A DNA stretch of 64,000 nucleotides from Klebsiella aerogenes KCTC 2190 (lineage in GTDB: Bacteria; Pseudomonadota; Gammaproteobacteria; Enterobacterales; Enterobacteriaceae), in NCBI RefSeq assembly GCF_000215745.1, contig NC_015663.1:4216001-4280000 (forward strand), written 5' to 3'. The notes under the pieces were generated by a model. That model saw only the letters and a list, made by a program, of their open reading frames with translations, did not search any database and was not told the origin of the DNA. Position 1 is the stretch's first letter. Each line of letters begins with the position of its first letter. A program made the translations under genes and the position numbers. Positions 1 through 64,000 of the stretch are shown piece by piece.

Positions 1-1963
1 TGTTGTACTGATCGTGACTGCGCAGCGTAACCAGGCGCATCACGTCGTCGCCGTCAACGCGGAAGTTCTCATGGACGCCTTTGAACACCGAGAACATCGC
101 TTTGCCGGTCGGCGTCGGCCAGATCCGCTCGGTTGGCGGCAGCGGCATACGGAAACCGCCCGGATGACGAATACGTTCGTTATAATCCTCGAACCCGGGG
201 ATAGTCTGCTCGATGAGATCGCGGATGCGGTCGTAATCAGCCACCAGCGATAACCAGTCGATCTTACTGTTCGGCAGCGTCGCCGCCGCCATCCCGGCGA
301 CGATAGCCGGTTCCGAGCGCAGCCGGTCAGAGGCCGGTTTCAGTTTGCCGGATGAGGCGTGGACCATCGACATCGAGTCTTCCACGGTAATCGACTGGCG
401 TCCGCTCTCCTGCATATCGAGTTCGGTACGGCCCAGACAAGGCAGAATAAAAGTCTCTTTCGCCACCAGCAGATGCGAACGATTCAGTTTGGTGCCGATG
501 TGCACACTAAGATCCAGCCCGCGCATCGCCGGGAACGCCCGTTCATGATCCGGCATCGCCACCGCGAAATTACCGCCAAGACAGATCAGCGCTTTCGCGT
601 CGCCGGCAACCATTGCCTGCAGCGCTTTCACCGCATCGTGACCATGTCCGCGTGGAGCGACAAAACCGAACACGCTTTCGAGGTTATTCAGAAACTCCGC
701 ACTCGGTTTTTCGGTAATGCCGACGGTACGGTTGCCCTGCACGTTAGAGTGACCGCGCAGCGGGCAGATCCCAGCCCCCGGTTTGCCGATATTGCCGCGC
801 ATCAGCAGAAGGTCCGCAATCAACCGGACGTTAGAGGTGCCTTTGTTATGCTGGGTGATCCCCATGCCATAGGTCACGATAGTGGCGTTGGATTTGGCGT
901 AGGCAACGGCAACGCGCTGCAGATCGTCGCGGGTTAATCCGGACTCACGCTCAATTTCCGGCCAGTTGGTCTGACGTAAATCTTCGGCAAAAGCCTCGAA
1001 GCCGAGGGTGTGCTCGTTAATAAACGCCTGGTCCAGCACCTGGCCCTGGTTCGCTTCGATCTCCAGTAATGCTTTAGCGATCCCTTTCAGCGCCGCGGCA
1101 TCGCCGCCCGCTTTCACCTGGAAATAGGTTGAGGCGATATTCGTCGAGCTGTAGGTTGCCATTTCAATAACGTTCTGCGGGTCGGCAAAACGTTCCAGCG
1201 CCCTTTCACGCAGCGGGTTAAAGACGATAATCGGCACACCGCGGCGGGACAGTTCATGCAACGTGCCCATCATGCGCGGATGGTTGGTTCCGGGGTTGTG
1301 ACCGATGGAAATAACCAGTTCTGTTTTATCAAAGTCGTCCAAAGACACCGTGCCTTTGCCGATGCCGATCGATTGCGGCAGACCGACGCTGGTCGCCTCG
1401 TGGCACATATTGGAGCAGTCCGGGAAGTTATTGGTGCCGAACTCGCGGGCGTAAAGCTGGAACAGATATGCCGCTTCGTTAGAGGCGCGCCCGGAGGTAT
1501 AGAACTCAACTTCATCGGGCTGTATGCCCTGTAATACTTCGCCAATGCGGGCAAACGCGCTTTCCCAGGAGACCGGGCGCAGCGTGTCGCTCTCACGATC
1601 GTAAGACAAGGGATGGGTAATACGTCCGTAACCTTCCAGTTCAAAGTCGCTTTTCGCCAGCAGCGAGGTCACGGTATTGGCGGCGAGGAACTCTGGCGTC
1701 ACGCGTTTGCTGGTGGCTTCCCAGGTAACCGCCTTCGCGCCGTTCTCACAAAACTGGAAGGTTGATTTATGTTCTTTATCCGGCCAGGCGCAGCCGGGGC
1801 AGTCAAAACCGTCAGGCTGGTTGGTACGCAGCAGCGTGACCGGGGCGTCAAGCGCGTCCATTTGCGTACGCACGGCGATGGCGGTCGCTTTTAACGCCCC
1901 CCATCCACCCGCTGGGCCATCATAGGGATGAACACCGGGGACAGCGCGTTTTTTCTTATTCAT
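1..1963 (-). CDS. ydeP: YdeP-type FdhF-like molybdopterin oxidoreductase (3' end outside window)
   Basis: Only the N-terminal ~654 codons are in the window; the gene runs off the left edge. The product resembles E. coli YdeP, an acid-resistance-associated putative molybdopterin oxidoreductase of the formate dehydrogenase H superfamily. Visible family blocks are a glycine-rich start (AAGGWGA-like, here PAGGWGALKA), an FDCPGCAWPD motif, EFYTSGRASNEAA, NFPDCSNMCHE, IGHNPGTNHPRM and GNIGKPGAGICPLRGHSNVQG. The position of the catalytic Cys/Sec of FdhF does not contain an in-frame UGA; the family uses ordinary residues there. The start ATG at 1963 has GGAG-like bases just upstream. No partner subunit is adjacent; a 453-bp AT-rich gap separates it from the divergent cytochrome bd operon. 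The physiological substrate is unknown even in E. coli. Confidence 0.88.
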   Translation of the reverse strand, partial: MNKKKRAVPGVHPYDGPAGGWGALKATAIAVRTQMDALDAPVTLLRTNQPDGFDCPGCAWPDKEHKSTFQFCENGAKAVTWEATSKRVTPEFLAANTVTSLLAKSDFELEGYGRITHPLSYDRESDTLRPVSWESAFARIGEVLQGIQPDEVEFYTSGRASNEAAYLFQLYAREFGTNNFPDCSNMCHEATSVGLPQSIGIGKGTVSLDDFDKTELVISIGHNPGTNHPRMMGTLHELSRRGVPIIVFNPLRERALERFADPQNVIEMATYSSTNIASTYFQVKAGGDAAALKGIAKALLEIEANQGQVLDQAFINEHTLGFEAFAEDLRQTNWPEIERESGLTRDDLQRVAVAYAKSNATIVTYGMGITQHNKGTSNVRLIADLLLMRGNIGKPGAGICPLRGHSNVQGNRTVGITEKPSAEFLNNLESVFGFVAPRGHGHDAVKALQAMVAGDAKALICLGGNFAVAMPDHERAFPAMRGLDLSVHIGTKLNRSHLLVAKETFILPCLGRTELDMQESGRQSITVEDSMSMVHASSGKLKPASDRLRSEPAIVAGMAAATLPNSKIDWLSLVADYDRIRDLIEQTIPGFEDYNERIRHPGGFRMPLPPTERIWPTPTGKAMFSVFKGVHENFRVDGDDVMRLVTLRSHDQYN

Positions 1964-2416
1964 ATGAACTCCTGAATACTCTCTTCAGCTAACGGATGTT
2001 ATTAACAACATTGGTCACGGTTTTTTGCGGCGATGTTAAATAACCACATTAATTAAGCGGGAAATACCACATTTCATTTTCCAATGAATAGCAAATGACA
2101 GGGTTAACTCGTTGTTTTTAATCTTTAACTAAATGTCTGGTGAAAATGAAATGAGCAAATTTACTCGTTAACCAAATAATAACATGTCATTTCGTGTTGT
2201 ATAATAGATGTTATCTATCGGGTGTTAAATTTAACCTATTTGATAATTAAAGAATTATTTTTAAACTTTATTATCAAGGGCATTAACATATTTCAATGCC
2301 CGTCAACGCCGTAATTTAATTGTCATCAACAGGAGGCTTTACGCAGGTAAAGCCGTATCCGCTATGCAGAAAATATTCCATAAATACAATGAAGTAATGT
2401 CGTACAGGGGTGAGCC
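1964..2416. promoter_or_regulatory. AT-rich divergent intergenic region
   Basis: This 453-bp gap separates the leftward ydeP-type gene from the rightward cytochrome bd operon. It is markedly AT-rich and carries TATAAT-like stretches, for example near 2200-2207, so it very probably holds both promoters. No open reading frame with a convincing ribosome site is visible. A perfect short hairpin lies near the downstream end (listed separately). I could not identify a clean FNR or ArcA box. Confidence 0.5.
2335..2354 (+). promoter_or_regulatory. Perfect 8-bp hairpin in the cytochrome bd leader
   Basis: GGCTTTAC, loop GCAG, then GTAAAGCC form a perfect stem about 62 bases before the cioA-like start codon. 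There is no T-run after it, so it is not a simple terminator. It could be a protein-binding site or an mRNA leader structure. No known regulator is recognised. Confidence 0.45.
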
Positions 2417-3826
2417 ATGTTCGGATTAGATGCCTTTTATTTAGCCAGGATACAGTTTGCATTTACTGTATCTTTCCACATCATTTTCCCCGCTATTACC
2501 ATTGGTCTCGCCAGCTACCTTGCGGTACTGGAAGGGCTGTGGTTAAAAACAAAAGAGGATACCTACCGCCAGCTCTACCATTTCTGGTCAAAAATATTTG
2601 CCGTTAATTTTGGTATGGGCGTCGTTTCCGGGCTGGTAATGGCCTATCAGTTTGGCACTAACTGGAGCGGGTTCTCGCAGTTCGCCGGTAGTATTACCGG
2701 GCCGCTGTTGACCTATGAAGTCCTGACCGCCTTCTTCCTCGAAGCTGGCTTTCTTGGCGTCATGCTGTTCGGCTGGCATCGCGTCGGCCGCGGCCTGCAC
2801 TTCTTCGCGACCTGTATGGTGGCGCTGGGCACGCTGTTTTCCACTTTCTGGATCCTCGCGTCCAATAGCTGGATGCACACGCCCCAGGGCTACATTATCG
2901 AGAATGGCATCGTGGTGCCGGTAGACTGGCTGAAGGTCGTTTTTAACCCTTCATTCCCGTATCGCCTGCTGCACATGTCTACCGCCGCCTTCCTTGCCAG
3001 CGCCTTTTTCGTCGGCGCTTCGGCAGCCTGGCATCTGCTGAAAGGCAATGATACGCCGGCAATCCGCAAGATGTTCTCGATGGCGCTGTGGATGGCGCTG
3101 ATCGTCGCCCCCATTCAGGCGATGATTGGCGATGCGCACGGCCTGAATACGCTCGAACATCAACCGGCAAAAATCGCCGCGATTGAAGGGCACTGGGAGA
3201 ATAAACCGGGTGAAGCCACGCCATTAGTGCTGTTTGGTCTGCCGGATATGGACGAGGAACGCACCAAATATAAAATTGAGGTTCCCTATCTTGGTAGCAT
3301 CATCCTGACCCATAGCCTCGATAAACAGGTTCCGGCCTTAAAAAGTTTCCCGAAAGAAGATCGCCCAAATTCCACCATTATCTTCTGGTCGTTCAGGGTG
3401 ATGGCCGGGCTCGGTATGTTAATGGTATTGCTCGGCGTGGTCAGCGCCTGGCTGCGTTGGCGTGGCCGGCTCTACACCTCAAAACCGTTCCTGCGTTTTG
3501 CCCTGTTGATGGGCCCTTCCGGGCTGGTCGCGCTACTGGCAGGCTGGTTTACCACTGAAATTGGCCGCCAGCCGTGGGTAGTCTATGGCGTTCAGCGCAC
3601 CCGGGATGCGGTCTCCGCCCATGGCGATCTGCATATGTCCCTCAGCCTGCTGGCCTTTATCGTGGTCTACGCCTCGGTGTTTGGCGTCGGCTACGTGTAT
3701 CTGATTCGCCTGATAAAAAAAGGGCCAGAAAGTGCGCACACGCCGGAGGACCCGACTCAGAACCAAACCCCTGCCCGCCCGCTGTCTGCGGTGCGCGAAC
3801 CTATGAATACTTCGGGGAGAAAATAA
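2417..3826 (+). CDS. cioA: Cytochrome bd-type quinol oxidase subunit I, CioA-like
   Basis: Subunit I of a bd-type terminal oxidase, an inner-membrane protein that oxidises quinol and reduces oxygen to water. It has about nine membrane segments. The haem ligand histidines are visible at H21 (VSFHIIFP) and H186 (RLLHMS), and the signature GRQPW begins at residue 383. The protein is 469 aa, shorter than E. coli CydA (522) because the quinol-binding Q-loop is short; this is the CioAB/cyanide-insensitive class. It is followed after one base by subunit II and then by a DUF2474 gene, forming a three-gene operon. Canonical cydAB would be expected elsewhere in the genome, so this is probably a second bd oxidase. 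The symbol is by class, not by demonstrated cyanide resistance. Confidence 0.92.
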   Translation: MFGLDAFYLARIQFAFTVSFHIIFPAITIGLASYLAVLEGLWLKTKEDTYRQLYHFWSKIFAVNFGMGVVSGLVMAYQFGTNWSGFSQFAGSITGPLLTYEVLTAFFLEAGFLGVMLFGWHRVGRGLHFFATCMVALGTLFSTFWILASNSWMHTPQGYIIENGIVVPVDWLKVVFNPSFPYRLLHMSTAAFLASAFFVGASAAWHLLKGNDTPAIRKMFSMALWMALIVAPIQAMIGDAHGLNTLEHQPAKIAAIEGHWENKPGEATPLVLFGLPDMDEERTKYKIEVPYLGSIILTHSLDKQVPALKSFPKEDRPNSTIIFWSFRVMAGLGMLMVLLGVVSAWLRWRGRLYTSKPFLRFALLMGPSGLVALLAGWFTTEIGRQPWVVYGVQRTRDAVSAHGDLHMSLSLLAFIVVYASVFGVGYVYLIRLIKKGPESAHTPEDPTQNQTPARPLSAVREPMNTSGRK

Positions 3827-3827
3827 T

Positions 3828-4838
3828 ATGGGTATCGACCTGTCAATTATCTGGTTCACGATCATCGTTTTTGCCACCCTGATGTATATCGTGATGGACG
3901 GTTTCGATCTCGGGATCGGCATTCTGTTCCCGTTTAATAAAAATGAAACCGACCGCGATATGATGATGAATAGCGTGGCGCCGGTGTGGGACGGCAACGA
4001 AACCTGGATGGTGCTGGGCGGCGCGGCGCTGTATGGCGCGTTTCCGCTGGCCTACGCGGTGATTATCGATGCGCTCAGCATCCCGTTAACCGCCATGTTA
4101 CTGGGGCTGATTTTCCGCGGCGTAGCGTTTGAGTTTCGCTTTAAGGCGACGCCGGAACATCGTCCGTTGTGGGATAAGGCGTTTATCGGCGGTTCGCTAC
4201 TGGCGACGTTTAGTCAGGGGATAGCCGTAGGTACCTTGCTCAACGGCCTCAGCGTCACGGGTCGCGAATTTAGCGGCTCAACCCTCGACTGGCTGGCGCC
4301 CTTCCCGCTGTTTTGCGGCGTCGGGCTGGTGATTGCCTACGCGTTACTCGGCTGCACCTGGCTGATAATGAAAACCGAAGGCGCTTTGCATCGCAAAATG
4401 TCTGAGCTGGCGATCCCACTGACCCTGGCATTGCTGGCAGTGGTCGCCATTATCAGCATCTGGACGCCGCTGACTCACCCGGAAATCGCTCACCGCTGGT
4501 TTACATTCCCCAATATCATCTGGTTTATGCCGGTGCCGTTGCTGGTGCTGGTTTGCTGCTGGGGGATTGTCCGTAGCGCCTATAATCGTCAGGCCAGCTA
4601 TGGGCCGTTTTTACTCACTCTGGCGCTGGTGTTCCTCGGGTTCAGCGGCCTTGGGATCAGCATCTGGCCAAACATTATTCCACCAGCAATCTCTATCTGG
4701 CAGGCCGCTTCGCCACCGCAGAGTCAGGGCTTTATGCTGGTCGGTGGACTGCTGATCATTCCGGTTATTTTGATGTACACCTGCTGGAGCTACTACGTGT
4801 TCCGCGGCAAAATCAAACCCGATGAGGGGTATCATTGA
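3828..4838 (+). CDS. cioB: Cytochrome bd-type quinol oxidase subunit II, CioB-like
   Basis: Subunit II of the bd oxidase encoded just upstream. The 336-aa hydrophobic product begins with the family pattern around IWFTIIVFATLMYIVMDGFD and shows WDGNETWMV shortly after, both hallmarks of CydB/AppB/CioB proteins. It would pack against subunit I in the inner membrane and stabilise the haem site; it carries no haem ligands of its own in the known structures. The start lies one base after the subunit I stop, with a GGGGAGA ribosome site inside the upstream gene. Its stop codon overlaps the start of the next gene (TGATG), which indicates translational coupling. Confidence 0.93.
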   Translation: MGIDLSIIWFTIIVFATLMYIVMDGFDLGIGILFPFNKNETDRDMMMNSVAPVWDGNETWMVLGGAALYGAFPLAYAVIIDALSIPLTAMLLGLIFRGVAFEFRFKATPEHRPLWDKAFIGGSLLATFSQGIAVGTLLNGLSVTGREFSGSTLDWLAPFPLFCGVGLVIAYALLGCTWLIMKTEGALHRKMSELAIPLTLALLAVVAIISIWTPLTHPEIAHRWFTFPNIIWFMPVPLLVLVCCWGIVRSAYNRQASYGPFLLTLALVFLGFSGLGISIWPNIIPPAISIWQAASPPQSQGFMLVGGLLIIPVILMYTCWSYYVFRGKIKPDEGYH

Positions 4839-4999
4839 TGGCGACTCAATCTGATAAAACGTTAACGACGCATCATCGTCCGTTCTGGCGCAAACTGATG
4901 TGGCTGGTGATTATCTGGGGGGCCAGCGTGCTGGCGCTCGGCGTGGTCGCCACCTTCTTTAAGCTATTGATGACGGCGGCAGGAATGCGCACTCACTAA
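4838..4999 (+). CDS. Small DUF2474 membrane protein of the bd oxidase operon
   Basis: A 53-codon gene whose ATG overlaps the subunit II stop by one base. The product has a basic N-terminus with a HHRPFWRKLMW segment and one hydrophobic helix (about residues 21-46), the layout of DUF2474 proteins that accompany CioAB-type oxidases. By position and size it is the counterpart of CydX/AppX, the small third subunits of E. coli bd oxidases, although the sequence is different. The strict coupling to cioB and the terminator right after it support a real operon member. Role as an assembly or stability subunit is inference. Confidence 0.85.
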   Translation: MATQSDKTLTTHHRPFWRKLMWLVIIWGASVLALGVVATFFKLLMTAAGMRTH

Positions 5000-5004
5000 T
5001 ACTC

Positions 5005-5038
5005 AACGCCGGACGGGCTGACCGCCCGGCGTTTTTTT
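5005..5038 (+). terminator. Rho-independent terminator of the bd oxidase operon
   Basis: AACGCCGG and CCGGCGTT form the outer stem, extended inward after one mismatch by CGG/CCG, with a GCTGA loop and followed by seven T residues. It lies directly after the DUF2474 stop codon and between convergent genes. Confidence 0.92.
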
Positions 5039-5954
5039 ATGTAAGGTTGTAATAACGGTCGGGCTGCATTTTTTCCGGTAACGGATGTTGCCCGGTCATA
5101 TCCATCAAATTACGTTCAATGGTATTGCACATTGCATTCAGCGGCAGGTCGTTGGCCGAGGTGCCAAACGGATCTTCCAGCTCTTCCGCCAGGGAATCCC
5201 ATGACAGGAAGGTGTAGGAGATAAACACCGAAACAAACGGCGTCATGTAATGCAAATCCCCCACCAGCGCGAAGGGCAATAACGCGCAGAAAAGATAAAC
5301 GGTACGCTGCAAAATCAAGGTGTAGGCAAACGGCACCGGCGTGCTCGCCAGACGCTCGCAGCCCCCCAGAACATGGGCTAACTCATCGAGTTTATTATCC
5401 ATCAAGCCGTAGGTAATATCGCTGAGCTTACCCTGCTCGCGCAGCTTACCTAACTCATTACCAATCAATAATAATATTCGGTTAGTCGGCATTGAGCTGG
5501 CGAGAATTTCCGCCACTTTTTCTTTCGGCAACAAGCGATAGAGGTCAACCGCCGGGTCGGTTTTACGCAGCTGATGCTTAAGGCTCCAGCTGAACGCCAC
5601 CAGATAACTGACTAACGTTTTATGCGTTTCCTCCTCAGCGGGAAGGATATTTTTCAGCTGCCTGACCAGGGTTCGTTCGGCAATCAGCACGGTTCCCCAT
5701 AAATTACGCGCCTCAACGAAGCGGCTGTAGCTCGCGCTATTACGAAAGCCGAGAAAAATCGCAATCGCGATCCCCAACAGGCTAAATGGCGCAACGGTTA
5801 AGTGAATGCCAAGTTGTTCATACCATTGATAGCTGATGATGGCGATGACCGACATCAGAACGTTCAATAGCAGGCGGAAAACAATTTTTGACAGCACGGA
5901 ACCGTGCCAGTCAAACAGACGAAAAAACCAGTGTTGTTCTGGCCGGATGATCAT
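5037..5954 (-). CDS. yneE: Bestrophin-family putative channel protein YneE
   Basis: A 305-aa membrane protein of the bestrophin/UPF0187 family, matching YneE of enterobacteria. A prokaryotic Klebsiella member has been characterised structurally as a pentameric bestrophin homologue (KpBest), which conducts cations. Family features seen are an aromatic N-terminus (HWFFRLFDWHGSVL), a first hydrophobic pair, the conserved GFRNSASYSRFVEARNLWG block around residues 68-88, and a C-terminal EELEDPFG motif. The last codons overlap the end of the T-run of the convergent terminator. It stands alone. The start at 5954 agrees with the family N-terminus. Confidence 0.9.
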   Translation of the reverse strand: MIIRPEQHWFFRLFDWHGSVLSKIVFRLLLNVLMSVIAIISYQWYEQLGIHLTVAPFSLLGIAIAIFLGFRNSASYSRFVEARNLWGTVLIAERTLVRQLKNILPAEEETHKTLVSYLVAFSWSLKHQLRKTDPAVDLYRLLPKEKVAEILASSMPTNRILLLIGNELGKLREQGKLSDITYGLMDNKLDELAHVLGGCERLASTPVPFAYTLILQRTVYLFCALLPFALVGDLHYMTPFVSVFISYTFLSWDSLAEELEDPFGTSANDLPLNAMCNTIERNLMDMTGQHPLPEKMQPDRYYNLT

Positions 5955-6015
5955 TGTATTACTTCCTGAAGACCCAATGATGCTCAGTACATACCCTAAT
6001 GAAAAATGATGGGTA

Positions 6016-6216
6016 TATACCCGTCATACTTCAAGTTGCATGTGCGTTGGCAATAACTCGGCCCATCCCTGGGCCTCGCCCTTACGGGCGCAGTGAACTG
6101 CGTTCAAATTCGTTCCTGACGAATTTGTCCTCGCTCACCCCAGTCACTTACTGGAGTAAGCTCCTGGGGATTCCCTGCGTCGCCGCCTTCCTGCAACTCG
6201 AATTATTTAGGGTATA
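6016..6216. mobile_element. MITE-like repeat of about 201 bp with terminal inverted repeats
   Basis: The ends are imperfect inverted repeats of about 25 bp: the left end starts TATACCC and closes with AGTTGCA, and the right end mirrors both blocks (TGCAACT ... GGGTATA). The flanking TA dinucleotides fit a TA target duplication of the IS630/Tc1 type. Inside are further palindromes, notably CAAATTCGT/ACGAATTTG around a five-base loop and CTTACT/AGTAAG. The element has no transposase. A closely similar sequence family is common in Klebsiella, Serratia and Yersinia chromosomes as I remember it. The apparent 72-codon reading frame here is a by-product of the repeat. Confidence 0.75.
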
Positions 6217-6411
6217 GATATTATCTATTAAGCCATTGGTTAATTTTATTGTACACAAACACGACATCGCGTTGATAACCGCCATTAATTAGCGATGAAT
6301 TAATGGTGGTTTAATTATGGGCTCTTTTTATTTTCCACGCAATATACGGCCTGCAAGCAGGCCGGAGAAATAAACCATCAATAACGGCTTAATGGCCGAT
6401 ATTATGCAGGG
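6217..6411. other. Intergenic remainder with a short GC hairpin
   Basis: This stretch between the MITE-like repeat and the DyP gene contains AT-rich sequence and a GGCCTG/CAGGCC hairpin at 6348-6363. The hairpin is downstream of the leftward DyP gene, but no T-run follows on that strand, so a terminator role is uncertain. No gene is visible. Confidence 0.4.
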
Positions 6412-7356
6412 TTATTCAGCCTGGCGGCTGGATAATTCTTCAAGTAGCGTCGCGGAAGGTACAAAGAACAAACTGCCGGTAACCGGGCGGCTATAATCGA
6501 GCAGTCGATCGTAATTACCGGCCGGGCGACCGACGAACATGTTTTCCAGCATCTGTTCGATGGGCGCCGGGCTGCGCGCATAACCGATAAAATAGGTACC
6601 AAACTCGCCCATACCGGGCTTGCCGAACGGCATGTTGTCGCGCAGGATTTTAATCTCCTCGCCGTTCTCTTCAAGGGTGGTCAGCGAACTGTGCGAACAG
6701 CTGGGTTTGACGTCGGCATCCAGTTCGATGTTAGTCATTTTTTTACGCCCGATAATACGCTCCTGCTGTTCGACGGTTAGCGCATTCCAGCCCGCCATAT
6801 CGTGCAGATATTTCTGCACAATCACGTAGCTACCACCGGCGAAATCCGGGTCTTCATCACCGATAATGGTGAAATCCGCCGCCGCGCGCCCCTGCGGGTT
6901 TTCGCTACCGTCAACGAAACCGATCATCGCCCGACGGTCGAAATAGCGGAAGCCGTGAACTTCATCGACGACCGTTACGGCATCCCCCAACTTATCCATC
7001 AACTGCGTCGCCAGCTCGAAGCTAAGCCCCATATCATCGGAACGGATATGCAGCAGCAGATCGCCCGGCGTAGAGACCGCCACGCGCTCTCCGCTGCCCA
7101 CGCGGCGGAAAGGATGCAGCTGCTGCGGGGTGGGCTGGCCAAACAACTGCGGCCAGATTTCAGCGCCAAATCCGCAGATGCAGGAAATCCCCGCCTCCGG
7201 CATGCGGGTACCAACGGAACGCACAACCGCGGCAAAATCATCGCACCAGTCGCGCACGCGGCTCAGGCTCTCAGCGCTGCGCGCTACGGTCGCGACGATG
7301 AATATCGCCGTTCGCGGCAGCGGTAAAGTAATCGCCTGAGGTTCGTTAATTTTCAT
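6412..7356 (-). CDS. DyP-type haem peroxidase
   Basis: A dye-decolourising peroxidase of 314 aa, a cytoplasmic haem enzyme that uses hydrogen peroxide to oxidise bulky phenolic or dye substrates. The diagnostic distal motif GxxDG is present (GFVDGSENP), followed by AGGSYVIVQKYLHD, IIGRKK, the probable haem-ligand region (KPSCSHSS) and the conserved arginine in ILRDNMPFG. It belongs with YfeX-like/class B enzymes. The chosen ATG at 7356 has an AGAGGA ribosome site; the longer frame to 7377 would need a TTG start without one. It has no twin-arginine leader, and no encapsulin gene is adjacent. It appears monocistronic. Confidence 0.88.
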   Translation of the reverse strand: MKINEPQAITLPLPRTAIFIVATVARSAESLSRVRDWCDDFAAVVRSVGTRMPEAGISCICGFGAEIWPQLFGQPTPQQLHPFRRVGSGERVAVSTPGDLLLHIRSDDMGLSFELATQLMDKLGDAVTVVDEVHGFRYFDRRAMIGFVDGSENPQGRAAADFTIIGDEDPDFAGGSYVIVQKYLHDMAGWNALTVEQQERIIGRKKMTNIELDADVKPSCSHSSLTTLEENGEEIKILRDNMPFGKPGMGEFGTYFIGYARSPAPIEQMLENMFVGRPAGNYDRLLDYSRPVTGSLFFVPSATLLEELSSRQAE

Positions 7357-7425
7357 ATCATCCTCTGTTATTGCCAATTAACGGCAAGGTAGCGTTGACT
7401 CCTGCAGGCAGGAGTCGCAAGTTGT

Positions 7426-8355
7426 TTACGCGTGAGCCAGTTCGCCACCGGGCGCTTCGTAGGGATCAATGTGAATCATCACCTGTAGCACCTCGTGGCG
7501 CGCGAGCACATTTTCCCGCACCGCCAGCGCGATAGCATGGCCTGCACGAACCGACAGCTCGCCCGGAACTTCAATATGGACATCGACGAGGATCAGGTCG
7601 CCCGCCTTACGAGTTTTTAGATCGTGCAACCCCACAACGCCGCCGGTTGCGGCAATGGTGTCGCGTATAGCATTCTGGGTTTGCGTGTCGACCGAGCGAT
7701 CCATTAAATCATGCAAGGCATCGCCGGCAAAAGTGTAACCCATTCGTGTAATCAATACCCCTACTAACAATGCCGCCACGGGATCCAACCAGACAATACC
7801 GGCGAGGTTACCAACGATCCCTACCGCCACTACTACCGACGACGCCGCATCCGAGCGCGCATGCCAGGCGTTGGCAATTAATAATGACGACTGAATGCGC
7901 TTTGCTACCGCCAGCATATAACGGAACAGCGTCTCTTTTGCGATCAGCGCTGCAAGGGCCACCCATAATGCCGTTACATGCACGGATTGAATGGTTTCCG
8001 GATGGAGTAGTTTATCCACCGCCGACCACAACATGCCGACACCGACAACCATTAAAATCGCGCCCAATATCAGCGACGCGCCATTTTCATAGCGCCAGTG
8101 GCCATAATGATGATCGCTGTCGGAAGGTTTACGGCTTTTCTTATTGGCAATCAGAACCACAAAATCAGCAATTAAATCGGAAAGAGAGTGGATGCCATCG
8201 GCAATAAGCCCTTGCGACCCTGAAAACAGGCCGGCGATAATTTGCCCGGTCGATAAAAAAAGATTAACCACGACGCTAACCAGGGTGCTTTTACGCGCAG
8301 CCTGTGAACGCTGATGATATTTATTATCATTCTGTTGATTTTTATTTGCCATCAT
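7426..8355 (-). CDS. Cation diffusion facilitator family efflux protein
   Basis: An inner-membrane divalent-metal/proton antiporter of the CDF family, about 309 aa. Six membrane helices are followed by a cytoplasmic C-terminal domain of about 90 residues. Metal-site motifs are HSLSDLIAD in helix 2 and HARSDAASS in helix 5, the HxxxD-type pair typical of FieF/ZitB proteins. A histidine-containing loop (DSDHHYGHWRYE) follows helix 2. The metal (zinc, iron, manganese or other) cannot be inferred. The start is one of two consecutive ATG codons (8355 or 8352) behind a GGGAGGG ribosome site; the longer frame to 8403 lacks one. It is distinct from the usual fieF locus next to pfkA. Confidence 0.88.
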   Translation of the reverse strand: MMANKNQQNDNKYHQRSQAARKSTLVSVVVNLFLSTGQIIAGLFSGSQGLIADGIHSLSDLIADFVVLIANKKSRKPSDSDHHYGHWRYENGASLILGAILMVVGVGMLWSAVDKLLHPETIQSVHVTALWVALAALIAKETLFRYMLAVAKRIQSSLLIANAWHARSDAASSVVVAVGIVGNLAGIVWLDPVAALLVGVLITRMGYTFAGDALHDLMDRSVDTQTQNAIRDTIAATGGVVGLHDLKTRKAGDLILVDVHIEVPGELSVRAGHAIALAVRENVLARHEVLQVMIHIDPYEAPGGELAHA

Positions 8356-8483
8356 CCCTCCCGAATAAAGTATGGATGATAGCCTGATATGAGTCAGCGA
8401 CATTCAATATTAATGGCTTGTTGATAATAAATTTAAAATAAATAGCCTGAGTTATAATATATAAATGCGAATGATTACGCTTT

Positions 8484-8517
8484 AAAAATAATAGCCGACA
8501 TTGAGCGGCTATTTTTT
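8484..8517 (-). terminator. Rho-independent terminator after the MpaB-family gene
   Basis: AATAGCCG and CGGCTATT form a perfect 8-bp stem with an 8-base loop, flanked by A-rich and T-rich tracts on both sides. It follows the leftward gene ending at 8522, and its composition could let it act in both directions. Confidence 0.85.
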
Positions 8518-8521
8518 ACTT

Positions 8522-9451
8522 TTATGATGTTGCCATTCGGCGCATAGCGCAGTGATAAGCGCCATTGCGCACCGAAGCGCGAAGTACCCGCGCCACGCCA
8601 TTGACCGCCACTCTGGCGGTTCGCCGCTGCAGCGGATTGATGGGGATCGCCAGCATCTGCTGCGCCCAATCGGGAAGCAGATCGATTCCGGCGACCATCA
8701 TCCAGCGCCCTACCGGCTGGCTTAGCCGGCCCGGCAGACGGGTGGTGAGCAGCACCTGCGCCACTTCCTGCGTTCGTTCATCACAACGTAACTGGGGGCG
8801 CATATCCTGCAAATACTCCGCCACCTGACGTGGCGTTTCGGGGATGTCTGCGGCGCCAAGTCGCCGGGCGACCTCCGCCGCTTCGCGGTAGTATTGCTCC
8901 TGACGCGCGGCAGTGACGATGGTGCGCTTATAACGCAGATGAGAGGCCATAAAGCTGCTGCACTCGGCCACATGAACCCAGGTTAAGAGCGCTGGATCGC
9001 TGGCGCGATAAGGCGTACCGTCCGGCGCAACGCCGCTGATGCGCTGATGGATCTCCTGCACTTTAGCGATTAATCTTTCGGCATCGTCGGTAGTGCCAAA
9101 CGTGGTGGCTGAGATAAATTGACTGGTGCGGCGCAGACGGCCAAAGATATCCTCACGAAAACGCGAATGATCCCACACACCGGCCAGCGCCAGCGGATGC
9201 AGCATCTGTAACAGTAGCGCGCTAATGCCGCCGCAGAGCATTGAGGTAAAGTCGCCGTGTACCTGCCAGATAGCCGACCGCGGGCCAAATAAGCCTGGCT
9301 CGCCCTTCGGGTTTTCAAAATCAATCTCTTTTAACGCCATCCCGGTTAAACCCAGGACCTGTAATTCAATCATGCCGCGTATGCTGGTCATTGCGTTGCC
9401 CGTCGCTATCCATAACGCCACCAACATAACACCATTCGCGGCGGCTGGCAT
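8522..9451 (-). CDS. MpaB/rubber-oxygenase family (DUF2236) protein
   Basis: A protein of about 300 aa of the DUF2236 family, which includes the haem-dependent latex-clearing oxygenase Lcp and fungal MpaB. Visible family blocks are GLFGPRSAIWQVHGDFTSML, LLLQMLHPLALAGVWDHS, and a central TWVHVAECSSFM segment carrying the likely haem-ligand histidine. The bacterial members of this type are mostly uncharacterised, so the substrate is unknown. The start is uncertain: the ATG at 9451 gives a hydrophobic leader-like N-terminus, while internal ATG codons at 9391 or 9373 would give a protein closer to the family core; none has a good ribosome site. Confidence 0.75.
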   Translation of the reverse strand: MPAAANGVMLVALWIATGNAMTSIRGMIELQVLGLTGMALKEIDFENPKGEPGLFGPRSAIWQVHGDFTSMLCGGISALLLQMLHPLALAGVWDHSRFREDIFGRLRRTSQFISATTFGTTDDAERLIAKVQEIHQRISGVAPDGTPYRASDPALLTWVHVAECSSFMASHLRYKRTIVTAARQEQYYREAAEVARRLGAADIPETPRQVAEYLQDMRPQLRCDERTQEVAQVLLTTRLPGRLSQPVGRWMMVAGIDLLPDWAQQMLAIPINPLQRRTARVAVNGVARVLRASVRNGAYHCAMRRMATS

Positions 9452-9480
9452 TTGCCGACGGTGACTTTAAACGCCAACGC

Positions 9481-9498
9481 GCCCGCGTTCCCGCGGGC
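9481..9498 (-). terminator. GC-rich hairpin downstream of osmC
   Basis: GCCCGCG, loop TTCC, CGCGGGC: a perfect 7-bp stem ten bases beyond the osmC stop on the minus strand. Only a weak T-containing tract follows, so this is a possible but imperfect terminator. Confidence 0.45.
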
Positions 9499-9508
9499 AC
9501 GCCACGGA

Positions 9509-9940
9509 TTAAGCGTTGAGCTGATAATCGAGTGAGATGTCGGCTTTCAGTACCTGCGAAACCGGGCAGCCAGCTTTGGCTTTCTGGATAATCGGATCAA
9601 AGGCCGCTTTATCGATACCCGGCAGGACAATATTGCTCTGCAGCGCGATCTTGGTGATGGCGAAGCCGCCGCCGTTCTTATCCAGCGTGACCACCGCAAC
9701 GGTATCGATAGAGGTCGCCGTATAGCCCGCTTCGCTAAGCATTAATGATAGCGCCATTGAGAAGCAAGCGGCATGGGCCGCGCCGATAAGCTCTTCCGGG
9801 TTAGTCCCTTTAACGCCTTCAAAGCGGGTATTAAAACCATAAGGTTGTTGGTTAAGCGCGCCGCTTTCCGTCGAGACGGTGCCTTTACCGCTTTTCAGAT
9901 CCCCTTCCCAATGCGCCTGACCTTTCTTATGAATTGCCAT
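9509..9940 (-). CDS. osmC: Osmotically inducible peroxiredoxin OsmC
   Basis: A 143-aa thiol peroxidase that reduces organic hydroperoxides in the cytoplasm, nearly identical in pattern to E. coli OsmC. The two redox cysteines are present at C59 (AAHAACFSM) and near C125 (AGCPVSQV). The product starts MAIHKKGQAHWEGD as in E. coli, which fixes the start at 9940; upstream in-frame residues are non-homologous. An AAAGGAGTG ribosome site precedes it. A sigma-S-like -10 sequence lies in the 44-base gap between it and the preceding lysR gene, consistent with stationary-phase and osmotic induction known in E. coli. Confidence 0.97.
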   Translation of the reverse strand: MAIHKKGQAHWEGDLKSGKGTVSTESGALNQQPYGFNTRFEGVKGTNPEELIGAAHAACFSMALSLMLSEAGYTATSIDTVAVVTLDKNGGGFAITKIALQSNIVLPGIDKAAFDPIIQKAKAGCPVSQVLKADISLDYQLNA

Positions 9941-9970
9941 CGTTTCACTCCTTTTTGACGTTAAAGGAGT

Positions 9971-9980
9971 AAGTATAGAC
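9971..9980 (-). promoter_or_regulatory. Sigma-S-type -10 element of osmC
   Basis: Read on the minus strand the bases are GTCTATACTT with TG ahead, giving TGTCTATACTTA, a good match to the sigma-S extended -10 pattern (CTATACTT). It sits about 31 bases before the osmC start codon. E. coli osmC has a sigma-S-dependent promoter with the same core. The upstream promoter half must lie inside the end of the lysR coding region. Confidence 0.7.
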
Positions 9981-9984
9981 AGCT

Positions 9985-10881
9985 CTAGCTGACCTGGGAC
10001 AACTGTTGCTGAATGGCCTCCAGAAACAGCGGCAGCGCGCTGGGCTGATAATCTCGTGACAGATAGATGCCATAGACGGCCAGGGATTTTGGCGTATAGC
10101 CAGGCAGCACCTGTTTTAGCGCGCCGCTGTTTAGCGCGCGCCGGGCTTCCAGTTCCGGCAGCATGGCGATGCCGCACCCCGCCACCGCCGCTTCCATCAG
10201 CAGAGAGGAGATCCCGGCGCTCAGGTTGCCGGAGACGGCCACCGACACGGGTTCGCCCTGCGAATCGGTAAACTGCCATGTTGGGGTGGCGAAATGGCTA
10301 TAGTGGAGACAGTTATGTTGACTAAGCTCCTCCGGCGAATTTATCTGGCCATGCTGCTGTAGCCACCGCGGCGAGGCGCAGAGCACCGAGCGGCAAATGC
10401 CGAGCCGCCGCGCTATCGCCCCCGGCTCCGGATTATCGGTGATCCGGATGGCGACATCGATACGCTCGCCAATCAGGCTTACCGGATGGTTGTTGATATC
10501 CAGTTCGAGGCGCAGTTGGGGGTAACGGGCCAAAAACTCCGGTAGCAGCGGTGAGAGCAACTGCATGGCGGTAAAGTGCGCGCAGGCGACCCGCAACGTG
10601 CCGCTCGGCACCGCGCGTTCCGTCTGCCCCGCTATCTCATCCGCCAATTGCGTGAGGCTACGCGTTTTCTGCAATACCTTTTCGCCTGCGCTGGTTAAGG
10701 TCAGTTTGCGCGTCGAACGATGAATGAGCCGGGTACCGGCCCAGTGTTCCATCTGCTCCAGATAGCGACTCACCATCGGTCGCGACATACCAAGCGCCCT
10801 GGCCGCCGCGCTCAAACTGCCCAGCTCGCATATGCGCATATATACCTGGGCGGCGATAACTCGATCCATATCCGTATCCAT
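9985..10881 (-). CDS. LysR-family transcriptional regulator
   Basis: A LysR-type regulator of about 298 aa. The N-terminal winged helix-turn-helix is clear (LSAAARALGMSRPMVSRYLEQMEHWAG), followed by the co-inducer-binding domain with the usual LRVACAHF and IDVAIRI segments. It belongs to the large CrgA/AaeR-like group. It is divergent from the metallo-beta-lactamase-fold gene across about 100 bp, the classic arrangement for a LysR regulator and its target. The ligand is unknown. The start could be the ATG at 10881 or at 10869; a GTG at 10887 is also in frame. No strong ribosome site separates them. Confidence 0.87.
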   Translation of the reverse strand: MDTDMDRVIAAQVYMRICELGSLSAAARALGMSRPMVSRYLEQMEHWAGTRLIHRSTRKLTLTSAGEKVLQKTRSLTQLADEIAGQTERAVPSGTLRVACAHFTAMQLLSPLLPEFLARYPQLRLELDINNHPVSLIGERIDVAIRITDNPEPGAIARRLGICRSVLCASPRWLQQHGQINSPEELSQHNCLHYSHFATPTWQFTDSQGEPVSVAVSGNLSAGISSLLMEAAVAGCGIAMLPELEARRALNSGALKQVLPGYTPKSLAVYGIYLSRDYQPSALPLFLEAIQQQLSQVS

Positions 10882-10981
10882 CTGCACGTTTTATGAAACT
10901 CAGCATCTCTTTTTTCAGGAATTTTCGCAAATCAAGAATGACGTAAAATGAACCTATTCACCTGAAAGAGAGAAAACCAAC

Positions 10982-11833
10982 ATGAAAGTATCTGCCCTGG
11001 CTATCGCCACCGCCCTGTTCAGCACCACCGCTTTTGCCGCGCCGTTGACTCTGCAAACCTACAACCCGCAGGAGAACGCGATCTTCGCGGTGAACTCCAC
11101 GCTGGCCTCCGGCCCGCACGAAGCGGTGCTGTTTGACGCCCAGTTCAGCGTTAAAGATGGCGAAAAGCTGGTTGAGATGATCAACAAAAGCGGTAAGAAG
11201 CTCACGCACATTGTGATCACCTCTGGCGATCCGGATTTCTATTTTGGCCTCGAGCCGCTGGTGAAAGCCTTCCCGCAGGCCAAAGTGGTGGCAACCGAGC
11301 AAGTGGTTAAGCATATTGAAGAGACCAAAGCGGCGAAGCTGGCATACTGGGGCCCACAGATGAAAGACGGCGCGCCGAAGCAGGTCTATGTTCCACAGGT
11401 ATTAGCCGCAAATAGCTTCACCATTGACGGCGAGAAAGTGGAAATTCGTCAGCCGCAGAACTACGCCGCGTTCGTCTGGATCCCGGCGAATAAAGCGATT
11501 CTTGGCGGCACCGGCGTCGCCTGGGGCATGCACGTCTGGACCGCCGATACCCAAAGCGCGTCGAGCCGTCAGCAGTGGCGCCAGACCCTTAGCGATATGG
11601 CCGCGCTGCATCCGCAACAGGTGATCCCGGGCCACTATCTCGGCACGCCGCCGGCGGGCGACAAGGCTATCGTCTTTACCCGCGACTATCTGGAGAAATT
11701 CGAGCAGGCGCTGAAAGCGCATAAAGATTCCGCCAGCGTCATCAAAGCCATGAAGGCGCAATATCCGGGTCTCGCTGAAGAAAGTTCGCTGGAGCTGAGC
11801 GCGAAAGTGAACACCGGCGAAATGAAGTGGTAA
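10982..11833 (+). CDS. Exported metallo-beta-lactamase-fold protein with altered metal motif
   Basis: A 283-aa protein with a Sec signal peptide (residues 1-19, cut near TAFA/A), so periplasmic. Fold position is clear from the region around residues 76-90: where active relatives have HxHxDH followed by YFGL, this protein has S81, D83, D85 and F86 (ITSGDPDFYFGL). Three of the four first-motif ligands are therefore not the usual ones. H218 in VIPGHYLG matches the C-terminal ligand. It may bind a single metal differently, be non-catalytic, or act as a binding protein. Divergent transcription from the LysR gene suggests it is that regulator's target. Substrate unknown. Confidence 0.82.
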   Translation: MKVSALAIATALFSTTAFAAPLTLQTYNPQENAIFAVNSTLASGPHEAVLFDAQFSVKDGEKLVEMINKSGKKLTHIVITSGDPDFYFGLEPLVKAFPQAKVVATEQVVKHIEETKAAKLAYWGPQMKDGAPKQVYVPQVLAANSFTIDGEKVEIRQPQNYAAFVWIPANKAILGGTGVAWGMHVWTADTQSASSRQQWRQTLSDMAALHPQQVIPGHYLGTPPAGDKAIVFTRDYLEKFEQALKAHKDSASVIKAMKAQYPGLAEESSLELSAKVNTGEMKW

Positions 11834-12007
11834 TCGGCCACGCCTGAATCGAGAACGCTCTTAATCTGCCGACGCAAGGTTGCTATTCGCAAAAAAATGG
11901 ACCACGATAATCCCGTCGCGTTAAAAAGCGCGGCGTACTTAGGGTTACGTTTCGTCCGGCTTGCGTCGGGCTTGTCCTTGAAACCAGAACAGGATTAAGG
12001 AGTAAGA

Positions 12008-12148
12008 ATGAAATCGAACCATCAGGCACGTCATCTTCTCGGTCTGAACTACAAGCTTTCCCGCCAGAAAAAAGTGGTGCTCGAAGGCGACGAAGAAACT
12101 ACCGTTAACCATATCCATGCTACGGGCCGCAAACGCCGCGGTGGTTAA
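12008..12148 (+). CDS. sra: Stationary-phase ribosome-associated protein Sra (S22)
   Basis: A 46-codon gene encoding a small very basic protein beginning [13 protein letters not shown] and ending in a GRKRRGG tail. This matches Sra (RpsV), a protein bound to the 30S subunit in stationary phase in E. coli. A good AAGGAG ribosome site lies before the ATG. The order sra-maeA is as in E. coli, but bdm, which follows in E. coli, is not seen. A strong terminator follows. Confidence 0.93.
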
Positions 12149-12170
12149 TTTTTCAGCTGAGTGATGATAA

Positions 12171-12204
12171 AAACACCATCCGCCAAACGGGATGGTGTTT
12201 TTTT
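12171..12204 (+). terminator. Rho-independent terminator after sra
   Basis: An 11-bp perfect stem, AAACACCATCC with GGATGGTGTTT, an 8-base loop and a following T-run. It ends the sra transcript ahead of maeA. Confidence 0.95.
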
Positions 12205-12333
12205 AAGACAATCCCACGCTTCGCATCCTTCTTTTGTTACCATCTGCTTTATACTCTGCCCGCTGCATTTCCTGCCAGACCGATCGCTTATCGCCGCGCC
12301 CGGGTCTGAAGTGAACATCAAGGAGTTAGTGCG

Positions 12334-14031
12334 ATGCAATTCATCTATAAAAAAAACCGCTCTCTTTATATCCCCTACGCTGGCCCGGTTCTGCTTGAGT
12401 TTCCGTTACTCAACAAAGGAAGCGCCTTCAGCATGGAAGAGCGTAGCAGCTTCAACCTGCTGGGCCTGCTGCCGGAAGTGGTCGAAACCATCGAAGAACA
12501 AGCTGAACGCGCGTGGATCCAGTATCAGGGGTTTAAAACTGAGATTGATAAGCACATTTATCTGCGCAACATCCAGGACACCAACGAAACCCTGTTTTAT
12601 CGCCTGATTGGCAATCATCTCGATGAGATGATGCCGGTTATCTATACCCCCACCGTCGGCGCCGCCTGTGAGCGTTTCTCGGAAATCTACCGTCGCGCGC
12701 GCGGCGTGTTCATCTCCTACCAGAATCGGCACAACCTCGACGATATCCTGCAAAACGTACCGAACCATAACGTCAAAGTGATCGTGGTGACCGACGGCGA
12801 GCGTATTCTCGGTCTCGGCGACCAGGGTATCGGCGGTATGGGCATCCCTATCGGTAAGCTGTCGCTCTATACTACCTGCGGCGGTATCAGCCCGGCCTAC
12901 ACCCTGCCTATCGTGCTGGATGTCGGCACCAACAACCAGCAACTGCTCGACGACCCGCTGTATATGGGCTGGCGTCATCCGCGCGTGACCGACGACGAGT
13001 ATTATCAATTCGTTGATGACGTTATCCAGGCCATCAAAAACCGTTGGCCGGACGTGCTGCTGCAGTTTGAAGATTTCGCGCAGAAAAACGCCATGCCGCT
13101 GCTTAACCGCTATCGTAACGAGATTTGCTCGTTTAACGATGATATTCAGGGCACCGCGGCGGTCACCGTCGGCACATTAATCGCCGCCAGCCGTGGCGCG
13201 GGCAGCCAGCTCAGCGAGCAAAAAATTGTCTTCCTCGGCGCGGGATCCGCCGGTTGCGGTATTGCTGAACAGATCATCGCGCAAATCATGCGCGAAGGGT
13301 TAAGCGAAGAAGAAGCCCGTCAACGCGTATTTATGGTGGACCGCTTCGGCCTGTTGACTGACGGTATGCCGAATCTGCTGTCTTTCCAGAGCAAGCTGGT
13401 GCAGAAACGCGAAAACCTGCAAGGTTGGGATACGACCAACGAAGCGCTCTCGCTGCTCGACGTGGTGCGTAACGTGAAGCCGAATATCCTGATTGGCGTC
13501 TCCGGCCAGCCGGGGCTGTTCACGGAAGAAATTATTCGTGAAATGCACAAGCACTGCCCGCGGCCGATCGTCATGCCGCTGTCGAACCCGACCTCCCGCG
13601 TTGAAGCCACGCCGCAGAACATCCTGACCTGGACCGACGGCGAAGCGCTGGTGGCCACCGGCAGCCCGTTCACCCCGGTGACGGTTAAGGGCAAGCAGTA
13701 CGCCATCGCGCAGTGTAACAACTCCTATATCTTCCCGGGCATCGGCCTTGGCGTGATCGCTGCGGGAGCATCACGCGTCACCGACGAAATGCTGATGGCG
13801 GCAAGCGAAACCTTAGCTAACCACTCGCCGCTGGTGAATAACGGCGAAGGCCCGGTACTGCCGGAACTGAAAGATATTCAGGCCGTATCGCGCGCTATCG
13901 CGTTTGCGGTCGGTAAAGTGGCTCAGGAACAGGGCGTGGCGGTGAAAACATCGGCCGAAGCGCTGCTGCAGGCCATTAGCGATAATTTCTGGCAGCCGGA
14001 ATATCGCAACTATCGCCGAACCTCAATTTAA
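12334..14031 (+). CDS. maeA: NAD-dependent malic enzyme
   Basis: MaeA (SfcA) decarboxylates malate oxidatively to pyruvate, reducing NAD, and feeds gluconeogenic and mixed metabolism in the cytoplasm. The 565-aa product matches E. coli MaeA throughout. Visible signatures are the malic-enzyme block [19 protein letters not shown], the substrate-site [17 protein letters not shown] and the NAD-binding [13 protein letters not shown]. Only the first ~10 residues differ from E. coli. An AAGGAG ribosome site lies 8 bases before the ATG. It is monocistronic, bounded by terminators on both sides. Confidence 0.97.
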
Positions 14032-14042
14032 CGCTTTATTTC

Positions 14043-14072
14043 AACGGGCCCGGAGATCGGGCCCGTTTTTTT
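14043..14072 (+). terminator. Rho-independent terminator after maeA
   Basis: AACGGGCCCG and CGGGCCCGTT form a 10-bp perfect stem around a five-base loop, and a T-run follows. It lies 12 bases past the maeA stop. Confidence 0.96.
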
Positions 14073-14270
14073 ATCCCCGCCCTTGGCCGTTATTCATTCC
14101 CCTTTGTTTACTAAACACCTGCCCATCCTTACGAGGCGCTTCACAGATGCTTTATTTCATTCGCTTGCCGGGAGGTAAATACCTTGCCCGCCTGTTCGCT
14201 CACCGATAAATTAGCAAACAGATACCGCGGCGCTGAAATAAGCGCGCAGCAGAAAACAGAAGGTTTAAGT

Positions 14271-15317
14271 ATGGCGAATATTCGTGATGTCGCCCGGCGG
14301 GCTGGAGTTTCAATTAGTAGCGTGTCCAACGTACTTAATAATCGCACGCAACAGATGCGCGAAGAGACCCGACAGCGGATAGTCAAAACGATGGCTGAGC
14401 TAAATTACCGCCCTGCGCGTTGCGCTCCGCCGGTCGCCGATTCAGCAACCAAAATGCTCGGCCTGATGGTACCGTCTATCGTCAATCCCAGCTTTTCAGC
14501 GCTGGCGCATGAACTGGATACTGCGGCACGCGCGTTTCGCCACCGGCTGTTATTAGGCATTTGCTGCCGCGATGCCGACGAGGAGTCAGCCTTTATCGCG
14601 GATATGTTCTCCCACGGCGTGCGCGGGTTGATAGTTGCCGCCAGCGACGTACGCAAAACCCACTTTGTGCGCGCAGCGGAACAAGGCATGACCATTATTA
14701 GCTATGACAACCGGCTGGCCGAAAGCGTCCCGCCTCGGGCGCGCTACTTCGATAGTGTCTCAATGGACAACGTTGAAGCGGGACGTCTGGCGGCGCAACA
14801 TCTGCTGGACAACGGTTGCCGTAATATCGTCTTTGCCACCGAAAGCGGGTTAACGCTGGGACGCAGCCATAAAATCCTCGGCTTTCAGTCGGCGCTTTCC
14901 CAAAGCGGTACAGCGGCCAGAGGCGTGGTGATAGAAGGCAAAGGCAATCGGGAATTCGGCGACGCCGAGATGTTCGAACTGGGCGTAAGCCTGGCGCAAA
15001 AAATTAGCGCCTTAACGCCGCGAGTGGATGGCGTGGTAGCGATTAACGATGCTTTAGCCATCGGCCTGATGGTTGGGCTACGCGCGCAGGGCCTGAAAAT
15101 AGCGGAAGATATTTCGGTGATTGGCATCGATAACATCTCCCTGTCGGCGTTATCGTCACCGGGCCTCACCTCGGTAATGGCCCCGCTTTCGGCAATGGCG
15201 TCGATGATGGTTGAGCGGCTTGTCCAGAGAATTACTGAGCCGGGATTACAAACCGACGAATTTATCTTTGCACCGGAAGTGATACAGCGTCAGTCGGTAA
15301 AAATAAAGCAACCCTAG
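14271..15317 (+). CDS. LacI-family transcriptional regulator
   Basis: A 348-aa LacI/GalR-type repressor. The helix-turn-helix is at the extreme N-terminus (ANIRDVARRAGVSISSVSNVLNN) with a hinge near residue 50, followed by a periplasmic-binding-protein-like sugar-binding domain (PSIVNPSFSALAHELDTAA, GVVAINDALAIGLM, VIGIDNISLSALSSPGL). The ATG at 14271 gives the standard N-terminus and follows an AAGG site; the upstream frame is not homologous. It heads a cluster with an MFS transporter, an SDR and an RbsD/FucU-like protein, so it is the likely local repressor responding to a sugar or sugar acid. Confidence 0.92.
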   Translation: MANIRDVARRAGVSISSVSNVLNNRTQQMREETRQRIVKTMAELNYRPARCAPPVADSATKMLGLMVPSIVNPSFSALAHELDTAARAFRHRLLLGICCRDADEESAFIADMFSHGVRGLIVAASDVRKTHFVRAAEQGMTIISYDNRLAESVPPRARYFDSVSMDNVEAGRLAAQHLLDNGCRNIVFATESGLTLGRSHKILGFQSALSQSGTAARGVVIEGKGNREFGDAEMFELGVSLAQKISALTPRVDGVVAINDALAIGLMVGLRAQGLKIAEDISVIGIDNISLSALSSPGLTSVMAPLSAMASMMVERLVQRITEPGLQTDEFIFAPEVIQRQSVKIKQP

Positions 15318-15342
15318 TTGTTTTTATAAATAAATAGCATGG

Positions 15343-15366
15343 TGCAGATAATAGTTATTATCTGCA
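15343..15366. promoter_or_regulatory. 24-bp near-perfect palindrome between lacI-type gene and MFS gene
   Basis: TGCAGATAATA, two bases (GT), then TATTATCTGCA: eleven perfectly paired bases each side. It lies 25 bases after the regulator stop and about 90 before the transporter start. No T-run follows, so it is not a standard terminator. It may be an operator, though it lacks the central CG typical of many LacI-family sites, or an mRNA hairpin. Confidence 0.55.
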
Positions 15367-15458
15367 GGGAGACCTATACCCTATTACATTCAAAACGCAT
15401 ATTAATGTCGGGATTTCCATCCCATTCTTTTGTACTTTAACGAGTATAACCGGAAATA

Positions 15459-16769
15459 ATGATGAACCTACAATCTGCGCAAGATATAGAAAAGAGCGCC
15501 ATTAAGAAATTGACATGGCATATTGTTCCATTAATGATATTGCTTTATTTTCTGGCTTTTCTTGACCGTAATAATATGGCCTACGCCGCAATGGCGCTGG
15601 AAGATAGCCTTGGCCTGACGGCCACCGCCTTTGGCTTTGCTTCGGGAATATTTTTCATCGGTTATTTTATGTTTGAAATTCCCAGCAACGCCGGCACGAT
15701 TAAGTTCGGTCCGCGGCTGTGGTTCGCGCGTATTCTGATCACCTGGGGAATATTTGCCACTTTGATGGGGTTCGTCAGAACGCCGACCGAACTCTATATC
15801 TGTCGTTTTATGCTTGGCGTGTGCGAAGCCGGTTTCTTCCCTTCAGTGGTGTACTACTTCACGATCTTTTTTCCGCCAGCCTGGCGGACCAAAATTCTCG
15901 GCATGTTCATTATTGTCCAGCCGCTATCCAACGCCGTGGGTTCACCGATTTCAGGCTTAATTCTGCATATCGATAACGGCTGGTTTGGCCTTGAATCCTG
16001 GCAGTGGTTATTTATCCTCGAAGGTATTCCGCCGATCGTTATCGGCCTGTTCATCCCTTTTATTATTAAGAATTCACCGCAAGAAGTCGGCTATCTCAAC
16101 GCTGAAGAAAAGGCGTGGTTAATGAGTAGTACGAACCGTTCAAAATCAGGGAGTAAAGTCTCGCTGGCTGAGTTCGCCAGCGGTATTAAAAATCCCAAAT
16201 ACCTGCTTTATGCGCTGCTGAATTTCGGGATGGTTTGTGGGATTTACGGCTTCGGGATGTGGCTACCGTCGATTATTACCGCTATTTCCGGCGATGATAT
16301 TCTTCGCGTAAGCCTGATTGCCCTTATCCCCTACGGCCTGGCGGCGCTACTGGTTTATCCATGGAGTATGCTGGCCAGTAAAACACGCAAAATTGCCGTT
16401 TTTGCCGGTATCAGTATGGTTGTCGCCGCATTAGGGCTCGCCGGCGCGGTGGTGTTCTTTAAGTTCAACGTCGCGATTTCACTCTCATTCCTGACCATTG
16501 CCGCCATTGGTATCTATACCGCGGTACCGTGTTTCTTATCGATGCCTGCCAACGTCTCGGCAGGCGCAGCGACGGCCGCGGGTCTCGCCGTGGTGAGCTG
16601 CATCGGCAACCTGGGCGGCTTCGTCGCCCCTTACGTGGTCGGCCTCCTTAACGACTTCAGCCACAGCAGCACGCCGGGACTGATATTCCTCGCCATGTGC
16701 CTGCTGATCACCGGCCTGATTTGCATTTTCTACTGCGCCAGACAGCGCGAAGGCGTCATTCAATCCTGA
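15459..16769 (+). CDS. MFS transporter of the anion:cation symporter (ACS) family
   Basis: A 436-aa twelve-helix inner-membrane transporter. The N-terminal pattern (KLTWHIVPLMILLYFLAFLDRNNMAYAAMAL) and the cytoplasmic motif after helix 2 are typical of the ACS family that includes ExuT, GudP, RhmT and phthalate permeases, which import organic acids and sugar acids with protons. It follows the LacI-type regulator and precedes an SDR by 17 bases, so transporter and dehydrogenase are probably co-transcribed. The start may be either of two adjacent ATG codons (15459 or 15462). Substrate not determinable; a sugar acid or deoxysugar derivative is the natural guess from context. Confidence 0.88.
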   Translation: MMNLQSAQDIEKSAIKKLTWHIVPLMILLYFLAFLDRNNMAYAAMALEDSLGLTATAFGFASGIFFIGYFMFEIPSNAGTIKFGPRLWFARILITWGIFATLMGFVRTPTELYICRFMLGVCEAGFFPSVVYYFTIFFPPAWRTKILGMFIIVQPLSNAVGSPISGLILHIDNGWFGLESWQWLFILEGIPPIVIGLFIPFIIKNSPQEVGYLNAEEKAWLMSSTNRSKSGSKVSLAEFASGIKNPKYLLYALLNFGMVCGIYGFGMWLPSIITAISGDDILRVSLIALIPYGLAALLVYPWSMLASKTRKIAVFAGISMVVAALGLAGAVVFFKFNVAISLSFLTIAAIGIYTAVPCFLSMPANVSAGAATAAGLAVVSCIGNLGGFVAPYVVGLLNDFSHSSTPGLIFLAMCLLITGLICIFYCARQREGVIQS

Positions 16770-16786
16770 AAATTTAAGGAAACATC

Positions 16787-17551
16787 ATGGGAACTCTTAT
16801 TGGAAAAAAAGCATTTATCACCGGCTCTGAACAAGGTATCGGCTGGGCTACGGCGGAAAAACTGATTCTGGCGGGATGCGATGTCTTTTTGCACTATCAC
16901 AGCGGTGAAGAAGGCCCGCAAAAGTTGGCGGCTATCGCCAGCGCGCGAGGGCAAAAAGCGGCCTGGCGCTATGCGGATTTGATTGACACTGAGGACGCGA
17001 CCGCCTGCGTGCAGGCCGCCGCGGAATTCCTCGGCGGTATCGATATCCTGGTGAATAACGTCGGCGGTATCGTCGGGCGTAAGTGGCTTGGCGAAATTGA
17101 CCGTCAGTTCTGGCAAACGGTGTTAGACGTCAATATGACCACCATGCTTAACGTCACCCAGGCGGCGCTTCCCTGGCTTAAATCGGCAACGGATGGCGCC
17201 AGCATCATTAACCTCGCCTCGCTGGCGGGGCGCTCCGGGGGGCATGCCGGTTCTCTCGCCTATTCAACCACAAAAGGGGCCATCCTGACCTGGACACGCT
17301 CGCTGGCGGCTGAACTGGGCGAGCACGGCGTGCGCGTCAATGCGGTTGCGCCGGGGCTTATTCTCGGCACCCGTTTTCATAACCGCCACACCACACAGGC
17401 TTCGGCTGACGAAACCATCCGGCAAATTCCGCTTCAGCGCGCGGGAACGCCCGATGACGTCGCCCGCGCCATCACTTTCCTTGCCGGCGAGTATGACGGA
17501 TTTATCTCCGGCGCCACTATCGATATTAACGGCGGAATTTATCGCATGTAA
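16787..17551 (+). CDS. Short-chain dehydrogenase/reductase
   Basis: A classical SDR of 254 aa. The cofactor motif TGSEQGIG starts at residue 12, the structural NNVGG motif is at about 90, and the catalytic S145, Y159 and K163 (YSTTK) are all present. The C-terminus (GATIDINGG) is the usual end of the Rossmann core. It would oxidise or reduce a hydroxyl group of a small sugar-like substrate using NAD(P). It sits between an ACS-type transporter and an RbsD/FucU-like protein, so sugar or sugar-acid oxidation is the likely role. An AAGGA ribosome site precedes the ATG. Confidence 0.9.
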   Translation: MGTLIGKKAFITGSEQGIGWATAEKLILAGCDVFLHYHSGEEGPQKLAAIASARGQKAAWRYADLIDTEDATACVQAAAEFLGGIDILVNNVGGIVGRKWLGEIDRQFWQTVLDVNMTTMLNVTQAALPWLKSATDGASIINLASLAGRSGGHAGSLAYSTTKGAILTWTRSLAAELGEHGVRVNAVAPGLILGTRFHNRHTTQASADETIRQIPLQRAGTPDDVARAITFLAGEYDGFISGATIDINGGIYRM

Positions 17552-17596
17552 TGCAAACCGGGCGGCCAGAAATCGCCGCCCGCCAGGGAGTACCTG

Positions 17597-18010
17597 ATGA
17601 TCAAATTCGAAATTATCCATCCACAACTGCTGGCTGCTCTGGCGTGCTGCGGCCATAAATCACAAATTCTCATCGCGGATAGCAATTTTGCCTGTCGCGT
17701 TAATGCCAATGCCGATGCCACGTTGATTCAGCTCAACCTCGCGCCAGGCATGGTACCGGCAACTTATATCGTCGAAAAACTGCTTACCTGCGTTAATGTC
17801 GAACACGCGACGCTGATGGCATCACCAGCGGAATTCACTAACACCATCGCCAGTGAATACCGGGAGCTTCTACCGACAAACTGCCCGCTTGATTATGTCG
17901 AACGCGAAGCTTTCTACGCAAAATCCCGGCTGCCGTTGACCCAACTGGTCATCGCTTCCGGCGAACAGCGTCGTTTTGCCAACCTACTACTCACCGTGGC
18001 TCCGGCCTAA
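17597..18010 (+). CDS. RbsD/FucU-family sugar mutarotase-like protein
   Basis: A 137-aa protein of the RbsD/FucU fold. Proteins of this family interconvert pyranose and furanose forms (RbsD) or anomers (FucU). The conserved N-terminal block is present: HPQLLAALACCGHKSQILIADSNFA, with the family histidine (H20) and aspartate (D28). The C-terminal conserved region includes EREAFYAKSR and a VIASGE motif. It follows the SDR by 45 bases on the same strand. A mutarotase next to a sugar dehydrogenase and a transporter is consistent with a catabolic module for an L-fucose- or ribose-like sugar. Confidence 0.87.
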   Translation: MIKFEIIHPQLLAALACCGHKSQILIADSNFACRVNANADATLIQLNLAPGMVPATYIVEKLLTCVNVEHATLMASPAEFTNTIASEYRELLPTNCPLDYVEREAFYAKSRLPLTQLVIASGEQRRFANLLLTVAPA

Positions 18011-18134
18011 TCGTCATACCCGCCGCCGATAAAACCGGCGGCGCGATCCTCAATGCTGGTATCTGGTCAAAAGACAATTTAGCCACTACACTCCCTGCAT
18101 CCATCAACCTACTGAAAAAATAAGGAGGATCCCC

Positions 18135-18218
18135 ATGCTGTACTGTGAACTGTTTAATGTTTCACATACATTTGGCGATCGCACCAGCTCAAGCGTTATC
18201 GGTATCGTGCTGCGATAA
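18135..18218 (+). CDS. Candidate 27-aa leader peptide upstream of the ABC-F gene
   Basis: ATG at 18135 follows a perfect AAGGAGG ribosome site at the right distance. The 27-codon frame (MLYCELFNVSHTFGDRT...) ends with TAA at 18218. Its 3' half lies in the left arm and loop of a strong hairpin, so ribosome position on it could change downstream folding. No relative is recognised. A leader-peptide role is inference from ribosome site and structure. Confidence 0.5.
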   Translation: MLYCELFNVSHTFGDRTSSSVIGIVLR

Positions 18219-18316
18219 CTTTAGCTTGAGCGAAGAAGCCAACGACTAAATCCCTTCCTCGGGCTTACCGGGTTATCGTCAGCGATGTTTGACGAGGCAT
18301 TCTCATGCCTGTAACT
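18187..18316 (+). promoter_or_regulatory. Structured leader of the ABC-F gene (possible attenuator)
   Basis: Three inverted repeats occur in the RNA between the small peptide and the ABC-F start. First, GCTCAAGC plus TTATCG pair with CGATAA plus GCTTGAGC (about 18187-18234), covering the small ORF end. Second, CCTCG (from about 18256) or CGTCA (from about 18277) can pair with CGAGG or TGACG near 18290-18297. Third, AGGCAT/ATGCCT closes a four-base loop at about 18295-18310. A second tiny frame (ATG 18305, six codons, stop 18323-18325) has a GAGG site and ends 7 bases before the ABC-F ATG. This resembles translational attenuators of antibiotic-resistance ABC-F genes. Confidence 0.5.
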
Positions 18317-18332
18317 CTTGAGTAAGTTCACA

Positions 18333-20048
18333 ATGAGCACACTTTTAAGCGCACAATCTCTCCACGTTGATACGGCCTTTGGCCCACTTTTCAACGACCT
18401 CTCCTTTACCCTGAAAAAAGGCGATCGCATTGGCCTGATTGGCTATAACGGTTGCGGGAAAAGCACGCTATTGCAGGTGCTGGACGGCACTCTCACGCCG
18501 AATTCTGGCAGCGTATCGCGGGCTAATCACTGCCTGCTGGCGCGCGTGGAACAACATCTGCCTGACGCCCTACTCAGCCAACCGCTATTGCAGGTGGTAC
18601 TGGAAAAACTGGCGCCTGGCGAACGGGATTCGCTGCGCTGGCAAGCGGAGCGACTGCTCGCTGAAATGGGTTTTACCGTTCAACAGACCCAACAGCAAGC
18701 CGCCACCCTGAGCGGCGGACAACATACTCGTCTGTTGCTCGCCCGCGCGTTGATCCAACGACCCGATTTGCTGTTGCTGGATGAGCCAGGCAACCATCTT
18801 GATCTGCCGACCCTGCTGTGGCTGGAAAGCTTCTTGCAAACCTGGCAGGGGAGCTTCGTGGTGGTGTCGCACGATAACCTCTTACTGGATGCTGTAACTA
18901 ATACCAGTTGGATTTTACGTGATAACACGCTGCACGCTTTCTCACTACCCTGCAGCGCCGCCCGTCAGGCGCTGCAGGAGCAAGATGCAAGCGATGCTCT
19001 GCGCCACAAAGCGGAACAAAAGGAGATCGACCGCGTCGCTGCCAGCGCCAAACGGCTGGCCATCTGGGGTCGGGTTTACGATAACGAAGATCTGGCGCGT
19101 AAAGCCAAGCAGATGGAAAAGCAGGTTTCACGCCTGAAGGATAGCCAGACGGAACTCACCGCCGGCACGCCGTGGCGTCTTGAGGTGCATGGCGACGCCG
19201 TTCGCGCCGACCGTCTGCTGGAGATGGAAAATCTCCCCGTGCCGCCGGCGCCCGGTCTCCCCGCCCTGTTCACCACCGGTCTGGCGCGGCTGCAAAGCGG
19301 CGACCGGGTAGCGATAATGGGGCGCAACGGCGGTGGGAAATCGTCGCTGCTGCGCCTGTTATGGCGACAAATGCAGCAACCGGCTAGCGAAGCCGGGCTG
19401 CGTTTACATCCTCGACTACATCCGGGTTATTACGATCAAACCCTGCATCAACTGGCGGATGAGGCCAGCCTGCTGGAGGCGCTGGAGCCCTTTGAGCCTT
19501 CGCCGGAAACGCGCAAGCGGGCGCTGATTTCCGCCGGCTTCGGCTGGGCGCGACACGGGCAGAAGGTCAGCACCCTCAGCGGCGGCGAACGTTCACGGCT
19601 GCTGTTTGTCGGCCTGTCGCTGGCGAGCTATAGCCTGCTGCTGCTCGATGAACCCACCAACCATCTGGATATGGAGGGAAAAGAGGCGCTGGCGGCGACG
19701 TTGCGGGAGTATCCCGGGGGCCTGCTACTGGTTAGCCACGATCGACAGCTCATCAGCCAGAGCTGTAACCGCTTCTGGTTAATTGATGAAAACGGGTTAA
19801 GCGAGTGGCACGACGTCGACGAGGTGTACGCCCGTCTGCGCGGCAACGAGCGCCTTCAAAGCCCGGCGACGCAAACGCCGCCGCAGGCGCCGCCCGTCGA
19901 CGACCTGCAAGAGGATTTGCTGGAACGTCTGGTGATGCTGGAACAGCTATTGGCGGACGATCTGCAGCGTAAGCCGAAGCATCAGAAGCCGCAGCTACAG
20001 GCGCTGTGGCGTCAGGAGATTGAGGAGATAAATACCCATCTGAGTTAA
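18333..20048 (+). CDS. ABC-F family ATPase
   Basis: A 571-aa protein with two ABC ATPase domains and no membrane segments, hence ABC-F type. Walker A motifs are GYNGCGKST (domain 1) and GRNGGGKSS (domain 2); signature sequences LSGGQ and LSGGE and Walker B regions LLLLDEPGNHLD and LLLLDEPTNHLD are clear. A linker rich in charged residues (about 210-285) follows domain 1, and a short C-terminal charged tail is present. ABC-F proteins act on the ribosome as translation factors, some giving antibiotic resistance. It is not one of the four E. coli core types (EttA, Uup, YheS, YbiT) as far as I can tell. Start ATG 18333; the ribosome site is weak, consistent with coupling to the leader. Confidence 0.9.
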   Translation: MSTLLSAQSLHVDTAFGPLFNDLSFTLKKGDRIGLIGYNGCGKSTLLQVLDGTLTPNSGSVSRANHCLLARVEQHLPDALLSQPLLQVVLEKLAPGERDSLRWQAERLLAEMGFTVQQTQQQAATLSGGQHTRLLLARALIQRPDLLLLDEPGNHLDLPTLLWLESFLQTWQGSFVVVSHDNLLLDAVTNTSWILRDNTLHAFSLPCSAARQALQEQDASDALRHKAEQKEIDRVAASAKRLAIWGRVYDNEDLARKAKQMEKQVSRLKDSQTELTAGTPWRLEVHGDAVRADRLLEMENLPVPPAPGLPALFTTGLARLQSGDRVAIMGRNGGGKSSLLRLLWRQMQQPASEAGLRLHPRLHPGYYDQTLHQLADEASLLEALEPFEPSPETRKRALISAGFGWARHGQKVSTLSGGERSRLLFVGLSLASYSLLLLDEPTNHLDMEGKEALAATLREYPGGLLLVSHDRQLISQSCNRFWLIDENGLSEWHDVDEVYARLRGNERLQSPATQTPPQAPPVDDLQEDLLERLVMLEQLLADDLQRKPKHQKPQLQALWRQEIEEINTHLS

Positions 20049-20093
20049 ATGCCTATGCCACCGGAGCGTCAGCGCCCCGGTGGCTTAACAGCT

Positions 20094-21035
20094 TTAGCGG
20101 CGGGTAAACTGCTGCTCAAGCATGGTCTTCCCCCATTGATCGCCCTGCCACTCTTTACTCAGCGTAAACCCAAAGGATTCATATAATTTACGCGCCGCCT
20201 GCAAGCCGCTAAACGTCCATAGCTGAACCGCATCGAAGCGCTGATTATCACAAAAGTTGATAGCTTCAGTCAGCAAGCGGCGCCCCACGCCGCTGCCCCG
20301 ACAGCCATCGCCGAGAATAAACCAACGTAGATGCGCTTCATTATTCCCGAGGTCTTCGCCATCAATGGCGACAGAGCCGACGATGACGCCATTTTTGACC
20401 GCCAGCCAAATCTGGTTACGTTGATTGTTCAGCCTGCCAGAAAATTCAGCCAGACCGCTGGCGACTTTACCTTCAAAAAAATGCCCGAAGCCGTAATGAC
20501 GGGCGTAATACTCACCGTGCATTTGCGCAATGCGGCCAATCATTCCCGGCTGATAGCCGGTAACTATCGTGATGTCGTTTGGTCTGCTCGTGACCGGCTG
20601 CTGACGACAGCGCTCAAGCGCCCACGAATAGGCCGTCAACCCCTCGGCAACGATCTGCTGCTGTGCGCTATCCAAATGCGCCAGCGCCTCAATCACCCGC
20701 ATGGCGCCGTACTCATGAATGCGGGCGACCGTCGCCTGCCCTTTGGTTGTCAATGAGAGTTGTTTAAAACGCCCGTCATCACCACAACCATTTTCCTCTA
20801 TCTCGTTAGCGGTCTGCAGGCGCGATAACATTCGGCTGACGCTCGATTTGTCCAGCCCCAATACCTGCACCAGTTGCGCGGCGGTCATCGCGCCATGAGT
20901 AGAAATCTCCAGCAGCGCATGCACCGCTGAAGGTGAATAGTCGGTCGCCGCCAGCGTGCTGTTCATAAAGCCGAGCTCGCGCACCATCAATCGTGATGCG
21001 GAACGAATTTGATTGATAAGTAAAGTGTCAGGCAT
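20094..21035 (-). CDS. MarR-type regulator fused to a GNAT acetyltransferase
   Basis: A bifunctional 313-aa protein. Residues ~1-140 form a MarR winged helix-turn-helix (MTAAQLVQVLGLDKSSVSRMLSRLQTANEIE), and residues ~150-313 form a GNAT N-acetyltransferase domain with the acetyl-CoA loop pattern GDGCRGSGVGRRLL. The ATG at 21035 gives the family N-terminus (MPDTLLINQIRSASR); an upstream ATG at 21104 adds unrelated residues. Such fusions are widespread but little studied; the acetyl acceptor is unknown. It is convergent with the ABC-F gene, and the 46-base gap between them contains a GCCACCGG/CCGGTGGC inverted repeat that may terminate both. Confidence 0.88.
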   Translation of the reverse strand: MPDTLLINQIRSASRLMVRELGFMNSTLAATDYSPSAVHALLEISTHGAMTAAQLVQVLGLDKSSVSRMLSRLQTANEIEENGCGDDGRFKQLSLTTKGQATVARIHEYGAMRVIEALAHLDSAQQQIVAEGLTAYSWALERCRQQPVTSRPNDITIVTGYQPGMIGRIAQMHGEYYARHYGFGHFFEGKVASGLAEFSGRLNNQRNQIWLAVKNGVIVGSVAIDGEDLGNNEAHLRWFILGDGCRGSGVGRRLLTEAINFCDNQRFDAVQLWTFSGLQAARKLYESFGFTLSKEWQGDQWGKTMLEQQFTRR

Positions 21036-21285
21036 GGTAATATCCGCGAAAGGTAGTTGCATAATACAACCATTATCAACACGCTCTGTCAATGGCCCTG
21101 GCATACTCCGCTCCTTTCGGGTTGCGCCCCCTAAAATTGGTATAAACGGATGAATATTGTGCCAAATATGCGGTAAATCCCCCCATTCCCAACCATACCG
21201 CTTGTAATTAGCGACATAAGATCTAATCCTTAATGAGTATTATTTTCGCTGTTAGCACCTTCGTATCATTAACAAGGAGAAACGC

Positions 21286-22296
21286 ATGAAAGCTGCTGTA
21301 GTCACCCACGACCACCAGATTGATGTAACCGATAAAAAGTTACGCCCGCTGGAGCATGGCGAAGCGCTGCTGAAAATGGAATGCTGCGGGGTCTGCCACA
21401 CTGACCTGCACGTGAAAAACGGCGATTTCGGCGATAAAACCGGCGTCATTCTCGGCCATGAGGGCATCGGCATCGTGGAAAAAGTCGGCCCTGGCGTGAC
21501 GTCGCTGAAGCCGGGCGATCGCGCCAGTGTGGCGTGGTTCTTTGAAGGTTGCGGCCACTGCGAATACTGTAACAGCGGCAACGAAACCCTGTGCCGCTCG
21601 GTGAAAAATGCCGGTTATACCGTCGATGGCGGGATGGCCGAAGAGTGTATCGTCACCGCCGATTACGCGGTCAAAGTGCCGGATGGACTGGATTCCGCCG
21701 CCGCCAGCAGCATCACCTGCGCCGGCGTCACCACCTATAAAGCGGTGAAGGTCTCACACATCAAGCCCGGCCAGTGGATTGCCATTTATGGCCTCGGCGG
21801 CCTGGGTAACCTGGCGCTGCAATATGCCAAAAACGTCTTTAATGCCAAAGTGATCGCCGTTGACGTCAACGACGGGCAGCTGGAGCTTGCCGCCTCGATG
21901 GGCGCCGACCTGACGGTAAATTCCCGCAACGAAGACGCCGCCAAAATCATTCAGGAGAAAACCGGCGGCGCCCACGCGGCCGTGGTTACCGCCGTTGCTA
22001 AAGCGGCATTTAACTCTGCCGTGGATGCGGTTCGCGCCGGCGGCCGCGTCGTCGCCGTTGGCCTACCGCCGGAAGCCATGAGCCTCGATATTCCTCGTCT
22101 GGTGCTGGACGGGATTGAAGTAGTAGGTTCGCTGGTAGGTACCCGTCAGGATCTGATTGAAGCCTTCCAGTTTGCCGCCGAAGGCAAAGTGGTGCCGAAA
22201 GTCACTCTGCGCCCGCTCGGCGATATCAACGCCATCTTTAAGGAGATGGAACAGGGTCAAATCCGCGGCCGTATGGTTATCGATTTCCGCCGTTAA
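21286..22296 (+). CDS. adhP: Propanol-preferring zinc alcohol dehydrogenase
   Basis: AdhP, a cytoplasmic zinc- and NAD-dependent alcohol dehydrogenase active on ethanol and propanol. The 336-aa product is close to E. coli AdhP over its whole length. Catalytic zinc ligands are in CGVCHTDLH and GHEGIG; the structural zinc site is [15 protein letters not shown]; the NAD-binding GLGGLGN motif is present. AAGGAG lies before the ATG. In E. coli adhP lies beside maeA; here about 7 kb containing the sugar module, ABC-F and MarR-GNAT genes has been placed between them. Confidence 0.96.
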
Positions 22297-22333
22297 TTCT
22301 GCCTGACTATGCCAGACGAAAGAGCCTAATCTG

Positions 22334-22364
22334 CTGACTATTCCCGCATGATGGGAATAGTCAG
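22334..22364 (+). terminator. Perfect 12-bp hairpin after adhP
   Basis: CTGACTATTCCC, loop GCATGAT, GGGAATAGTCAG: a perfect stem 37 bases beyond the adhP stop. Only ATTTCG follows, so it is an incomplete terminator or an mRNA-stabilising hairpin. Confidence 0.6.
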
Positions 22365-22454
22365 ATTTCGCAAATGCTTAGCGCAAATCGTTGGTTCCTT
22401 TGTATTCCGTCGCGCCTGATGATGGCAAGACAATAGATAACAAAGGAATTCACC

Positions 22455-24077
22455 ATGCAAAATCGCTTTCGCCTGCCTACGCTTGCCGCCCTTTTTATCG
22501 CAGGCGCATTTTCAGTTTCGGCCGCCCAAACGCCGATCAAAGGCGGCACCTTAATTTATCTGGAACAACAGCCGCACACCAATCTCTATCCGCCAGCCGG
22601 CGGTTTTTACCCTAACGGCGGGATCCTCAATCAGATAACAGACAAGCTAACCTGGCAAAACCCGGAAACGCTAGCTATCGAGCCGTGGATCGCCGAAAGC
22701 TGGAGTAGCAACGACGAGAAGACCGAATATACCTTTAAGCTGCGGCCTGGCGTCACCTTCTCTGACGGTACCCCACTCGATGCCAATGCGGTCGCAAAGA
22801 ACTTTGATACCTACGGTCTGGGCAATAAAGCACTGCGTCTACCGGTTTCCGAAGTGATCAACAATTACGATCGTAGTGAAGTCATCGATCCGTTGACCGT
22901 CAAATTCTACTTCAAAAAGCCCTCCCCGGGATTCCTGCAAGGTACCGCGACAATTGGCTCCGGGCTGGTTTCCCTCAGCACTCTGGCGCGGAGCTTTGAG
23001 GCGCTGGGCGATGCCCGCCATATCATCGGTTCCGGCCCCTTTACGGTAAAAGATGAAAAACCCGGACGCGAATTAACGCTGGTGGCGCGGAAAGATTATC
23101 AATGGGGGCCGAAAAATCTTGCTCAGCAAGGCCCGGCGAACCTCGACGGCATTACCTATATCGTCACGCCGGAAGATAGCGTACGTATTGGCGCGCTACT
23201 GGCGGGACAGGCCGGGTTTATTCGCCAGGTGCAGGCCTATGATGAAAAACAGGCAACCGACCAGGGCTTTAATATTTACGCCGCGCCGACGCGCGGCGTT
23301 AACGATAGCCTGAGCTTCCGTCCGGATAACCCGCTGGTTGCCGACCAGCGGGTACGCCAGGCGCTACTGCATGCTACCAACGCCAAACAGGTTGTTGAGA
23401 CCCTTTTCTCGCCAAACTATCCGCAGGCAAGTTCCGTTATCGCCCGCACCGCGGCGGGATACGTCGATTTAAGCGACAAACTGGCCTTCGATCAGCAGAA
23501 AGCCAAACAGCTGCTGGATGAGGCGGGCTGGACCCCAGGCGCGGATGGTATCCGACAAAAAGCGGGACAGCGGCTGGCGCTCACGGTCTATGAATCCCTG
23601 CCGCAGCCGCAGAACAAAGAGGTGCTACAGCTGGTTGCGCAGCAGTGGCGTCAGGTTGGCGTGGCCTTAAGCGTGAAAGCCGGCGACGCCGGAAGCCGGG
23701 TACTGGATAATCTCGACCCGCTGAAAACGCCATTAACCGTCTCTGAAGTCGGCCGCGCCGACCCGGATGTGGTGAAGAGTATGTTCTTCCCGGCTAATCG
23801 CGATGCCTTGCTGCAACAGGGCGGTTCGAGCGACAAAGTAAAATCCTTCCGTGACGATAAGCTCAACGCCCTGTTAACCGCAATCTCTGCCGAAGTGGAT
23901 GGGCAAAAGCGTCTGCAGCTAACTGGCGATGCACAGCGTTACCTACTGGATAACGCCTACGTTATTCCCATCTTTGAAGAACCGCAGGTCTTTGCCGGCG
24001 CGTCATGGGTAAAAGGCGTACGTTTTGAAGCCGTGGGACGTCCGTCGTTTTACGGCGTATGGCTGGATAAACACTAA
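22455..24077 (+). CDS. ABC transporter substrate-binding protein, family 5 (KPN_01854 type)
   Basis: A 540-aa periplasmic binding protein of the DppA/OppA/NikA family with a Sec signal peptide (cut near SVSA/A at ~residue 24). Family blocks are GGTLIYLEQQPHTNLYP, the LEPWIAESW-type segment (AIEPWIAESWSSNDEKTEYTFKLRPGVTFSDGTP) and the C-terminal YVIPIFEEPQVFA. It begins an operon with two permeases, a dual ATPase, a luciferase-like monooxygenase and a CMD-domain protein. I recognise this as the subfamily named for K. pneumoniae KPN_01854. Ligand unknown; the presence of a flavin monooxygenase argues against ordinary peptides. Confidence 0.88.
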   Translation: MQNRFRLPTLAALFIAGAFSVSAAQTPIKGGTLIYLEQQPHTNLYPPAGGFYPNGGILNQITDKLTWQNPETLAIEPWIAESWSSNDEKTEYTFKLRPGVTFSDGTPLDANAVAKNFDTYGLGNKALRLPVSEVINNYDRSEVIDPLTVKFYFKKPSPGFLQGTATIGSGLVSLSTLARSFEALGDARHIIGSGPFTVKDEKPGRELTLVARKDYQWGPKNLAQQGPANLDGITYIVTPEDSVRIGALLAGQAGFIRQVQAYDEKQATDQGFNIYAAPTRGVNDSLSFRPDNPLVADQRVRQALLHATNAKQVVETLFSPNYPQASSVIARTAAGYVDLSDKLAFDQQKAKQLLDEAGWTPGADGIRQKAGQRLALTVYESLPQPQNKEVLQLVAQQWRQVGVALSVKAGDAGSRVLDNLDPLKTPLTVSEVGRADPDVVKSMFFPANRDALLQQGGSSDKVKSFRDDKLNALLTAISAEVDGQKRLQLTGDAQRYLLDNAYVIPIFEEPQVFAGASWVKGVRFEAVGRPSFYGVWLDKH

Positions 24078-24086
24078 GGGGGCGCC

Positions 24087-25031
24087 ATGAGCCACTATCT
24101 TTGGCGACGGTTGGGACAAGGCGTGCTGGTGCTGTGGGCGGCCTTCACCCTGACCTTTTTTCTGCTGCAGGTACTGCCCGGCGACGCGATTTTGATTAAG
24201 TTTCAGAACCCCGATCTGGGGCTGAGCCCGCAACAGATCGCCGAAATGCGTGTGGTCTACGGTGCTGACAGCCCGCTGTGGCAGCAATATTTCCACACCT
24301 TATTGGCCATGCTGCAGGGGGATTTCGGCTATTCACTGCAGGCTGGACTGCCTGTTAGCTCCCTGATTGCCAGCAATTTACCCGACACGCTGGCGCTGGC
24401 GTTGCCGGCTTTTGCGCTGGCGGTTCTGCTGGCCTTTGCGATCGCTATCGCTTCGCGTTTGCCGGGGCTACGCAGTATCAGCAATCTGCTACAGTCGCTG
24501 CCGGTGCTGTTTATTTCACTGCCGACCTTTTGGCTCGGCATCGCCTTAATCCAGATCTTTTCATTCCAATTGCACTGGGTCCCGGTTATCAATCCCGGAC
24601 CTCTGCAAGGCCTGGTGCTGCCGGTTATCGCGGTGGCGATACCGATTTCCGCGCCGCTGGCGCAAATTCTGTTACGCACCATGGATCACATCGCCGCACA
24701 ACCCTTCGTCGCCGTTGCTCGCGCCAAGGGAATGAGCGAACCACGGGTGTTATGGCGGCATGTCACCGGCAATGCTCTGTTACCGACATTAAACATTGCC
24801 GGCCTGCTGTTGGGAGAACTGATCGCCGGGGCCTTAATTACCGAAACCGTTTTTGGCCGCAGCGGGCTCGGCCAACTGACGCAGCAGGCGGTGAATAATC
24901 AGGATATTGCCATTCTTCAGGCCGTGGTGATGATTTCAGCGCTGGGCTTCGTCGTCATCAATCTGCTGGTCGATCTGCTGATGCCGATGCTCGACCCGCG
25001 CTTAAAACCCCTGCGCGGAGGTGCGCTATGA
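24087..25031 (+). CDS. ABC transporter permease, DppB type
   Basis: First inner-membrane permease of the operon, 314 aa with six predicted membrane helices. The start (MSHYLWRRLGQGVLVLWAAFTLTFFLLQVLPGDA) is the typical DppB/NikB N-terminus, and the EAA loop lies around RAKGMSEPRVLWRHVTGNALLP. It follows the binding-protein gene by 9 bases and overlaps the next permease start by four bases (ATGA). It would form the channel with the second permease. Confidence 0.93.
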   Translation: MSHYLWRRLGQGVLVLWAAFTLTFFLLQVLPGDAILIKFQNPDLGLSPQQIAEMRVVYGADSPLWQQYFHTLLAMLQGDFGYSLQAGLPVSSLIASNLPDTLALALPAFALAVLLAFAIAIASRLPGLRSISNLLQSLPVLFISLPTFWLGIALIQIFSFQLHWVPVINPGPLQGLVLPVIAVAIPISAPLAQILLRTMDHIAAQPFVAVARAKGMSEPRVLWRHVTGNALLPTLNIAGLLLGELIAGALITETVFGRSGLGQLTQQAVNNQDIAILQAVVMISALGFVVINLLVDLLMPMLDPRLKPLRGGAL

Positions 25032-25879
25032 GTCTGGTCGATTACGCCTCGGCGGTGCGACGCCGTCCGGTCAACTGGCGCCGTTTTTCCTTGCAGCCGG
25101 GGCTGTGGCTGGCATGGTTGGTAATGACGGTTGCGGTGCTAATGGCTTTCGCGCCGCAATGGTTCACCGAGTTTAATCCACTCGACGGCATCGCTGGCGC
25201 CCAACGTCTGGCGCCGCAGGCGGGACACTGGTTAGGTACCGACCAACTCGGTCGCGATGTGTGGAGCCGCATCGTCTACGGCGCAGGGCATTCGCTTTCC
25301 GCGGCCCTGGCCGCCGTCGCCATGGGCCTGGTTGTCGGCACGGCGTTGGGCACCGTTGCCGGGGCGCTGGGCGGGCGGGTCGAAGCGGTCGTCATGCGGA
25401 TTGTCGATATTCTGCTGGCGATTCCTTCGCTCCTGCTTTCGCTAACGGTAATCATACTGCTTGGTTTTGGCACTCTGAACGCCGCCATGGCGGTCGGCGT
25501 TGCCGCGATCGCCAGTTTCGCCCGACTGTCGCGCGCCGAAGTCGTGCGCATTCGTCACAGCGACTATGTCGAAGCAGCCTATGGTAGCGGGGGAACCTTT
25601 TTGGCCGTGTTCTGGCGGCATATTCTGCCTAACGCGCTTTCGCCGGTGCTGGCTTTCGCCACCCTTCAATTTGGCCAGGCTATTCTCGCCCTCTCAACCC
25701 TGAGTTTTCTCGGCTACGGCACTCCGCCGCCGGTGCCGGAATGGGGATTACTTATCGCCGAGGGGCGCAACTATCTTTCCACCGCCTGGTGGCTCACCAC
25801 TTTCCCCGGTATCGCGGTCATTGCCGTGGTACTGGCAGCCAATCGTATCAGCCAACAACTCAATAGGGAGCGCCGATGA
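25028..25879 (+). CDS. ABC transporter permease, DppC type
   Basis: Second permease, 283 aa, with a long cytoplasmic N-terminus and about six helices as in DppC/NikC. A typical HWLGTDQLGRDVWSRIVYG block follows the first helix; the EAA motif region is near SDYVEAAYGSGGTFLAVFWRHILPNALSP. Its ends overlap both neighbours by four bases, so translation is coupled in the whole ABC unit. Confidence 0.93.
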   Translation: MSLVDYASAVRRRPVNWRRFSLQPGLWLAWLVMTVAVLMAFAPQWFTEFNPLDGIAGAQRLAPQAGHWLGTDQLGRDVWSRIVYGAGHSLSAALAAVAMGLVVGTALGTVAGALGGRVEAVVMRIVDILLAIPSLLLSLTVIILLGFGTLNAAMAVGVAAIASFARLSRAEVVRIRHSDYVEAAYGSGGTFLAVFWRHILPNALSPVLAFATLQFGQAILALSTLSFLGYGTPPPVPEWGLLIAEGRNYLSTAWWLTTFPGIAVIAVVLAANRISQQLNRERR

Positions 25880-27477
25880 ACGTGCTTAGCGTAGAAAACC
25901 TCACCATCAGCTACCGCTCTGGCGGGTTGTGGCGCGAAGTGGTTCACCGGGTCAGTTTTACGATTAAACGCGGCGAGATGCTGGCGTTCGTCGGCGAATC
26001 CGGTTCGGGAAAAACCACCACCGCCCAGGCGATTATCGGTCTGCTGGCGGAAAACGCCCGCCTCGATGCCGGGACGGTTCGTCTCAACGGTGAAGAGATT
26101 AGCCGCTGGTCAGGCAAACGGCTGGATAACCTGCGCGGGGCCAGAATCAGCCTGGTGCCGCAGGATCCCGGCAACTCGCTGAACCCGGTGCAAACCATCG
26201 GCGCGCAGGTCGGCGAAATACTCCGACTGCATCAAAAAAGCAGTAAAACCGAGCGTCGACAGCAGGTTATCGCCCTGCTGGAAAAAGTCGGCTTAAGCTA
26301 TCCAGAGCAGCGTTTCGAGCAGTATCCGCACCAGCTCTCCGGCGGTATGAAGCAGCGGGTGCTGATCGCCATTGCCATCGCCCTGAAGCCGGATTTGATT
26401 ATTGCCGATGAGCCGACCAGCGCGCTCGACGTGACGGTCCAAAAAAGAATCCTCGATCTGCTCGATCATTTGCGCCGTGAATCCGGCACCGCGGTGCTAT
26501 TTGTCACCCATGACCTCGCGCTGGCGGCGCAGCGTGCCGACCGGCTGGTGGTTTTTCGTCACGGTGAAATTCAGGAACAGGGCAATACGGGTGATGTTAT
26601 TCGCACCCCGCAGCACGGCTATACCCGCCAATTGCTGTGCGATCTGCAGGGACAGAACCTGCACTTAACCACCACGATTCACCCGTTTGTTACGCCGGCA
26701 ATTCGGGTTGAAGGCGTGAGCAAACGCTTTGCGTTAGGGGGCAGCCATCTCCAGGCGCTGGATAACGTAAGCTTTATTTTACCGCGTGGCAGTACCCATG
26801 CGCTGGTCGGCGAATCGGGTTCAGGAAAAACCACCCTCGCCCGTATCTTGCTGGGTTTTGAGCAGGCCGATAGCGGACAGGTGACCATCGACGGTATTGC
26901 CAGCGGACAATTGAGCCGCGAGGCCCAGCGCCAACTGCGGCGCAAAATTCAGTTTGTTTATCAAAACCCTTTCGCCTCACTCGACCCTCGCCAAACCCTG
27001 TTCGACATTATCGAAGAGCCGCTGAAGAATTTACAGCGCCTGTCCAAAGAAGCTCGGCGTCAACGGGTAGAGTCCGTCGCCGCCCGTGTCGCGCTGGCGC
27101 CGGAGCTACTCTACCGAACCGCTCGTGAGCTCTCCGGCGGCCAGCGACAGCGGATCGCTATCGCCAGGGCATTGATCCTCGACCCCACGATTCTGGTGCT
27201 CGATGAGGCCACCTCAGCGCTGGATGTCACGGTGCAGGCGCAAATTCTCGCCCTGTTGCTGCAATTACAGCAACAGCTTGGGTTGAGCTATCTGTTTATC
27301 ACCCACGATCTGGCGACAGTACGCCGCATCGCCCATAGCGTGACGGTGCTGCGCACCGGGCAAGTCATCGAACAGGGCGAGGTTAAGCAGTTGTTCGCCG
27401 CGCCGCAGCACGACTATACCCGCGAGCTGCTCGCCGCCATTCCTCATTATCACGCACCGTGCACGGAGGTTGCATGA
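25876..27477 (+). CDS. Dual-domain ABC transporter ATPase (DppD-DppF fusion)
   Basis: A single 533-aa protein with two nucleotide-binding domains, replacing separate DppD and DppF subunits. Both halves carry Walker A GESGSGKTT; signatures are LSGGMKQRV and LSGGQRQRI; Walker B regions are IIADEPTSALDVTVQ and VLDEATSALDVTVQ. It powers the transporter encoded immediately upstream. The GsiA/YejF-type fused layout is common in this family. The stop codon overlaps the start of the monooxygenase gene by ATGA. Confidence 0.93.
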   Translation: MNVLSVENLTISYRSGGLWREVVHRVSFTIKRGEMLAFVGESGSGKTTTAQAIIGLLAENARLDAGTVRLNGEEISRWSGKRLDNLRGARISLVPQDPGNSLNPVQTIGAQVGEILRLHQKSSKTERRQQVIALLEKVGLSYPEQRFEQYPHQLSGGMKQRVLIAIAIALKPDLIIADEPTSALDVTVQKRILDLLDHLRRESGTAVLFVTHDLALAAQRADRLVVFRHGEIQEQGNTGDVIRTPQHGYTRQLLCDLQGQNLHLTTTIHPFVTPAIRVEGVSKRFALGGSHLQALDNVSFILPRGSTHALVGESGSGKTTLARILLGFEQADSGQVTIDGIASGQLSREAQRQLRRKIQFVYQNPFASLDPRQTLFDIIEEPLKNLQRLSKEARRQRVESVAARVALAPELLYRTARELSGGQRQRIAIARALILDPTILVLDEATSALDVTVQAQILALLLQLQQQLGLSYLFITHDLATVRRIAHSVTVLRTGQVIEQGEVKQLFAAPQHDYTRELLAAIPHYHAPCTEVA

Positions 27478-28463
27478 CGCCTAAACGCCTGGGGTTTTTT
27501 ACCCGCTTACTCGACCACGCCACGCCGCAAGAGCGCTATCGACTGGCGACGGAGCAGATCCGCCATGCGGAACGGCTGGGCTTTGATAGCGCCTGGGTGG
27601 CGCAACACCATTTTCATGAAAATGAAGGCGGTTTACCGTCGCCGCTGGTGTTTCTTGCCTACGCGGCGGCACATACGCAACGGATCCGACTCGGCACCGC
27701 CATCATTACGCTGCCGATGGAGAACCCGCTACGTGTCGCAGAAGATGCGGCAGTACTGGATTTACTCGCAGAGGGTCGCCTGGAAGTGGGTTTTGGTTCC
27801 GGCGGAACGCCAACCTCTTTTCTCCCTTTTGGCCTGGCCTGCGAACAGCGCGGCACGGTCTTCGCCGATCATCTGCATTTGATTGAAAGCGCCTGGCGCG
27901 GCGATACGTTGGCTCATCCTGACAATCACCTTTATCCGCCCGCGCCGCAGCTGGCAAAACGGATTTGGATCGCCACCTTTTCGATTGAAGGCGCTATTCG
28001 GACCGCTAAATCCGGCCACGGGTTGATGCTATCGCGCACACAGCCGCGTCCGCCAGGTCAAAGCGAGCTGCCGCTGGATGCGATTCAGAACCCGATTATC
28101 GACGCCTACCTCGCCGCGCTACCAGCCGGCGTGGCGCCGAGAATTCTGGCTTCCCGCACCGCGTTTATTGCCGACAGTCAGGGGTACGCGCTACAGGCCG
28201 CAGAGCCGGGATTAAGTAAACAGGCGGCAGCCCATCGCGCCGCCGGCCATGAGATTAGTGGTGACACCGTCACGGATTACGCTCGCCAGTTGGATGCCCA
28301 CATTGGTGATGCGCCACATGTGCTTGCATCGCTGGCTAAAGACAGCGTGCTAGCCCGGGTGACTGACATTTCGTTTCAGGTCCATTCGGTGGAGCCATCG
28401 CATCAGGACACGCTGCGTTCTATCGAACTCATCGCTAAACACATTGCCCCGCAATTCAGATAA
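27474..28463 (+). CDS. FMN-dependent luciferase-like monooxygenase (KPN_01858 type)
   Basis: A 329-aa bacterial-luciferase-like flavin monooxygenase. Family blocks are AERLGFDSAWVAQHHFHENEG and RIRLGTAIITLPMENPLRVAEDAAVLDLLAEGRLEVGFGSG. Related enzymes oxidise alkanesulfonates, aldehydes or other small molecules with reduced FMN supplied by a reductase. No flavin reductase is in this operon. The ATG at 27474 overlaps the ATPase stop and has a GGAGG ribosome site; the frame extended to 27459 is inside the ATPase gene. I recognise the group named for K. pneumoniae KPN_01858. Coupling to a transporter suggests it acts on the imported compound. Substrate unknown. Confidence 0.87.
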   Translation: MTPKRLGFFTRLLDHATPQERYRLATEQIRHAERLGFDSAWVAQHHFHENEGGLPSPLVFLAYAAAHTQRIRLGTAIITLPMENPLRVAEDAAVLDLLAEGRLEVGFGSGGTPTSFLPFGLACEQRGTVFADHLHLIESAWRGDTLAHPDNHLYPPAPQLAKRIWIATFSIEGAIRTAKSGHGLMLSRTQPRPPGQSELPLDAIQNPIIDAYLAALPAGVAPRILASRTAFIADSQGYALQAAEPGLSKQAAAHRAAGHEISGDTVTDYARQLDAHIGDAPHVLASLAKDSVLARVTDISFQVHSVEPSHQDTLRSIELIAKHIAPQFR

Positions 28464-28472
28464 GGAGTCGCT

Positions 28473-29564
28473 ATGAGCTTAAGTCAGGATATTTTGGCTG
28501 AACTGGCGGAGATCGCCGCCGATTCAGCGCTGGGCAAGGCCCGCGCTTTGCGCGAGGCTGCGACCCGCCACGCCCAGGGAAGTTACGAGGTGCTATTTAG
28601 CCAACAGGATGAGGATTTTCCGCTCGAAGAACGGTTCGCCGTCGCCGCAAAAGTGGCCAGACTTCATCAGGCAGACGCGCTGGCGGCGCATTACGCCGGT
28701 TTCGGTATTGCCGACCCGACAACCCCACGGCTTGCCGCGGCGCTGGGGTTTGCCCGCCTGTTGACCTTCACCCCGGTGGAAGCGACGCCCGCGGCGCTGC
28801 AAACGCTGAGCGACGCGGGCTGGAGCCTGCGAGGTATTGTGACGCTGGCGCAGCTTGTTGCGTTTGTCAGTTTTCAAAGCCGATTGCTGAGCGGATTACG
28901 ATTGTTAAATGGCAAACCAATTTCCGCAGCTGGGACCCCGGTGGTTGCCGGCTACTGGCACACTCATCCCCGGACGGCTAGCGGTAAACCTGCGCCGGTG
29001 GCGTTTACTCGTGATGAATTACACTGGGAACCGTGGATTGCCGATAAGCCTCTCGCTGAATTTAACGCCGCCGAGCAGGCGCTGCTGGCGCAGTTCGGCC
29101 ACAGTGATTCCCCCTACTTTCGCTTACTGGCGCGCAATCAGCCGGTGCTTGAACAGCGCACGCTGACCGATAAAGGGATTTTCTATACGCCGGGCGGCCT
29201 GCCGCGCGCCGAGCGTGAACTGGCGGCCACGGTGGCGAGTAAAATCAACGGCTGCATCTACTGCGCGTCGGTACACGCGCGCAAGGCGGCGCAGTTGTCC
29301 AAAGATGAGCGAGCGGTGGAGAACCTGTTGGCGGTAACGCCTGGGGAGAATCTCAGCGATGGCCAAGGGCCGCGCTGGCAGGCGGAGATTGACGCCGCCG
29401 CCGCGCTTTCCGTCACCCCGCCCGCGATAACCCCAGCGCATCTCAGCGCGCTGGAGCAGCAGGGTCTGGATATCGTCGAACAGCTGGACCTGCTGCAATC
29501 GACGGCATTCTTCGCCTGGGCTAACCGCCTGATGCTAACCCTTGGCGAACCGTGGCGGGATTAA
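28473..29564 (+). CDS. Two-domain CMD/AhpD-like alkylhydroperoxidase protein
   Basis: A 363-aa protein made of two AhpD-like (carboxymuconolactone decarboxylase fold) halves. The C-terminal half has the redox motif CIYCASVHARKA with C261, C264 and H268; the N-terminal half (about 1-165) lacks the CxxC. In rhizobial genomes these halves are separate neighbouring genes (Avi_7170 and Avi_7169 types), so this is a fusion. It starts 9 bases after the monooxygenase. A role in handling peroxide or a reactive product of the flavin reaction is plausible but unproven. Confidence 0.82.
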   Translation: MSLSQDILAELAEIAADSALGKARALREAATRHAQGSYEVLFSQQDEDFPLEERFAVAAKVARLHQADALAAHYAGFGIADPTTPRLAAALGFARLLTFTPVEATPAALQTLSDAGWSLRGIVTLAQLVAFVSFQSRLLSGLRLLNGKPISAAGTPVVAGYWHTHPRTASGKPAPVAFTRDELHWEPWIADKPLAEFNAAEQALLAQFGHSDSPYFRLLARNQPVLEQRTLTDKGIFYTPGGLPRAERELAATVASKINGCIYCASVHARKAAQLSKDERAVENLLAVTPGENLSDGQGPRWQAEIDAAAALSVTPPAITPAHLSALEQQGLDIVEQLDLLQSTAFFAWANRLMLTLGEPWRD

Positions 29565-30746
29565 TCAGGCCTGCTCTGCCTGGGTAACGCGATGACGCGT
29601 TACCCGCCGCTGGTATCGCGCATACAGCAGCAACGAGCTCATCGCCAGGAACGACAGCGCTGCCGCCGGCAGCGCGACCGAACGCCAACCCGCGCCAAAG
29701 GTAATCATCATCCCGCCGCAGTAGGCGCCAATCGCGCTGCCGAGGTTAAACGCTATCTGACCGCCCGCCGCCCCGAGCATTTCGCCGCCTCTGGCATTTT
29801 GTAACAGTAATATTTGCAGCGGCGCGGCGAGCGCGAAAAGCCCGGCGCAGCAGATAAACGCCAGCACCAGCGAAGCCAGCGGCTGTATGCCAAAGGCAAA
29901 GATGAGCAGTAACACCGCAACAATGACGCCGTTGGTCATCGCCGCAATACGCAGCGGACTGTAACGCCCAGAGATCCTGCCGCTAAAGAGATTACCTAAA
30001 ACCATCCCCAATCCGACCAGCATCATAATGAACATCATCGCCGACTCGCTAAAGCCGGAGACATTTATCATGAAGGGCTTGATATAGCTAAACCAGGCAA
30101 AAACGCCGGCATTGCCGAACATCGTGGCGGCGAAAATAAACCATGGCGCCGGGGATTTAAGGAAATGGAATTGTTCACTGAGCCGGGTGGTTGATTTGTC
30201 ATACAGCGTTGGCACCCAGCGCAGTATCGCCAAAAGCACCAGCACATCAAATAGCGCGATGGCCGTGAAGGTATAACGCCAGTTGAACTGATGGCCAAGC
30301 CAGGTGCCCGCCGGTACGCCAAGCAGGTTTGCCACCGTCATACCCGCTATCATCCCGGCGACCGCCGCGGTAACCCTGCCCGGCGAGGCGATTTTCGACA
30401 AGATAATCGCTCCGACGCCAAAATAAGCGCCGTGAGGAAAACCGGAAATAAAGCGCCCGAGCGCCAGCATGGGATAACTTGAGGAGAAGGTAAACAACGC
30501 GTTGCCTGCAACACACAGCGCCACCAGAAACAGCATCACTGATTTCAGCGAAAAACGGCTGGAAAACAACGCCATGACAGGCGCGCCAAACACCACGCCA
30601 AAGGCGTACCACGAGATCATGTTGCCGGCCGCGGGGATGGTAATGCCGACATCATGGGCGATTTCAGGCAATACCCCCATGATGCCGAACTCCGCCATTC
30701 CGAGGCCAAAGGTCCCCAGCGCTAAGGAAAAAATCGTTTTCTTCAT
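29565..30746 (-). CDS. araJ: MFS efflux protein AraJ
   Basis: A 393-aa, twelve-helix transporter of the drug:H+ antiporter-1 family, closely matching E. coli AraJ (MKK.I.SLALGTFGLGMAEFGIMGVL start and ISGFPHGAYFGVGAIILSKI). In E. coli the gene is arabinose-induced but its function is not established. Here it is not beside araBAD; it ends at the same base where the CMD gene ends (convergent, stops abut at 29564/29565). Efflux of a product of the neighbouring catabolic operon is possible but unsupported. Confidence 0.9.
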   Translation of the reverse strand: MKKTIFSLALGTFGLGMAEFGIMGVLPEIAHDVGITIPAAGNMISWYAFGVVFGAPVMALFSSRFSLKSVMLFLVALCVAGNALFTFSSSYPMLALGRFISGFPHGAYFGVGAIILSKIASPGRVTAAVAGMIAGMTVANLLGVPAGTWLGHQFNWRYTFTAIALFDVLVLLAILRWVPTLYDKSTTRLSEQFHFLKSPAPWFIFAATMFGNAGVFAWFSYIKPFMINVSGFSESAMMFIMMLVGLGMVLGNLFSGRISGRYSPLRIAAMTNGVIVAVLLLIFAFGIQPLASLVLAFICCAGLFALAAPLQILLLQNARGGEMLGAAGGQIAFNLGSAIGAYCGGMMITFGAGWRSVALPAAALSFLAMSSLLLYARYQRRVTRHRVTQAEQA

Positions 30747-30830
30747 CTATTCGGTCACTTTAATGTGCGTTCACGACGCTAGTGTAACCGATTTCACACT
30801 CTGTTTTCTCCCCTTACGACCGACGACAAC

Positions 30831-31547
30831 TTAACCCATCCCCAGATAAGCATTTCTGACTTCCGGGTTATCCAGCAACTCTGCGCCGCTACCGCTCAGA
30901 CGTATTTCGCCGTTGACCAGCACATACGCGCGGTTAGCCAGTTTCAGCGCGTGGTGCGCATTTTGCTCCACCAGCAGCAGCGTCATGCCCAGGTCGGTCA
31001 ACTCGCGCAAAACGCTGAAGATCTGCTTCACCACCAGCGGCGCCAGACCCAGGCTCGGTTCGTCTAATAGCAATAGCTTTGGCCGGCTCATCAGCGCGCG
31101 GGCGATTGCCAGCATTTGCTGCTCGCCGCCGGAGAGCGTCATCGCCCGCTGCGCGCGACGCTCTTCCAGCCGTGGAAACAGCTGATACATCCGCGCTTTA
31201 TCTTCATTCTGATAACGATTACCTATGGGAATAGTGCCCATCAGCAGGTTTTCTTCCACCGTCATATCGGCAAAAATACGCCGTCCTTCCGGCGCCTGAG
31301 CAATACCGTTGGTGGCGATATAGTGCGTCGACTGGCGGCTGATATCATGTCCGCGATAGATAATACTGCCATCGGTAATCCGCGGCTGGCCGAAAATCGA
31401 CATCAGCAGCGTGGATTTTCCGGCGCCGTTAGCGCCGATTAACGCCACCGTTTCGCCTTCATTGACCATTAGCGATACCGACTTCAGCGCCTGGATTTGC
31501 CCGTAATAGACGTTCACCTCGCGAAATTCCAGCAACGGTTGGCTCAT
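30831..31547 (-). CDS. livF: Branched-chain amino-acid-type ABC transporter ATPase LivF
   Basis: A 238-aa ATPase of the LivF family. Walker A is GANGAGKST, the signature is LSGGEQQML, and Walker B is LLLLDEPSLGLAP. It is the last gene of livK-H-M-G-F-like order on the minus strand, its start overlapping the livG stop. It works with the LivG-like ATPase to energise uptake of a hydrophobic amino acid or related compound. Confidence 0.92.
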   Translation of the reverse strand: MSQPLLEFREVNVYYGQIQALKSVSLMVNEGETVALIGANGAGKSTLLMSIFGQPRITDGSIIYRGHDISRQSTHYIATNGIAQAPEGRRIFADMTVEENLLMGTIPIGNRYQNEDKARMYQLFPRLEERRAQRAMTLSGGEQQMLAIARALMSRPKLLLLDEPSLGLAPLVVKQIFSVLRELTDLGMTLLLVEQNAHHALKLANRAYVLVNGEIRLSGSGAELLDNPEVRNAYLGMG

Positions 31548-32419
31548 CAGGCGATCTCCTGTTCATCGGTACCCAGGTATGCGGCGATCACGCTCAGGTT
31601 GGCCTGGATCTCGGCCGGGGTGCCATGAGCAATAACATCGCCGTGGTCGAGCACGATCACGCGATCGGAGATTTCCATCACCATGCTCATATCGTGTTCT
31701 ATCAACAGTACGCTGACGCCATGATGTTCACGCAGAAAACGAATAATCCGGCTCAGGGCACGCGTTTCCGCCGGGTTGAGCCCGGCCGCGGGTTCGTCAA
31801 GACACAGTATTTCCGGCCCGGTACACATCGCGCGGGCGATCTCCAGCCGCCGCTGCTGGCCATAAGAGAGCGTTCCCGCCAGTCGATTGGCGCAGTCAAC
31901 CATCTCCACCACTTCCAGCCAGTAAAAGGCCCGCTCTACTGCGCGGTTCTCCGCCTGGCGATAGCCGCGGGTATTCAGGATCCCGGCGATCAGATGGCGG
32001 TTAACCTGCATATGCTGGGCCACCATCAGATTTTCAATTACCGTCATTTCTCGAAACAGGCGGATATTCTGGAAGGTACGCGCCAGCCCGGCGCGGTTGA
32101 CCAGATGCGCGCCGCCGAACATTTTGTAGTACATCCGCCGTCCCAGACGCGCGGGATGGAAAAAATCATCGGCATGCAGTTTCTGCCCGAGAACCTGAAT
32201 CACATCGGTCATTCGTTGCCGGGCATTAAGCCGAATGGCGCCGCCGCTGGCGCGGTAAAACCCGGTCAGGCAATTGAACACCGTGGTCTTCCCCGCGCCG
32301 TTCGGGCCAATCAGGGCGGTAATCGATCCGCGTTCAACCTCAAGGTTGACATCATTCAGCGCTTTAATCCCGCCAAAATGCATCATCAGATGCTCGACCT
32401 GCAATATTGCATCGCTCAT
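31547..32419 (-). CDS. livG: Branched-chain amino-acid-type ABC transporter ATPase LivG
   Basis: A 290-aa ATPase with Walker [10 protein letters not shown], signature [10 protein letters not shown] and Walker [14 protein letters not shown]. It is about 35 residues longer than E. coli LivG (255); the extra segment lies after [10 protein letters not shown] and before [10 protein letters not shown] (about residues 57-105) and is rich in charged and aromatic residues. This longer form fits a non-E. coli-type liv locus, so this is probably a second, distinct transporter. Its start overlaps the livM stop by four bases. Confidence 0.9.
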
Positions 32420-33702
32420 GGCGCGACTCCTTTGCGGATTTCCACCCCGGTACGCCCGGTGCGCACCAGCCCGCGCGGGCGCCAGATCATCATCAGAACC
32501 ATCAACACGCCAAAGAGTAGAACCCGGTATTCGTCAAAGCCGCGCAGCAGCTCCGGCGTAACCGTCAGCACGAAAGCCGCCAGCACCACCCCCAATGTCG
32601 AGCCCATGCCGCCTAATACCACGATAGCGAGGATCAGCGCCGATTCGAAAAAAGTGAACGACGTCGGGTTGACGAACCCCTGATAAGTGGCGAAAAAGAC
32701 GCCGGCGATGCCGGCCGTCGACGCGCCAAGCATAAACGCGGACAGCTTAACCAGCACGTGATTCAGCCCCATCGCCCGGCAGGCGATTTCATCTTCCCGC
32801 AGCGCCTCCCAGGCCCGGCCAATCGGCATCCGGGTCAGGCGGTGTTTTATCAGCAACACCATTAACACCACGATAAACAACACGGCATAAATAAAGATAA
32901 ATTTAAGGTTGGGGTTGTAGGCAATATGCAGAAATTCATGAATCGGGGTGCCGCCCTCTTTGGCTCGCCGGGCAAACTCGAGGCCGAAGAGCGTTGGCGA
33001 TGGCACCGAAACGCCGTTGGGGCCGCCGGTAAAGCTCACCCAGTTGTTGAGCACCAGGCGGATGATTTCGCCGAATCCCAGCGTCACAATAGCCAGGTAG
33101 TCGCCATGCATTCGTAATACCGGAAAACCCAATAATGCTCCTGCCAGCGCCGCCATCACCGCCCCCAGCGGCAGCATTGCCCAGAAACCTAAGCCAAGGT
33201 ATTGATAGCCAAGCGCCAGGCCATAGGCGCCAATGGCGTAGAAGGCGACGTACCCCAAATCAAGTAACCCCGCGAGACCCACCACGATGTTTAATCCCAG
33301 CCCCAGCAGGACGTAGATAAGCCCGAGGATCGCCACGGTAAGCAGATACTTACTGGCCATTAACGGGAAAACGATAGCCGCAATCACCAGCAGCGGCAGG
33401 ACAAAACGCAGCCGACTACGATAGCCGGGGGGACGGACAAATACCCCCTGATCGTTGCCTTCAAAACGTCCGATAAACCGCTTCCCCCCGCGGGTTTGCA
33501 AAAGCAGGCTGAGCAACAGCCGCCCCGCCATCACCACCGCCACCAGCACGAAGACGCGCTGCGGGGAAAGCGTAAAACTGTACCCCTTCAGCACGATCCC
33601 CACGATCGGGCCAAAGACTATCAGCGCGCATAAACCGGCCAATACGCTATCGATAACGCTGCGCTTGACGTCGATGCCGTCTAAACGGGAAATATCGGTC
33701 AT
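32416..33702 (-). CDS. livM: Branched-chain amino-acid-type ABC permease LivM
   Basis: A 428-aa inner-membrane permease with about ten helices. The family motif [26 protein letters not shown] is clear, as is the later [16 protein letters not shown] and the [16 protein letters not shown] segment. It pairs with LivH to form the channel. A GGGGGA ribosome site precedes the ATG. It follows livH by 9 bases. Confidence 0.93.
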
Positions 33703-33711
33703 ATATCCCCC

Positions 33712-34626
33712 TTAGACCTTGGCGACAACAGGACGGCCTAACAGCCCCTGTGGACGAAAAATCAGGATAGCCACCAGCAATGCGAACGAGAAGACATCCT
33801 TATAATCCGAGTTCACTAACCCGGCGAACTGCGCCTCGGCAACGCCCAACAGCAGGCCGCCAAGCATCGCCCCCGGCAGCGATCCGATCCCACCCAGTAC
33901 CGCTGCGGTGAAAGCCTTAATGCCGATAATAAAGCCAATATAAAAATCAAACGTGCCGTAATTCATGGTCACCAGTACCCCGGCAAGGCCCGCCATGGCG
34001 GCGCCAATCATAAATACCAGCGAGATCACCCGATCGGTGTTAATGCCGAGAATGGCCGCCATCCGCCGATCCTGCTGGGTCGCGCGGCATACGCGCCCGA
34101 GCTGCGTGTGGTTGATTATCCAGCTCAGCACCACCATGCCGACGAAGGCGGCGAGCAGGATGAAGATTTTGGTCCAGGTGATTTGCACCACGCCATCTCC
34201 TACCGTAAGCCGCAGTACGCCGTGCATCAACGTCGGGATCCCCTGTTGATTGGGGCCCTGACTCAGTTGCACGTAGTTTTGTAAAATCAGCGACATGCCA
34301 ATAGCCGAAATCAGCGGCGCCAGACGCGTTGAGTTACGTAGCGGCCGATAAGCAATGCGTTCGATGGCCCAGCCGTACACCCCGGTGACGATAATCGTAA
34401 ACACCAGCGTGCCGAAAATAAGCAGCGGGAAAGAGTGAATACCGAAGTAGGCCAGCAGCGCCAGCCCGATAGCGCACAGGTAGGCTGAGACCATATATAC
34501 CTCGCCGTGGGCGAAGTTAATCATACCGATGATGCCATAAACCATGGTGTAGCCAATGGCGATAAGCCCATATACCGCGCCAAGCGTTAAGCCATTGATC
34601 AGTTGTTGCAGAAAGAATGCCGCCAT
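33712..34626 (-). CDS. livH: Branched-chain amino-acid-type ABC permease LivH
   Basis: A permease of about 304 aa with eight helices and the family start FFLQQLINGLTLGAVYGLIAIGYTMVYGIIGMINFAHG. The C-terminal block AAVLGGIGSLPGAMLGG is also typical. The ATG at 34626 is chosen because the family N-terminus begins there and an AGGA lies upstream; a longer frame begins at 34647. It is separated from the binding-protein gene by two hairpins. Confidence 0.92.
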   Translation of the reverse strand: MAAFFLQQLINGLTLGAVYGLIAIGYTMVYGIIGMINFAHGEVYMVSAYLCAIGLALLAYFGIHSFPLLIFGTLVFTIIVTGVYGWAIERIAYRPLRNSTRLAPLISAIGMSLILQNYVQLSQGPNQQGIPTLMHGVLRLTVGDGVVQITWTKIFILLAAFVGMVVLSWIINHTQLGRVCRATQQDRRMAAILGINTDRVISLVFMIGAAMAGLAGVLVTMNYGTFDFYIGFIIGIKAFTAAVLGGIGSLPGAMLGGLLLGVAEAQFAGLVNSDYKDVFSFALLVAILIFRPQGLLGRPVVAKV

Positions 34627-34650
34627 AGGAACCATCCTGCCAGTCAAGGT

Positions 34651-34682
34651 GCAGCAGACGCAGAGGCCTTAACGTCTGCTGC
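34651..34682 (-). promoter_or_regulatory. Intercistronic hairpin before livH
   Basis: GCAGCAGACG and CGTCTGCTGC form a perfect 10-bp stem with a 12-base loop. It lies between the binding-protein gene and the permease genes, and there is no T-run. Such a hairpin can protect the 3' end of the upstream message and lower readthrough. Confidence 0.65.
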
Positions 34683-34695
34683 TTACGGTGGTACG

Positions 34696-34716
34696 ACGCC
34701 CCTCTGATGAGGGCGT
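34696..34716 (-). promoter_or_regulatory. Second intercistronic hairpin downstream of the binding-protein gene
   Basis: ACGCCC plus TC pairs with GA plus GGGCGT around a TGAT loop, with one bulged C. It starts 22 bases beyond the binding-protein stop and together with the hairpin at 34651-34682 makes a tandem structure. Confidence 0.6.
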
Positions 34717-34737
34717 TATGCGCACTACAATCCCGGG

Positions 34738-35853
34738 TTACAGCTGATGATATTTGCCTTTATCATCCCATTGATAAACCACGTAATCCGATACTTTCAG
34801 GTCGCCTTTGCCATCCCAGGCCTTTTTCCCCATCACGGTATCGACGCTGTGGTTTTTCAGCCATTCGCTGGCTTTGGCATTATCGGTACCGGCGGCGTTA
34901 TAGGCGGCGGCGATAGCCTGAATGGACGCATAGGCGTAAAGGGTATAGCCCTCCGGTTCAAAACCGCTGGCGCGGAATTTGTCGATCACCGCTTTACCTT
35001 CAGGAATGGTGCGCGGATCCTTACCGAAGGTCATTAACACACCATTAGTAAACTGCGGCCCGCCCGCGGCCGTAACCAACTCTTCGGTCACCACGCAGTC
35101 GCCGGAGAAGAACTTAGCCTGGACGCCCTGCTCGCGCATCTGGCGCACCAGCGGGCCGGCTTCCGGATGGCAGCCGCCAAAATAAACCACATCCGGTTTC
35201 AGGGCGCCGATTTTGGTTACCAGGGCATTGAAATCTTTTTCCCCGCGGGATAAGCCTTCATACAACACCTCTTTCGTCCCGCGTTTCGCGAGCGCCGCGC
35301 GCGTCGCATCGGCTAAGCCCTGACCGTAGGTATCTTTATCGTGAATGACGGCGATCTTCTTCGCCTTCAGCACATCCAGCATGTAGTTGGCAGCAATCAC
35401 CCCTTGCTGGTCATCGCGCCCGCACATGCGGAACATATCTTTCATTCCGCGTTCGGTGATCTGCGGATTGGTGGAGCCCGGCGTGATGGTCAGGATCCCG
35501 GCTTCGTCATAGACCTCGGAAGCGGGCATCGTTGAGGAAGAGCAGAAATGGCCCACCACCGCCGAGACGCCGGAATCATCAACCAGGCGGTTAGCCACCG
35601 CCACTGCCTGCTTGGGTTCACAGGCATCATCACCCTGCACCAGCACAATTTTTTCGCCTTTAATTCCCCCGGCGGCATTAATATCCGCCGCCGCCTGCGA
35701 TGCCCCTTTCCAGTATTGGGCGCCATAGGTCGCATTCGGCCCGGTAAATGGGCCGGCCACGCCAATCTTCACATCCGCCTGTGCATAAAATGCCGCGCTC
35801 AAACAACCTGCTATTGCAAAATGCAGAGTCAACTTTTTAAGTTTTAAAGACAT
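34738..35853 (-). CDS. livK: Branched-chain amino-acid-type ABC substrate-binding protein
   Basis: A 371-aa periplasmic binding protein of the LivK/LivJ family with a Sec signal peptide (cut near AQA/D at ~residue 25). Mature start DVKIGVAGPFTGPNATYG and the central GHFCSSSTMPASEVYDEAGI are family hallmarks, and a cysteine pair is placed as in LivJ. The ATG at 35853 follows GAGGA; the extended frame to 35910 is not homologous. The symbol reflects family, not proven specificity: leucine, isoleucine, valine or other ligands are possible. It is the first gene of the five-gene locus. Confidence 0.9.
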   Translation of the reverse strand: MSLKLKKLTLHFAIAGCLSAAFYAQADVKIGVAGPFTGPNATYGAQYWKGASQAAADINAAGGIKGEKIVLVQGDDACEPKQAVAVANRLVDDSGVSAVVGHFCSSSTMPASEVYDEAGILTITPGSTNPQITERGMKDMFRMCGRDDQQGVIAANYMLDVLKAKKIAVIHDKDTYGQGLADATRAALAKRGTKEVLYEGLSRGEKDFNALVTKIGALKPDVVYFGGCHPEAGPLVRQMREQGVQAKFFSGDCVVTEELVTAAGGPQFTNGVLMTFGKDPRTIPEGKAVIDKFRASGFEPEGYTLYAYASIQAIAAAYNAAGTDNAKASEWLKNHSVDTVMGKKAWDGKGDLKVSDYVVYQWDDKGKYHQL

Positions 35854-36414
35854 TCGGATAGTCCTCAGCGATATCGAACAGACGCCATAAACTGGCGCAG
35901 TAAAAACCACTTACAGCGTAACGTGCCAATGCTGGAATAAGCCGTAGCGGCTTCGGTAGATAAAGCAAAAAACCCGCCAGGAAGAGAGGTATCGCCAGAT
36001 CGATTACTAATAGTCGCGTAGCGTGACCGCAATCGGTACCACCCCGGCGATGCGCCAGTCTTTACAGGTCAGGAGGTCTGTTGCCGTCACGTGGCCTGCC
36101 GGGAACGCTGGTGTCCATACCGACAGTGAGCTAAACATAGAACGTCTTTAGCAACCTTGCGCACCGGGCTGGTGCAAAAGTGCGGAGATGATCAAAACTA
36201 GTGAAAATTTTGCTGCATTAATGTGAAATTAATAACGAGGGCATGGGGAATGCTCGGCAATACAGGCAACTACCATAAAGAATTACCGAGGAGTAGCAAC
36301 TTTATGCTGCCAGATGGCGTTTGCGCTTTGAAACATTAACTTCTTTTACGTATTATCTTAAGCCTTGTTTTTTTACCTGCTGCCGTGGCGGGTTTTGCCT
36401 CATGGATGAAAATC
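35854..36414. promoter_or_regulatory. Intergenic region with presumed liv-type promoter
   Basis: A 561-bp gap between the leftward binding-protein gene and a rightward small gene. It must hold promoters for both. I see no clear operator. A 43-codon minus-strand frame at 36007-36138 is listed separately. The stretch 36200-36380 is AT-rich and otherwise unremarkable. Confidence 0.4.
36007..36138 (-). CDS. Candidate 43-aa small ORF upstream of the liv-type locus
   Basis: ATG at 36138, stop at 36007-36009, on the same strand as the liv-type genes and about 150 bases upstream of the binding-protein start. The residues include several valines, leucines and isoleucines (GVVPIAVTLRDY end) but not the runs of regulatory codons seen in ilv leader peptides. 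There is no good ribosome site and no clear attenuator hairpin. It may be chance. Confidence 0.2.
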   Translation of the reverse strand: MFSSLSVWTPAFPAGHVTATDLLTCKDWRIAGVVPIAVTLRDY

Positions 36415-36693
36415 ATGACTTTAAAAAAATTAATTATTATTGCCTTCAGCGCGCTTTCTATTAACGCCTGCGCCTTCGCGGCGGGGAGTCTCGCCGACCA
36501 GTTACACTATACGCCGCCGGAACCGGCAGACCTTGCCGCTAATCCACCTACAGAATCGCCTGAATCGAAAACGGAACAACCAAAATTAACGATGACCCCC
36601 GACGTTAACGCCTACACCTATTACAACGAAAAGGTGAACCCCGTTACCAATGATATTGACCGTATTGAACAAGGCGGCGTCGTCGAATTCTGA
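36415..36693 (+). CDS. Small exported or lipoprotein of unknown function
   Basis: A protein of 92 aa from the ATG at 36415 (MTLKKLIIIAFSALS...). A hydrophobic leader ends with SINACAFAAG, which could be a lipobox (INAC) or a type I cleavage site after AFA. The mature part is proline- and glutamate-rich (PPEPADLAANPPTESPESKTEQP) and then has a conserved-looking end (YTYYNEKVNPVTNDIDRIEQGG). I do not recognise the family. It is the first of two small genes and probably co-transcribed with the next. Confidence 0.6.
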   Translation: MTLKKLIIIAFSALSINACAFAAGSLADQLHYTPPEPADLAANPPTESPESKTEQPKLTMTPDVNAYTYYNEKVNPVTNDIDRIEQGGVVEF

Positions 36694-36746
36694 TTTATAC
36701 CGGCGCATTGTTCGCGCCGATAAACGTTGACCATGGAGTATTCGCC

Positions 36747-36932
36747 ATGATGAAGGATTATCTGATCATCGCCTGGATTACTATTGTCGCCTGCTGGCCC
36801 ATTACGTTACCGGTGTTAGCCGTGGTCGCGGGAATACTTTTCTATTCCCGCCATCGCGTGGCGGGTGTTGTGGTATCCGGGCTGTTTATCCTCGAAGCCG
36901 TGGCGGCATGGCAGTTTGAGCGCTATATGTAA
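36747..36932 (+). CDS. Small membrane protein of unknown function
   Basis: A 61-aa, very hydrophobic product with two predicted membrane helices (about residues 5-29 and 36-52) separated by a short basic loop (YSRHR). The ATG at 36747 follows a GGAG site. It lies 54 bases after the preceding small envelope gene. No family recognised. Confidence 0.55.
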   Translation: MMKDYLIIAWITIVACWPITLPVLAVVAGILFYSRHRVAGVVVSGLFILEAVAAWQFERYM

Positions 36933-36945
36933 CCACGGTCTCATA

Positions 36946-37254
36946 TTAATTGAGCGGCCCGTGGTTAATCTGGCTGAGTGGTAAATTGACGTCGAAAATC
37001 TTGTAGAACATCTCCTGCACGCCAAATTGCCGCAGGCGTGCGGCGTGTTTTTTCGCATAAGCCTGCGCGCTCTGTTCATCTTCGAACAGATATATGCCGC
37101 CGGCTTCCTGCGTGGCGCTATTCTCCGTCCAGATCTTCCAGATAAAACCGGGCTCCTGGTTAATAGATTGCGCGAGTTCGGCTAATTGCGTCGACATTTC
37201 ATCGCCAAACGGTCCGCTAAAAGCAAAGTGCACTTGCAGAAGTTTATTCGACAT
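36946..37254 (-). CDS. ydhR: Putative monooxygenase YdhR
   Basis: A 102-aa dimeric alpha/beta-barrel protein matching E. coli YdhR ([59 protein letters not shown]). The fold resembles ActVA-Orf6 type cofactor-independent monooxygenases, but the substrate of YdhR is not known. It stands alone, convergent to the small membrane gene. Confidence 0.94.
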
Positions 37255-37448
37255 ACTCTCTCCCTGAATGATTTTAGTAAATTGACGAGACTATCCTACC
37301 CGATTCCTCATTAAGCAACAGTGAGTTGATGCGCTTAATGGCTATCTTGCGCCCTCCACTGGATGAGAAGTTTTCCGCCGCTTTGCCTGGCTCTGATTAC
37401 ACTTTAAACAGCGACCTGCCTTTCAGGCCACCACGCATGAGGACAGCC

Positions 37449-38267
37449 ATGGGAAACAAGAAGAAAGCCGTTGCGCCCGTCATACCCGCCAAAACGGAGC
37501 CGTTAAGCGAGAAAGAGTATCAGCAGGCGTTGCGTAAACTGCACGTCGAGTTGGTCAAGCTACAGCGGTGGGTAGTGCATAAAGGGCTTAAGGTATGCAT
37601 CGTCTTCGAGGGTCGCGATGGCGCCGGCAAAGGCGGCACCATCAAAGCGATAACCGAACGCGTCAGCCCGCGGGTTTTCCGCGTCGTCGCCCTGCCCGCG
37701 CCAACCGAGCGCGAACGCAGCCAGCTCTATTTTCAGCGCTATATCAAGCATCTTCCCGCCGCCGGCGAGATAGTGATTTTCGATCGCAGCTGGTACAACC
37801 GGGCCGGCGTTGAGCGGGTGATGGGATTTTGTACCGAGGAGGAAGTGCAAAAATTCCTCGACGGCGCGCCAATGGTGGAGAGAGGGATGGTTGATTCCGG
37901 CATTATTTTACTGAAATACTGGCTGGAGGTGACGCCGCAGGAGCAAGAACGGCGCCTGCGCGACCGTATCGATGATGGGCGCAAAATCTGGAAGCTATCG
38001 CCGATGGATATAAAATCCTTCAACCGCTGGGATGACTACACCGTAGCGCGCGATGCGATGTTTGCCACCACCGATACCGCCTGGGCGCCGTGGTTTGTCG
38101 CCCGTTCGGAAGATAAAAAACGCGTACGCCTGAATATTATTACCCATTTGCTTTCGCAGATCCCCTACGAGTCTCTGCCAACGGAACACATTACCTTACC
38201 GAAACGCAAAATTGGCAAAGTGAAACCGCCCCATTTTCCTTTCCGGTTTATTCCTGAGAAATTTTGA
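37449..38267 (+). CDS. ppk2: Polyphosphate kinase 2 (PPK2 family)
   Basis: A 272-aa PPK2-family kinase, which uses polyphosphate to phosphorylate nucleoside (di)phosphates. The Walker A loop FEGRDGAGKGG (residues 53-63), the lid region around ALPAPTERERSQLYFQRY and the Walker B block IVIFDRSWYNRAGVERVMGF are complete. The ATG at 37449 follows AGGA at normal spacing; a longer frame to 37326 has no ribosome site. It is a class I single-domain form. Donor direction and nucleotide preference cannot be read from sequence. Confidence 0.92.
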   Translation: MGNKKKAVAPVIPAKTEPLSEKEYQQALRKLHVELVKLQRWVVHKGLKVCIVFEGRDGAGKGGTIKAITERVSPRVFRVVALPAPTERERSQLYFQRYIKHLPAAGEIVIFDRSWYNRAGVERVMGFCTEEEVQKFLDGAPMVERGMVDSGIILLKYWLEVTPQEQERRLRDRIDDGRKIWKLSPMDIKSFNRWDDYTVARDAMFATTDTAWAPWFVARSEDKKRVRLNIITHLLSQIPYESLPTEHITLPKRKIGKVKPPHFPFRFIPEKF

Positions 38268-38283
38268 ATGAATAGCTTTATCA

Positions 38284-38313
38284 CCTTTGCGCAGTATTAC
38301 CCCTGCGCAAAGG
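38284..38313 (+). terminator. Perfect 11-bp hairpin after ppk2
   Basis: CCTTTGCGCAG and CTGCGCAAAGG with an 8-base loop, 17 bases past the ppk2 stop. The T-run is weak (ATTATTAC), so termination may be partial. Confidence 0.65.
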
Positions 38314-38454
38314 ATTATTACAACTAACGTTAATATTTCATCTGTTGCGTTGCGCTGGAATCCGCCTCGCAAAATAAATATTAAAATTACTGCTGAGGTT
38401 TATTTTTAAGTGAGTAAAGAGAATAATCACTGAACCACCAGCAAGGAGCCTACG

Positions 38455-38640
38455 ATGAAAAGTAATACGCTACGTAAAAGATGTACTGACGTGCCAACCC
38501 GGAAGGAGTCAGCGCAGGCAGGAAAGGATTTACGAGAAGCCGATAAGCAGCGACAGCATAAGGAATTCATTGCCGCAATGAATGAATTTATTGCAAAAAA
38601 AGGTACTCTCACAGATGATGAATTTTTCAGGGTACTATGA
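38455..38640 (+). CDS. ccdA: CcdA-like antitoxin, short form
   Basis: A 61-aa protein whose C-terminal ~38 residues resemble the CcdB-binding tail of CcdA (DLREADKQRQHKEFIAAMNEFIAKKGTLTDDEFF). The N-terminal ~22 residues do not look like the ribbon-helix-helix DNA-binding domain of F-plasmid CcdA (72 aa); an in-frame TGA at 38431 rules out a longer protein from the same frame. AAGGAG precedes the ATG. It overlaps the toxin gene by four bases (ATGA), as toxin-antitoxin pairs do. It may neutralise CcdB without repressing the operon. Confidence 0.7.
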   Translation: MKSNTLRKRCTDVPTRKESAQAGKDLREADKQRQHKEFIAAMNEFIAKKGTLTDDEFFRVL

Positions 38641-38963
38641 TGCTTGAACAATTCAATGTCTATCGAAATTGTTCTGCGCAAACAAATAACACCCTGCCGT
38701 ATTATATGATAGTGCAGAATGATTACTATGCTGACCTGGCCACTAGAGTCATTATTCCTTTAATGCGGGCGCGACAGTTACCTCGTTGGCATCAGCATGT
38801 CGCCCCAAGGATAAATATAGAGTTTGACAGCTTTTTACTTTGTACGCCGATGATCAGTAATTTAAATAATAAACGAATCCAGCCACAGGATTTCGTATGT
38901 AATCTGAGTTGTGCGCGTCAGGGGGTCATTGATTCAATCGATACACTTATCACTAACTGCTGA
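38637..38963 (+). CDS. ccdB: CcdB-like toxin
   Basis: A protein of about 107 aa related to CcdB, the gyrase-poisoning toxin. Family features are QFNVY at the start (EQFNVYRN), PYYMIVQNDYYADLATRVIIPL, and a PRINIEFDSFLLCTPMISNL core. F-plasmid CcdB ends in W-G-I, needed for gyrase poisoning; here the end is TLITNC, so gyrase action may be lost or changed. Start is ATG 38637 or the adjacent ATG 38640. It is on the chromosome next to fdnI, not on a plasmid backbone. Confidence 0.75.
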   Translation: MMLEQFNVYRNCSAQTNNTLPYYMIVQNDYYADLATRVIIPLMRARQLPRWHQHVAPRINIEFDSFLLCTPMISNLNNKRIQPQDFVCNLSCARQGVIDSIDTLITNC

Positions 38964-39014
38964 ATGCGGGGAGCCCGCCCCAATATCTTCGGAGCGGGTT
39001 TCCCCCGTAAAGGC

Positions 39015-39671
39015 TTACTTCATTCCCTCACGGTTCTCTTTTTGCGCTTCCAGGCGTTCGACATCGCGATACCAGCGCGGGTGATGTTTCTTCGCCCAAC
39101 GGCGGCTGACCTTACCTTCAATCATGCCTTTAATCGACCCTTTAACCCAGAATGCCATATACATATGGATGAGGATCGCGTGGATCAGGATAATCGCCGA
39201 AGTGGCGTGTATCAGCAGGCTGTAACGAATAACCGGTATCGGGAAATATTCCGCAAAATATGGGCGCCAGATAATCACCCCGGTCACCAGCAGCACAAAA
39301 ATCATGCTCATAATGGTCCAGAACATCATCTTCTGCCCGGCGTTATATTTACCGACGCGCGCGACCTTATGTTCGTTGCCTTTCAGAACCTCCACGATGC
39401 CTTTCAGCCAGGGGATATCCTGTTTATCAGGGATATTGTGGTGGACAAAACGCACAAACATAAACATCAGCGCGACAAAAATCAGCACCCCGAAAAACGG
39501 GTGCAGGATACGCCCCATCTGCGGTGTGCCGAAGGTTTCCGTCAACCACTGCAGGGTCGGGAAGAAAAACGAAATCCCCGACAGCGCCACCAGGAAGAAA
39601 CAGATAACCACCGTCCAGTGACAGGCGCGGTCGATAAATTTGGTGCGCACTATCATTTTCGATTTATTCAT
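39015..39671 (-). CDS. fdnI: Formate dehydrogenase-N gamma subunit (cytochrome b556)
   Basis: A 218-aa inner-membrane subunit with four helices and two haem b groups; it passes electrons from FdnH to menaquinone on the cytoplasmic side. The sequence matches E. coli FdnI throughout ([69 protein letters not shown]). The ATG at 39671 gives the E. coli N-terminus; the longer frame to 39695 lies inside fdnH. It overlaps the fdnH stop by eight bases. Confidence 0.97.
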
Positions 39672-40548
39672 CATGCTCCTCCTCATCGTCATCAACTTCC
39701 TTGTTCGGCCCGATACCGATGTAGTGGTAAATCAGCCCGGCAAAGGTGGCAATAAAGCCCGCCGCCGACAGCGGTTTCAGCGCCCCCTTCCACAGATTGA
39801 TACTGGTATCGATCTGCGGCGCTTTCGGCAGCTTGTGATACAGCTCCGGCTGGTCGGCATGATGCAGTACGTACATCACGTGGGTGCCGCCTACGCCCTG
39901 CGGGTTGTAGATCCCGGCGTTGGCATAACCGCGTTTTTTAAGCTTATCCACCCGCTCCTGCGCCACTTCCAGCATCTCTTTTTTCGTGCCGAAGTGGATT
40001 GCGCCGGTAGGACAGGTTTTCACGCAGGCCGGTTCCTGACCGACGCTGACCCTATCCACACACAGCGTGCATTTATAAACCCGGTTATCCTCTTTATTGA
40101 GGCGCGGAATATTAAACGGACACCCGGCAATGCAGTAGCCGCAACCAATGCAGTTTTCCTGCTGGAAATCGACGATGCCGTTGGCGTACTGAATAATCGC
40201 CCCGGCGGACGGGCAGGCTTTCAGGCAACCCGGCTCCTCGCAGTGCATACAGCCATCCTTGCGGATAAGCCACTCCAGCTTGCCGTTCTGTTCGGTCTCG
40301 CTAAAGCGCATTACCGTCCAGGATTTAGCGCTAAGATTCGCCGGGTTGTCATACACGCCGACGCAGTGCCCCACTTCATCGCGAATGTCATTCCACTCGG
40401 AACAGGCCACCTGGCAGGCTTTACAACCCACGCAGGAGGAGACATCGATAAGCTTGGCGACTTCGACCTTATAGTCCCGCGCGCGTGGCGCGGGAGTTAT
40501 CGGGTTGGTCGCGGAGCGTTTAATAATGTCTTGTGTTTCCATCGCCAT
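39664..40548 (-). CDS. fdnH: Formate dehydrogenase-N beta subunit (iron-sulfur)
   Basis: A 294-aa electron-transfer subunit with four [4Fe-4S] clusters. Cysteine motifs are [35 protein letters not shown] and [22 protein letters not shown]-terminal membrane anchor ([19 protein letters not shown]) holds it on the periplasmic side, as in the E. coli Fdn-N structure. It is exported with FdnG through Tat. It sits 11 bases after the fdnG stop. Confidence 0.98.
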
Positions 40549-40559
40549 TTAATCGCTCC

Positions 40560-43500
40560 TTACGCTTTCTCGATGTTGACCAGAAACGCCTTATACTCCG
40601 GCGTTTGCGAGTTGGAATCGCCGACGTTAGGCGTCAGGGTGTTGGCGATATAGCCTTTACGGGCCACGCCTTCAAAGCCCCAGTGCAGCGGGATACCAAC
40701 AGTTTCTACCTGCTGGCCGTTGACGTTCAGCGTGCGCAGTCGGCGGGTCACCACGGCAACCGCGCGAATAAAGCCGCGCTTGCTGCTGACTTTCACCCAG
40801 TCACCATTAGCGATACCTTTGCTTTTCGCCAGCCCTTCGCTGATTTCGACAAACTGTTCCGGCTGCGCAATCGCATTGAGCAGCGCGTGCTTGGTCCAGG
40901 TATGGAAGTGTTCGGTCAGACGATAGGTAGTACCGACATACGGGAACTTATCCTTCTTACCTAAGCGAATGGCGTCATCTTCGTATAAACGCACCACCGG
41001 GCTGGAGACCACATTGGGGTGCAGCGGGTTGGTGCCAAGCGGCGTTTCCATCGGCTCGTAGTGTTCCGGGAACGGCCCTTCTGCCAGTTTATCGAGCGCA
41101 AACAGGCGCCCAAGCCCCTCTTGCTGCATAATAAACGGTCCGGTGTTGCTCCCCGGCGGCGCGGTATTGAAGTCCGGAATATCATTACCGACCCACTTAC
41201 TGCCGTTCCACTGGATCAGCATCCGCTTCGCATCCCACGGCTTGCCATTAATGTCGGCTGATGCGCGGTTATACAGCACGCGGCGGTTGAGCGGCCAGGC
41301 CCAGGCCCATCCCAGCGTATTGCCAAGTCCCGAAGGATCGGCGTTGTCGCGATTCGCCATCTGGTTACCCTGCTCGGTCCAGCAGCCGGTGTAGATCCAG
41401 CAGGACGACGCGGTGCTGCCGTCATCGCGCAACAGCGCGAAGCTATTCAGCAACTCTCCTTTTTTCGCCAGCAGCCCCCCATTACCATCGTAGAGATCCG
41501 CCAGCGCATAGCCGTTGTTCTCTTTTGCTACTTCTTCCGATTCCGGATGATCTGGCTGCTTATAGCTCCAGCTCATTTTCAGCAACGGTTCCGCGCCCTT
41601 ACCGCCTTCGCGACGGTACAGCTCACGTAGACGGTGATAGATCCCGGCAAGAATTTCGCCATCGTTGCGCGCTTCGCCCGGCGCGTCCTGGCCTTTCCAG
41701 TGCCACTGCAGCCAGCGCCCGGAGTTGGCGATCGAGCCATCCTCTTCGGCAAAGCAGGTCGACGGCAGACGGAAGACTTCGGTCTGAATCGCGGTCGGGT
41801 CGACATCATTAGACTCGCCGTGGTTCTGCCAGAAGGTGGAGGTTTCGGTCACCAGAGGGTCGATAACCACCATATATTTCAGCTTACTGAGGCTACGCAC
41901 CACTTTGTTTTTGTCCGGGAAGGACGCTACCGGATTGAAACCCTGGCAGATATAGCCGGTGACGTTGCCGTTATCCATCATATTGAAGTACTTGATAACG
42001 TCGTAGGCCTGATCCCATTTCGGCAACCAGTTGAAGCCCCAGTCATTCTCTTTCTGCGCCGCATCGCCGTAGAACGATTTCATCAGGCTGACGAAGAATT
42101 TCGGGTAGTTGCTCCAGTAGTTCACCTGGTCGGCCAGCGTCGCTTTTGGCGTGTTGGCGCTAAGATAACTTTGCAGATCGCTCTGTTTATCGGACGGCAG
42201 CGTCAAATAACCCGGCAGACTGGTCGACAACAGGCCCAAATCTGTCAGACCCTGAATATTGGAGTGTCCGCGCAGGGCGTTGACGCCGCCGCCTGCCATG
42301 CCCATGTTGCCAAGCAGCAGCTGGATCATCGCCATGGTGCGGATGTTCTGCGCGCCGACGGTGTGCTGCGTCCAGCCCAGGGCATACAGGAAGGTGGTGG
42401 TGCGATCCGCGACGCTGGTTGAAGCCAGCACCTCGCACACTTTGAGGAAGTCTTCTTTCGGCGTACCGCAGATGTTTTCAACCACTTCCGGCGTGTAGCG
42501 TGAAACGTGCTGCTTGAGCAGATTCCACACGCAGCGCGGATGGCTGAGCGTTACATCGCGTTTCGCGTAGCCATTTTCATCGAACTGGTAGTTCCAGGAC
42601 GATTTATCATACTGGCGCTTTTCCGCATCGTAGCCGCTGAACAGGCCATCTTCGAAGGTAAAATCATCCCGTACCAGCAGGCTGGCGTTGGTGTAATGCT
42701 TAACGTACTCGGCATTGATCTTATTATTTTCGATCAGATACAGCAGCACGCCCGACAGGAACGTAATGTCGGTACCGGAACGAATCGGCGCATAGATATC
42801 GGCCACCGACGCGGTACGCGTAAAGCGTGGGTCGACGACGATAAGCGTGGCATCGTTATTGTTTTTCGCTTCCATCGCCCAGCGGAATCCCACCGGATGC
42901 GCTTCCGCGGCGTTGCCGCCCATCACCATCACGACGTTAGCGTTTTTGATATCAACCCAGTGGTTGGTCATCGCACCGCGACCAAATGTTGGAGCAAGAC
43001 TTGCTACCGTTGGTCCGTGTCAGACGCGCGCCTGGTTGTCTACCGCCAGCATGCCAAGTGAGCGCACAAATTTTTGCGTCAGCATGCCGGTCTCATTACT
43101 CGCCGCCGAGGCGCACAGCATCCCGGTGGAAAGCCAGCGGTTAACCGTCACGCCCTGCTCGTTCTTTTCAATAAAGTTGGCGTCGCGGTCGGCTTTCATC
43201 AATTTGGCGATGCGGTTAAAAGCTTCATCCCAGGAGATGCGCTGCCATTTATCCGAGCCCGGAGCGCGGTATTGCGGATACCGCAGGCGGTTTTCGCTGT
43301 GGACGTAGTCCAGCAGACCGGCGCCTTTCGGGCACAGGGCGCCGCGGCTTACCGGATGATCCGGATCCCCTTCGATATGATAAATCGCTTCTTTGGCGTT
43401 TTTCGCGCCGTCGCCCAGGCTATACATTAATAGCCCGCAGCCCACGGAGCAGTAAGTGCAGGTGTTGCGGATCTCTTTTGCGCGCAGCAATTTGAAATTG

Positions 43501-43607
43501 CGTGCCTGAGCCAGCGCCATTTTAGGGGCAAAGCCCAGTGCAGCAGCTGTTGTTCCGGCCATACCGCCTGCGCAGATTTTAAAAAACTTTCTGCGGCTGA
43601 CGTCCAT
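40560..43607 (-). CDS. fdnG: Formate dehydrogenase-N alpha subunit, selenocysteine-containing
   Basis: One 1015-aa protein, exactly the length of E. coli FdnG. An in-frame UGA at 43020-43022 (complement) encodes selenocysteine at residue 196, in the context NQARV-Sec-HGPTVASLAPTFGRGAM. It therefore appears as two frames if UGA is read as stop. The twin-arginine signal starts at residues 4-5 (SRRKFFK), and the first [4Fe-4S] motif is CTYCSVGC. FdnG oxidises formate in the periplasm with a bis-MGD molybdenum cofactor and passes electrons to FdnH. The ATG at 43607 follows GGAGG; 43619 is a less likely start. Confidence 0.98.
42981..43014 (-). promoter_or_regulatory. Bacterial SECIS hairpin of fdnG
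   Basis: Five bases after the UGA codon, the mRNA can form ACCAA/TTGGT as outer stem and AGCAA/TTGCT as inner stem around a GTC loop. This is the position and loop type recognised by SelB in E. coli formate dehydrogenase genes. It supports decoding of UGA as selenocysteine. Confidence 0.85.
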
Positions 43608-43673
43608 TGATTCCTCCATGCAGGATGTTAGTTCATCGCGCGGAGGAAACTAACAGCAATATCCCTTTTTTTA

Positions 43674-43687
43674 TTGCGTCAAATCAA
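43674..43687 (-). promoter_or_regulatory. Probable FNR site of fdnG
   Basis: On the minus strand the bases are TTGATTTGACGCAA, matching the FNR consensus TTGAT-N4-ATCAA with two mismatches. It is centred 73 bases before the fdnG start. The spacing to the NarL-like site (62 bases centre to centre) equals that at E. coli fdnG, where FNR binds at -42.5 and NarL at -105. Confidence 0.72.
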
Positions 43688-43733
43688 GGTCGCCAACGCT
43701 CGCCCCCTTAAGAGTCAGCGGTGGCGAGTTTGA

Positions 43734-43751
43734 CTAACCCCAAAGAGTTAG
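43734..43751 (-). promoter_or_regulatory. Probable NarL site of fdnG
   Basis: CTAACCCCAAAGAGTTAG contains two NarL-type heptamers in inverted 7-2-7 arrangement (TAACCCC-AA-AGAGTTA). Its position relative to the FNR-like box matches E. coli. This fits nitrate induction under anaerobiosis. Confidence 0.65.
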
Positions 43752-43831
43752 GTGGCACGGAAAAGATCGACTGCCGTGAGCGAAAAGATGTTATAAATTC
43801 TGGCTGCGTTTGAGTCACTATCAGGTTAAAC

Positions 43832-44710
43832 ATGGAAAAAAAGAGAGCGACGTCAATCGGCTTCGCCGCCATTATCTTATGGAGCACGATGGTCGGTTTG
43901 ATCCGTGGCGTTAGCGAAGGGCTTGGCCCTGTCGGCGGCGCGGCGATGATTTATAGCCTGAGCGGCCTGCTGCTCATTTTCACCGTTGGCTTTCCCAACC
44001 TGCGCCAGATCCCGCGCCGCTATCTGTTGGCCGGCAGTGTGCTGTTTGTCAGCTACGAGATCTGCCTCGCCCTGTCGCTGGGGTTCGCCGCCACCCGCCA
44101 GCAGGCTATCGAAGTGGGGATGGTCAATTATCTGTGGCCCAGCCTGACCATTTTGTTCGCCATTCTTTTTAACGGCCAGAAAAGTAGCTGGCTGGTGATC
44201 CCAGGCTTATTGCTGGCGCTATTCGGCGTGAGCTGGGTGCTCGGCGGCGAGCATGGACTCAACCTTGATGAAATTATCAATAACGTCATCTCCAGCCCGC
44301 TAAGCTACTTTCTGGCATTTATCGGCGCGTTTATCTGGGCGGCCTACTGCACGGTTACCGCGAAATATGCCAAAGGCAAAAATGGGATTACGCTCTTCGT
44401 CTTATTAACGGCGCTCACCCTGTGGCTGAAATTTTTTGCCAGCGCGCAGCCGCCGATGCTGTTCAGTTGGCCGGTAGTCATTAAGCTGATTACGGTCTCC
44501 GTGGCGCTGGGGCTAGCCTACGCGGCATGGAACGTTGGCATCCTGCACGGCAACGTCAGCCTGCTGGCGGCGGCGTCGTACTTCACGCCGGTGCTCTCTT
44601 CCGCGCTGGCGGCGGTGCTGCTCAGCGCCGCGCTCTCATGGTCATTCTGGCAGGGGGCCGGGATGGTGTGTCTCGGCTCCCTGCTCTGCTGGTATGCCAC
44701 TCGCCGCTAG
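43832..44710 (+). CDS. yddG: Aromatic amino acid exporter YddG
   Basis: A 292-aa, ten-helix DMT/EamA-family exporter matching YddG (KKRATSIGFAAIILWSTMVGLIRGVSE). The E. coli protein exports phenylalanine and other aromatic amino acids; the Salmonella relative also affects paraquat export with OmpD. It is divergent from fdnG as in E. coli. Its TAG stop shares the palindrome CTAG with the stop of the convergent benD gene, so the two coding regions overlap by three bases. Confidence 0.95.
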   Translation: MEKKRATSIGFAAIILWSTMVGLIRGVSEGLGPVGGAAMIYSLSGLLLIFTVGFPNLRQIPRRYLLAGSVLFVSYEICLALSLGFAATRQQAIEVGMVNYLWPSLTILFAILFNGQKSSWLVIPGLLLALFGVSWVLGGEHGLNLDEIINNVISSPLSYFLAFIGAFIWAAYCTVTAKYAKGKNGITLFVLLTALTLWLKFFASAQPPMLFSWPVVIKLITVSVALGLAYAAWNVGILHGNVSLLAAASYFTPVLSSALAAVLLSAALSWSFWQGAGMVCLGSLLCWYATRR

Positions 44711-45483
44711 CCGAGATCTCCACCCGCCACCGGTATCGTTACGCCGGTGATATAGCTGGCCTCATCGCTGGCGAGAAACAGGATCGCATTCGCCTGTTCC
44801 GCCAGCGTGCCGTAACGATGCATCAGGCTGCTCGCCACCGTCTGATCGACAACCTGCTGATACCACGCCTTTTCCTGTTCGCTCGGCAGCTCATCGTTGC
44901 GCGGCGTCAGACGCGGCGGCGCCTCCGTACCGCCCGGCGCGACGGCGTTAATCCGAATACCGCTGCCGCTGTACTCCATGGCAATCGAGCGGGTCAGCGC
45001 ATTCACGCCTCCCTTCGCCGCCGAATAAGGCACCCGGTTCACCCCTGCCGTCGCCACCGACGAGATATTGACGATGCTGCCTTTCCCCTGCTTCAGCATC
45101 CAGGGGAGCGCCGCGCGGCAGCCCCACAAGGTGGGGAACAGCGAGCGGCGGATCTCTTTCTCAATTTGTTCTGGCTGATACTCAGCGAAAGGTCGCGCCC
45201 AGATGGTACCGCCGACATTGTTGATTAGCACGTCGAGGCGGCCAAAATGCGCGACCCCGGCGGCAAACGCCTGTTCGGTACTCTGCCACTGCTCAAGGTC
45301 AGCCTCCAGCGCCAGTACCTGGCTTCCGGCCTGGGCTAAAATGGCAGCCAGTTCGTTTACGTAAGGCGAGCGGTCAATCAGCAACAGGGCGGCGCCTTCA
45401 GTTGCCGCCTGCTCCGCGGTCTGCCTGCCAATCCCCTGCGCCGCGCCGGTGATAGCGACGACTTTATCGGTAAAACGCATCAT
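44707..45483 (-). CDS. benD: Benzoate cis-diol dehydrogenase
   Basis: BenD, a 258-aa SDR that oxidises 1,2-dihydroxycyclohexadiene-1-carboxylate (benzoate diol) and releases CO2 to form catechol. SDR motifs are TGAAQGIG, NNVGG and YSAAK. The pattern near GGVNALTRSIAMEYSGSGIRINAVAPGGTEAPPRL is characteristic of BenD/XylL. It is the last gene of benABCD and follows benC by six bases. The stop overlaps that of the convergent yddG gene. Confidence 0.93.
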   Translation of the reverse strand: MMRFTDKVVAITGAAQGIGRQTAEQAATEGAALLLIDRSPYVNELAAILAQAGSQVLALEADLEQWQSTEQAFAAGVAHFGRLDVLINNVGGTIWARPFAEYQPEQIEKEIRRSLFPTLWGCRAALPWMLKQGKGSIVNISSVATAGVNRVPYSAAKGGVNALTRSIAMEYSGSGIRINAVAPGGTEAPPRLTPRNDELPSEQEKAWYQQVVDQTVASSLMHRYGTLAEQANAILFLASDEASYITGVTIPVAGGDLG

Positions 45484-45489
45484 GCCTCC

Positions 45490-46506
45490 TTATGCCGCCG
45501 CGCTCTGGCTGGCGATAAATTTCTCATACCAGAACCCTGCCGGGGAAATTCCCCTTTCGCGCAGCGCCGTGGCGACCGCATTCACCATCGGCGGCGGTCC
45601 GCAAAGATAGATGTCAACGTCGCCGTTATTCAGCATCGCGTCATCCAGATGTTCGGTGACAAAGCCGCGCTGTGGGCAGGAACTGCTTTCATCCGCCACC
45701 ACCGGCAGCCAGCGATACCCCGTAAGCTGTTGAGCAAAGGTGTCCAGCGCATCGGTTTTCACCAGATCGCCGTCACGGGTCACCCCGTACAGTAGCGTTA
45801 CCGGACGCTGACTACCCTGTGTCTGCAGGGTGTGTAACATGGACAGCAGCGGCGCCAGCCCGGTACCGCCCGCCAGCATGAGCAGCGGGCGTTCGCCGCT
45901 GCGCAAATAGAAGCTGCCCATGGGGCCGCTGAGGGTCAGGCGGTCGCCGGGCCGCGCCTGCTGGGTTAACCACTGGCTCATCATGCCGCCAGGCACGTTA
46001 CGAATCAGAAAACGCCCTTCGAGAGAACCCGGCAGCGAGCTGAATGAGTAGGCGCGCACATGAGTCGTGCCCGGCACCTGAATATTGATATATTGCCCCG
46101 GCAGAAAAGCCAGCGGCTCATCCAACGCGACCACCAGTTCGATGGCGGTATCGGACAGTAAATTCACCTGCCGCACCTGCGCCCCGGTGTCGGTCATCGC
46201 GGTTTTACACTGCGCGGCGGCCACCGGCACATCGATCACACAATCGCTGGTCGGGACCATCTGGCAGGTCAGCACCTGGCGAGCCTGCGCCTCGTCGTCG
46301 CTTAACGCCTCGTCGAGATAATCTTCACCCAGACCGTATTCACCGCTGGCGCAATGGCATTTGCAGGTGCCGCAAACGCCGTCCGAACAGTCCATCGGCA
46401 GGTTAACCTTCTGACGATAGGCCGCATCCAGCACCTTCTCCCCGGCATGGCATTGAATAAAGCGGGTAATGCCGTCCTCAAAATTAAGAGCAATATTAAA
46501 AGTCAT
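45490..46506 (-). CDS. benC: Benzoate 1,2-dioxygenase reductase component
   Basis: BenC, a 338-aa electron-transfer component with an N-terminal plant-type [2Fe-2S] ferredoxin domain (CSDGVCGTCKCHC) and a C-terminal FAD/NAD reductase (RAYSFSS, LMLAGGTGLAPLLSML). It moves electrons from NADH to the BenAB oxygenase. It follows benB by nine bases. Confidence 0.94.
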   Translation of the reverse strand: MTFNIALNFEDGITRFIQCHAGEKVLDAAYRQKVNLPMDCSDGVCGTCKCHCASGEYGLGEDYLDEALSDDEAQARQVLTCQMVPTSDCVIDVPVAAAQCKTAMTDTGAQVRQVNLLSDTAIELVVALDEPLAFLPGQYINIQVPGTTHVRAYSFSSLPGSLEGRFLIRNVPGGMMSQWLTQQARPGDRLTLSGPMGSFYLRSGERPLLMLAGGTGLAPLLSMLHTLQTQGSQRPVTLLYGVTRDGDLVKTDALDTFAQQLTGYRWLPVVADESSSCPQRGFVTEHLDDAMLNNGDVDIYLCGPPPMVNAVATALRERGISPAGFWYEKFIASQSAAA

Positions 46507-46515
46507 AAGCGCCTC

Positions 46516-47001
46516 TTAAATGTGGTAAACGTCGATAACCTGACGGATATAGTCGTTATTCAGGCGTACCGTTTTACGAACGATCTGCGGCCTGCCGTCC
46601 TGCTCAATTAGCGTGCAGCAGGTAGAGCCAAAATAGGCATCCGTGTGTTGATAGCGATGGCTCCACGTAACCCAGTTGTAGCGCACCGCAAGCCCCTCAT
46701 CGCTTTCGCCCATCAGCTCGACATTGCTGATAATGTGCGTGGTGCGCGGCTCCGGCGTACTGGCGCCGGAACGCTCGGTTTTAATGCGATAGACGCGATC
46801 TTCCAGTCCTTCCCGGTTGGGGTAGTAGATAAGGGAAATCTCTTTTTGCGGGTCGCGCGTCAGTTGGTCATCGTCGCCCCATGCCGGCATCCAGTAGACC
46901 ACCTGCGGGCTGTAACAGCTCAGCCACTCATCCCACTGACGGTCATCTAACAGACGGGCTTCGTAATAGAGAAACTGGCGAACTTGTTCGAGATTCAACA
47001 T
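46516..47001 (-). CDS. benB: Benzoate 1,2-dioxygenase beta subunit
   Basis: BenB, 161 aa, the small structural subunit of the ring-hydroxylating oxygenase, of the SnoaL-like fold. Family blocks are LYYEARLLDDRQWDEWL, VYWMPAW and the C-terminal VRLNNDYIRQVIDVYHI. The ATG at 47001 overlaps the benA stop by one base (TGATG), so subunits are made in a coupled manner. The longer frame to 47085 is inside benA. Confidence 0.95.
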   Translation of the reverse strand: MLNLEQVRQFLYYEARLLDDRQWDEWLSCYSPQVVYWMPAWGDDDQLTRDPQKEISLIYYPNREGLEDRVYRIKTERSGASTPEPRTTHIISNVELMGESDEGLAVRYNWVTWSHRYQHTDAYFGSTCCTLIEQDGRPQIVRKTVRLNNDYIRQVIDVYHI

Positions 47002-48383
47002 CAGGCCACCTCCACGCGCTGGGTAATGGACTGGTCGTAACGCTGTTGTTCCTGTTCCAGCGCCGCCAGCATGACCGTTTGCCAATGGTGATGATGGGCG
47101 ATATACAGCGCTTCATCTTCCGATTTCACCCCGCTTAGCCGCGGCGTAAAGCCCGCATGCCTGGCGTGTTCATCCGGGCCGTCGACCCAACGTAGCGCGC
47201 CGCGGCTGAGGTCGCTCCATGCCAGATTTTCGCCAAGATAGCCGCGCTGGCAGGCGCTGAACTCTTCCAGATCGTCCGGCGTCCCCATTCCGCTGACGTT
47301 AAAGAAATCTTCGTACTGGCGGATGCGTAACGCCCGGGCCTGGTCTGATTCCCCTTTCGGCGCAAAACACCAGATGGTGACTTCGGTTTTGTCGACCGCA
47401 ATCGGGCGGATTACGCGGATCTGGGTAGAAAACTGATCCATCAGGTAGACGTTGGGATACAGGCACAGGTTGCGGGTTTCATTGACCATCTGGTCGGCGC
47501 GCAGTTCACCGAACTCCGCCTGCAGACGGTCGCGGTGGGCATAGACCGGGCGCACTTCCGGGTTCAACGCGCGGGTCCACAGCAACATGTGGCCGTTGTC
47601 AAATCCGTAGCCGCCGCCGACGCTCTTTGACCAGCCGTTGGCGTCAACCGCATGCGTCCCTTCCGCTTCATAGTTGCGGCGTGACATGGTTGAGGCGTAA
47701 TTCCAGTGCACCACGCTGACGTGATAACCATCGGCGCCGTTCTCCGCGCCCAGCTTCCAGTTGCCTTCGTAAACATAGCTCGACGAGCCCTTCAGCACTT
47801 CCAGTCCTTCCGGCGCCTGATCGACGATCAGATCGATGATTTTGCGGGTTTCGCCGAGATACGCCTCCAGCGGCTGCACGTCCGCATTGAGGCTACCGAA
47901 TAAGAAACCGCGGTAAGACTGAAAACGCGGCAATTTTTGCAGATCGTGAGACCCTTCATGTTTGAAGGTGTCAGGATAAGCGCCGGTGCTCTCATCTTTG
48001 GCTTTTAATAATTTGCCGTTATTACTGAAGGTCCAGCCGTGGAACGGACAGGTAAACGAATTTTTATTCCCGGTTTTGCGTCGACATAACATGGCGCCGC
48101 GGTGGGCGCAGCTATTAATTAATGCATGCAATTCATTCTTTTTATCGCGAGTAATAATAACCGGCTGCCGTCCCAGCGTCAGGGTATAATAATCTCCCGG
48201 CTCGGCAATCTGGCTTTCATGGGCGAGAAACACCCAATTACCTTCGAAGATATGTTTCATTTCAAAATCAAATAACTGCTGATCGGTAAATATAGAGCGG
48301 TGGCAACGGTAAATATGATTTTCACGGTCGACAATTAACGCGTTGTTAATTTTGTCTTTAAGCGCTGATAGCGTTTTTTGCAT
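47001..48383 (-). CDS. benA: Benzoate 1,2-dioxygenase alpha subunit
   Basis: BenA, 460 aa, the catalytic subunit that adds dioxygen to benzoate giving the cis-diol. A Rieske centre is present (CAHRGAMLCRR then CPFHGW), and the mononuclear iron site follows in ENGADGYHVSVVHWNY, with the bridging Asp and two His ligands. The sequence fits the BenA/XylX class. It heads benABCD on the minus strand, 111 bases after catA. Confidence 0.96.
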   Translation of the reverse strand: MQKTLSALKDKINNALIVDRENHIYRCHRSIFTDQQLFDFEMKHIFEGNWVFLAHESQIAEPGDYYTLTLGRQPVIITRDKKNELHALINSCAHRGAMLCRRKTGNKNSFTCPFHGWTFSNNGKLLKAKDESTGAYPDTFKHEGSHDLQKLPRFQSYRGFLFGSLNADVQPLEAYLGETRKIIDLIVDQAPEGLEVLKGSSSYVYEGNWKLGAENGADGYHVSVVHWNYASTMSRRNYEAEGTHAVDANGWSKSVGGGYGFDNGHMLLWTRALNPEVRPVYAHRDRLQAEFGELRADQMVNETRNLCLYPNVYLMDQFSTQIRVIRPIAVDKTEVTIWCFAPKGESDQARALRIRQYEDFFNVSGMGTPDDLEEFSACQRGYLGENLAWSDLSRGALRWVDGPDEHARHAGFTPRLSGVKSEDEALYIAHHHHWQTVMLAALEQEQQRYDQSITQRVEVA

Positions 48384-48435
48384 GAGTTAACTCCTCCTGC
48401 AGAATTCAGGATTAAAGATATTTGGCAAATGTGGT

Positions 48436-48443
48436 GATTATCG
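48436..48443 (-). promoter_or_regulatory. PcaR/PcaU-like half site before benA
   Basis: On the minus strand CCGATAATC is followed by ACCACA, sharing the CGATAATC core with the palindrome at 51010-51037 and with the published PcaR/PobR/PcaU consensus. It lies 53 bases upstream of the benA start. Only one half is seen. Confidence 0.4.
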
Positions 48444-48453
48444 GGTGTAGAGC

Positions 48454-48485
48454 GCGGCCCGGGCCATCAGCGTGGCCGGGGCCGC
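48454..48485 (-). terminator. Strong GC hairpin between catA and benA
   Basis: GCGGCCC/GGGCCGC plus GGCCA/TGGCC, with one C-C mismatch and a six-base loop, just after the catA stop. No T-run follows. It probably weakens readthrough from catBCA into benABCD or protects the cat mRNA. Confidence 0.65.
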
Positions 48486-48494
48486 TAAAGCAGA

Positions 48495-49421
48495 TTACTC
48501 TTTGGCGCGCAGACGGGTGCCGCGGTGCTCTTCGTCGGGGCTCAGCGCTTTACAGAGGGTGAAATCAAAGCGCACTTCGGTGTGCTCACCGTCCAGTTCA
48601 CGCTGTGCAATCGTCTCGCGGTCGCTCACTTTCACCGGGTCGGCAATCAGTCCATCGCGGGTGGCAAAGGCAAAATCATCCCACAGGTATTTGTCGCCGC
48701 TGAGGTTGATCTGACTGGTCAGATGTTTATGCCCCGGCGCGGAGACGAAGAAGTGAATGTGTGCCGGACGGTTGCCGTGGCGGCCTAACTGATCCAGCAA
48801 CTTCTGGGTTGGACCATCCGGCGGGCAGCCGTAGCCGGATGGCATGATGCTGCGCACGCTATAGCGGCCATCGGCGCCGGTGCGAATACGACGACGCAGG
48901 TTGTAGTCGCTCTGGCTCTGATCGAAGAACGAGTAATTACCCAGGGTATTGGCGTGCCAGATATCAACGATGGCGTTAGCGATCGGCTGGCCCTGGCTAT
49001 CTTTAACCTGGCCGTGCAGCCACATCACTTCGCCGGCGTCGGTGCCATCATCCATGCGGGCATGGCGGTCGGCCAGCGGCGCATTGGCCACATACAGCGG
49101 CCCTTCGATGGTGCGAGGGGTGCCGGTTTCACGATGCGCCGCCGCGTCGATAGCGTCCTGACGCAGGTCGAGGAAGTGCTCAAGACCAAGACCCGCCGCC
49201 AGCAGCGCCGCTTCCTGGCGCCCACCCAGCTCATGCAAATAGTTTACCGCGTGCCAGAACTCTTCTTCTGTGACGTTATAGTCATCGATCAGCGTGCAGA
49301 TATTTTCCAGTAAACGGTGGACAATGGCTTTAAAGCGTTCATTACCGCCAGGGACATTTAAACCCGCGCCTTCACGTAATAATTTCTGCACGGCTTCTTG
49401 TTGTACGAAAGCATTACTCAT
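48495..49421 (-). CDS. catA: Catechol 1,2-dioxygenase
   Basis: CatA, 308 aa, an intradiol non-haem Fe(III) enzyme cleaving catechol to cis,cis-muconate. The N-terminal helical dimer/lipid region and the iron-binding part are present; tyrosine and histidine ligands fall in YSVRSIMPSGYGCPPDGPT and HGNRPAHIHFFV. It follows catC by 68 bases on the minus strand. Confidence 0.96.
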   Translation of the reverse strand: MSNAFVQQEAVQKLLREGAGLNVPGGNERFKAIVHRLLENICTLIDDYNVTEEEFWHAVNYLHELGGRQEAALLAAGLGLEHFLDLRQDAIDAAAHRETGTPRTIEGPLYVANAPLADRHARMDDGTDAGEVMWLHGQVKDSQGQPIANAIVDIWHANTLGNYSFFDQSQSDYNLRRRIRTGADGRYSVRSIMPSGYGCPPDGPTQKLLDQLGRHGNRPAHIHFFVSAPGHKHLTSQINLSGDKYLWDDFAFATRDGLIADPVKVSDRETIAQRELDGEHTEVRFDFTLCKALSPDEEHRGTRLRAKE

Positions 49422-49489
49422 AATTATTCTCTCTTATCGTTGTAGGATATTTGCCGGGTGCCCCCGGCATGAGGTCGACGTTATTATTA

Positions 49490-49780
49490 TTAGCTATCGT
49501 CTTCACGAATCGACGAGGGATGACGGCACAGCGCCTCTACGCGAATATCCATAAATGGATACAGCGGCAATCCCATTAAAATTTGATGCAGCTCTTCGGC
49601 ATCTTTTACATCAAAAATGCTGACATTGGCGTAAAGACCGGCGACGCGCCAGATATGTCGCCATTTGCCTTCACGTTGTAATTGTTGCGAATAAGCTTTT
49701 TCGCGTTGTTTAATTTCATCCGCTTCGGCGGCAGGAAAACCGATCGGAATATTAACGGTCATATCAACTTTAAATAGCAT
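49490..49780 (-). CDS. catC: Muconolactone delta-isomerase
   Basis: CatC, 96 aa, which converts muconolactone to beta-ketoadipate enol-lactone. The start MLFKVDMTVNIPIGFPAAEADEIK and the WRVAGLYANVSIFDV core match the family, a small decameric enzyme. It lies 12 bases after the catB stop with an AGGAG ribosome site. Confidence 0.96.
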   Translation of the reverse strand: MLFKVDMTVNIPIGFPAAEADEIKQREKAYSQQLQREGKWRHIWRVAGLYANVSIFDVKDAEELHQILMGLPLYPFMDIRVEALCRHPSSIREDDS

Positions 49781-49792
49781 TATTTTCTCCTG

Positions 49793-50911
49793 TTATGCTT
49801 TACGGGAATAGAAGCGCAGCTTGTCTTCATCCAGCTCCACCCCGAGCCCTGGTGTTTGCGGCAACACCACCTGACCGTCGGCAAAGGTCAGCGGAACGCT
49901 GACAATATCGTCTTTGAGTAGCAGCGGGCCGAACATCTCGGTTCCCCACTGCAGCGGCAATGTCGACCAGGCATGCAGAGAAGCAACGGTACCCACGGTC
50001 CCTTCCAGCATCGTGCCGCCATACAGGCCAACCCCCGCCGCCTGCGCGACGCGGGCCAGCGCGAGCACGCTATTCGGCCCGCCCGCCTTGGCGATCTTCA
50101 GCGCGTAAGCGCCGGTAAAGCCCTGCTGCGCCAGTTGATAACCATCGTATGCGGTCGCGACCGCTTCATCCGCCAGAATCGCGGTCTCGATTTGCTGGCT
50201 CAGGCGCACCAGCGCTGCATTGTCCTGCGCGCTCACCGGCTGTTCGATGAGATCGACCCCCATCGCCGCCAGCTCGCGGCAGCCTTTCGCGCCGGTGGCG
50301 GCATCCCAGGCCTGGTTAACGTCAACGCGAATGCTGGCGCGATCGCCTAAAGCTTCGACAATGGCGCGGGTATGGCGGAGATCGGTGGCTAATTCCCGCG
50401 CGCCAATTTTCAACTTGAACGCCTGATGGCGGCGCTCGGCTAACAGCTTTTCCCCTTCGGCAATATCTTTTGCGGTGTCGCCGCTGGCTAACGTCCACAG
50501 CACCGGCAACGACGTTTGCAGCGCGCCGCCGAGCAGCGCCGAGACCGGTAAGCCTAAGGCTTTCCCCTGGGCGTCCAGCAGCGCGGTTTCAATGGCAGAC
50601 TTTGCGAAAGTATTCCCTTTAATGGCGCTGTTCATACGCGCCGTCAGCGCATTCAGATTATCGGCCGGCTGCCCTTTCAGCAGCGGCGTCAGATAGTGGG
50701 TCAAGGCCGATGCGATAGCCTCCGGGCTCTCGACGCCGTAGCTCAGCCCGCCGATGGTCGTCGCTTCACCGATACCGCATACGCCATCGGAACGGGTAAT
50801 GCGCACGATGACCAGCGTCTGGCAGCCCATGGTGGTCATCGATAATTTATGTGGCCGGATAGTCGGTACATCCACTAACCAGCTCTCAATGCGTTCTACG
50901 GTCGCAGTCAT
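49793..50911 (-). CDS. catB: Muconate cycloisomerase
   Basis: CatB, 372 aa, an enolase-superfamily enzyme turning cis,cis-muconate into muconolactone. The catalytic KxK motif (AFKLKIGAR) and metal ligands in RVDVNQAW, LIEQPV and ILADEAV are visible. The ATG at 50911 gives the family start MTATVERIESWLVDVPTIRPHKLSM; the extension to 50980 is intergenic. It is the first gene of catBCA and divergent from the IclR-type regulator. Confidence 0.95.
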   Translation of the reverse strand: MTATVERIESWLVDVPTIRPHKLSMTTMGCQTLVIVRITRSDGVCGIGEATTIGGLSYGVESPEAIASALTHYLTPLLKGQPADNLNALTARMNSAIKGNTFAKSAIETALLDAQGKALGLPVSALLGGALQTSLPVLWTLASGDTAKDIAEGEKLLAERRHQAFKLKIGARELATDLRHTRAIVEALGDRASIRVDVNQAWDAATGAKGCRELAAMGVDLIEQPVSAQDNAALVRLSQQIETAILADEAVATAYDGYQLAQQGFTGAYALKIAKAGGPNSVLALARVAQAAGVGLYGGTMLEGTVGTVASLHAWSTLPLQWGTEMFGPLLLKDDIVSVPLTFADGQVVLPQTPGLGVELDEDKLRFYSRKA

Positions 50912-51009
50912 TTTTTGTTCCTGAAAGATGCATAACTTTTTGTACCCACATCCATAACGGGGATGTCTGTGCTTTGACAATAGGGTCCAGCCTGGCGGAT
51001 GGTCAACGG

Positions 51010-51037
51010 CGATAATCGAAATGTTGTGCGATTATCG
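51010..51037. promoter_or_regulatory. PcaR/PcaU-type operator between catB and its regulator
   Basis: CGATAATCG at 51010-51018 and CGATTATCG at 51029-51037 form a perfect 9-bp inverted repeat with a 10-bp spacer. The right arm read on the minus strand (GCCGATAATCGCACAA) closely matches the consensus remembered for PcaR/PobR/PcaU regulators (GTTCGATAATCGCAC). It is the likely binding site of the adjacent IclR-type protein. Confidence 0.75.
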
Positions 51038-51165
51038 GCACGCTTGTTAAATTGCGGTTAATAATGTGATCAAGGTGGTAAAACAGGCACAATTCGGCGC
51101 GCCCTGGTTTGCGCGCGGTATAGTAATTCCCCCGTGAGCTTTACGTTGCAACGGAGAAAGATGCA

Positions 51166-51963
51166 ATGAGCGACAATACCCACACTACGCTGAGCGCCAG
51201 GCAGGCTGAGCACGACCCCAATTTTATGCTGTCTCTCGCCCGCGGGCTGGAAGTGCTCAATGCTTTTACTCCGCAGCGCCAGCGGCTGACCATTTCGCAG
51301 TTAAGTCAAAAAACGCAAATTTCCCGCGCGGCGGTGCGCCGCTGCCTGTATACCCTGGCGGCGCTGGGGATGGTGCACAGCCCGGACGGCCGCAGCTATG
51401 AACTACTACCGCGCGTACTAGCCGTGGGCCACGCCTATCTGGCGGGAACCCCGCTGGCGAAAGTGGCGCAAACAGCACTGGATAATCTTGGTAAGACGTT
51501 AGGAGAAAGCTGCTCCGCCGCCACGCTTGATGGCGACAACGTGCTGTACATTGCCCGCGCGGCGGTCAATAACTTACTGAGCGTCGATCTGGGGCGCGGC
51601 AGTCGCCTCCCGGCATGGACGACTTCAATGGGACGGGTATTGCTGAGCGCGCTGCCAGAAGAACAACTTGAAGTGACATTGTCACGTGCACATCTTATGC
51701 GCTACACCCCGCATACCCTGTGCGACCCCACGGCATTACGCGCGGAAATAGCTAAAGTTCGCATGCAGGGCTATGCGCTGGCGGACAGGCAAATTGAAGT
51801 TGGATTATGCTCGCTTGCGGTACCGCTGTTGTCGCGCAGCGGCCAGGTGGTGGCGGCCCTCAACGTTGGCGTCCCCGCCTCTTCGATGAGCGCCGCGGCG
51901 CTGAAGGAGAAAGCCCTGGCGCCGCTGCGTCGCGCGGCGATGGAGCTGTCTCTTCAGTTATGA
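51166..51963 (+). CDS. IclR-family regulator of the PcaR/PcaU/PobR group
   Basis: A 265-aa IclR-type regulator. The N-terminal winged helix (RLTISQLSQKTQISRAAVRRCLYTLAALGMV) and C-terminal effector domain (GESCSAATLDGDNVLYIARA, PAWTTSMGRVLLSALPE, GLCSLAVPLLSRSGQVVAALNVG) fit the beta-ketoadipate pathway activators PcaR, PcaU and PobR. It is divergent from catB with a matching operator between them. This differs from Pseudomonas and Acinetobacter, where catBCA is controlled by LysR proteins CatR/CatM/BenM. It is probably activated by a pathway intermediate such as muconate or beta-ketoadipate. Confidence 0.88.
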   Translation: MSDNTHTTLSARQAEHDPNFMLSLARGLEVLNAFTPQRQRLTISQLSQKTQISRAAVRRCLYTLAALGMVHSPDGRSYELLPRVLAVGHAYLAGTPLAKVAQTALDNLGKTLGESCSAATLDGDNVLYIARAAVNNLLSVDLGRGSRLPAWTTSMGRVLLSALPEEQLEVTLSRAHLMRYTPHTLCDPTALRAEIAKVRMQGYALADRQIEVGLCSLAVPLLSRSGQVVAALNVGVPASSMSAAALKEKALAPLRRAAMELSLQL

Positions 51964-51965
51964 CA

Positions 51966-53456
51966 TTACCGTGGCGCCGGCGTATTGGCCAGCCCGCGCC
52001 AGATCCCCAGCGCCAGCAACAACAGCAGAACGCCAGCCGTCGCCAGCGAAATGCTGTGAGCGCTGATGAATGCGGTTTTCGCCGCCGCAATCAGTGAATC
52101 TGCCGGTATCGCGGGTAGCGATTGCGCCACCTTCATCGCCTCGCCGATGGACGATGAGGCCTGTACCGCTGCTTCACCGCCAATCCCGGCAGGCAGCTCA
52201 ATCGCCGAACTGTAGCTACGGGTAAGGATCAGGCCGAACAGCGCAATTCCGAGCCCCGCGCCCAGTTCATAGGCCATGGTTTCAATCGCTCCTGCCGCGG
52301 AGGCCTTTTCTTTCGGTGCCGCCGCCATGATCGCCGACGTTGACGCCAGCAGCGCGCTGGCGGCGCTAAAGCCCAGCAGCGTCATTAACCCCCACGCCTG
52401 CCACTGTTGGGTGCTGAAGTCGGTCATCGACAGCCCCAGGAAACTCAACGCGCTCAGCAACATACCGCCGGTCGCCACCTGCCGCAGCCCCAGTTTAGAT
52501 ACCAGCATTCCGGCAATCGGCCCGCTAAAGCCGCTGGCGACCATCACCGGTAGCATAAACAGCCCGGCCTCGAACGGTGTTTTCTGATGCACAAACTGCA
52601 GCTCCTGCGCCATCAGCAATTCAAAACCGACCAGCGTAATGAGCGCGGTCATCGCCATCATCACCCCGCTCAAAATAATGCGGTGGGTGAAGAGACGCAT
52701 ATCCACCATCGGCGTCGGCATCGACAGCTGCTTGCGGACAAACCAGGTCAACATGGCCGCGCCGCCGATAGCCACCAGCACAATCAGCCACAGCGCCAGC
52801 TGCCCCTTTAACGCTGACTTAGCGCTAAATACCAGCATCAGAATGGCCGCAATCAGGATCAGCGCCTGCGGCAGATTCAGCGGCTGCTCGCGGCGTGCGG
52901 GCTGGCGTGGAACGACCTTAGCGTTGATGGCGATGACCAGCAGCACGATTGGCACGTTGATCAGGAACACCGATCCCCAATAGAAGTGTTCCAGCAGCAT
53001 GCCGCCCACCAGCGGGCCAAATGCCGCACCGCCGGAGCCCACGGCGGCCCATAATCCCAGCGCCATGTTACGCTGGCTGGCTTCGGCGAAAGTGCCGCGG
53101 ATCCCGGCAAGCGTCGCCGGCACAATCATCGCCGCGCCAACCGCCAGCAGCGCCCGGGAGATAATCAGCGTTATCGCCGACGGCGACAGCGCGGCGCACA
53201 GCGAAGCGATGCCAAAATTGGCGCTACCGAGCAGCAACAGGCGCTTAAAGCCGATTTTATCGCCTAATGCGCCCATCGGCAGCACCATACCGGCCATCAC
53301 CAACGAATAGATATCAATGATCCACAGTAGCTCATTGCCGCTGGTGCCAAGCGCGACGCTGAGCGTCGGGGCGGCCACATGCAGCACCGTTGCGTCAATC
53401 GCCACTGGGATATAAACCAGCAAAATCGCCATCAGCGTTAACCATTGCCGAGACAT
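51966..53456 (-). CDS. smvA: MFS efflux pump SmvA
   Basis: A 14-helix drug:H+ antiporter (DHA2), about 496 aa, matching SmvA, which exports methyl viologen and cationic biocides such as quaternary ammonium compounds and chlorhexidine in Salmonella and Klebsiella. The start RQWLTLMAILLVYIPVAIDATVLHVAAPTLS is diagnostic. The ATG at 53456 gives the family N-terminus; 53471 is the longer option. Divergent smvR and two operator-like palindromes lie upstream. Confidence 0.94.
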   Translation of the reverse strand: MSRQWLTLMAILLVYIPVAIDATVLHVAAPTLSVALGTSGNELLWIIDIYSLVMAGMVLPMGALGDKIGFKRLLLLGSANFGIASLCAALSPSAITLIISRALLAVGAAMIVPATLAGIRGTFAEASQRNMALGLWAAVGSGGAAFGPLVGGMLLEHFYWGSVFLINVPIVLLVIAINAKVVPRQPARREQPLNLPQALILIAAILMLVFSAKSALKGQLALWLIVLVAIGGAAMLTWFVRKQLSMPTPMVDMRLFTHRIILSGVMMAMTALITLVGFELLMAQELQFVHQKTPFEAGLFMLPVMVASGFSGPIAGMLVSKLGLRQVATGGMLLSALSFLGLSMTDFSTQQWQAWGLMTLLGFSAASALLASTSAIMAAAPKEKASAAGAIETMAYELGAGLGIALFGLILTRSYSSAIELPAGIGGEAAVQASSSIGEAMKVAQSLPAIPADSLIAAAKTAFISAHSISLATAGVLLLLLALGIWRGLANTPAPR

Positions 53457-53480
53457 ACTTCTTTTCCTCAATTTATCAAA

Positions 53481-53496
53481 TTGGACACGCGTCCAG
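53481..53496. promoter_or_regulatory. SmvR operator-like palindrome 1
   Basis: TTGGAC-ACGC-GTCCAG, 25 bases before the smvA start. It shares its half-sites with the second palindrome at 53518-53533, giving a common pattern TTGGAC-N4-GTCCAA. TetR repressors bind such sites. Confidence 0.65.
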
Positions 53497-53517
53497 GATT
53501 GCGATCCTGCCGGATTG

Positions 53518-53533
53518 TTGAACGCCTGTCCAA
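53518..53533. promoter_or_regulatory. SmvR operator-like palindrome 2
   Basis: TTGAAC-GCCT-GTCCAA, 37 bases centre to centre from the first copy and 45 bases before the smvR start. Same pattern as palindrome 1 with one half-site change. Confidence 0.6.
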
Positions 53534-53577
53534 CTTTTTGTTACCATCATCCCATCACCTCTTGTTTACGGGTCGCT

Positions 53578-54159
53578 ATGCACTATTTAAATCGGGAAGC
53601 GCGTCGGGAAGTTATCATGCAGGCCGCCATGCGAGTGGCGCTAAATGGCGGCTTCAGCGCCATGACCGTGCGCCAGATAGCCAGCGACGCCGGCGTCGCA
53701 GCAGGTCAGTTACATCATCATTTTGCCTCGACCGGCGAGCTAAAAGCGCAGGCCTTTATCCGCTTGATCCGCGAAATGCTCGATATACAGCTGCTGACCG
53801 ATGACGCCTCCTGGAGCGAACGCCTGTTTTCATTACTTGGCAGCGAAGATGGCCGTCTCGAACCCTATATCCGCCTGTGGCGGGAAGCGCAGATTTTGTC
53901 CGGTAGCGATGAGGAAATTAAGGCCGCATATCTGCTTACCATGAGCATGTGGCATGATGAAACGGTCACGGCGATTAACCGCGGCGCCGAAGCCGGTGAA
54001 TTTCAGCCGCAGGATACGGCTGACAATATTGCCTGGCGTCTGATTGCTCTGGTTTGCGGGCTGGATGGCATTTACGCGCTGGGGATGCAAGCGATTGACG
54101 ACGCGGCATTTATTCGTTACTTAAAACATTATATCGCGCTGGAACTCCCTCAGGTTTAA
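53578..54159 (+). CDS. smvR: TetR-family repressor SmvR
   Basis: A 193-aa TetR-type regulator divergent from smvA. The helix-turn-helix region is MTVRQIASDAGVAAGQLHHHFASTGELK, and the C-terminal ligand domain follows (EETVTAINRGAEAGEFQ-like region). In Klebsiella, loss of SmvR raises smvA expression and biocide tolerance. The ATG at 53578 gives the family start MHYLNREARREVIMQAAMRVAL; the frame upstream to 53515 is in the operator region. The gene is intact here. Confidence 0.93.
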   Translation: MHYLNREARREVIMQAAMRVALNGGFSAMTVRQIASDAGVAAGQLHHHFASTGELKAQAFIRLIREMLDIQLLTDDASWSERLFSLLGSEDGRLEPYIRLWREAQILSGSDEEIKAAYLLTMSMWHDETVTAINRGAEAGEFQPQDTADNIAWRLIALVCGLDGIYALGMQAIDDAAFIRYLKHYIALELPQV

Positions 54160-54250
54160 GTTACATTTAGTAACAATTGACCGCCCTTCATTGTCGGCGT
54201 GAATTCTTTCACGCCTCGATTCTTATCTATCCTCAAACAATACAATTATT

Positions 54251-54299
54251 AAAAACAGCTGAAGCTTAATTCCAGCCTGCATAGTTTCAGCTGTTTTTT
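54251..54299 (+). terminator. Rho-independent terminator after smvR
   Basis: AAAAACAGCTGAA pairs perfectly with TTCAGCTGTTTTT across a 22-base loop, and T residues follow. It lies between smvR and narU and could act in both directions. Confidence 0.85.
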
Positions 54300-54338
54300 A
54301 TTTATCCTTTTGATCTCGTACGCTTTAGTGAGGGTGTT

Positions 54339-55727
54339 ATGTCGATAGAAGGTGATAAAAAGAATCATTATCTTTTAAAAGATTGGCGACCAGAAAATGA
54401 AGCCTTCTGGGAAAATAAAGGAAAAGCGATTGCGCGCAGGAACTTATGGATTTCCGTATTTTGTCTGTTACTCGCCTTCTGCGTCTGGATGTTATTTAGC
54501 GCAGTTGCGGTCAATCTCAATAAAGTGGGTTTTAATTTCACTACTGACCAGCTCTTTTTATTAACGGCGCTACCTTCGCTTTCCGGCGCAATATTACGCG
54601 TACCCTACTCCTTTATGGTACCTATTATGGGTGGGCGCTACTGGACGGTTATTAGCACGATTATTCTGGTGATTCCCTGTTTATGGCTGGGTTTGGCAGT
54701 ACAAAATACAACTACCCCGTACTGGGTATTTATCGCAATTTCGTTACTCTGCGGTTTTGCCGGCGCCAACTTCGCCTCCAGTATGGGCAACATCAGCTTC
54801 TTCTTCCCCAAGGCCAAACAAGGCAGCGCATTAGGGATTAACGGCGGGCTCGGCAATCTCGGGGTCAGCGTGATGCAACTGGTCTCTCCTATTTTTGTCT
54901 TCCTGCCGATTTTTACCTTTCTGGGCGTTCGCGGCGTAGAGCAACCTGGCGGCGCCATGCTGTGGCTTGGCAACTCACCGCTGCTGTGGGTGCCGTTACT
55001 GGTTATCGCCACCGTTTTCGCGTGGTTTGGCATGAACGATATTGCCAGTTCCAAAGCTTCAATTCGCGATCAACTACCGGTGTTGAAACGCCCGCATATG
55101 TGGCTGCTAAGTCTGTTGTATCTGGCCACCTTCGGCTCGTTTATTGGCTTTTCCGCCGGCTTCGCGATGCTGGCGAAAACCCAGTTTCCGGATGTCGATA
55201 TCCTGAAACTGGCCTTCTTCGGCCCGTTTATCGGCGCGCTGGCGCGCTCCTTCGGCGGTATCATTTCCGACCGTCTGGGCGGCGTACGGGTGACGCTGGT
55301 CAACTTCATTCTGATGGCGGTCTTTACCGGGCTGCTTTTCCTCACCCTGCCGGGCTCCGGTTCCGGCAGCTTCTTCGCCTTCTACGTGGTGTTTATGGGC
55401 CTGTTCTTAACCGCCGGGCTTGGCAGCGGTTCCACCTTCCAGATGATCGCCGTGATCTTCCGCCAGCTCACCATTGATAGCGTGAAAAAGCGCGGCGGCA
55501 GCGACGAACAGGCCCAGCATGAAGCGGTGACCGATACCGCCGCCGCGCTCGGTTTCATCGCTGCAATTGGCGCCATCGGCGGCTTCTTTATTCCAAAAGC
55601 CTTCGGTACCTCGCTGGCCATGACCGGCTCGCCGGTGGGCGCGATGAAAGTCTTTTTTGTCTTCTATGTGGTTTGCGTGCTGGTGACCTGGCTGGTCTAT
55701 GGCCGCCGTAAACCAGCACAACCATAA
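54339..55727 (+). CDS. narU: Nitrate/nitrite transporter NarU
   Basis: A 462-aa twelve-helix MFS transporter matching E. coli NarU, with the nitrate-signature segments GFAGANFASSMGNISFFFPKAKQG and TAGLGSGSTFQMIAVIFR. It imports nitrate and exchanges or exports nitrite. It leads the narU-narZYWV operon, 55 bases before narZ. A GAGGG site precedes the ATG. In E. coli this unit is favoured in stationary phase under RpoS. Confidence 0.95.
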   Translation: MSIEGDKKNHYLLKDWRPENEAFWENKGKAIARRNLWISVFCLLLAFCVWMLFSAVAVNLNKVGFNFTTDQLFLLTALPSLSGAILRVPYSFMVPIMGGRYWTVISTIILVIPCLWLGLAVQNTTTPYWVFIAISLLCGFAGANFASSMGNISFFFPKAKQGSALGINGGLGNLGVSVMQLVSPIFVFLPIFTFLGVRGVEQPGGAMLWLGNSPLLWVPLLVIATVFAWFGMNDIASSKASIRDQLPVLKRPHMWLLSLLYLATFGSFIGFSAGFAMLAKTQFPDVDILKLAFFGPFIGALARSFGGIISDRLGGVRVTLVNFILMAVFTGLLFLTLPGSGSGSFFAFYVVFMGLFLTAGLGSGSTFQMIAVIFRQLTIDSVKKRGGSDEQAQHEAVTDTAAALGFIAAIGAIGGFFIPKAFGTSLAMTGSPVGAMKVFFVFYVVCVLVTWLVYGRRKPAQP

Positions 55728-55782
55728 CGACCTATTTACCGGATGGCACGATGCCGGACATTAGCGGAGCAGGAGGAATGTC

Positions 55783-58700
55783 ATGAGTAAATTACTGGAT
55801 CGCTTTCGCTACTTTAAGCAGAAACGCGAGACCTTTGCCAACGGCCACGGTCAGGTCTACGATAATAACCGTGACTGGGAAGATAGCTACCGGCAACGCT
55901 GGCAATTCGACAAAATTGTCCGCTCCACGCACGGTGTGAACTGTACCGGCTCCTGTAGCTGGAAAATTTATGTCAAAAACGGTCTGGTCACCTGGGAAAC
56001 CCAGCAGACCGATTATCCGCGCACCCGACCGGACCTGCCAAATCACGAACCGCGTGGCTGTCCGCGCGGCGCCAGCTACTCATGGTATCTCTACAGCGCC
56101 AACCGCCTGAAGTACCCGCTGGCGCGCAAACGGCTGATTGAGCTGTGGCGCGAAGCCCTTGCACAACATCCCGACCCGGTACAGGCCTGGGATAGCATCA
56201 TGCAGGACCCGCTGAAAACCCGCAGCTACAAACAAATCCGCGGTAAAGGCGGTTTTGTTCGCTCCAGTTGGAAAGAGTTAAATCAACTGATCGCCGCAGC
56301 CAACGTCTGGACCATCAAAAACTACGGTCCGGATCGCGTCGCGGGCTTTTCGCCGATCCCGGCGATGTCGATGGTTTCCTACGCCGCGGGTACCCGCTAT
56401 TTATCGTTGATCGGCGGCACCTGCCTGAGCTTTTATGACTGGTACTGCGATTTACCCCCCGCCTCACCGATGACCTGGGGCGAACAGACCGACGTGCCGG
56501 AATCCGCCGACTGGTATAACTCCAGCTACATTATTGCCTGGGGTTCAAACGTCCCGCAGACCCGAACCCCGGACGCGCACTTCTTCACCGAAGTGCGCTA
56601 CAAGGGCACCAAAACCATCGCCATTACTCCGGATTATTCGGAAGTCGCCAAGCTCTGCGACCAGTGGCTGGCGCCGAAGCAAGGTACCGACAGCGCGCTG
56701 GCGATGGCGATGGGCCACGTGATCCTCAAAACCTTCCACCTCGATAACCCAAGCGATTACTTTCTCAACTACTGCCGTACCTATACCGATATGCCGATGC
56801 TGGTAATGCTCGACCGTCGTGACGACTGCAGCTATGCGCCTGGCCGTATGCTGCGCGCCGCCGACCTGCTTGACGGGCTGGGAGAAAGTAATAACCCGGA
56901 ATGGAAAACCGTCGCCTATAACGCCGAAGGCGAGCTGGTCGCGCCGAACGGATCCATCGGCTTTCGTTGGGGCGAAAAAGGCAAATGGAATCTCGAACAA
57001 CAGGCTAACGGCCGGGACGTCGAATTAAAATTGTCGCTGCTGGATATGCACGATAGCGTGGTGTCGGTCGGTTTCCCCTACTTCGGCGGCAACGAAAACC
57101 CGCATTTCCGCAGCGTGAAGCAGGAGCCGGTAACGCTTCATCAGTTGCCAGCTAAACAGCTACCGTTGGCCAATGGTGAGAGCGCTTTGGTGGTGAGCGT
57201 GTATGACCTGGTGCTGGCTAACTACGGTCTGGATCGCGGTCTTGACGATGCCAATGCCGCGCGCGACTTCGCGGATGTCAAAGCCTATACTCCGGCATGG
57301 GCCGAGCAGATCACCGGCGTGCCGCGTCAACATATCGAACAAATCGCCCGCGAGTTCGCCGATACGGCGCATAAAACCCATGGCCGTTCGATGATTATCC
57401 TCGGCGCCGGTGTGAACCACTGGTACCACATGGATATGAACTACCGCGGGATGATCAACATGCTGGTGTTCTGCGGCTGCGTCGGTCAGAGCGGCGGTGG
57501 CTGGTCGCACTATGTCGGCCAGGAGAAACTGCGCCCGCAGACCGGCTGGCTGCCGCTGGCGTTCGCGCTGGACTGGACTCGTCCGCCGCGGCAGATGAAC
57601 AGTACCTCTTATTTCTACAACCACGCCAGCCAATGGCGCTACGAAAAACTGACCGCTCAGGAGCTGCTGTCGCCGCTGGCCGACGCCAGCAAATTCAGCG
57701 GCCATATGATTGACTTCAACGTTCGCGCCGAGCGCATGGGCTGGCTGCCTTCCGCGCCGCAGCTTAACGTTAATCCGCTGAGCATCAGGCAGCAGGCCGA
57801 GGCCGCCGGGCTGTCACCGGCCGATTTCACCGTCCAGTCGTTAAAAGCAGGCGATATTCGCTTTGCCGCCGAGCAGCCGGATAGCGGCAACAACCACCCG
57901 CGCAACCTGTTTATCTGGCGTTCGAACCTGCTGGGTTCGTCCGGTAAGGGCCATGAGTACATGCTCAAGTACCTGCTCGGTACCGATAACGGTATTCAGG
58001 GCGAGGAGTTTGGCTCCACCGCTGACGTGAAGCCGGAGGAAGTCGAGTGGCAGACCGCGGCGATTGAGGGCAAACTTGATCTACTGGTGACCCTCGATTT
58101 TCGCATGTCCAGTACCTGCCTGTTCTCCGATATCGTCCTGCCGACCGCCACCTGGTATGAAAAAGACGATATGAACACCTCAGACATGCACCCGTTTATC
58201 CACCCCCTTTCCGCCGCCGTCGACCCGGCCTGGGAGGCGAAAAGCGACTGGGAAATCTACAAGGACATCGCCAAAAGTTTCTCTGAAGTGTGCGTCGGCC
58301 ACCTTGATAAAGAGACCGATGTGGTACTGGTACCGCTGCTGCATGACTCTCCGGCGGAGCTGTCACAGCCGTTCGATGTCCTCGACTGGCGCAAGGGCGA
58401 ATGCGATCTCATTCCAGGCAAAACCGCGCCGTCAATTGCGCTGGTTGAACGTGACTACCCTGCCACCTGGGAACGCTTCACCTCGCTGGGGCCGTTACTC
58501 GATAAGCTCGGCAACGGCGGTAAAGGCATTTCGTGGAATACGCAAAGCGAGGTCGACTTCCTCGGCAAACTTAACTACGTCAAGCCAGACGGTCCGGCCA
58601 AAGGCCGTCCGCGTATCGACAGCGCTATCGACGCCAGTGAAGTCATCTTAAGCCTGGCGCCGGAAACCAACGGCCAGGTGGCGGTGAAAGCCTGGCAAGC

Positions 58701-59523
58701 GCTGGGAGAATTTACCGGCCGCGACCACACTCATCTGGCGCTGAATAAAGAGGATGAGAAAATCCGCTTCCGCGATATTCAGGCGCAGCCGCGCAAGATC
58801 ATCTCCAGCCCAACGTGGTCTGGTCTGGAAAGCGAACATGTCTCCTATAATGCCGGTTATACCAACGTTCACGAACTGATCCCGTGGCGTACCCTCTCCG
58901 GGCGGCAACAGCTGTATCAGGATCATCCCTGGATGCGCGCCTTCGGCGAGAGTCTGGTGGCCTATCGCCCACCGATCGATACGCGCAGCGTCAGCCAGAT
59001 GAAGGACGTGCCGCCAAACGGCTTCCCGGAAAAAGCGCTGAACTTCCTGACCCCGCATCAGAAATGGGGTATCCACTCAACCTATAGCGAAAACCTGCTG
59101 ATGCTGACGTTGTCGCGCGGCGGGCCCATCGTCTGGCTAAGCGAAACCGACGCAAAAGAACTGGGGATTGAAGATAACGACTGGATCGAAGCCTTCAACG
59201 CCAACGGCGCCCTCACCGCGCGTGCGGTGGTGAGCCAGCGCGTGCCGCCGGGCATGACCATGATGTATCACGCTCAGGAACGCATTATGAACATTCCAGG
59301 TTCGGAGGTGACCGGTCGCCGGGGCGGCATCCACAACTCCGTGACCCGCGTCTGTCCTAAACCCACGCATATGATTGGCGGCTATGCCCAACTGGCTTAC
59401 GGCTTTAACTACTACGGCACCGTCGGCTCCAACCGCGACGAGTTCATTATGATCCGCAAAATGAAAAATATTGACTGGCTGGATGGCGAAGGTCGTGACC
59501 AGGTACAGGAGGCGAAGAAATGA
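55783..59523 (+). CDS. narZ: Nitrate reductase Z alpha subunit
   Basis: A 1246-aa bis-MGD molybdoenzyme reducing nitrate to nitrite, same length and pattern as E. coli NarZ. The FS0 [4Fe-4S] ligands are H50, C54, C58 (HGVNCTGSC) and the CPRG cysteine; the molybdenum-ligand region is intact. It is the cytoplasm-facing catalytic subunit. Gene order narU-Z-Y-W-V with nhoA downstream identifies it as the Z enzyme, not NarG. narY starts four bases before its stop. Confidence 0.95.
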   Translation: MSKLLDRFRYFKQKRETFANGHGQVYDNNRDWEDSYRQRWQFDKIVRSTHGVNCTGSCSWKIYVKNGLVTWETQQTDYPRTRPDLPNHEPRGCPRGASYSWYLYSANRLKYPLARKRLIELWREALAQHPDPVQAWDSIMQDPLKTRSYKQIRGKGGFVRSSWKELNQLIAAANVWTIKNYGPDRVAGFSPIPAMSMVSYAAGTRYLSLIGGTCLSFYDWYCDLPPASPMTWGEQTDVPESADWYNSSYIIAWGSNVPQTRTPDAHFFTEVRYKGTKTIAITPDYSEVAKLCDQWLAPKQGTDSALAMAMGHVILKTFHLDNPSDYFLNYCRTYTDMPMLVMLDRRDDCSYAPGRMLRAADLLDGLGESNNPEWKTVAYNAEGELVAPNGSIGFRWGEKGKWNLEQQANGRDVELKLSLLDMHDSVVSVGFPYFGGNENPHFRSVKQEPVTLHQLPAKQLPLANGESALVVSVYDLVLANYGLDRGLDDANAARDFADVKAYTPAWAEQITGVPRQHIEQIAREFADTAHKTHGRSMIILGAGVNHWYHMDMNYRGMINMLVFCGCVGQSGGGWSHYVGQEKLRPQTGWLPLAFALDWTRPPRQMNSTSYFYNHASQWRYEKLTAQELLSPLADASKFSGHMIDFNVRAERMGWLPSAPQLNVNPLSIRQQAEAAGLSPADFTVQSLKAGDIRFAAEQPDSGNNHPRNLFIWRSNLLGSSGKGHEYMLKYLLGTDNGIQGEEFGSTADVKPEEVEWQTAAIEGKLDLLVTLDFRMSSTCLFSDIVLPTATWYEKDDMNTSDMHPFIHPLSAAVDPAWEAKSDWEIYKDIAKSFSEVCVGHLDKETDVVLVPLLHDSPAELSQPFDVLDWRKGECDLIPGKTAPSIALVERDYPATWERFTSLGPLLDKLGNGGKGISWNTQSEVDFLGKLNYVKPDGPAKGRPRIDSAIDASEVILSLAPETNGQVAVKAWQALGEFTGRDHTHLALNKEDEKIRFRDIQAQPRKIISSPTWSGLESEHVSYNAGYTNVHELIPWRTLSGRQQLYQDHPWMRAFGESLVAYRPPIDTRSVSQMKDVPPNGFPEKALNFLTPHQKWGIHSTYSENLLMLTLSRGGPIVWLSETDAKELGIEDNDWIEAFNANGALTARAVVSQRVPPGMTMMYHAQERIMNIPGSEVTGRRGGIHNSVTRVCPKPTHMIGGYAQLAYGFNYYGTVGSNRDEFIMIRKMKNIDWLDGEGRDQVQEAKK

Positions 59524-61064
59524 AAATACGTTCACAAGTCGGAATGGTGCTGAATCTGGATAAATGCATCGGATGCCATACCTGCTCCGTCACCTGTAAA
59601 AACGTCTGGAGCAGCCGCGAAGGGATGGAATATGCGTGGTTCAACAACGTGGAAACCAAGCCAGGTATTGGTTACCCCAAAAACTGGGAAGATCAGGACG
59701 AGTGGCAAGGCGGCTGGATCCGCGGTATCAGCGGCAAGCTTACTCCGCGTCTGGGCAACCGCGTCAGCGTGTTGTCGAAGATTTTCGCCAACCCGGTGCT
59801 GCCGCAGATTGACGATTATTACGAACCCTTTACCTACGATTATCAGCACCTGCACAACGCGCCGGAGGGCAAATACTTGCCTACCGCCCGCCCGCGTTCG
59901 CTGATTAGCGGCGAACGGATGGATAAGATCACCTGGGGGCCAAACTGGGAGGAACTGCTCGGCGGCGAGTTTGAAAAACGCGCCAAAGACCGTAACTTCG
60001 AAGCGATGCAAAAAGAGATGTACGGCCAGTTTGAAAACACCTTCATGATGTATCTGCCGCGTCTTTGCGAACATTGCCTCAATCCGAGCTGCGTAGCGAC
60101 CTGCCCAAGCGGCGCCATCTATAAGCGTGAAGAAGACGGTATCGTGCTGATCGACCAGGATAAATGCCGCGGCTGGCGGATGTGCATCAGCGGTTGTCCG
60201 TACAAAAAAATCTACTTTAACTGGAAGAGCGGCAAATCGGAAAAATGCATCTTCTGCTATCCGCGTATTGAGTCCGGGCAACCGACAGTCTGTTCAGAAA
60301 CCTGCGTTGGCCGCATCCGCTACCTTGGCGTGCTGCTGTACGACGCGGACCGTATCGAAGAAGCGGCCAGCACTGAACATGAAACCGACCTCTACGAGCG
60401 CCAGTGTGATGTGTTCCTTAACCCCAACGATCCGGCGGTCATCGAAGAGGCGTTGAAACAGGGTATTCCACATAACGTGATCGACGCCGCGCAGAAATCA
60501 CCGGTGTATAAACTGGCGATGGACTGGAAGCTGGCGCTGCCGCTGCACCCGGAATACCGCACCTTACCGATGGTCTGGTACGTGCCGCCGCTGTCGCCGA
60601 TTCAGTCGGTCGCCGACGCTGGCGGCCTGCCGAGTAACGGTAACATCCTGCCGGCGGTAGAAAGCCTGCGTATACCAGTACAGTATCTGGCGAACCTGCT
60701 GAGCGCCGGTGATACCGGCCCGGTCTTGCGCGCGTTAAAACGCATGATGGCGATGCGCCATTATAAACGTTCGCAAACCGTCGAAGGCGTGACCGATACC
60801 CGTGCGATTGAAGAAGTGGGCCTCAGCGTCGAACAGGTGGAAGAGATGTATCGCTACCTGGCGATCGCCAATTATGAAGACCGCTTCGTGATCCCCACCA
60901 GCCACCGCGAACTGGCGGAGGACGCCTTCCCTGAACGCAACGGCTGCGGTTTTACCTTCGGCGATGGTTGCCACGGTTCTGATACTAAATTCAACCTGTT
61001 CAACAGTCGTCGCATAGACGCTATTGACGTCGGGGACGTTCGTCGACATGGGGAGGGAGAGTAA
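59520..61064 (+). CDS. narY: Nitrate reductase Z beta subunit
   Basis: A 514-aa iron-sulfur subunit with four cluster motifs: CIGCHTCSVTC, CEHCLNPSCVATC, CRGWRMCISGC and CIFCYPRIESGQPTVCSETC. The tryptophan in CRGWRMC is the substitution that gives the [3Fe-4S] centre in NarH/NarY. It transfers electrons from NarV to NarZ. Overlaps narZ by ATGA and narW by one base. Confidence 0.97.
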   Translation: MKIRSQVGMVLNLDKCIGCHTCSVTCKNVWSSREGMEYAWFNNVETKPGIGYPKNWEDQDEWQGGWIRGISGKLTPRLGNRVSVLSKIFANPVLPQIDDYYEPFTYDYQHLHNAPEGKYLPTARPRSLISGERMDKITWGPNWEELLGGEFEKRAKDRNFEAMQKEMYGQFENTFMMYLPRLCEHCLNPSCVATCPSGAIYKREEDGIVLIDQDKCRGWRMCISGCPYKKIYFNWKSGKSEKCIFCYPRIESGQPTVCSETCVGRIRYLGVLLYDADRIEEAASTEHETDLYERQCDVFLNPNDPAVIEEALKQGIPHNVIDAAQKSPVYKLAMDWKLALPLHPEYRTLPMVWYVPPLSPIQSVADAGGLPSNGNILPAVESLRIPVQYLANLLSAGDTGPVLRALKRMMAMRHYKRSQTVEGVTDTRAIEEVGLSVEQVEEMYRYLAIANYEDRFVIPTSHRELAEDAFPERNGCGFTFGDGCHGSDTKFNLFNSRRIDAIDVGDVRRHGEGE

Positions 61065-61759
61065 TGCGGATCCTCAAAGTCATTGCTCTGTTGCTGGAGT
61101 ATCCCGACGACGCGCTGTGGGATAACCGCGAGGAGGCGCTGGCGCTGGTCAGCGCCGATGCGCCTGCCCTGACGCCGTTTGTTAGGCGATTACTGGCGGC
61201 GCCGCTGCTCGACCGCCAGGCCGAATGGTGTGAGGTGTTTGAACGCGGTCGCGCCACCTCGCTGCTGCTGTTTGAACACGTTCACGCCGAATCACGCGAT
61301 CGCGGCCAGGCGATGGTCGATCTGATGAACCAGTATGAACAGGCGGGCCTGCAGATCGATTGTCGCGAACTGCCGGACCACCTGCCTTTATATCTTGAAT
61401 ACCTCAGCATTCTCCCATTAGCCGATGCCCGTGAAGGACTGCAGAACGTCGCGCCTATTCTGGCGTTGCTCGGTGGACGCTTAAAGCAGCGCGAATGCGA
61501 TTACTATCAACTCTTTGACACCCTTCTTGCGCTGGCGGATAGCCCACTAAATAGTGACAGCGTCACCAGGCAGGTAGCGAGTGAGAAGCGTGACGACACC
61601 CGCCAGGCGCTGGATGCGGTGTGGGAAGAGGAACAGGTGAAGTTTATTGAAGATAATGCAACCGCTTGCGATAGCTCGCCAATGCAAGCTTATCAACGAC
61701 GCTTTAGCCAGGATGTGGCGCCGCAGTACGTCGACATCCGCGCCGGAGGCCCGAAATGA
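61064..61759 (+). CDS. narW: Nitrate reductase Z assembly chaperone NarW
   Basis: A 231-aa chaperone of the NarJ/NarW (TorD-like) family, which assists cofactor insertion into NarZ and is not part of the mature enzyme. Typical LEYPDDALW start and the [12 protein letters not shown] core are present. Overlaps narV by four bases. Confidence 0.96.
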
Positions 61760-62436
61760 TACAGTACTTAAACGTCTTCTTTTACGATATCTACCCTTAT
61801 CTCTGCGGCACCGTGTTCCTGGTGGGCAGTTGGCTGCGCTATGACTACGGGCAGTATACCTGGCGCGCGTCATCCAGCCAGATGCTCGATAAACGGGGCA
61901 TGGTGCTGTGGTCGAACTTATTCCATATCGGCATCCTCGGCATTTTCTTCGGCCACTTCTTCGGGATGCTGACGCCGCACTGGGTCTATTCATGGTTTCT
62001 GCCGATGTCGCAGAAACAGGTGATGGCGATGGTGCTGGGCGGTGTCTGCGGCGTACTGACCCTGGTCGGCGGTATTGGCCTGCTGGCGCGCCGCCTGACC
62101 AACCCGCGCATTCGCGCCACCTCCACCACTGCGGACATCCTGATCCTGTGCATTCTACTGATTCAGTGCGCGCTGGGGCTGACGACCATCCCGTTCTCCG
62201 CCCAGCATCCGGACGGCAGCGAAATGCTGAAACTGGTGGATTGGGCGCAGGCGGTAGTCACCTTCCACGGCGGCGCATCGGCGCATCTGGACGGCGTCGC
62301 GTGGGTGTATCGCGTCCATCTGGTGCTGGGAATGACTATCTTCCTTATCTTCCCGTTCACCCGGCTGGTTCACGTCTGGAGCGCGCCGATAGAGTATTTC
62401 ACCCGACGCTACCAGGTGGTGCGCTCCCGGCGCTGA
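61756..62436 (+). CDS. narV: Nitrate reductase Z gamma subunit (cytochrome b)
   Basis: A 226-aa membrane anchor with five helices and two haem b groups that takes electrons from quinol. The NarI/NarV start ([35 protein letters not shown]) and haem-ligand histidines in [17 protein letters not shown] are visible. Last gene of the nar operon. Confidence 0.96.
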
Positions 62437-62534
62437 GCGCTGGCGCCCCCAGCCATGCCCGTTTACCAATAGCCCGGACGAGGCGCCTGCGCCGACTCCG
62501 GGTCATATTCATCAGCCCCGGCTCCAGCCTTTAT

Positions 62535-62566
62535 GCCGGATGGCGGCTACGCCTTATCCGGCCTAC
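62535..62566. repeat. REP (repetitive extragenic palindromic) element
   Basis: GCCGGATGGCGG, then CTACGCC, then TTATCCGGCCTAC: the standard enterobacterial REP core with its hairpin (GCCGGAT/ATCCGGC). It lies in the narV-nhoA convergent gap, a usual REP position. Confidence 0.9.
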
Positions 62567-62605
62567 AACGGCGAAACTGCGCTTTCTTCGCCGTCGTCAT
62601 CAGCG

Positions 62606-63451
62606 TTACTTCCCGGCTTCCGGATGGGTATCGAACGCCGCCATCACTGCTGCCAGCGCGGCTTCGCTGAAGCCGTGCTTCGGGTCATCTACACCAAGTC
62701 CGAAGCGGGTTTGCAGCGTTTCATAAAGCGCCGACACGTCCGCAAGATCCACCTTCTCCACTACATGGTTATTTTCCCAGTGGGTAAAATGGAAATTGGT
62801 GAGCGTCATTTTTCCGCCGTCCGGCAGATGACGACACATCAGCAGATGATGGCGGAAATGGGACTGCGGCCAATGCGCCGACCAGAAGTTACCCATCACA
62901 TAATCAGAGGCATATTGTCGCCCCAGATCGAAATGGTACATCGACTGCCAGTGTTCATGATGATTAAACTGCAGCGTCCACTCATCGCCTTCGTGCACCA
63001 GGCGGTAAACACCATGCGGCGTATGCTGCGGAATATCGGCCAGCAGCTTAATCGGCGCGGTCAGGGTTTGCCCCCCAAAACCGACATCAGCAATCCAGCG
63101 TTCGCCTTCGACCTCCACCAGCAGTAAGCGATGGGTGCGCGGCGGCATCTGCGGCGGATTCGCCAGCACCACGCGGCCCAACAGGCTGCGAACCGAGAAA
63201 CCGATCTCGCTTAGCGCCCGCTGCAACAGCCCGTTCTGTTCAAAGCAGTAGCCGCCGCGGCGGGCGGTGATTAACTTTTCCTCCAGCGCCCGATCGTCAA
63301 GGTGGATTTCACGCGGTAGCAGAACGTCCAGGTTCTCAAACGGGATCGCGCTATTATGATGGCTATGCAACTCTCGCAGGGTGTCAATGGAAACATCGGG
63401 GGTTCCCGTCCAGGCCAGACGAGTAAAATACGCGCTTAAAAATGGGGTCAT
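62606..63451 (-). CDS. nhoA: Arylamine N-acetyltransferase NhoA
   Basis: A 281-aa arylamine N-acetyltransferase (also N-hydroxyarylamine O-acetyltransferase). The catalytic triad is C69 (RRGGYCFEQN), H107 (PPRTHRLLL) and D122 (IADVGFGG), identical in position to E. coli and Salmonella enzymes when the start is taken at 63451; an adjacent ATG at 63454 is also possible. It acetylates aromatic amines with acetyl-CoA. Convergent to the nar operon. Confidence 0.96.
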   Translation of the reverse strand: MTPFLSAYFTRLAWTGTPDVSIDTLRELHSHHNSAIPFENLDVLLPREIHLDDRALEEKLITARRGGYCFEQNGLLQRALSEIGFSVRSLLGRVVLANPPQMPPRTHRLLLVEVEGERWIADVGFGGQTLTAPIKLLADIPQHTPHGVYRLVHEGDEWTLQFNHHEHWQSMYHFDLGRQYASDYVMGNFWSAHWPQSHFRHHLLMCRHLPDGGKMTLTNFHFTHWENNHVVEKVDLADVSALYETLQTRFGLGVDDPKHGFSEAALAAVMAAFDTHPEAGK

Positions 63452-63625
63452 CAACGCCTCCAGCTTTTGGTGTCCGACATTTATAGCCTATTTTTTCCCC
63501 GCGACGGTGTATTTTGTGCGATCGCGCCAGCTGATATCTGATTTACATAGCCGTTGATGTATTGATTACCTTTGTATTGTGAATAAACTACTTACAGGCA
63601 TTCGCCCACTCACCAAGGAACGCTT

Positions 63626-64000
63626 ATGAGCCGTTTTCGCCACGTGGAACTTCAGTACGCCAGCCGCCTGCTCAACCACGGCCCGACCATTATGATCACC
63701 AGTTATGATGCGCAGTCAGGACGGCGTAACGTGATGTCCGCCGCCTGGTCGATGCCGGTTGAGTTTGCCCCGCCGCGAGTGGCTATTGTGGTGGATAAAA
63801 GCACCTGGACGCGGGAGATCATTGAGCGTAACGGCGCCTTTGGCATTGTGGTGCCGGGCGTGGCCGCCGCCAGTTGGGTCTATGCGGTCGGCAGCGTGAG
63901 CGGGCGTGATGAAGATAAGTTCAATGCTTACGGAATCCCGGTGGTGAATGGGCCCGAACTGGGGCTACCGTTAATTGAAGAGAAATGCCTGGCGTGGATG
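63626..64000 (+). CDS. yddH: Flavin reductase-like protein YddH (3' end outside window)
   Basis: The first 125 codons of a flavin-reductase-like (FMN-binding split barrel) protein that resembles YddH: start MSRFRHVELQYASRLLNHGPT, then RRNVMSAAWSMPVEFAPPRVAIVVDKSTWTRE and AVGSVSGRDEDKFNAYGIPVV. It runs off the right edge in frame. It neighbours nhoA divergently as in E. coli. It could supply reduced FMN to flavin monooxygenases; partner unknown. AAGGA precedes the ATG. Confidence 0.9.
   Translation, partial: MSRFRHVELQYASRLLNHGPTIMITSYDAQSGRRNVMSAAWSMPVEFAPPRVAIVVDKSTWTREIIERNGAFGIVVPGVAAASWVYAVGSVSGRDEDKFNAYGIPVVNGPELGLPLIEEKCLAWM

Follow-up and report, generated by a model that had tools for sequence, protein, structure and literature searches.

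The six-gene operon described here is probably a sulfate-starvation-induced system for scavenging organosulfur compounds, in which CysB/Cbl control is combined with import and with C–S cleavage by FMNH2 and O2. It lies in a window of 64,000 nucleotides from Klebsiella aerogenes KCTC 2190, the whole stretch of DNA analysed. The DNA itself provides the gene content, the conserved linkage, the promoter element and the sulfur-related neighbours; from these we infer activation by CysB, import, C–S cleavage, the reaction of the CxxC protein and the class of substrate. In the proposed mechanism, CysB (in some species also Cbl) would turn the operon on, and the family-5 binding protein with its ABC importer would take up a small organosulfur compound. 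SsuE or another flavin reductase would supply FMNH2 to the luciferase-like monooxygenase (LLM), which would split the C–S bond using O2, and the AhpD-family CxxC protein would reduce a sulfur-oxidised or peroxidic product, with the sulfur passing to the cysteine pool. FMNH2-dependent sulfur scavenging is already known in other forms, and the operon looks like a variant of such systems. Families that NCBI lists as hypothetical would thereby become parts of a sulfur-nutrition system, open to testing, in enterobacteria and rhizobia.

Features of the operon, with positions in the window; values divided by a slash are score and cut-off.
Feature	Position	Strand	Evidence
Candidate CysB-type promoter element, AAATCGTTGGTTCC	22385..22398	+	14 nt; starts 70 nt ahead of SBP start codon
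Family-5 periplasmic solute-binding protein (SBP), 540 aa	22455..24077	+	TIGR04028 868.6 bits vs cut-off 468.5; PF00496 (SBP_bac_5) 239.2 bits
ABC importer permease, Nik/Opp class, 314 aa	24087..25031	+	PF00528 96.0 bits; top NCBIfam Opp2B 243.4, below cut-off 350
Second ABC importer permease, 283 aa	25028..25879	+	PF00528 96.5 bits; top NCBIfam Opp2C 234.1, below cut-off 300
Fused dual ABC ATPase, 533 aa	25876..27477	+	PF00005 225.4 bits, two stretches; PRK11308 471.3/408
FMN-dependent luciferase-like monooxygenase (LLM), 329 aa	27474..28463	+	TIGR04027 534.1 bits vs cut-off 412.9
Fusion of CMD domain (TIGR04029) and AhpD-like domain (TIGR04030), 363 aa	28473..29564	+	TIGR04029 178.4/100.75, TIGR04030 311.5/233.15 bits

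All six genes (22455–29564, plus strand) are intact and co-directional, and their junctions, from gene 1 to gene 6, measure +9, −4, −4, −4 and +9 nt, the −4 junctions being ATGA overlaps. The coordinates and packing bear out the sequence-only reading, which had predicted a single operon of six tightly coupled genes on one strand; its ATGA overlaps were also right, whereas the gaps that it gave as 9–10 nt are both 9 nt. The LLM starts at the ATG at 27474, within a longer GTG ORF that opens at 27459. The Pfam domains are SBP_bac_5, BPD_transp_1 (both permeases), ABC_tran (two stretches), Bac_luciferase and CMD. The curated cut-offs of TIGR04027, TIGR04028, TIGR04029 and TIGR04030, which are uncharacterised hypothetical equivalogs of NCBI, were all exceeded, and the family names given in the sequence-only reading, KPN_01854/KPN_01858 and Avi_7169/7170, are correct according to these NCBIfam matches. 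The fused ATPase scores high enough to pass general models of Opp/Nik ATPases, PRK11308 among them. As had been stated, the transporter is of another family than those of Ssu and Tau, being an SBP_bac_5/BPD_transp_1 importer of the Nik-Opp class; import followed by flavin-dependent oxidation, also suggested previously, appears to be the natural reading of this gene content.

The AhpD-like domain of the fusion protein (ahpD_dom, 45.4/27.8 bits) carries the motif CIYCASVH at residues 261–268, and this CxxC...H AhpD motif, with its CxxC and His, is invariant in all 37 of the full-length proteins aligned. An AlphaFold2 model of the fusion (mean pLDDT 88.4) has two helical domains joined by a low-confidence linker near residues 166–181; the model of the binding protein (mean pLDDT 51.6) was left unused. 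AhpD-family proteins are not known to reduce sulfenic acids. If the CxxC protein does handle sulfenates, then the AhpD-like proteins would acquire a function in metabolism alongside flavin monooxygenases. Protection from a peroxide, which the sequence-only reading had suggested, may also be among its functions.

Gene order is conserved, with all six members present, in 79 of 80 loci, the lone exception being a 4-kb contig that begins within the second permease gene, and this is more than chance. These loci represent the best 80 of 280 LLM relatives, and the sample is therefore biased towards close kin. The operon is also present in the annotated genomes of Agrobacterium vitis and Rhizobium tumorigenes, in both of which CMD and AhpD are split into two genes, and tblastn located it in Sinorhizobium americanum and Nonomuraea gerenzanensis; it occurs on plasmids as well as chromosomes. 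It had been proposed to check whether all six genes stay together: they do so in close relatives, but in six genomes of the same phylum (family f57) the enzyme trio adjoins Liv-type transporter genes instead. Since the LLM and CMD/AhpD genes are kept there beside Liv-type genes, the enzymes are the conserved core. Counting against our preferred reading, TIGR04028 and TIGR04030 were each above cut-off in one of 14 control genomes (TIGR04027 in none of the 14). A Glyoxalase_3/VOC gene is present in 30 of 99 loci, and in one of these (L085) it lies upstream rather than after CMD. A MarR-GNAT gene accompanies the operon in just 9 of 80 loci and was rejected as a member. The pyrimidine-permease-like genes upstream in Rahnella and other flanking genes in Serratia and Enterobacter, which were named by eye from sequence, were rejected too.

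The candidate promoter element is shared with cysK. The pattern AAWTCSTTRSTTCC, which was composed with the E. coli cysK upstream DNA already known, has only two matches in the 5.28-Mb genome, one before this operon and the other 78 nt before cysK. Across 13 genomes of the genus it stands upstream of cysK in every one and upstream of the operon in 7 of the 12 that carry the operon, with 25 matches against one for a backward control; five of the matches are at no identified sulfur gene. The operon and cysK elements of the same genome share 11 of 14 bases and are hardly alike outside them (14/30). Furthermore, local alignment of the upstream 90 nt with the E. coli cysD promoter scored 32, a value that none of 400 shuffles reached (best of 25 control promoters, 19), and gave no similarity to the cysK, cysP, cysJ, tauA or ssuE promoters. 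When a position matrix built from eight operon sites was applied to E. coli, cysK fell in the top 0.5% of background and cysD at 1.7%, and the best match across 75.5 kb was the cysJ-queD gap; against the promoter reading, cysP, tauA, ssuE, tcyJ and tcyP did not stand out, and scores close to that of cysK were seen at three further sites in E. coli.

Neighbouring genes also point to sulfur. A Cbl-like gene is the divergent neighbour in all five Tatumella loci (one was checked against the model, 496.6 vs 491 bits). Matches to a panel of sulfur genes, built partly from the tested loci and clustering by clade, lie near 22 of 80 and 8 of 14 operon loci, compared with 0/20 random windows and 0/13 second-tier AhpD loci; the flanks of the Klebsiella, Enterobacter-type (L009–L033, L053) and Rahnella loci had none, which counts against the sulfur reading. 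In the Pantoea-type loci (9/80) an amidohydrolase gene lies directly 3' of CMD, and its best solved relative is B. subtilis YxeP (359.4 bits). Ssu genes adjoin the operon in R. tumorigenes and in Serratia bockelmannii (SsuA/SsuD matches). Distant paralogues of the LLM (40% and 36.5%) lie next to SfnB in one case and next to SsuE, O-acetylhomoserine sulfhydrylase and MetX in the other. The K. aerogenes genome itself encodes an SsuE orthologue (80%). Elsewhere than in the operon it also has a CmoJ-like gene and a separate Cmo-like cluster; the cluster is a point against the reading, as the operon must therefore serve something else. In iron-limited K. pneumoniae, KPN_01858 and TauC are both listed as higher (PMC7194016), which lends weak support to the sulfur reading. 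The sequence-only reading had missed this link to sulfur, for which the promoter element, the Cbl-like neighbour and the sulfur genes in the flanks speak.

Salvage of S-alkylcysteines (CmoO/CmoJ and B. subtilis ytm/ytn) and breakdown of 2SC (yxe/scm) are described in excerpts of PMC10863075, PMC9706529 and PMC12757645. These systems resemble the operon in having an importer and a luciferase-like monooxygenase, with a YxeP-like amidohydrolase in the Pantoea-type operons, and several operons of our type have Cmo-like genes in their flanks. However, their importer is SBP_bac_3 whereas ours is of family 5, and our operon is without an acetyltransferase and has the extra CMD/AhpD protein. The similarity of the LLM to a CmoO-like protein is local only (33% over 113 aa), and TIGR03860 (CmoJ/YxeK-type, the monooxygenase of Cmo and scm; also NtaA/EmoA) is absent among its NCBIfam matches listed, as are the SsuD and SfnG families. 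Sulfur scavenging by an FMNH2-dependent LLM is likewise the common ground with SsuEADCB and SfnG; the LLM here matches TIGR04027 rather than SsuD, the transporter is of a family other than SsuABC and the operon is without an FMN reductase. E. coli YciW, which has a CysB motif upstream according to part of a review citing Kawano 2015 (PMC10821248), is a two-domain relative of the CMD/AhpD fusion. However, it has 22% identity, is without CxxC and adjoins neither an LLM nor a similar importer, and with the CxxC missing it was rejected as an equivalent.

Because YxeP deacetylates N-acetylcysteine and the Pantoea-type operons encode a related enzyme, our tentative guess for the substrate is a cysteine derivative that is substituted at the sulfur and either N-acylated or linked to a peptide. 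More doubtful is a route dedicated to N-acyl-S-substituted cysteines, such as mercapturates or S-conjugates from plants: a single LLM would dealkylate the imported compound directly, and the AhpD-family CxxC protein would reduce the sulfenic acid so formed. Judged by title, none of the papers listed by a mercapturate search of the open-licence literature concerned the operon.

LLMs can also cleave C–N bonds, an Opp-type importer serves the EDTA system, and the AhpD pair also adjoins other importers and flavoenzymes. All of this would suit an operon that obtains nitrogen or carbon by importing an amine or aminopolycarboxylate and splitting it oxidatively, like the EDTA/NTA monooxygenase systems. 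However, the promoter element, Cbl and the flanking sulfur genes make this improbable, and NtaA/EmoA are of a different LLM subfamily, the TIGR03860 absent among the listed matches. Quite improbable, too, is a transporter for peptides or nickel chelates in which the two enzymes serve redox defence. The nearest importer families are indeed nickel and oligopeptide systems, and antioxidant genes are up in sulfur-starved P. aeruginosa (excerpt of PMC12581299), but the LLM and CMD/AhpD persist beside Liv-type genes, and we rejected both NikABCDE (NikA model TIGR02294, 154.3 bits against a cut-off of 393) and a glutathione importer (GsiB, 99 against 594).

A role of the LLM as a monooxygenase of poly(acrylic acid) (PAA), and of the operon in polymer breakdown, is barely credible: long polymers are not usual substrates of ABC importers, and the sulfur context and CysB-type element would be left unexplained. 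The claim concerns PCX02514 of Klebsiella sp. PCX, a close homologue over nearly the whole length (structure 8k74; 613 bits, residues 3–329), and the earlier statement that there was no established substrate needs that footnote. PMC11354265 reports a PAA product seen by HPLC-MS whose formation depends on NADPH, a fall in molecular weight of about 34%, the crystal structure 8K74 and mutants with less activity; against this, the kcat was 0.00214 per second, and NADPH was required and FMNH2 was not, which is odd for an LLM. The text contains no mention of operon, transporter, gene cluster, sulfur or knockout, and leaves the gene context of PCX02514 undiscussed. The published activity does not fit the sulfur context of the operon, and one in-vitro report is too little to name the enzyme a polymer degrader. 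In the open-licence literature, nothing else on the operon was recognised by title or abstract, and the family and locus names gave a single listing of KPN_01858.

The existence of the operon was confirmed, and its conservation is good. Rechecked gene coordinates agreed with the sequence-only reading of six genes and their joins, and Pfam and NCBIfam calls returned a family-5 binding protein, two permeases of the Nik/Opp class, a fused ATPase, an FMN-dependent luciferase-like monooxygenase (LLM) and a two-domain CMD/AhpD protein. Within it, the NCBI hypothetical equivalogs TIGR04028 (binding protein), TIGR04027 (LLM), TIGR04029 and TIGR04030 (CMD/AhpD) were all above cut-off. Across genomes, all six, in the same order, were present in 79 of the 80 named loci (the best 80 of 280 LLM relatives), the 80th being a contig that is cut. 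The CMD/AhpD fusion gene scored above 630 bits in 18 of 20 genus genomes, counting that of K. aerogenes itself, and was found in none of the 20 more distant genomes of the same draw; one of the 18 carries a TAA within the match (see table). Of the flanking genes, the MarR-GNAT fusion accompanies the operon in 9/80 named loci (best 80 of 280), and a panel search for the Liv-type cluster beside the operon in other loci gave weak matches only.

Features in and around the window, with one gene of a genus relative
Feature	Position	Strand	Remarks
MarR-type regulator/GNAT acetyltransferase fusion	window 20094-21104	-	336 aa; adjoins adhP
Candidate CysB element	window 22385-22398		14 nt
Six-gene operon	window 22455-29564	+	
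AraJ-type MFS transporter	window 29565-30746	-	convergent, immediately past operon; 667.2 bits, cut-off 499
Liv-type branched-chain amino acid ABC cluster	window 30831-35910	-	named by eye from ORFs
Nitrate reductase-like ORFs	window 55783-62436	+	consecutive, 1246, 514, 231 and 226 aa; resemble respiratory nitrate reductase operon by ORF sizes alone
Cmo-like S-alkylcysteine salvage cluster	own genome C1:4283420-4290928 (L200:4421-11929)	- (all)	just outside window
CMD/AhpD fusion gene with one TAA	G018:C1:2677588-2678673		genus relative

Among 398 genomes of the phylum, TIGR04027 was above cut-off in 16, TIGR04030 in 15 of these (the other, G350, having LLM alone) and TIGR04028 in 8 of the 15. 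In 14 control genomes, TIGR04030 and TIGR04028 were each above cut-off in one and TIGR04027 in none. Judged from these profile counts, the conserved core is the LLM plus the CMD/AhpD pair. In family f57 (6 of the 16 TIGR04027 genomes), Liv-type genes adjoin the LLM-CMD-AhpD trio; the one binding protein scored against the Liv model was under its cut-off. No importer of the operon's kind is annotated directly beside the trio in Terrarubrum or Paracoccus, within incomplete plasmid gene tables. The importer neighbours of the trio vary across loci L119-L126 and L152-L155: Opp-type genes in some, Liv-type genes in others, and elsewhere none annotated alongside.

Leaving substrate class aside, the most likely role of the operon is sulfur scavenging, in which chemistry of a known kind would be arranged in a new way. 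A fixed sulfur-gene panel, some of whose members derive from tested loci (L152, L153), matched in 22/80 named operon loci and 8/14 others, counting as a match the amidohydrolase that is part of some operons; the same panel matched in none of 20 windows of 20 kb drawn at random from six genomes, and in 0/13 lower-scoring AhpD loci. The matches were grouped by clade, with none in L009-L033, L053 or the Rahnella loci. All five Tatumella loci have a divergent neighbour resembling the sulfate-starvation regulator Cbl (one called by model, 496.6 against 491 bits, and four by 84-93% identity to it). By annotation, GNAT, CmoJ-like, amidohydrolase and MsnO8-type genes are divergent from the operon in Pantoea sp. 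At-9b, and the operon loci of R. tumorigenes and A. vitis hold aliphatic-sulfonate and taurine transporter genes and MetQ, respectively; a MetQ-like gene also lies near the LLM in 5/6 f57 loci. LLM paralogues (40% and 36.5% identity) have SfnB as a neighbour in Burkholderia stagnalis and, in Streptomyces, SsuE, O-acetylhomoserine sulfhydrylase and homoserine acetyltransferase; a more distant relative in genome G376 is beside SsuD-like proteins that are themselves under the SsuD cut-off. The K. aerogenes genome carries, 38-45 kb downstream of the operon (~4283-4291 kb), a Cmo-like cluster of a CmoO-like LLM, an amidohydrolase, a CmoJ-like LLM, two SBP_bac_3-like proteins, a GNAT and ABC genes, with identities to Pantoea genes of 63% (CmoO-like), 66% (amidohydrolase), 82% (CmoJ-like) and 68% (GNAT). 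A Glyoxalase_3/VOC protein accompanies the operon in 30/99 loci (e.g. L036, L039, L061), following it in many loci of Pantoea, Erwinia and Rahnella type.

Comparison of operon upstream sequences revealed a common block that, by eye, looks like E. coli cys promoters. The pattern AAWTCSTTRSTTCC, written to cover several Klebsiella operon variants when E. coli cysK had already been seen, has two matches in the 5.28-Mb K. aerogenes genome, one starting 70 nt ahead of the operon's start codon and the other 78 nt ahead of cysK. Across 13 genus genomes it has 25 matches, against one for its backward control, and it precedes cysK in 13/13 and the operon in 7 of the 12 that carry it; five matches lie at places where no sulfur gene was identified. 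The operon and cysK sites are an identical 14-mer in three genomes (G002, G009, G011), and in K. aerogenes they agree at 11/14 bases, with little agreement outside. In local alignment, operon upstream DNA scored 32 with the E. coli cysD promoter, a score reached by 0/400 shuffles, compared with at most 19 for 25 control promoters; cysD alone was singled out among the sulfur promoters. We regard the 14-nt site as a candidate CysB element.

By analogy with the Cmo pathway, where the sulfenic acid formed on C-S cleavage is subsequently reduced (PMC10863075), the LLM would cut a C-S bond and the CxxC protein would handle the oxidised product. An amidohydrolase gene directly follows CMD in 9/80 named loci (best 80 of 280 LLM relatives), and also on Pantoea vagans and At-9b plasmids; the top-scoring relative of its product with a solved structure is YxeP (359.4 bits), which deacetylates N-acetylcysteine during 2SC breakdown (PMC9706529; PMC12757645). 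In an alignment of 48 family members, LLM residues Arg11, Arg126, Ser187 and Arg188 are invariant and His254 is kept in 15. Alanine mutants at equivalent positions of 8K74, the structure of a close homologue, are described as less active, with figures for some in the accessible part of the paper (PMC11354265). The conserved residues would suit an anionic ligand, either flavin phosphate or substrate.

That same homologue has been reported to degrade poly(acrylic acid), using NADPH and not FMNH2, with a kcat of 0.00214 per second (PMC11354265). The words operon, transporter, gene cluster, sulfur and knockout are absent from the text of that paper, and we considered the activity to be incidental. 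Returning to sulfur scavenging, KPN_01858 and TauC are among the proteins raised in iron-limited K. pneumoniae in the accessible part of one proteome study (PMC7194016); this agrees with common control by sulfur state and proves nothing.

Finally, a second tier of 13 lower-scoring CMD/AhpD loci (within L137-L149) may include sister modules. The two neighbours tested in these loci weakly resemble flavin-containing monooxygenases (37.7 and 41.9 bits, compared with 425), a hint of a recurring module of monooxygenase and CMD/AhpD. In L137, L143, L146 and others of this set, CMD/AhpD pairs lie beside ABC importers and proteins that resemble FAD monooxygenases, these including the two tested neighbours with their weak scores.
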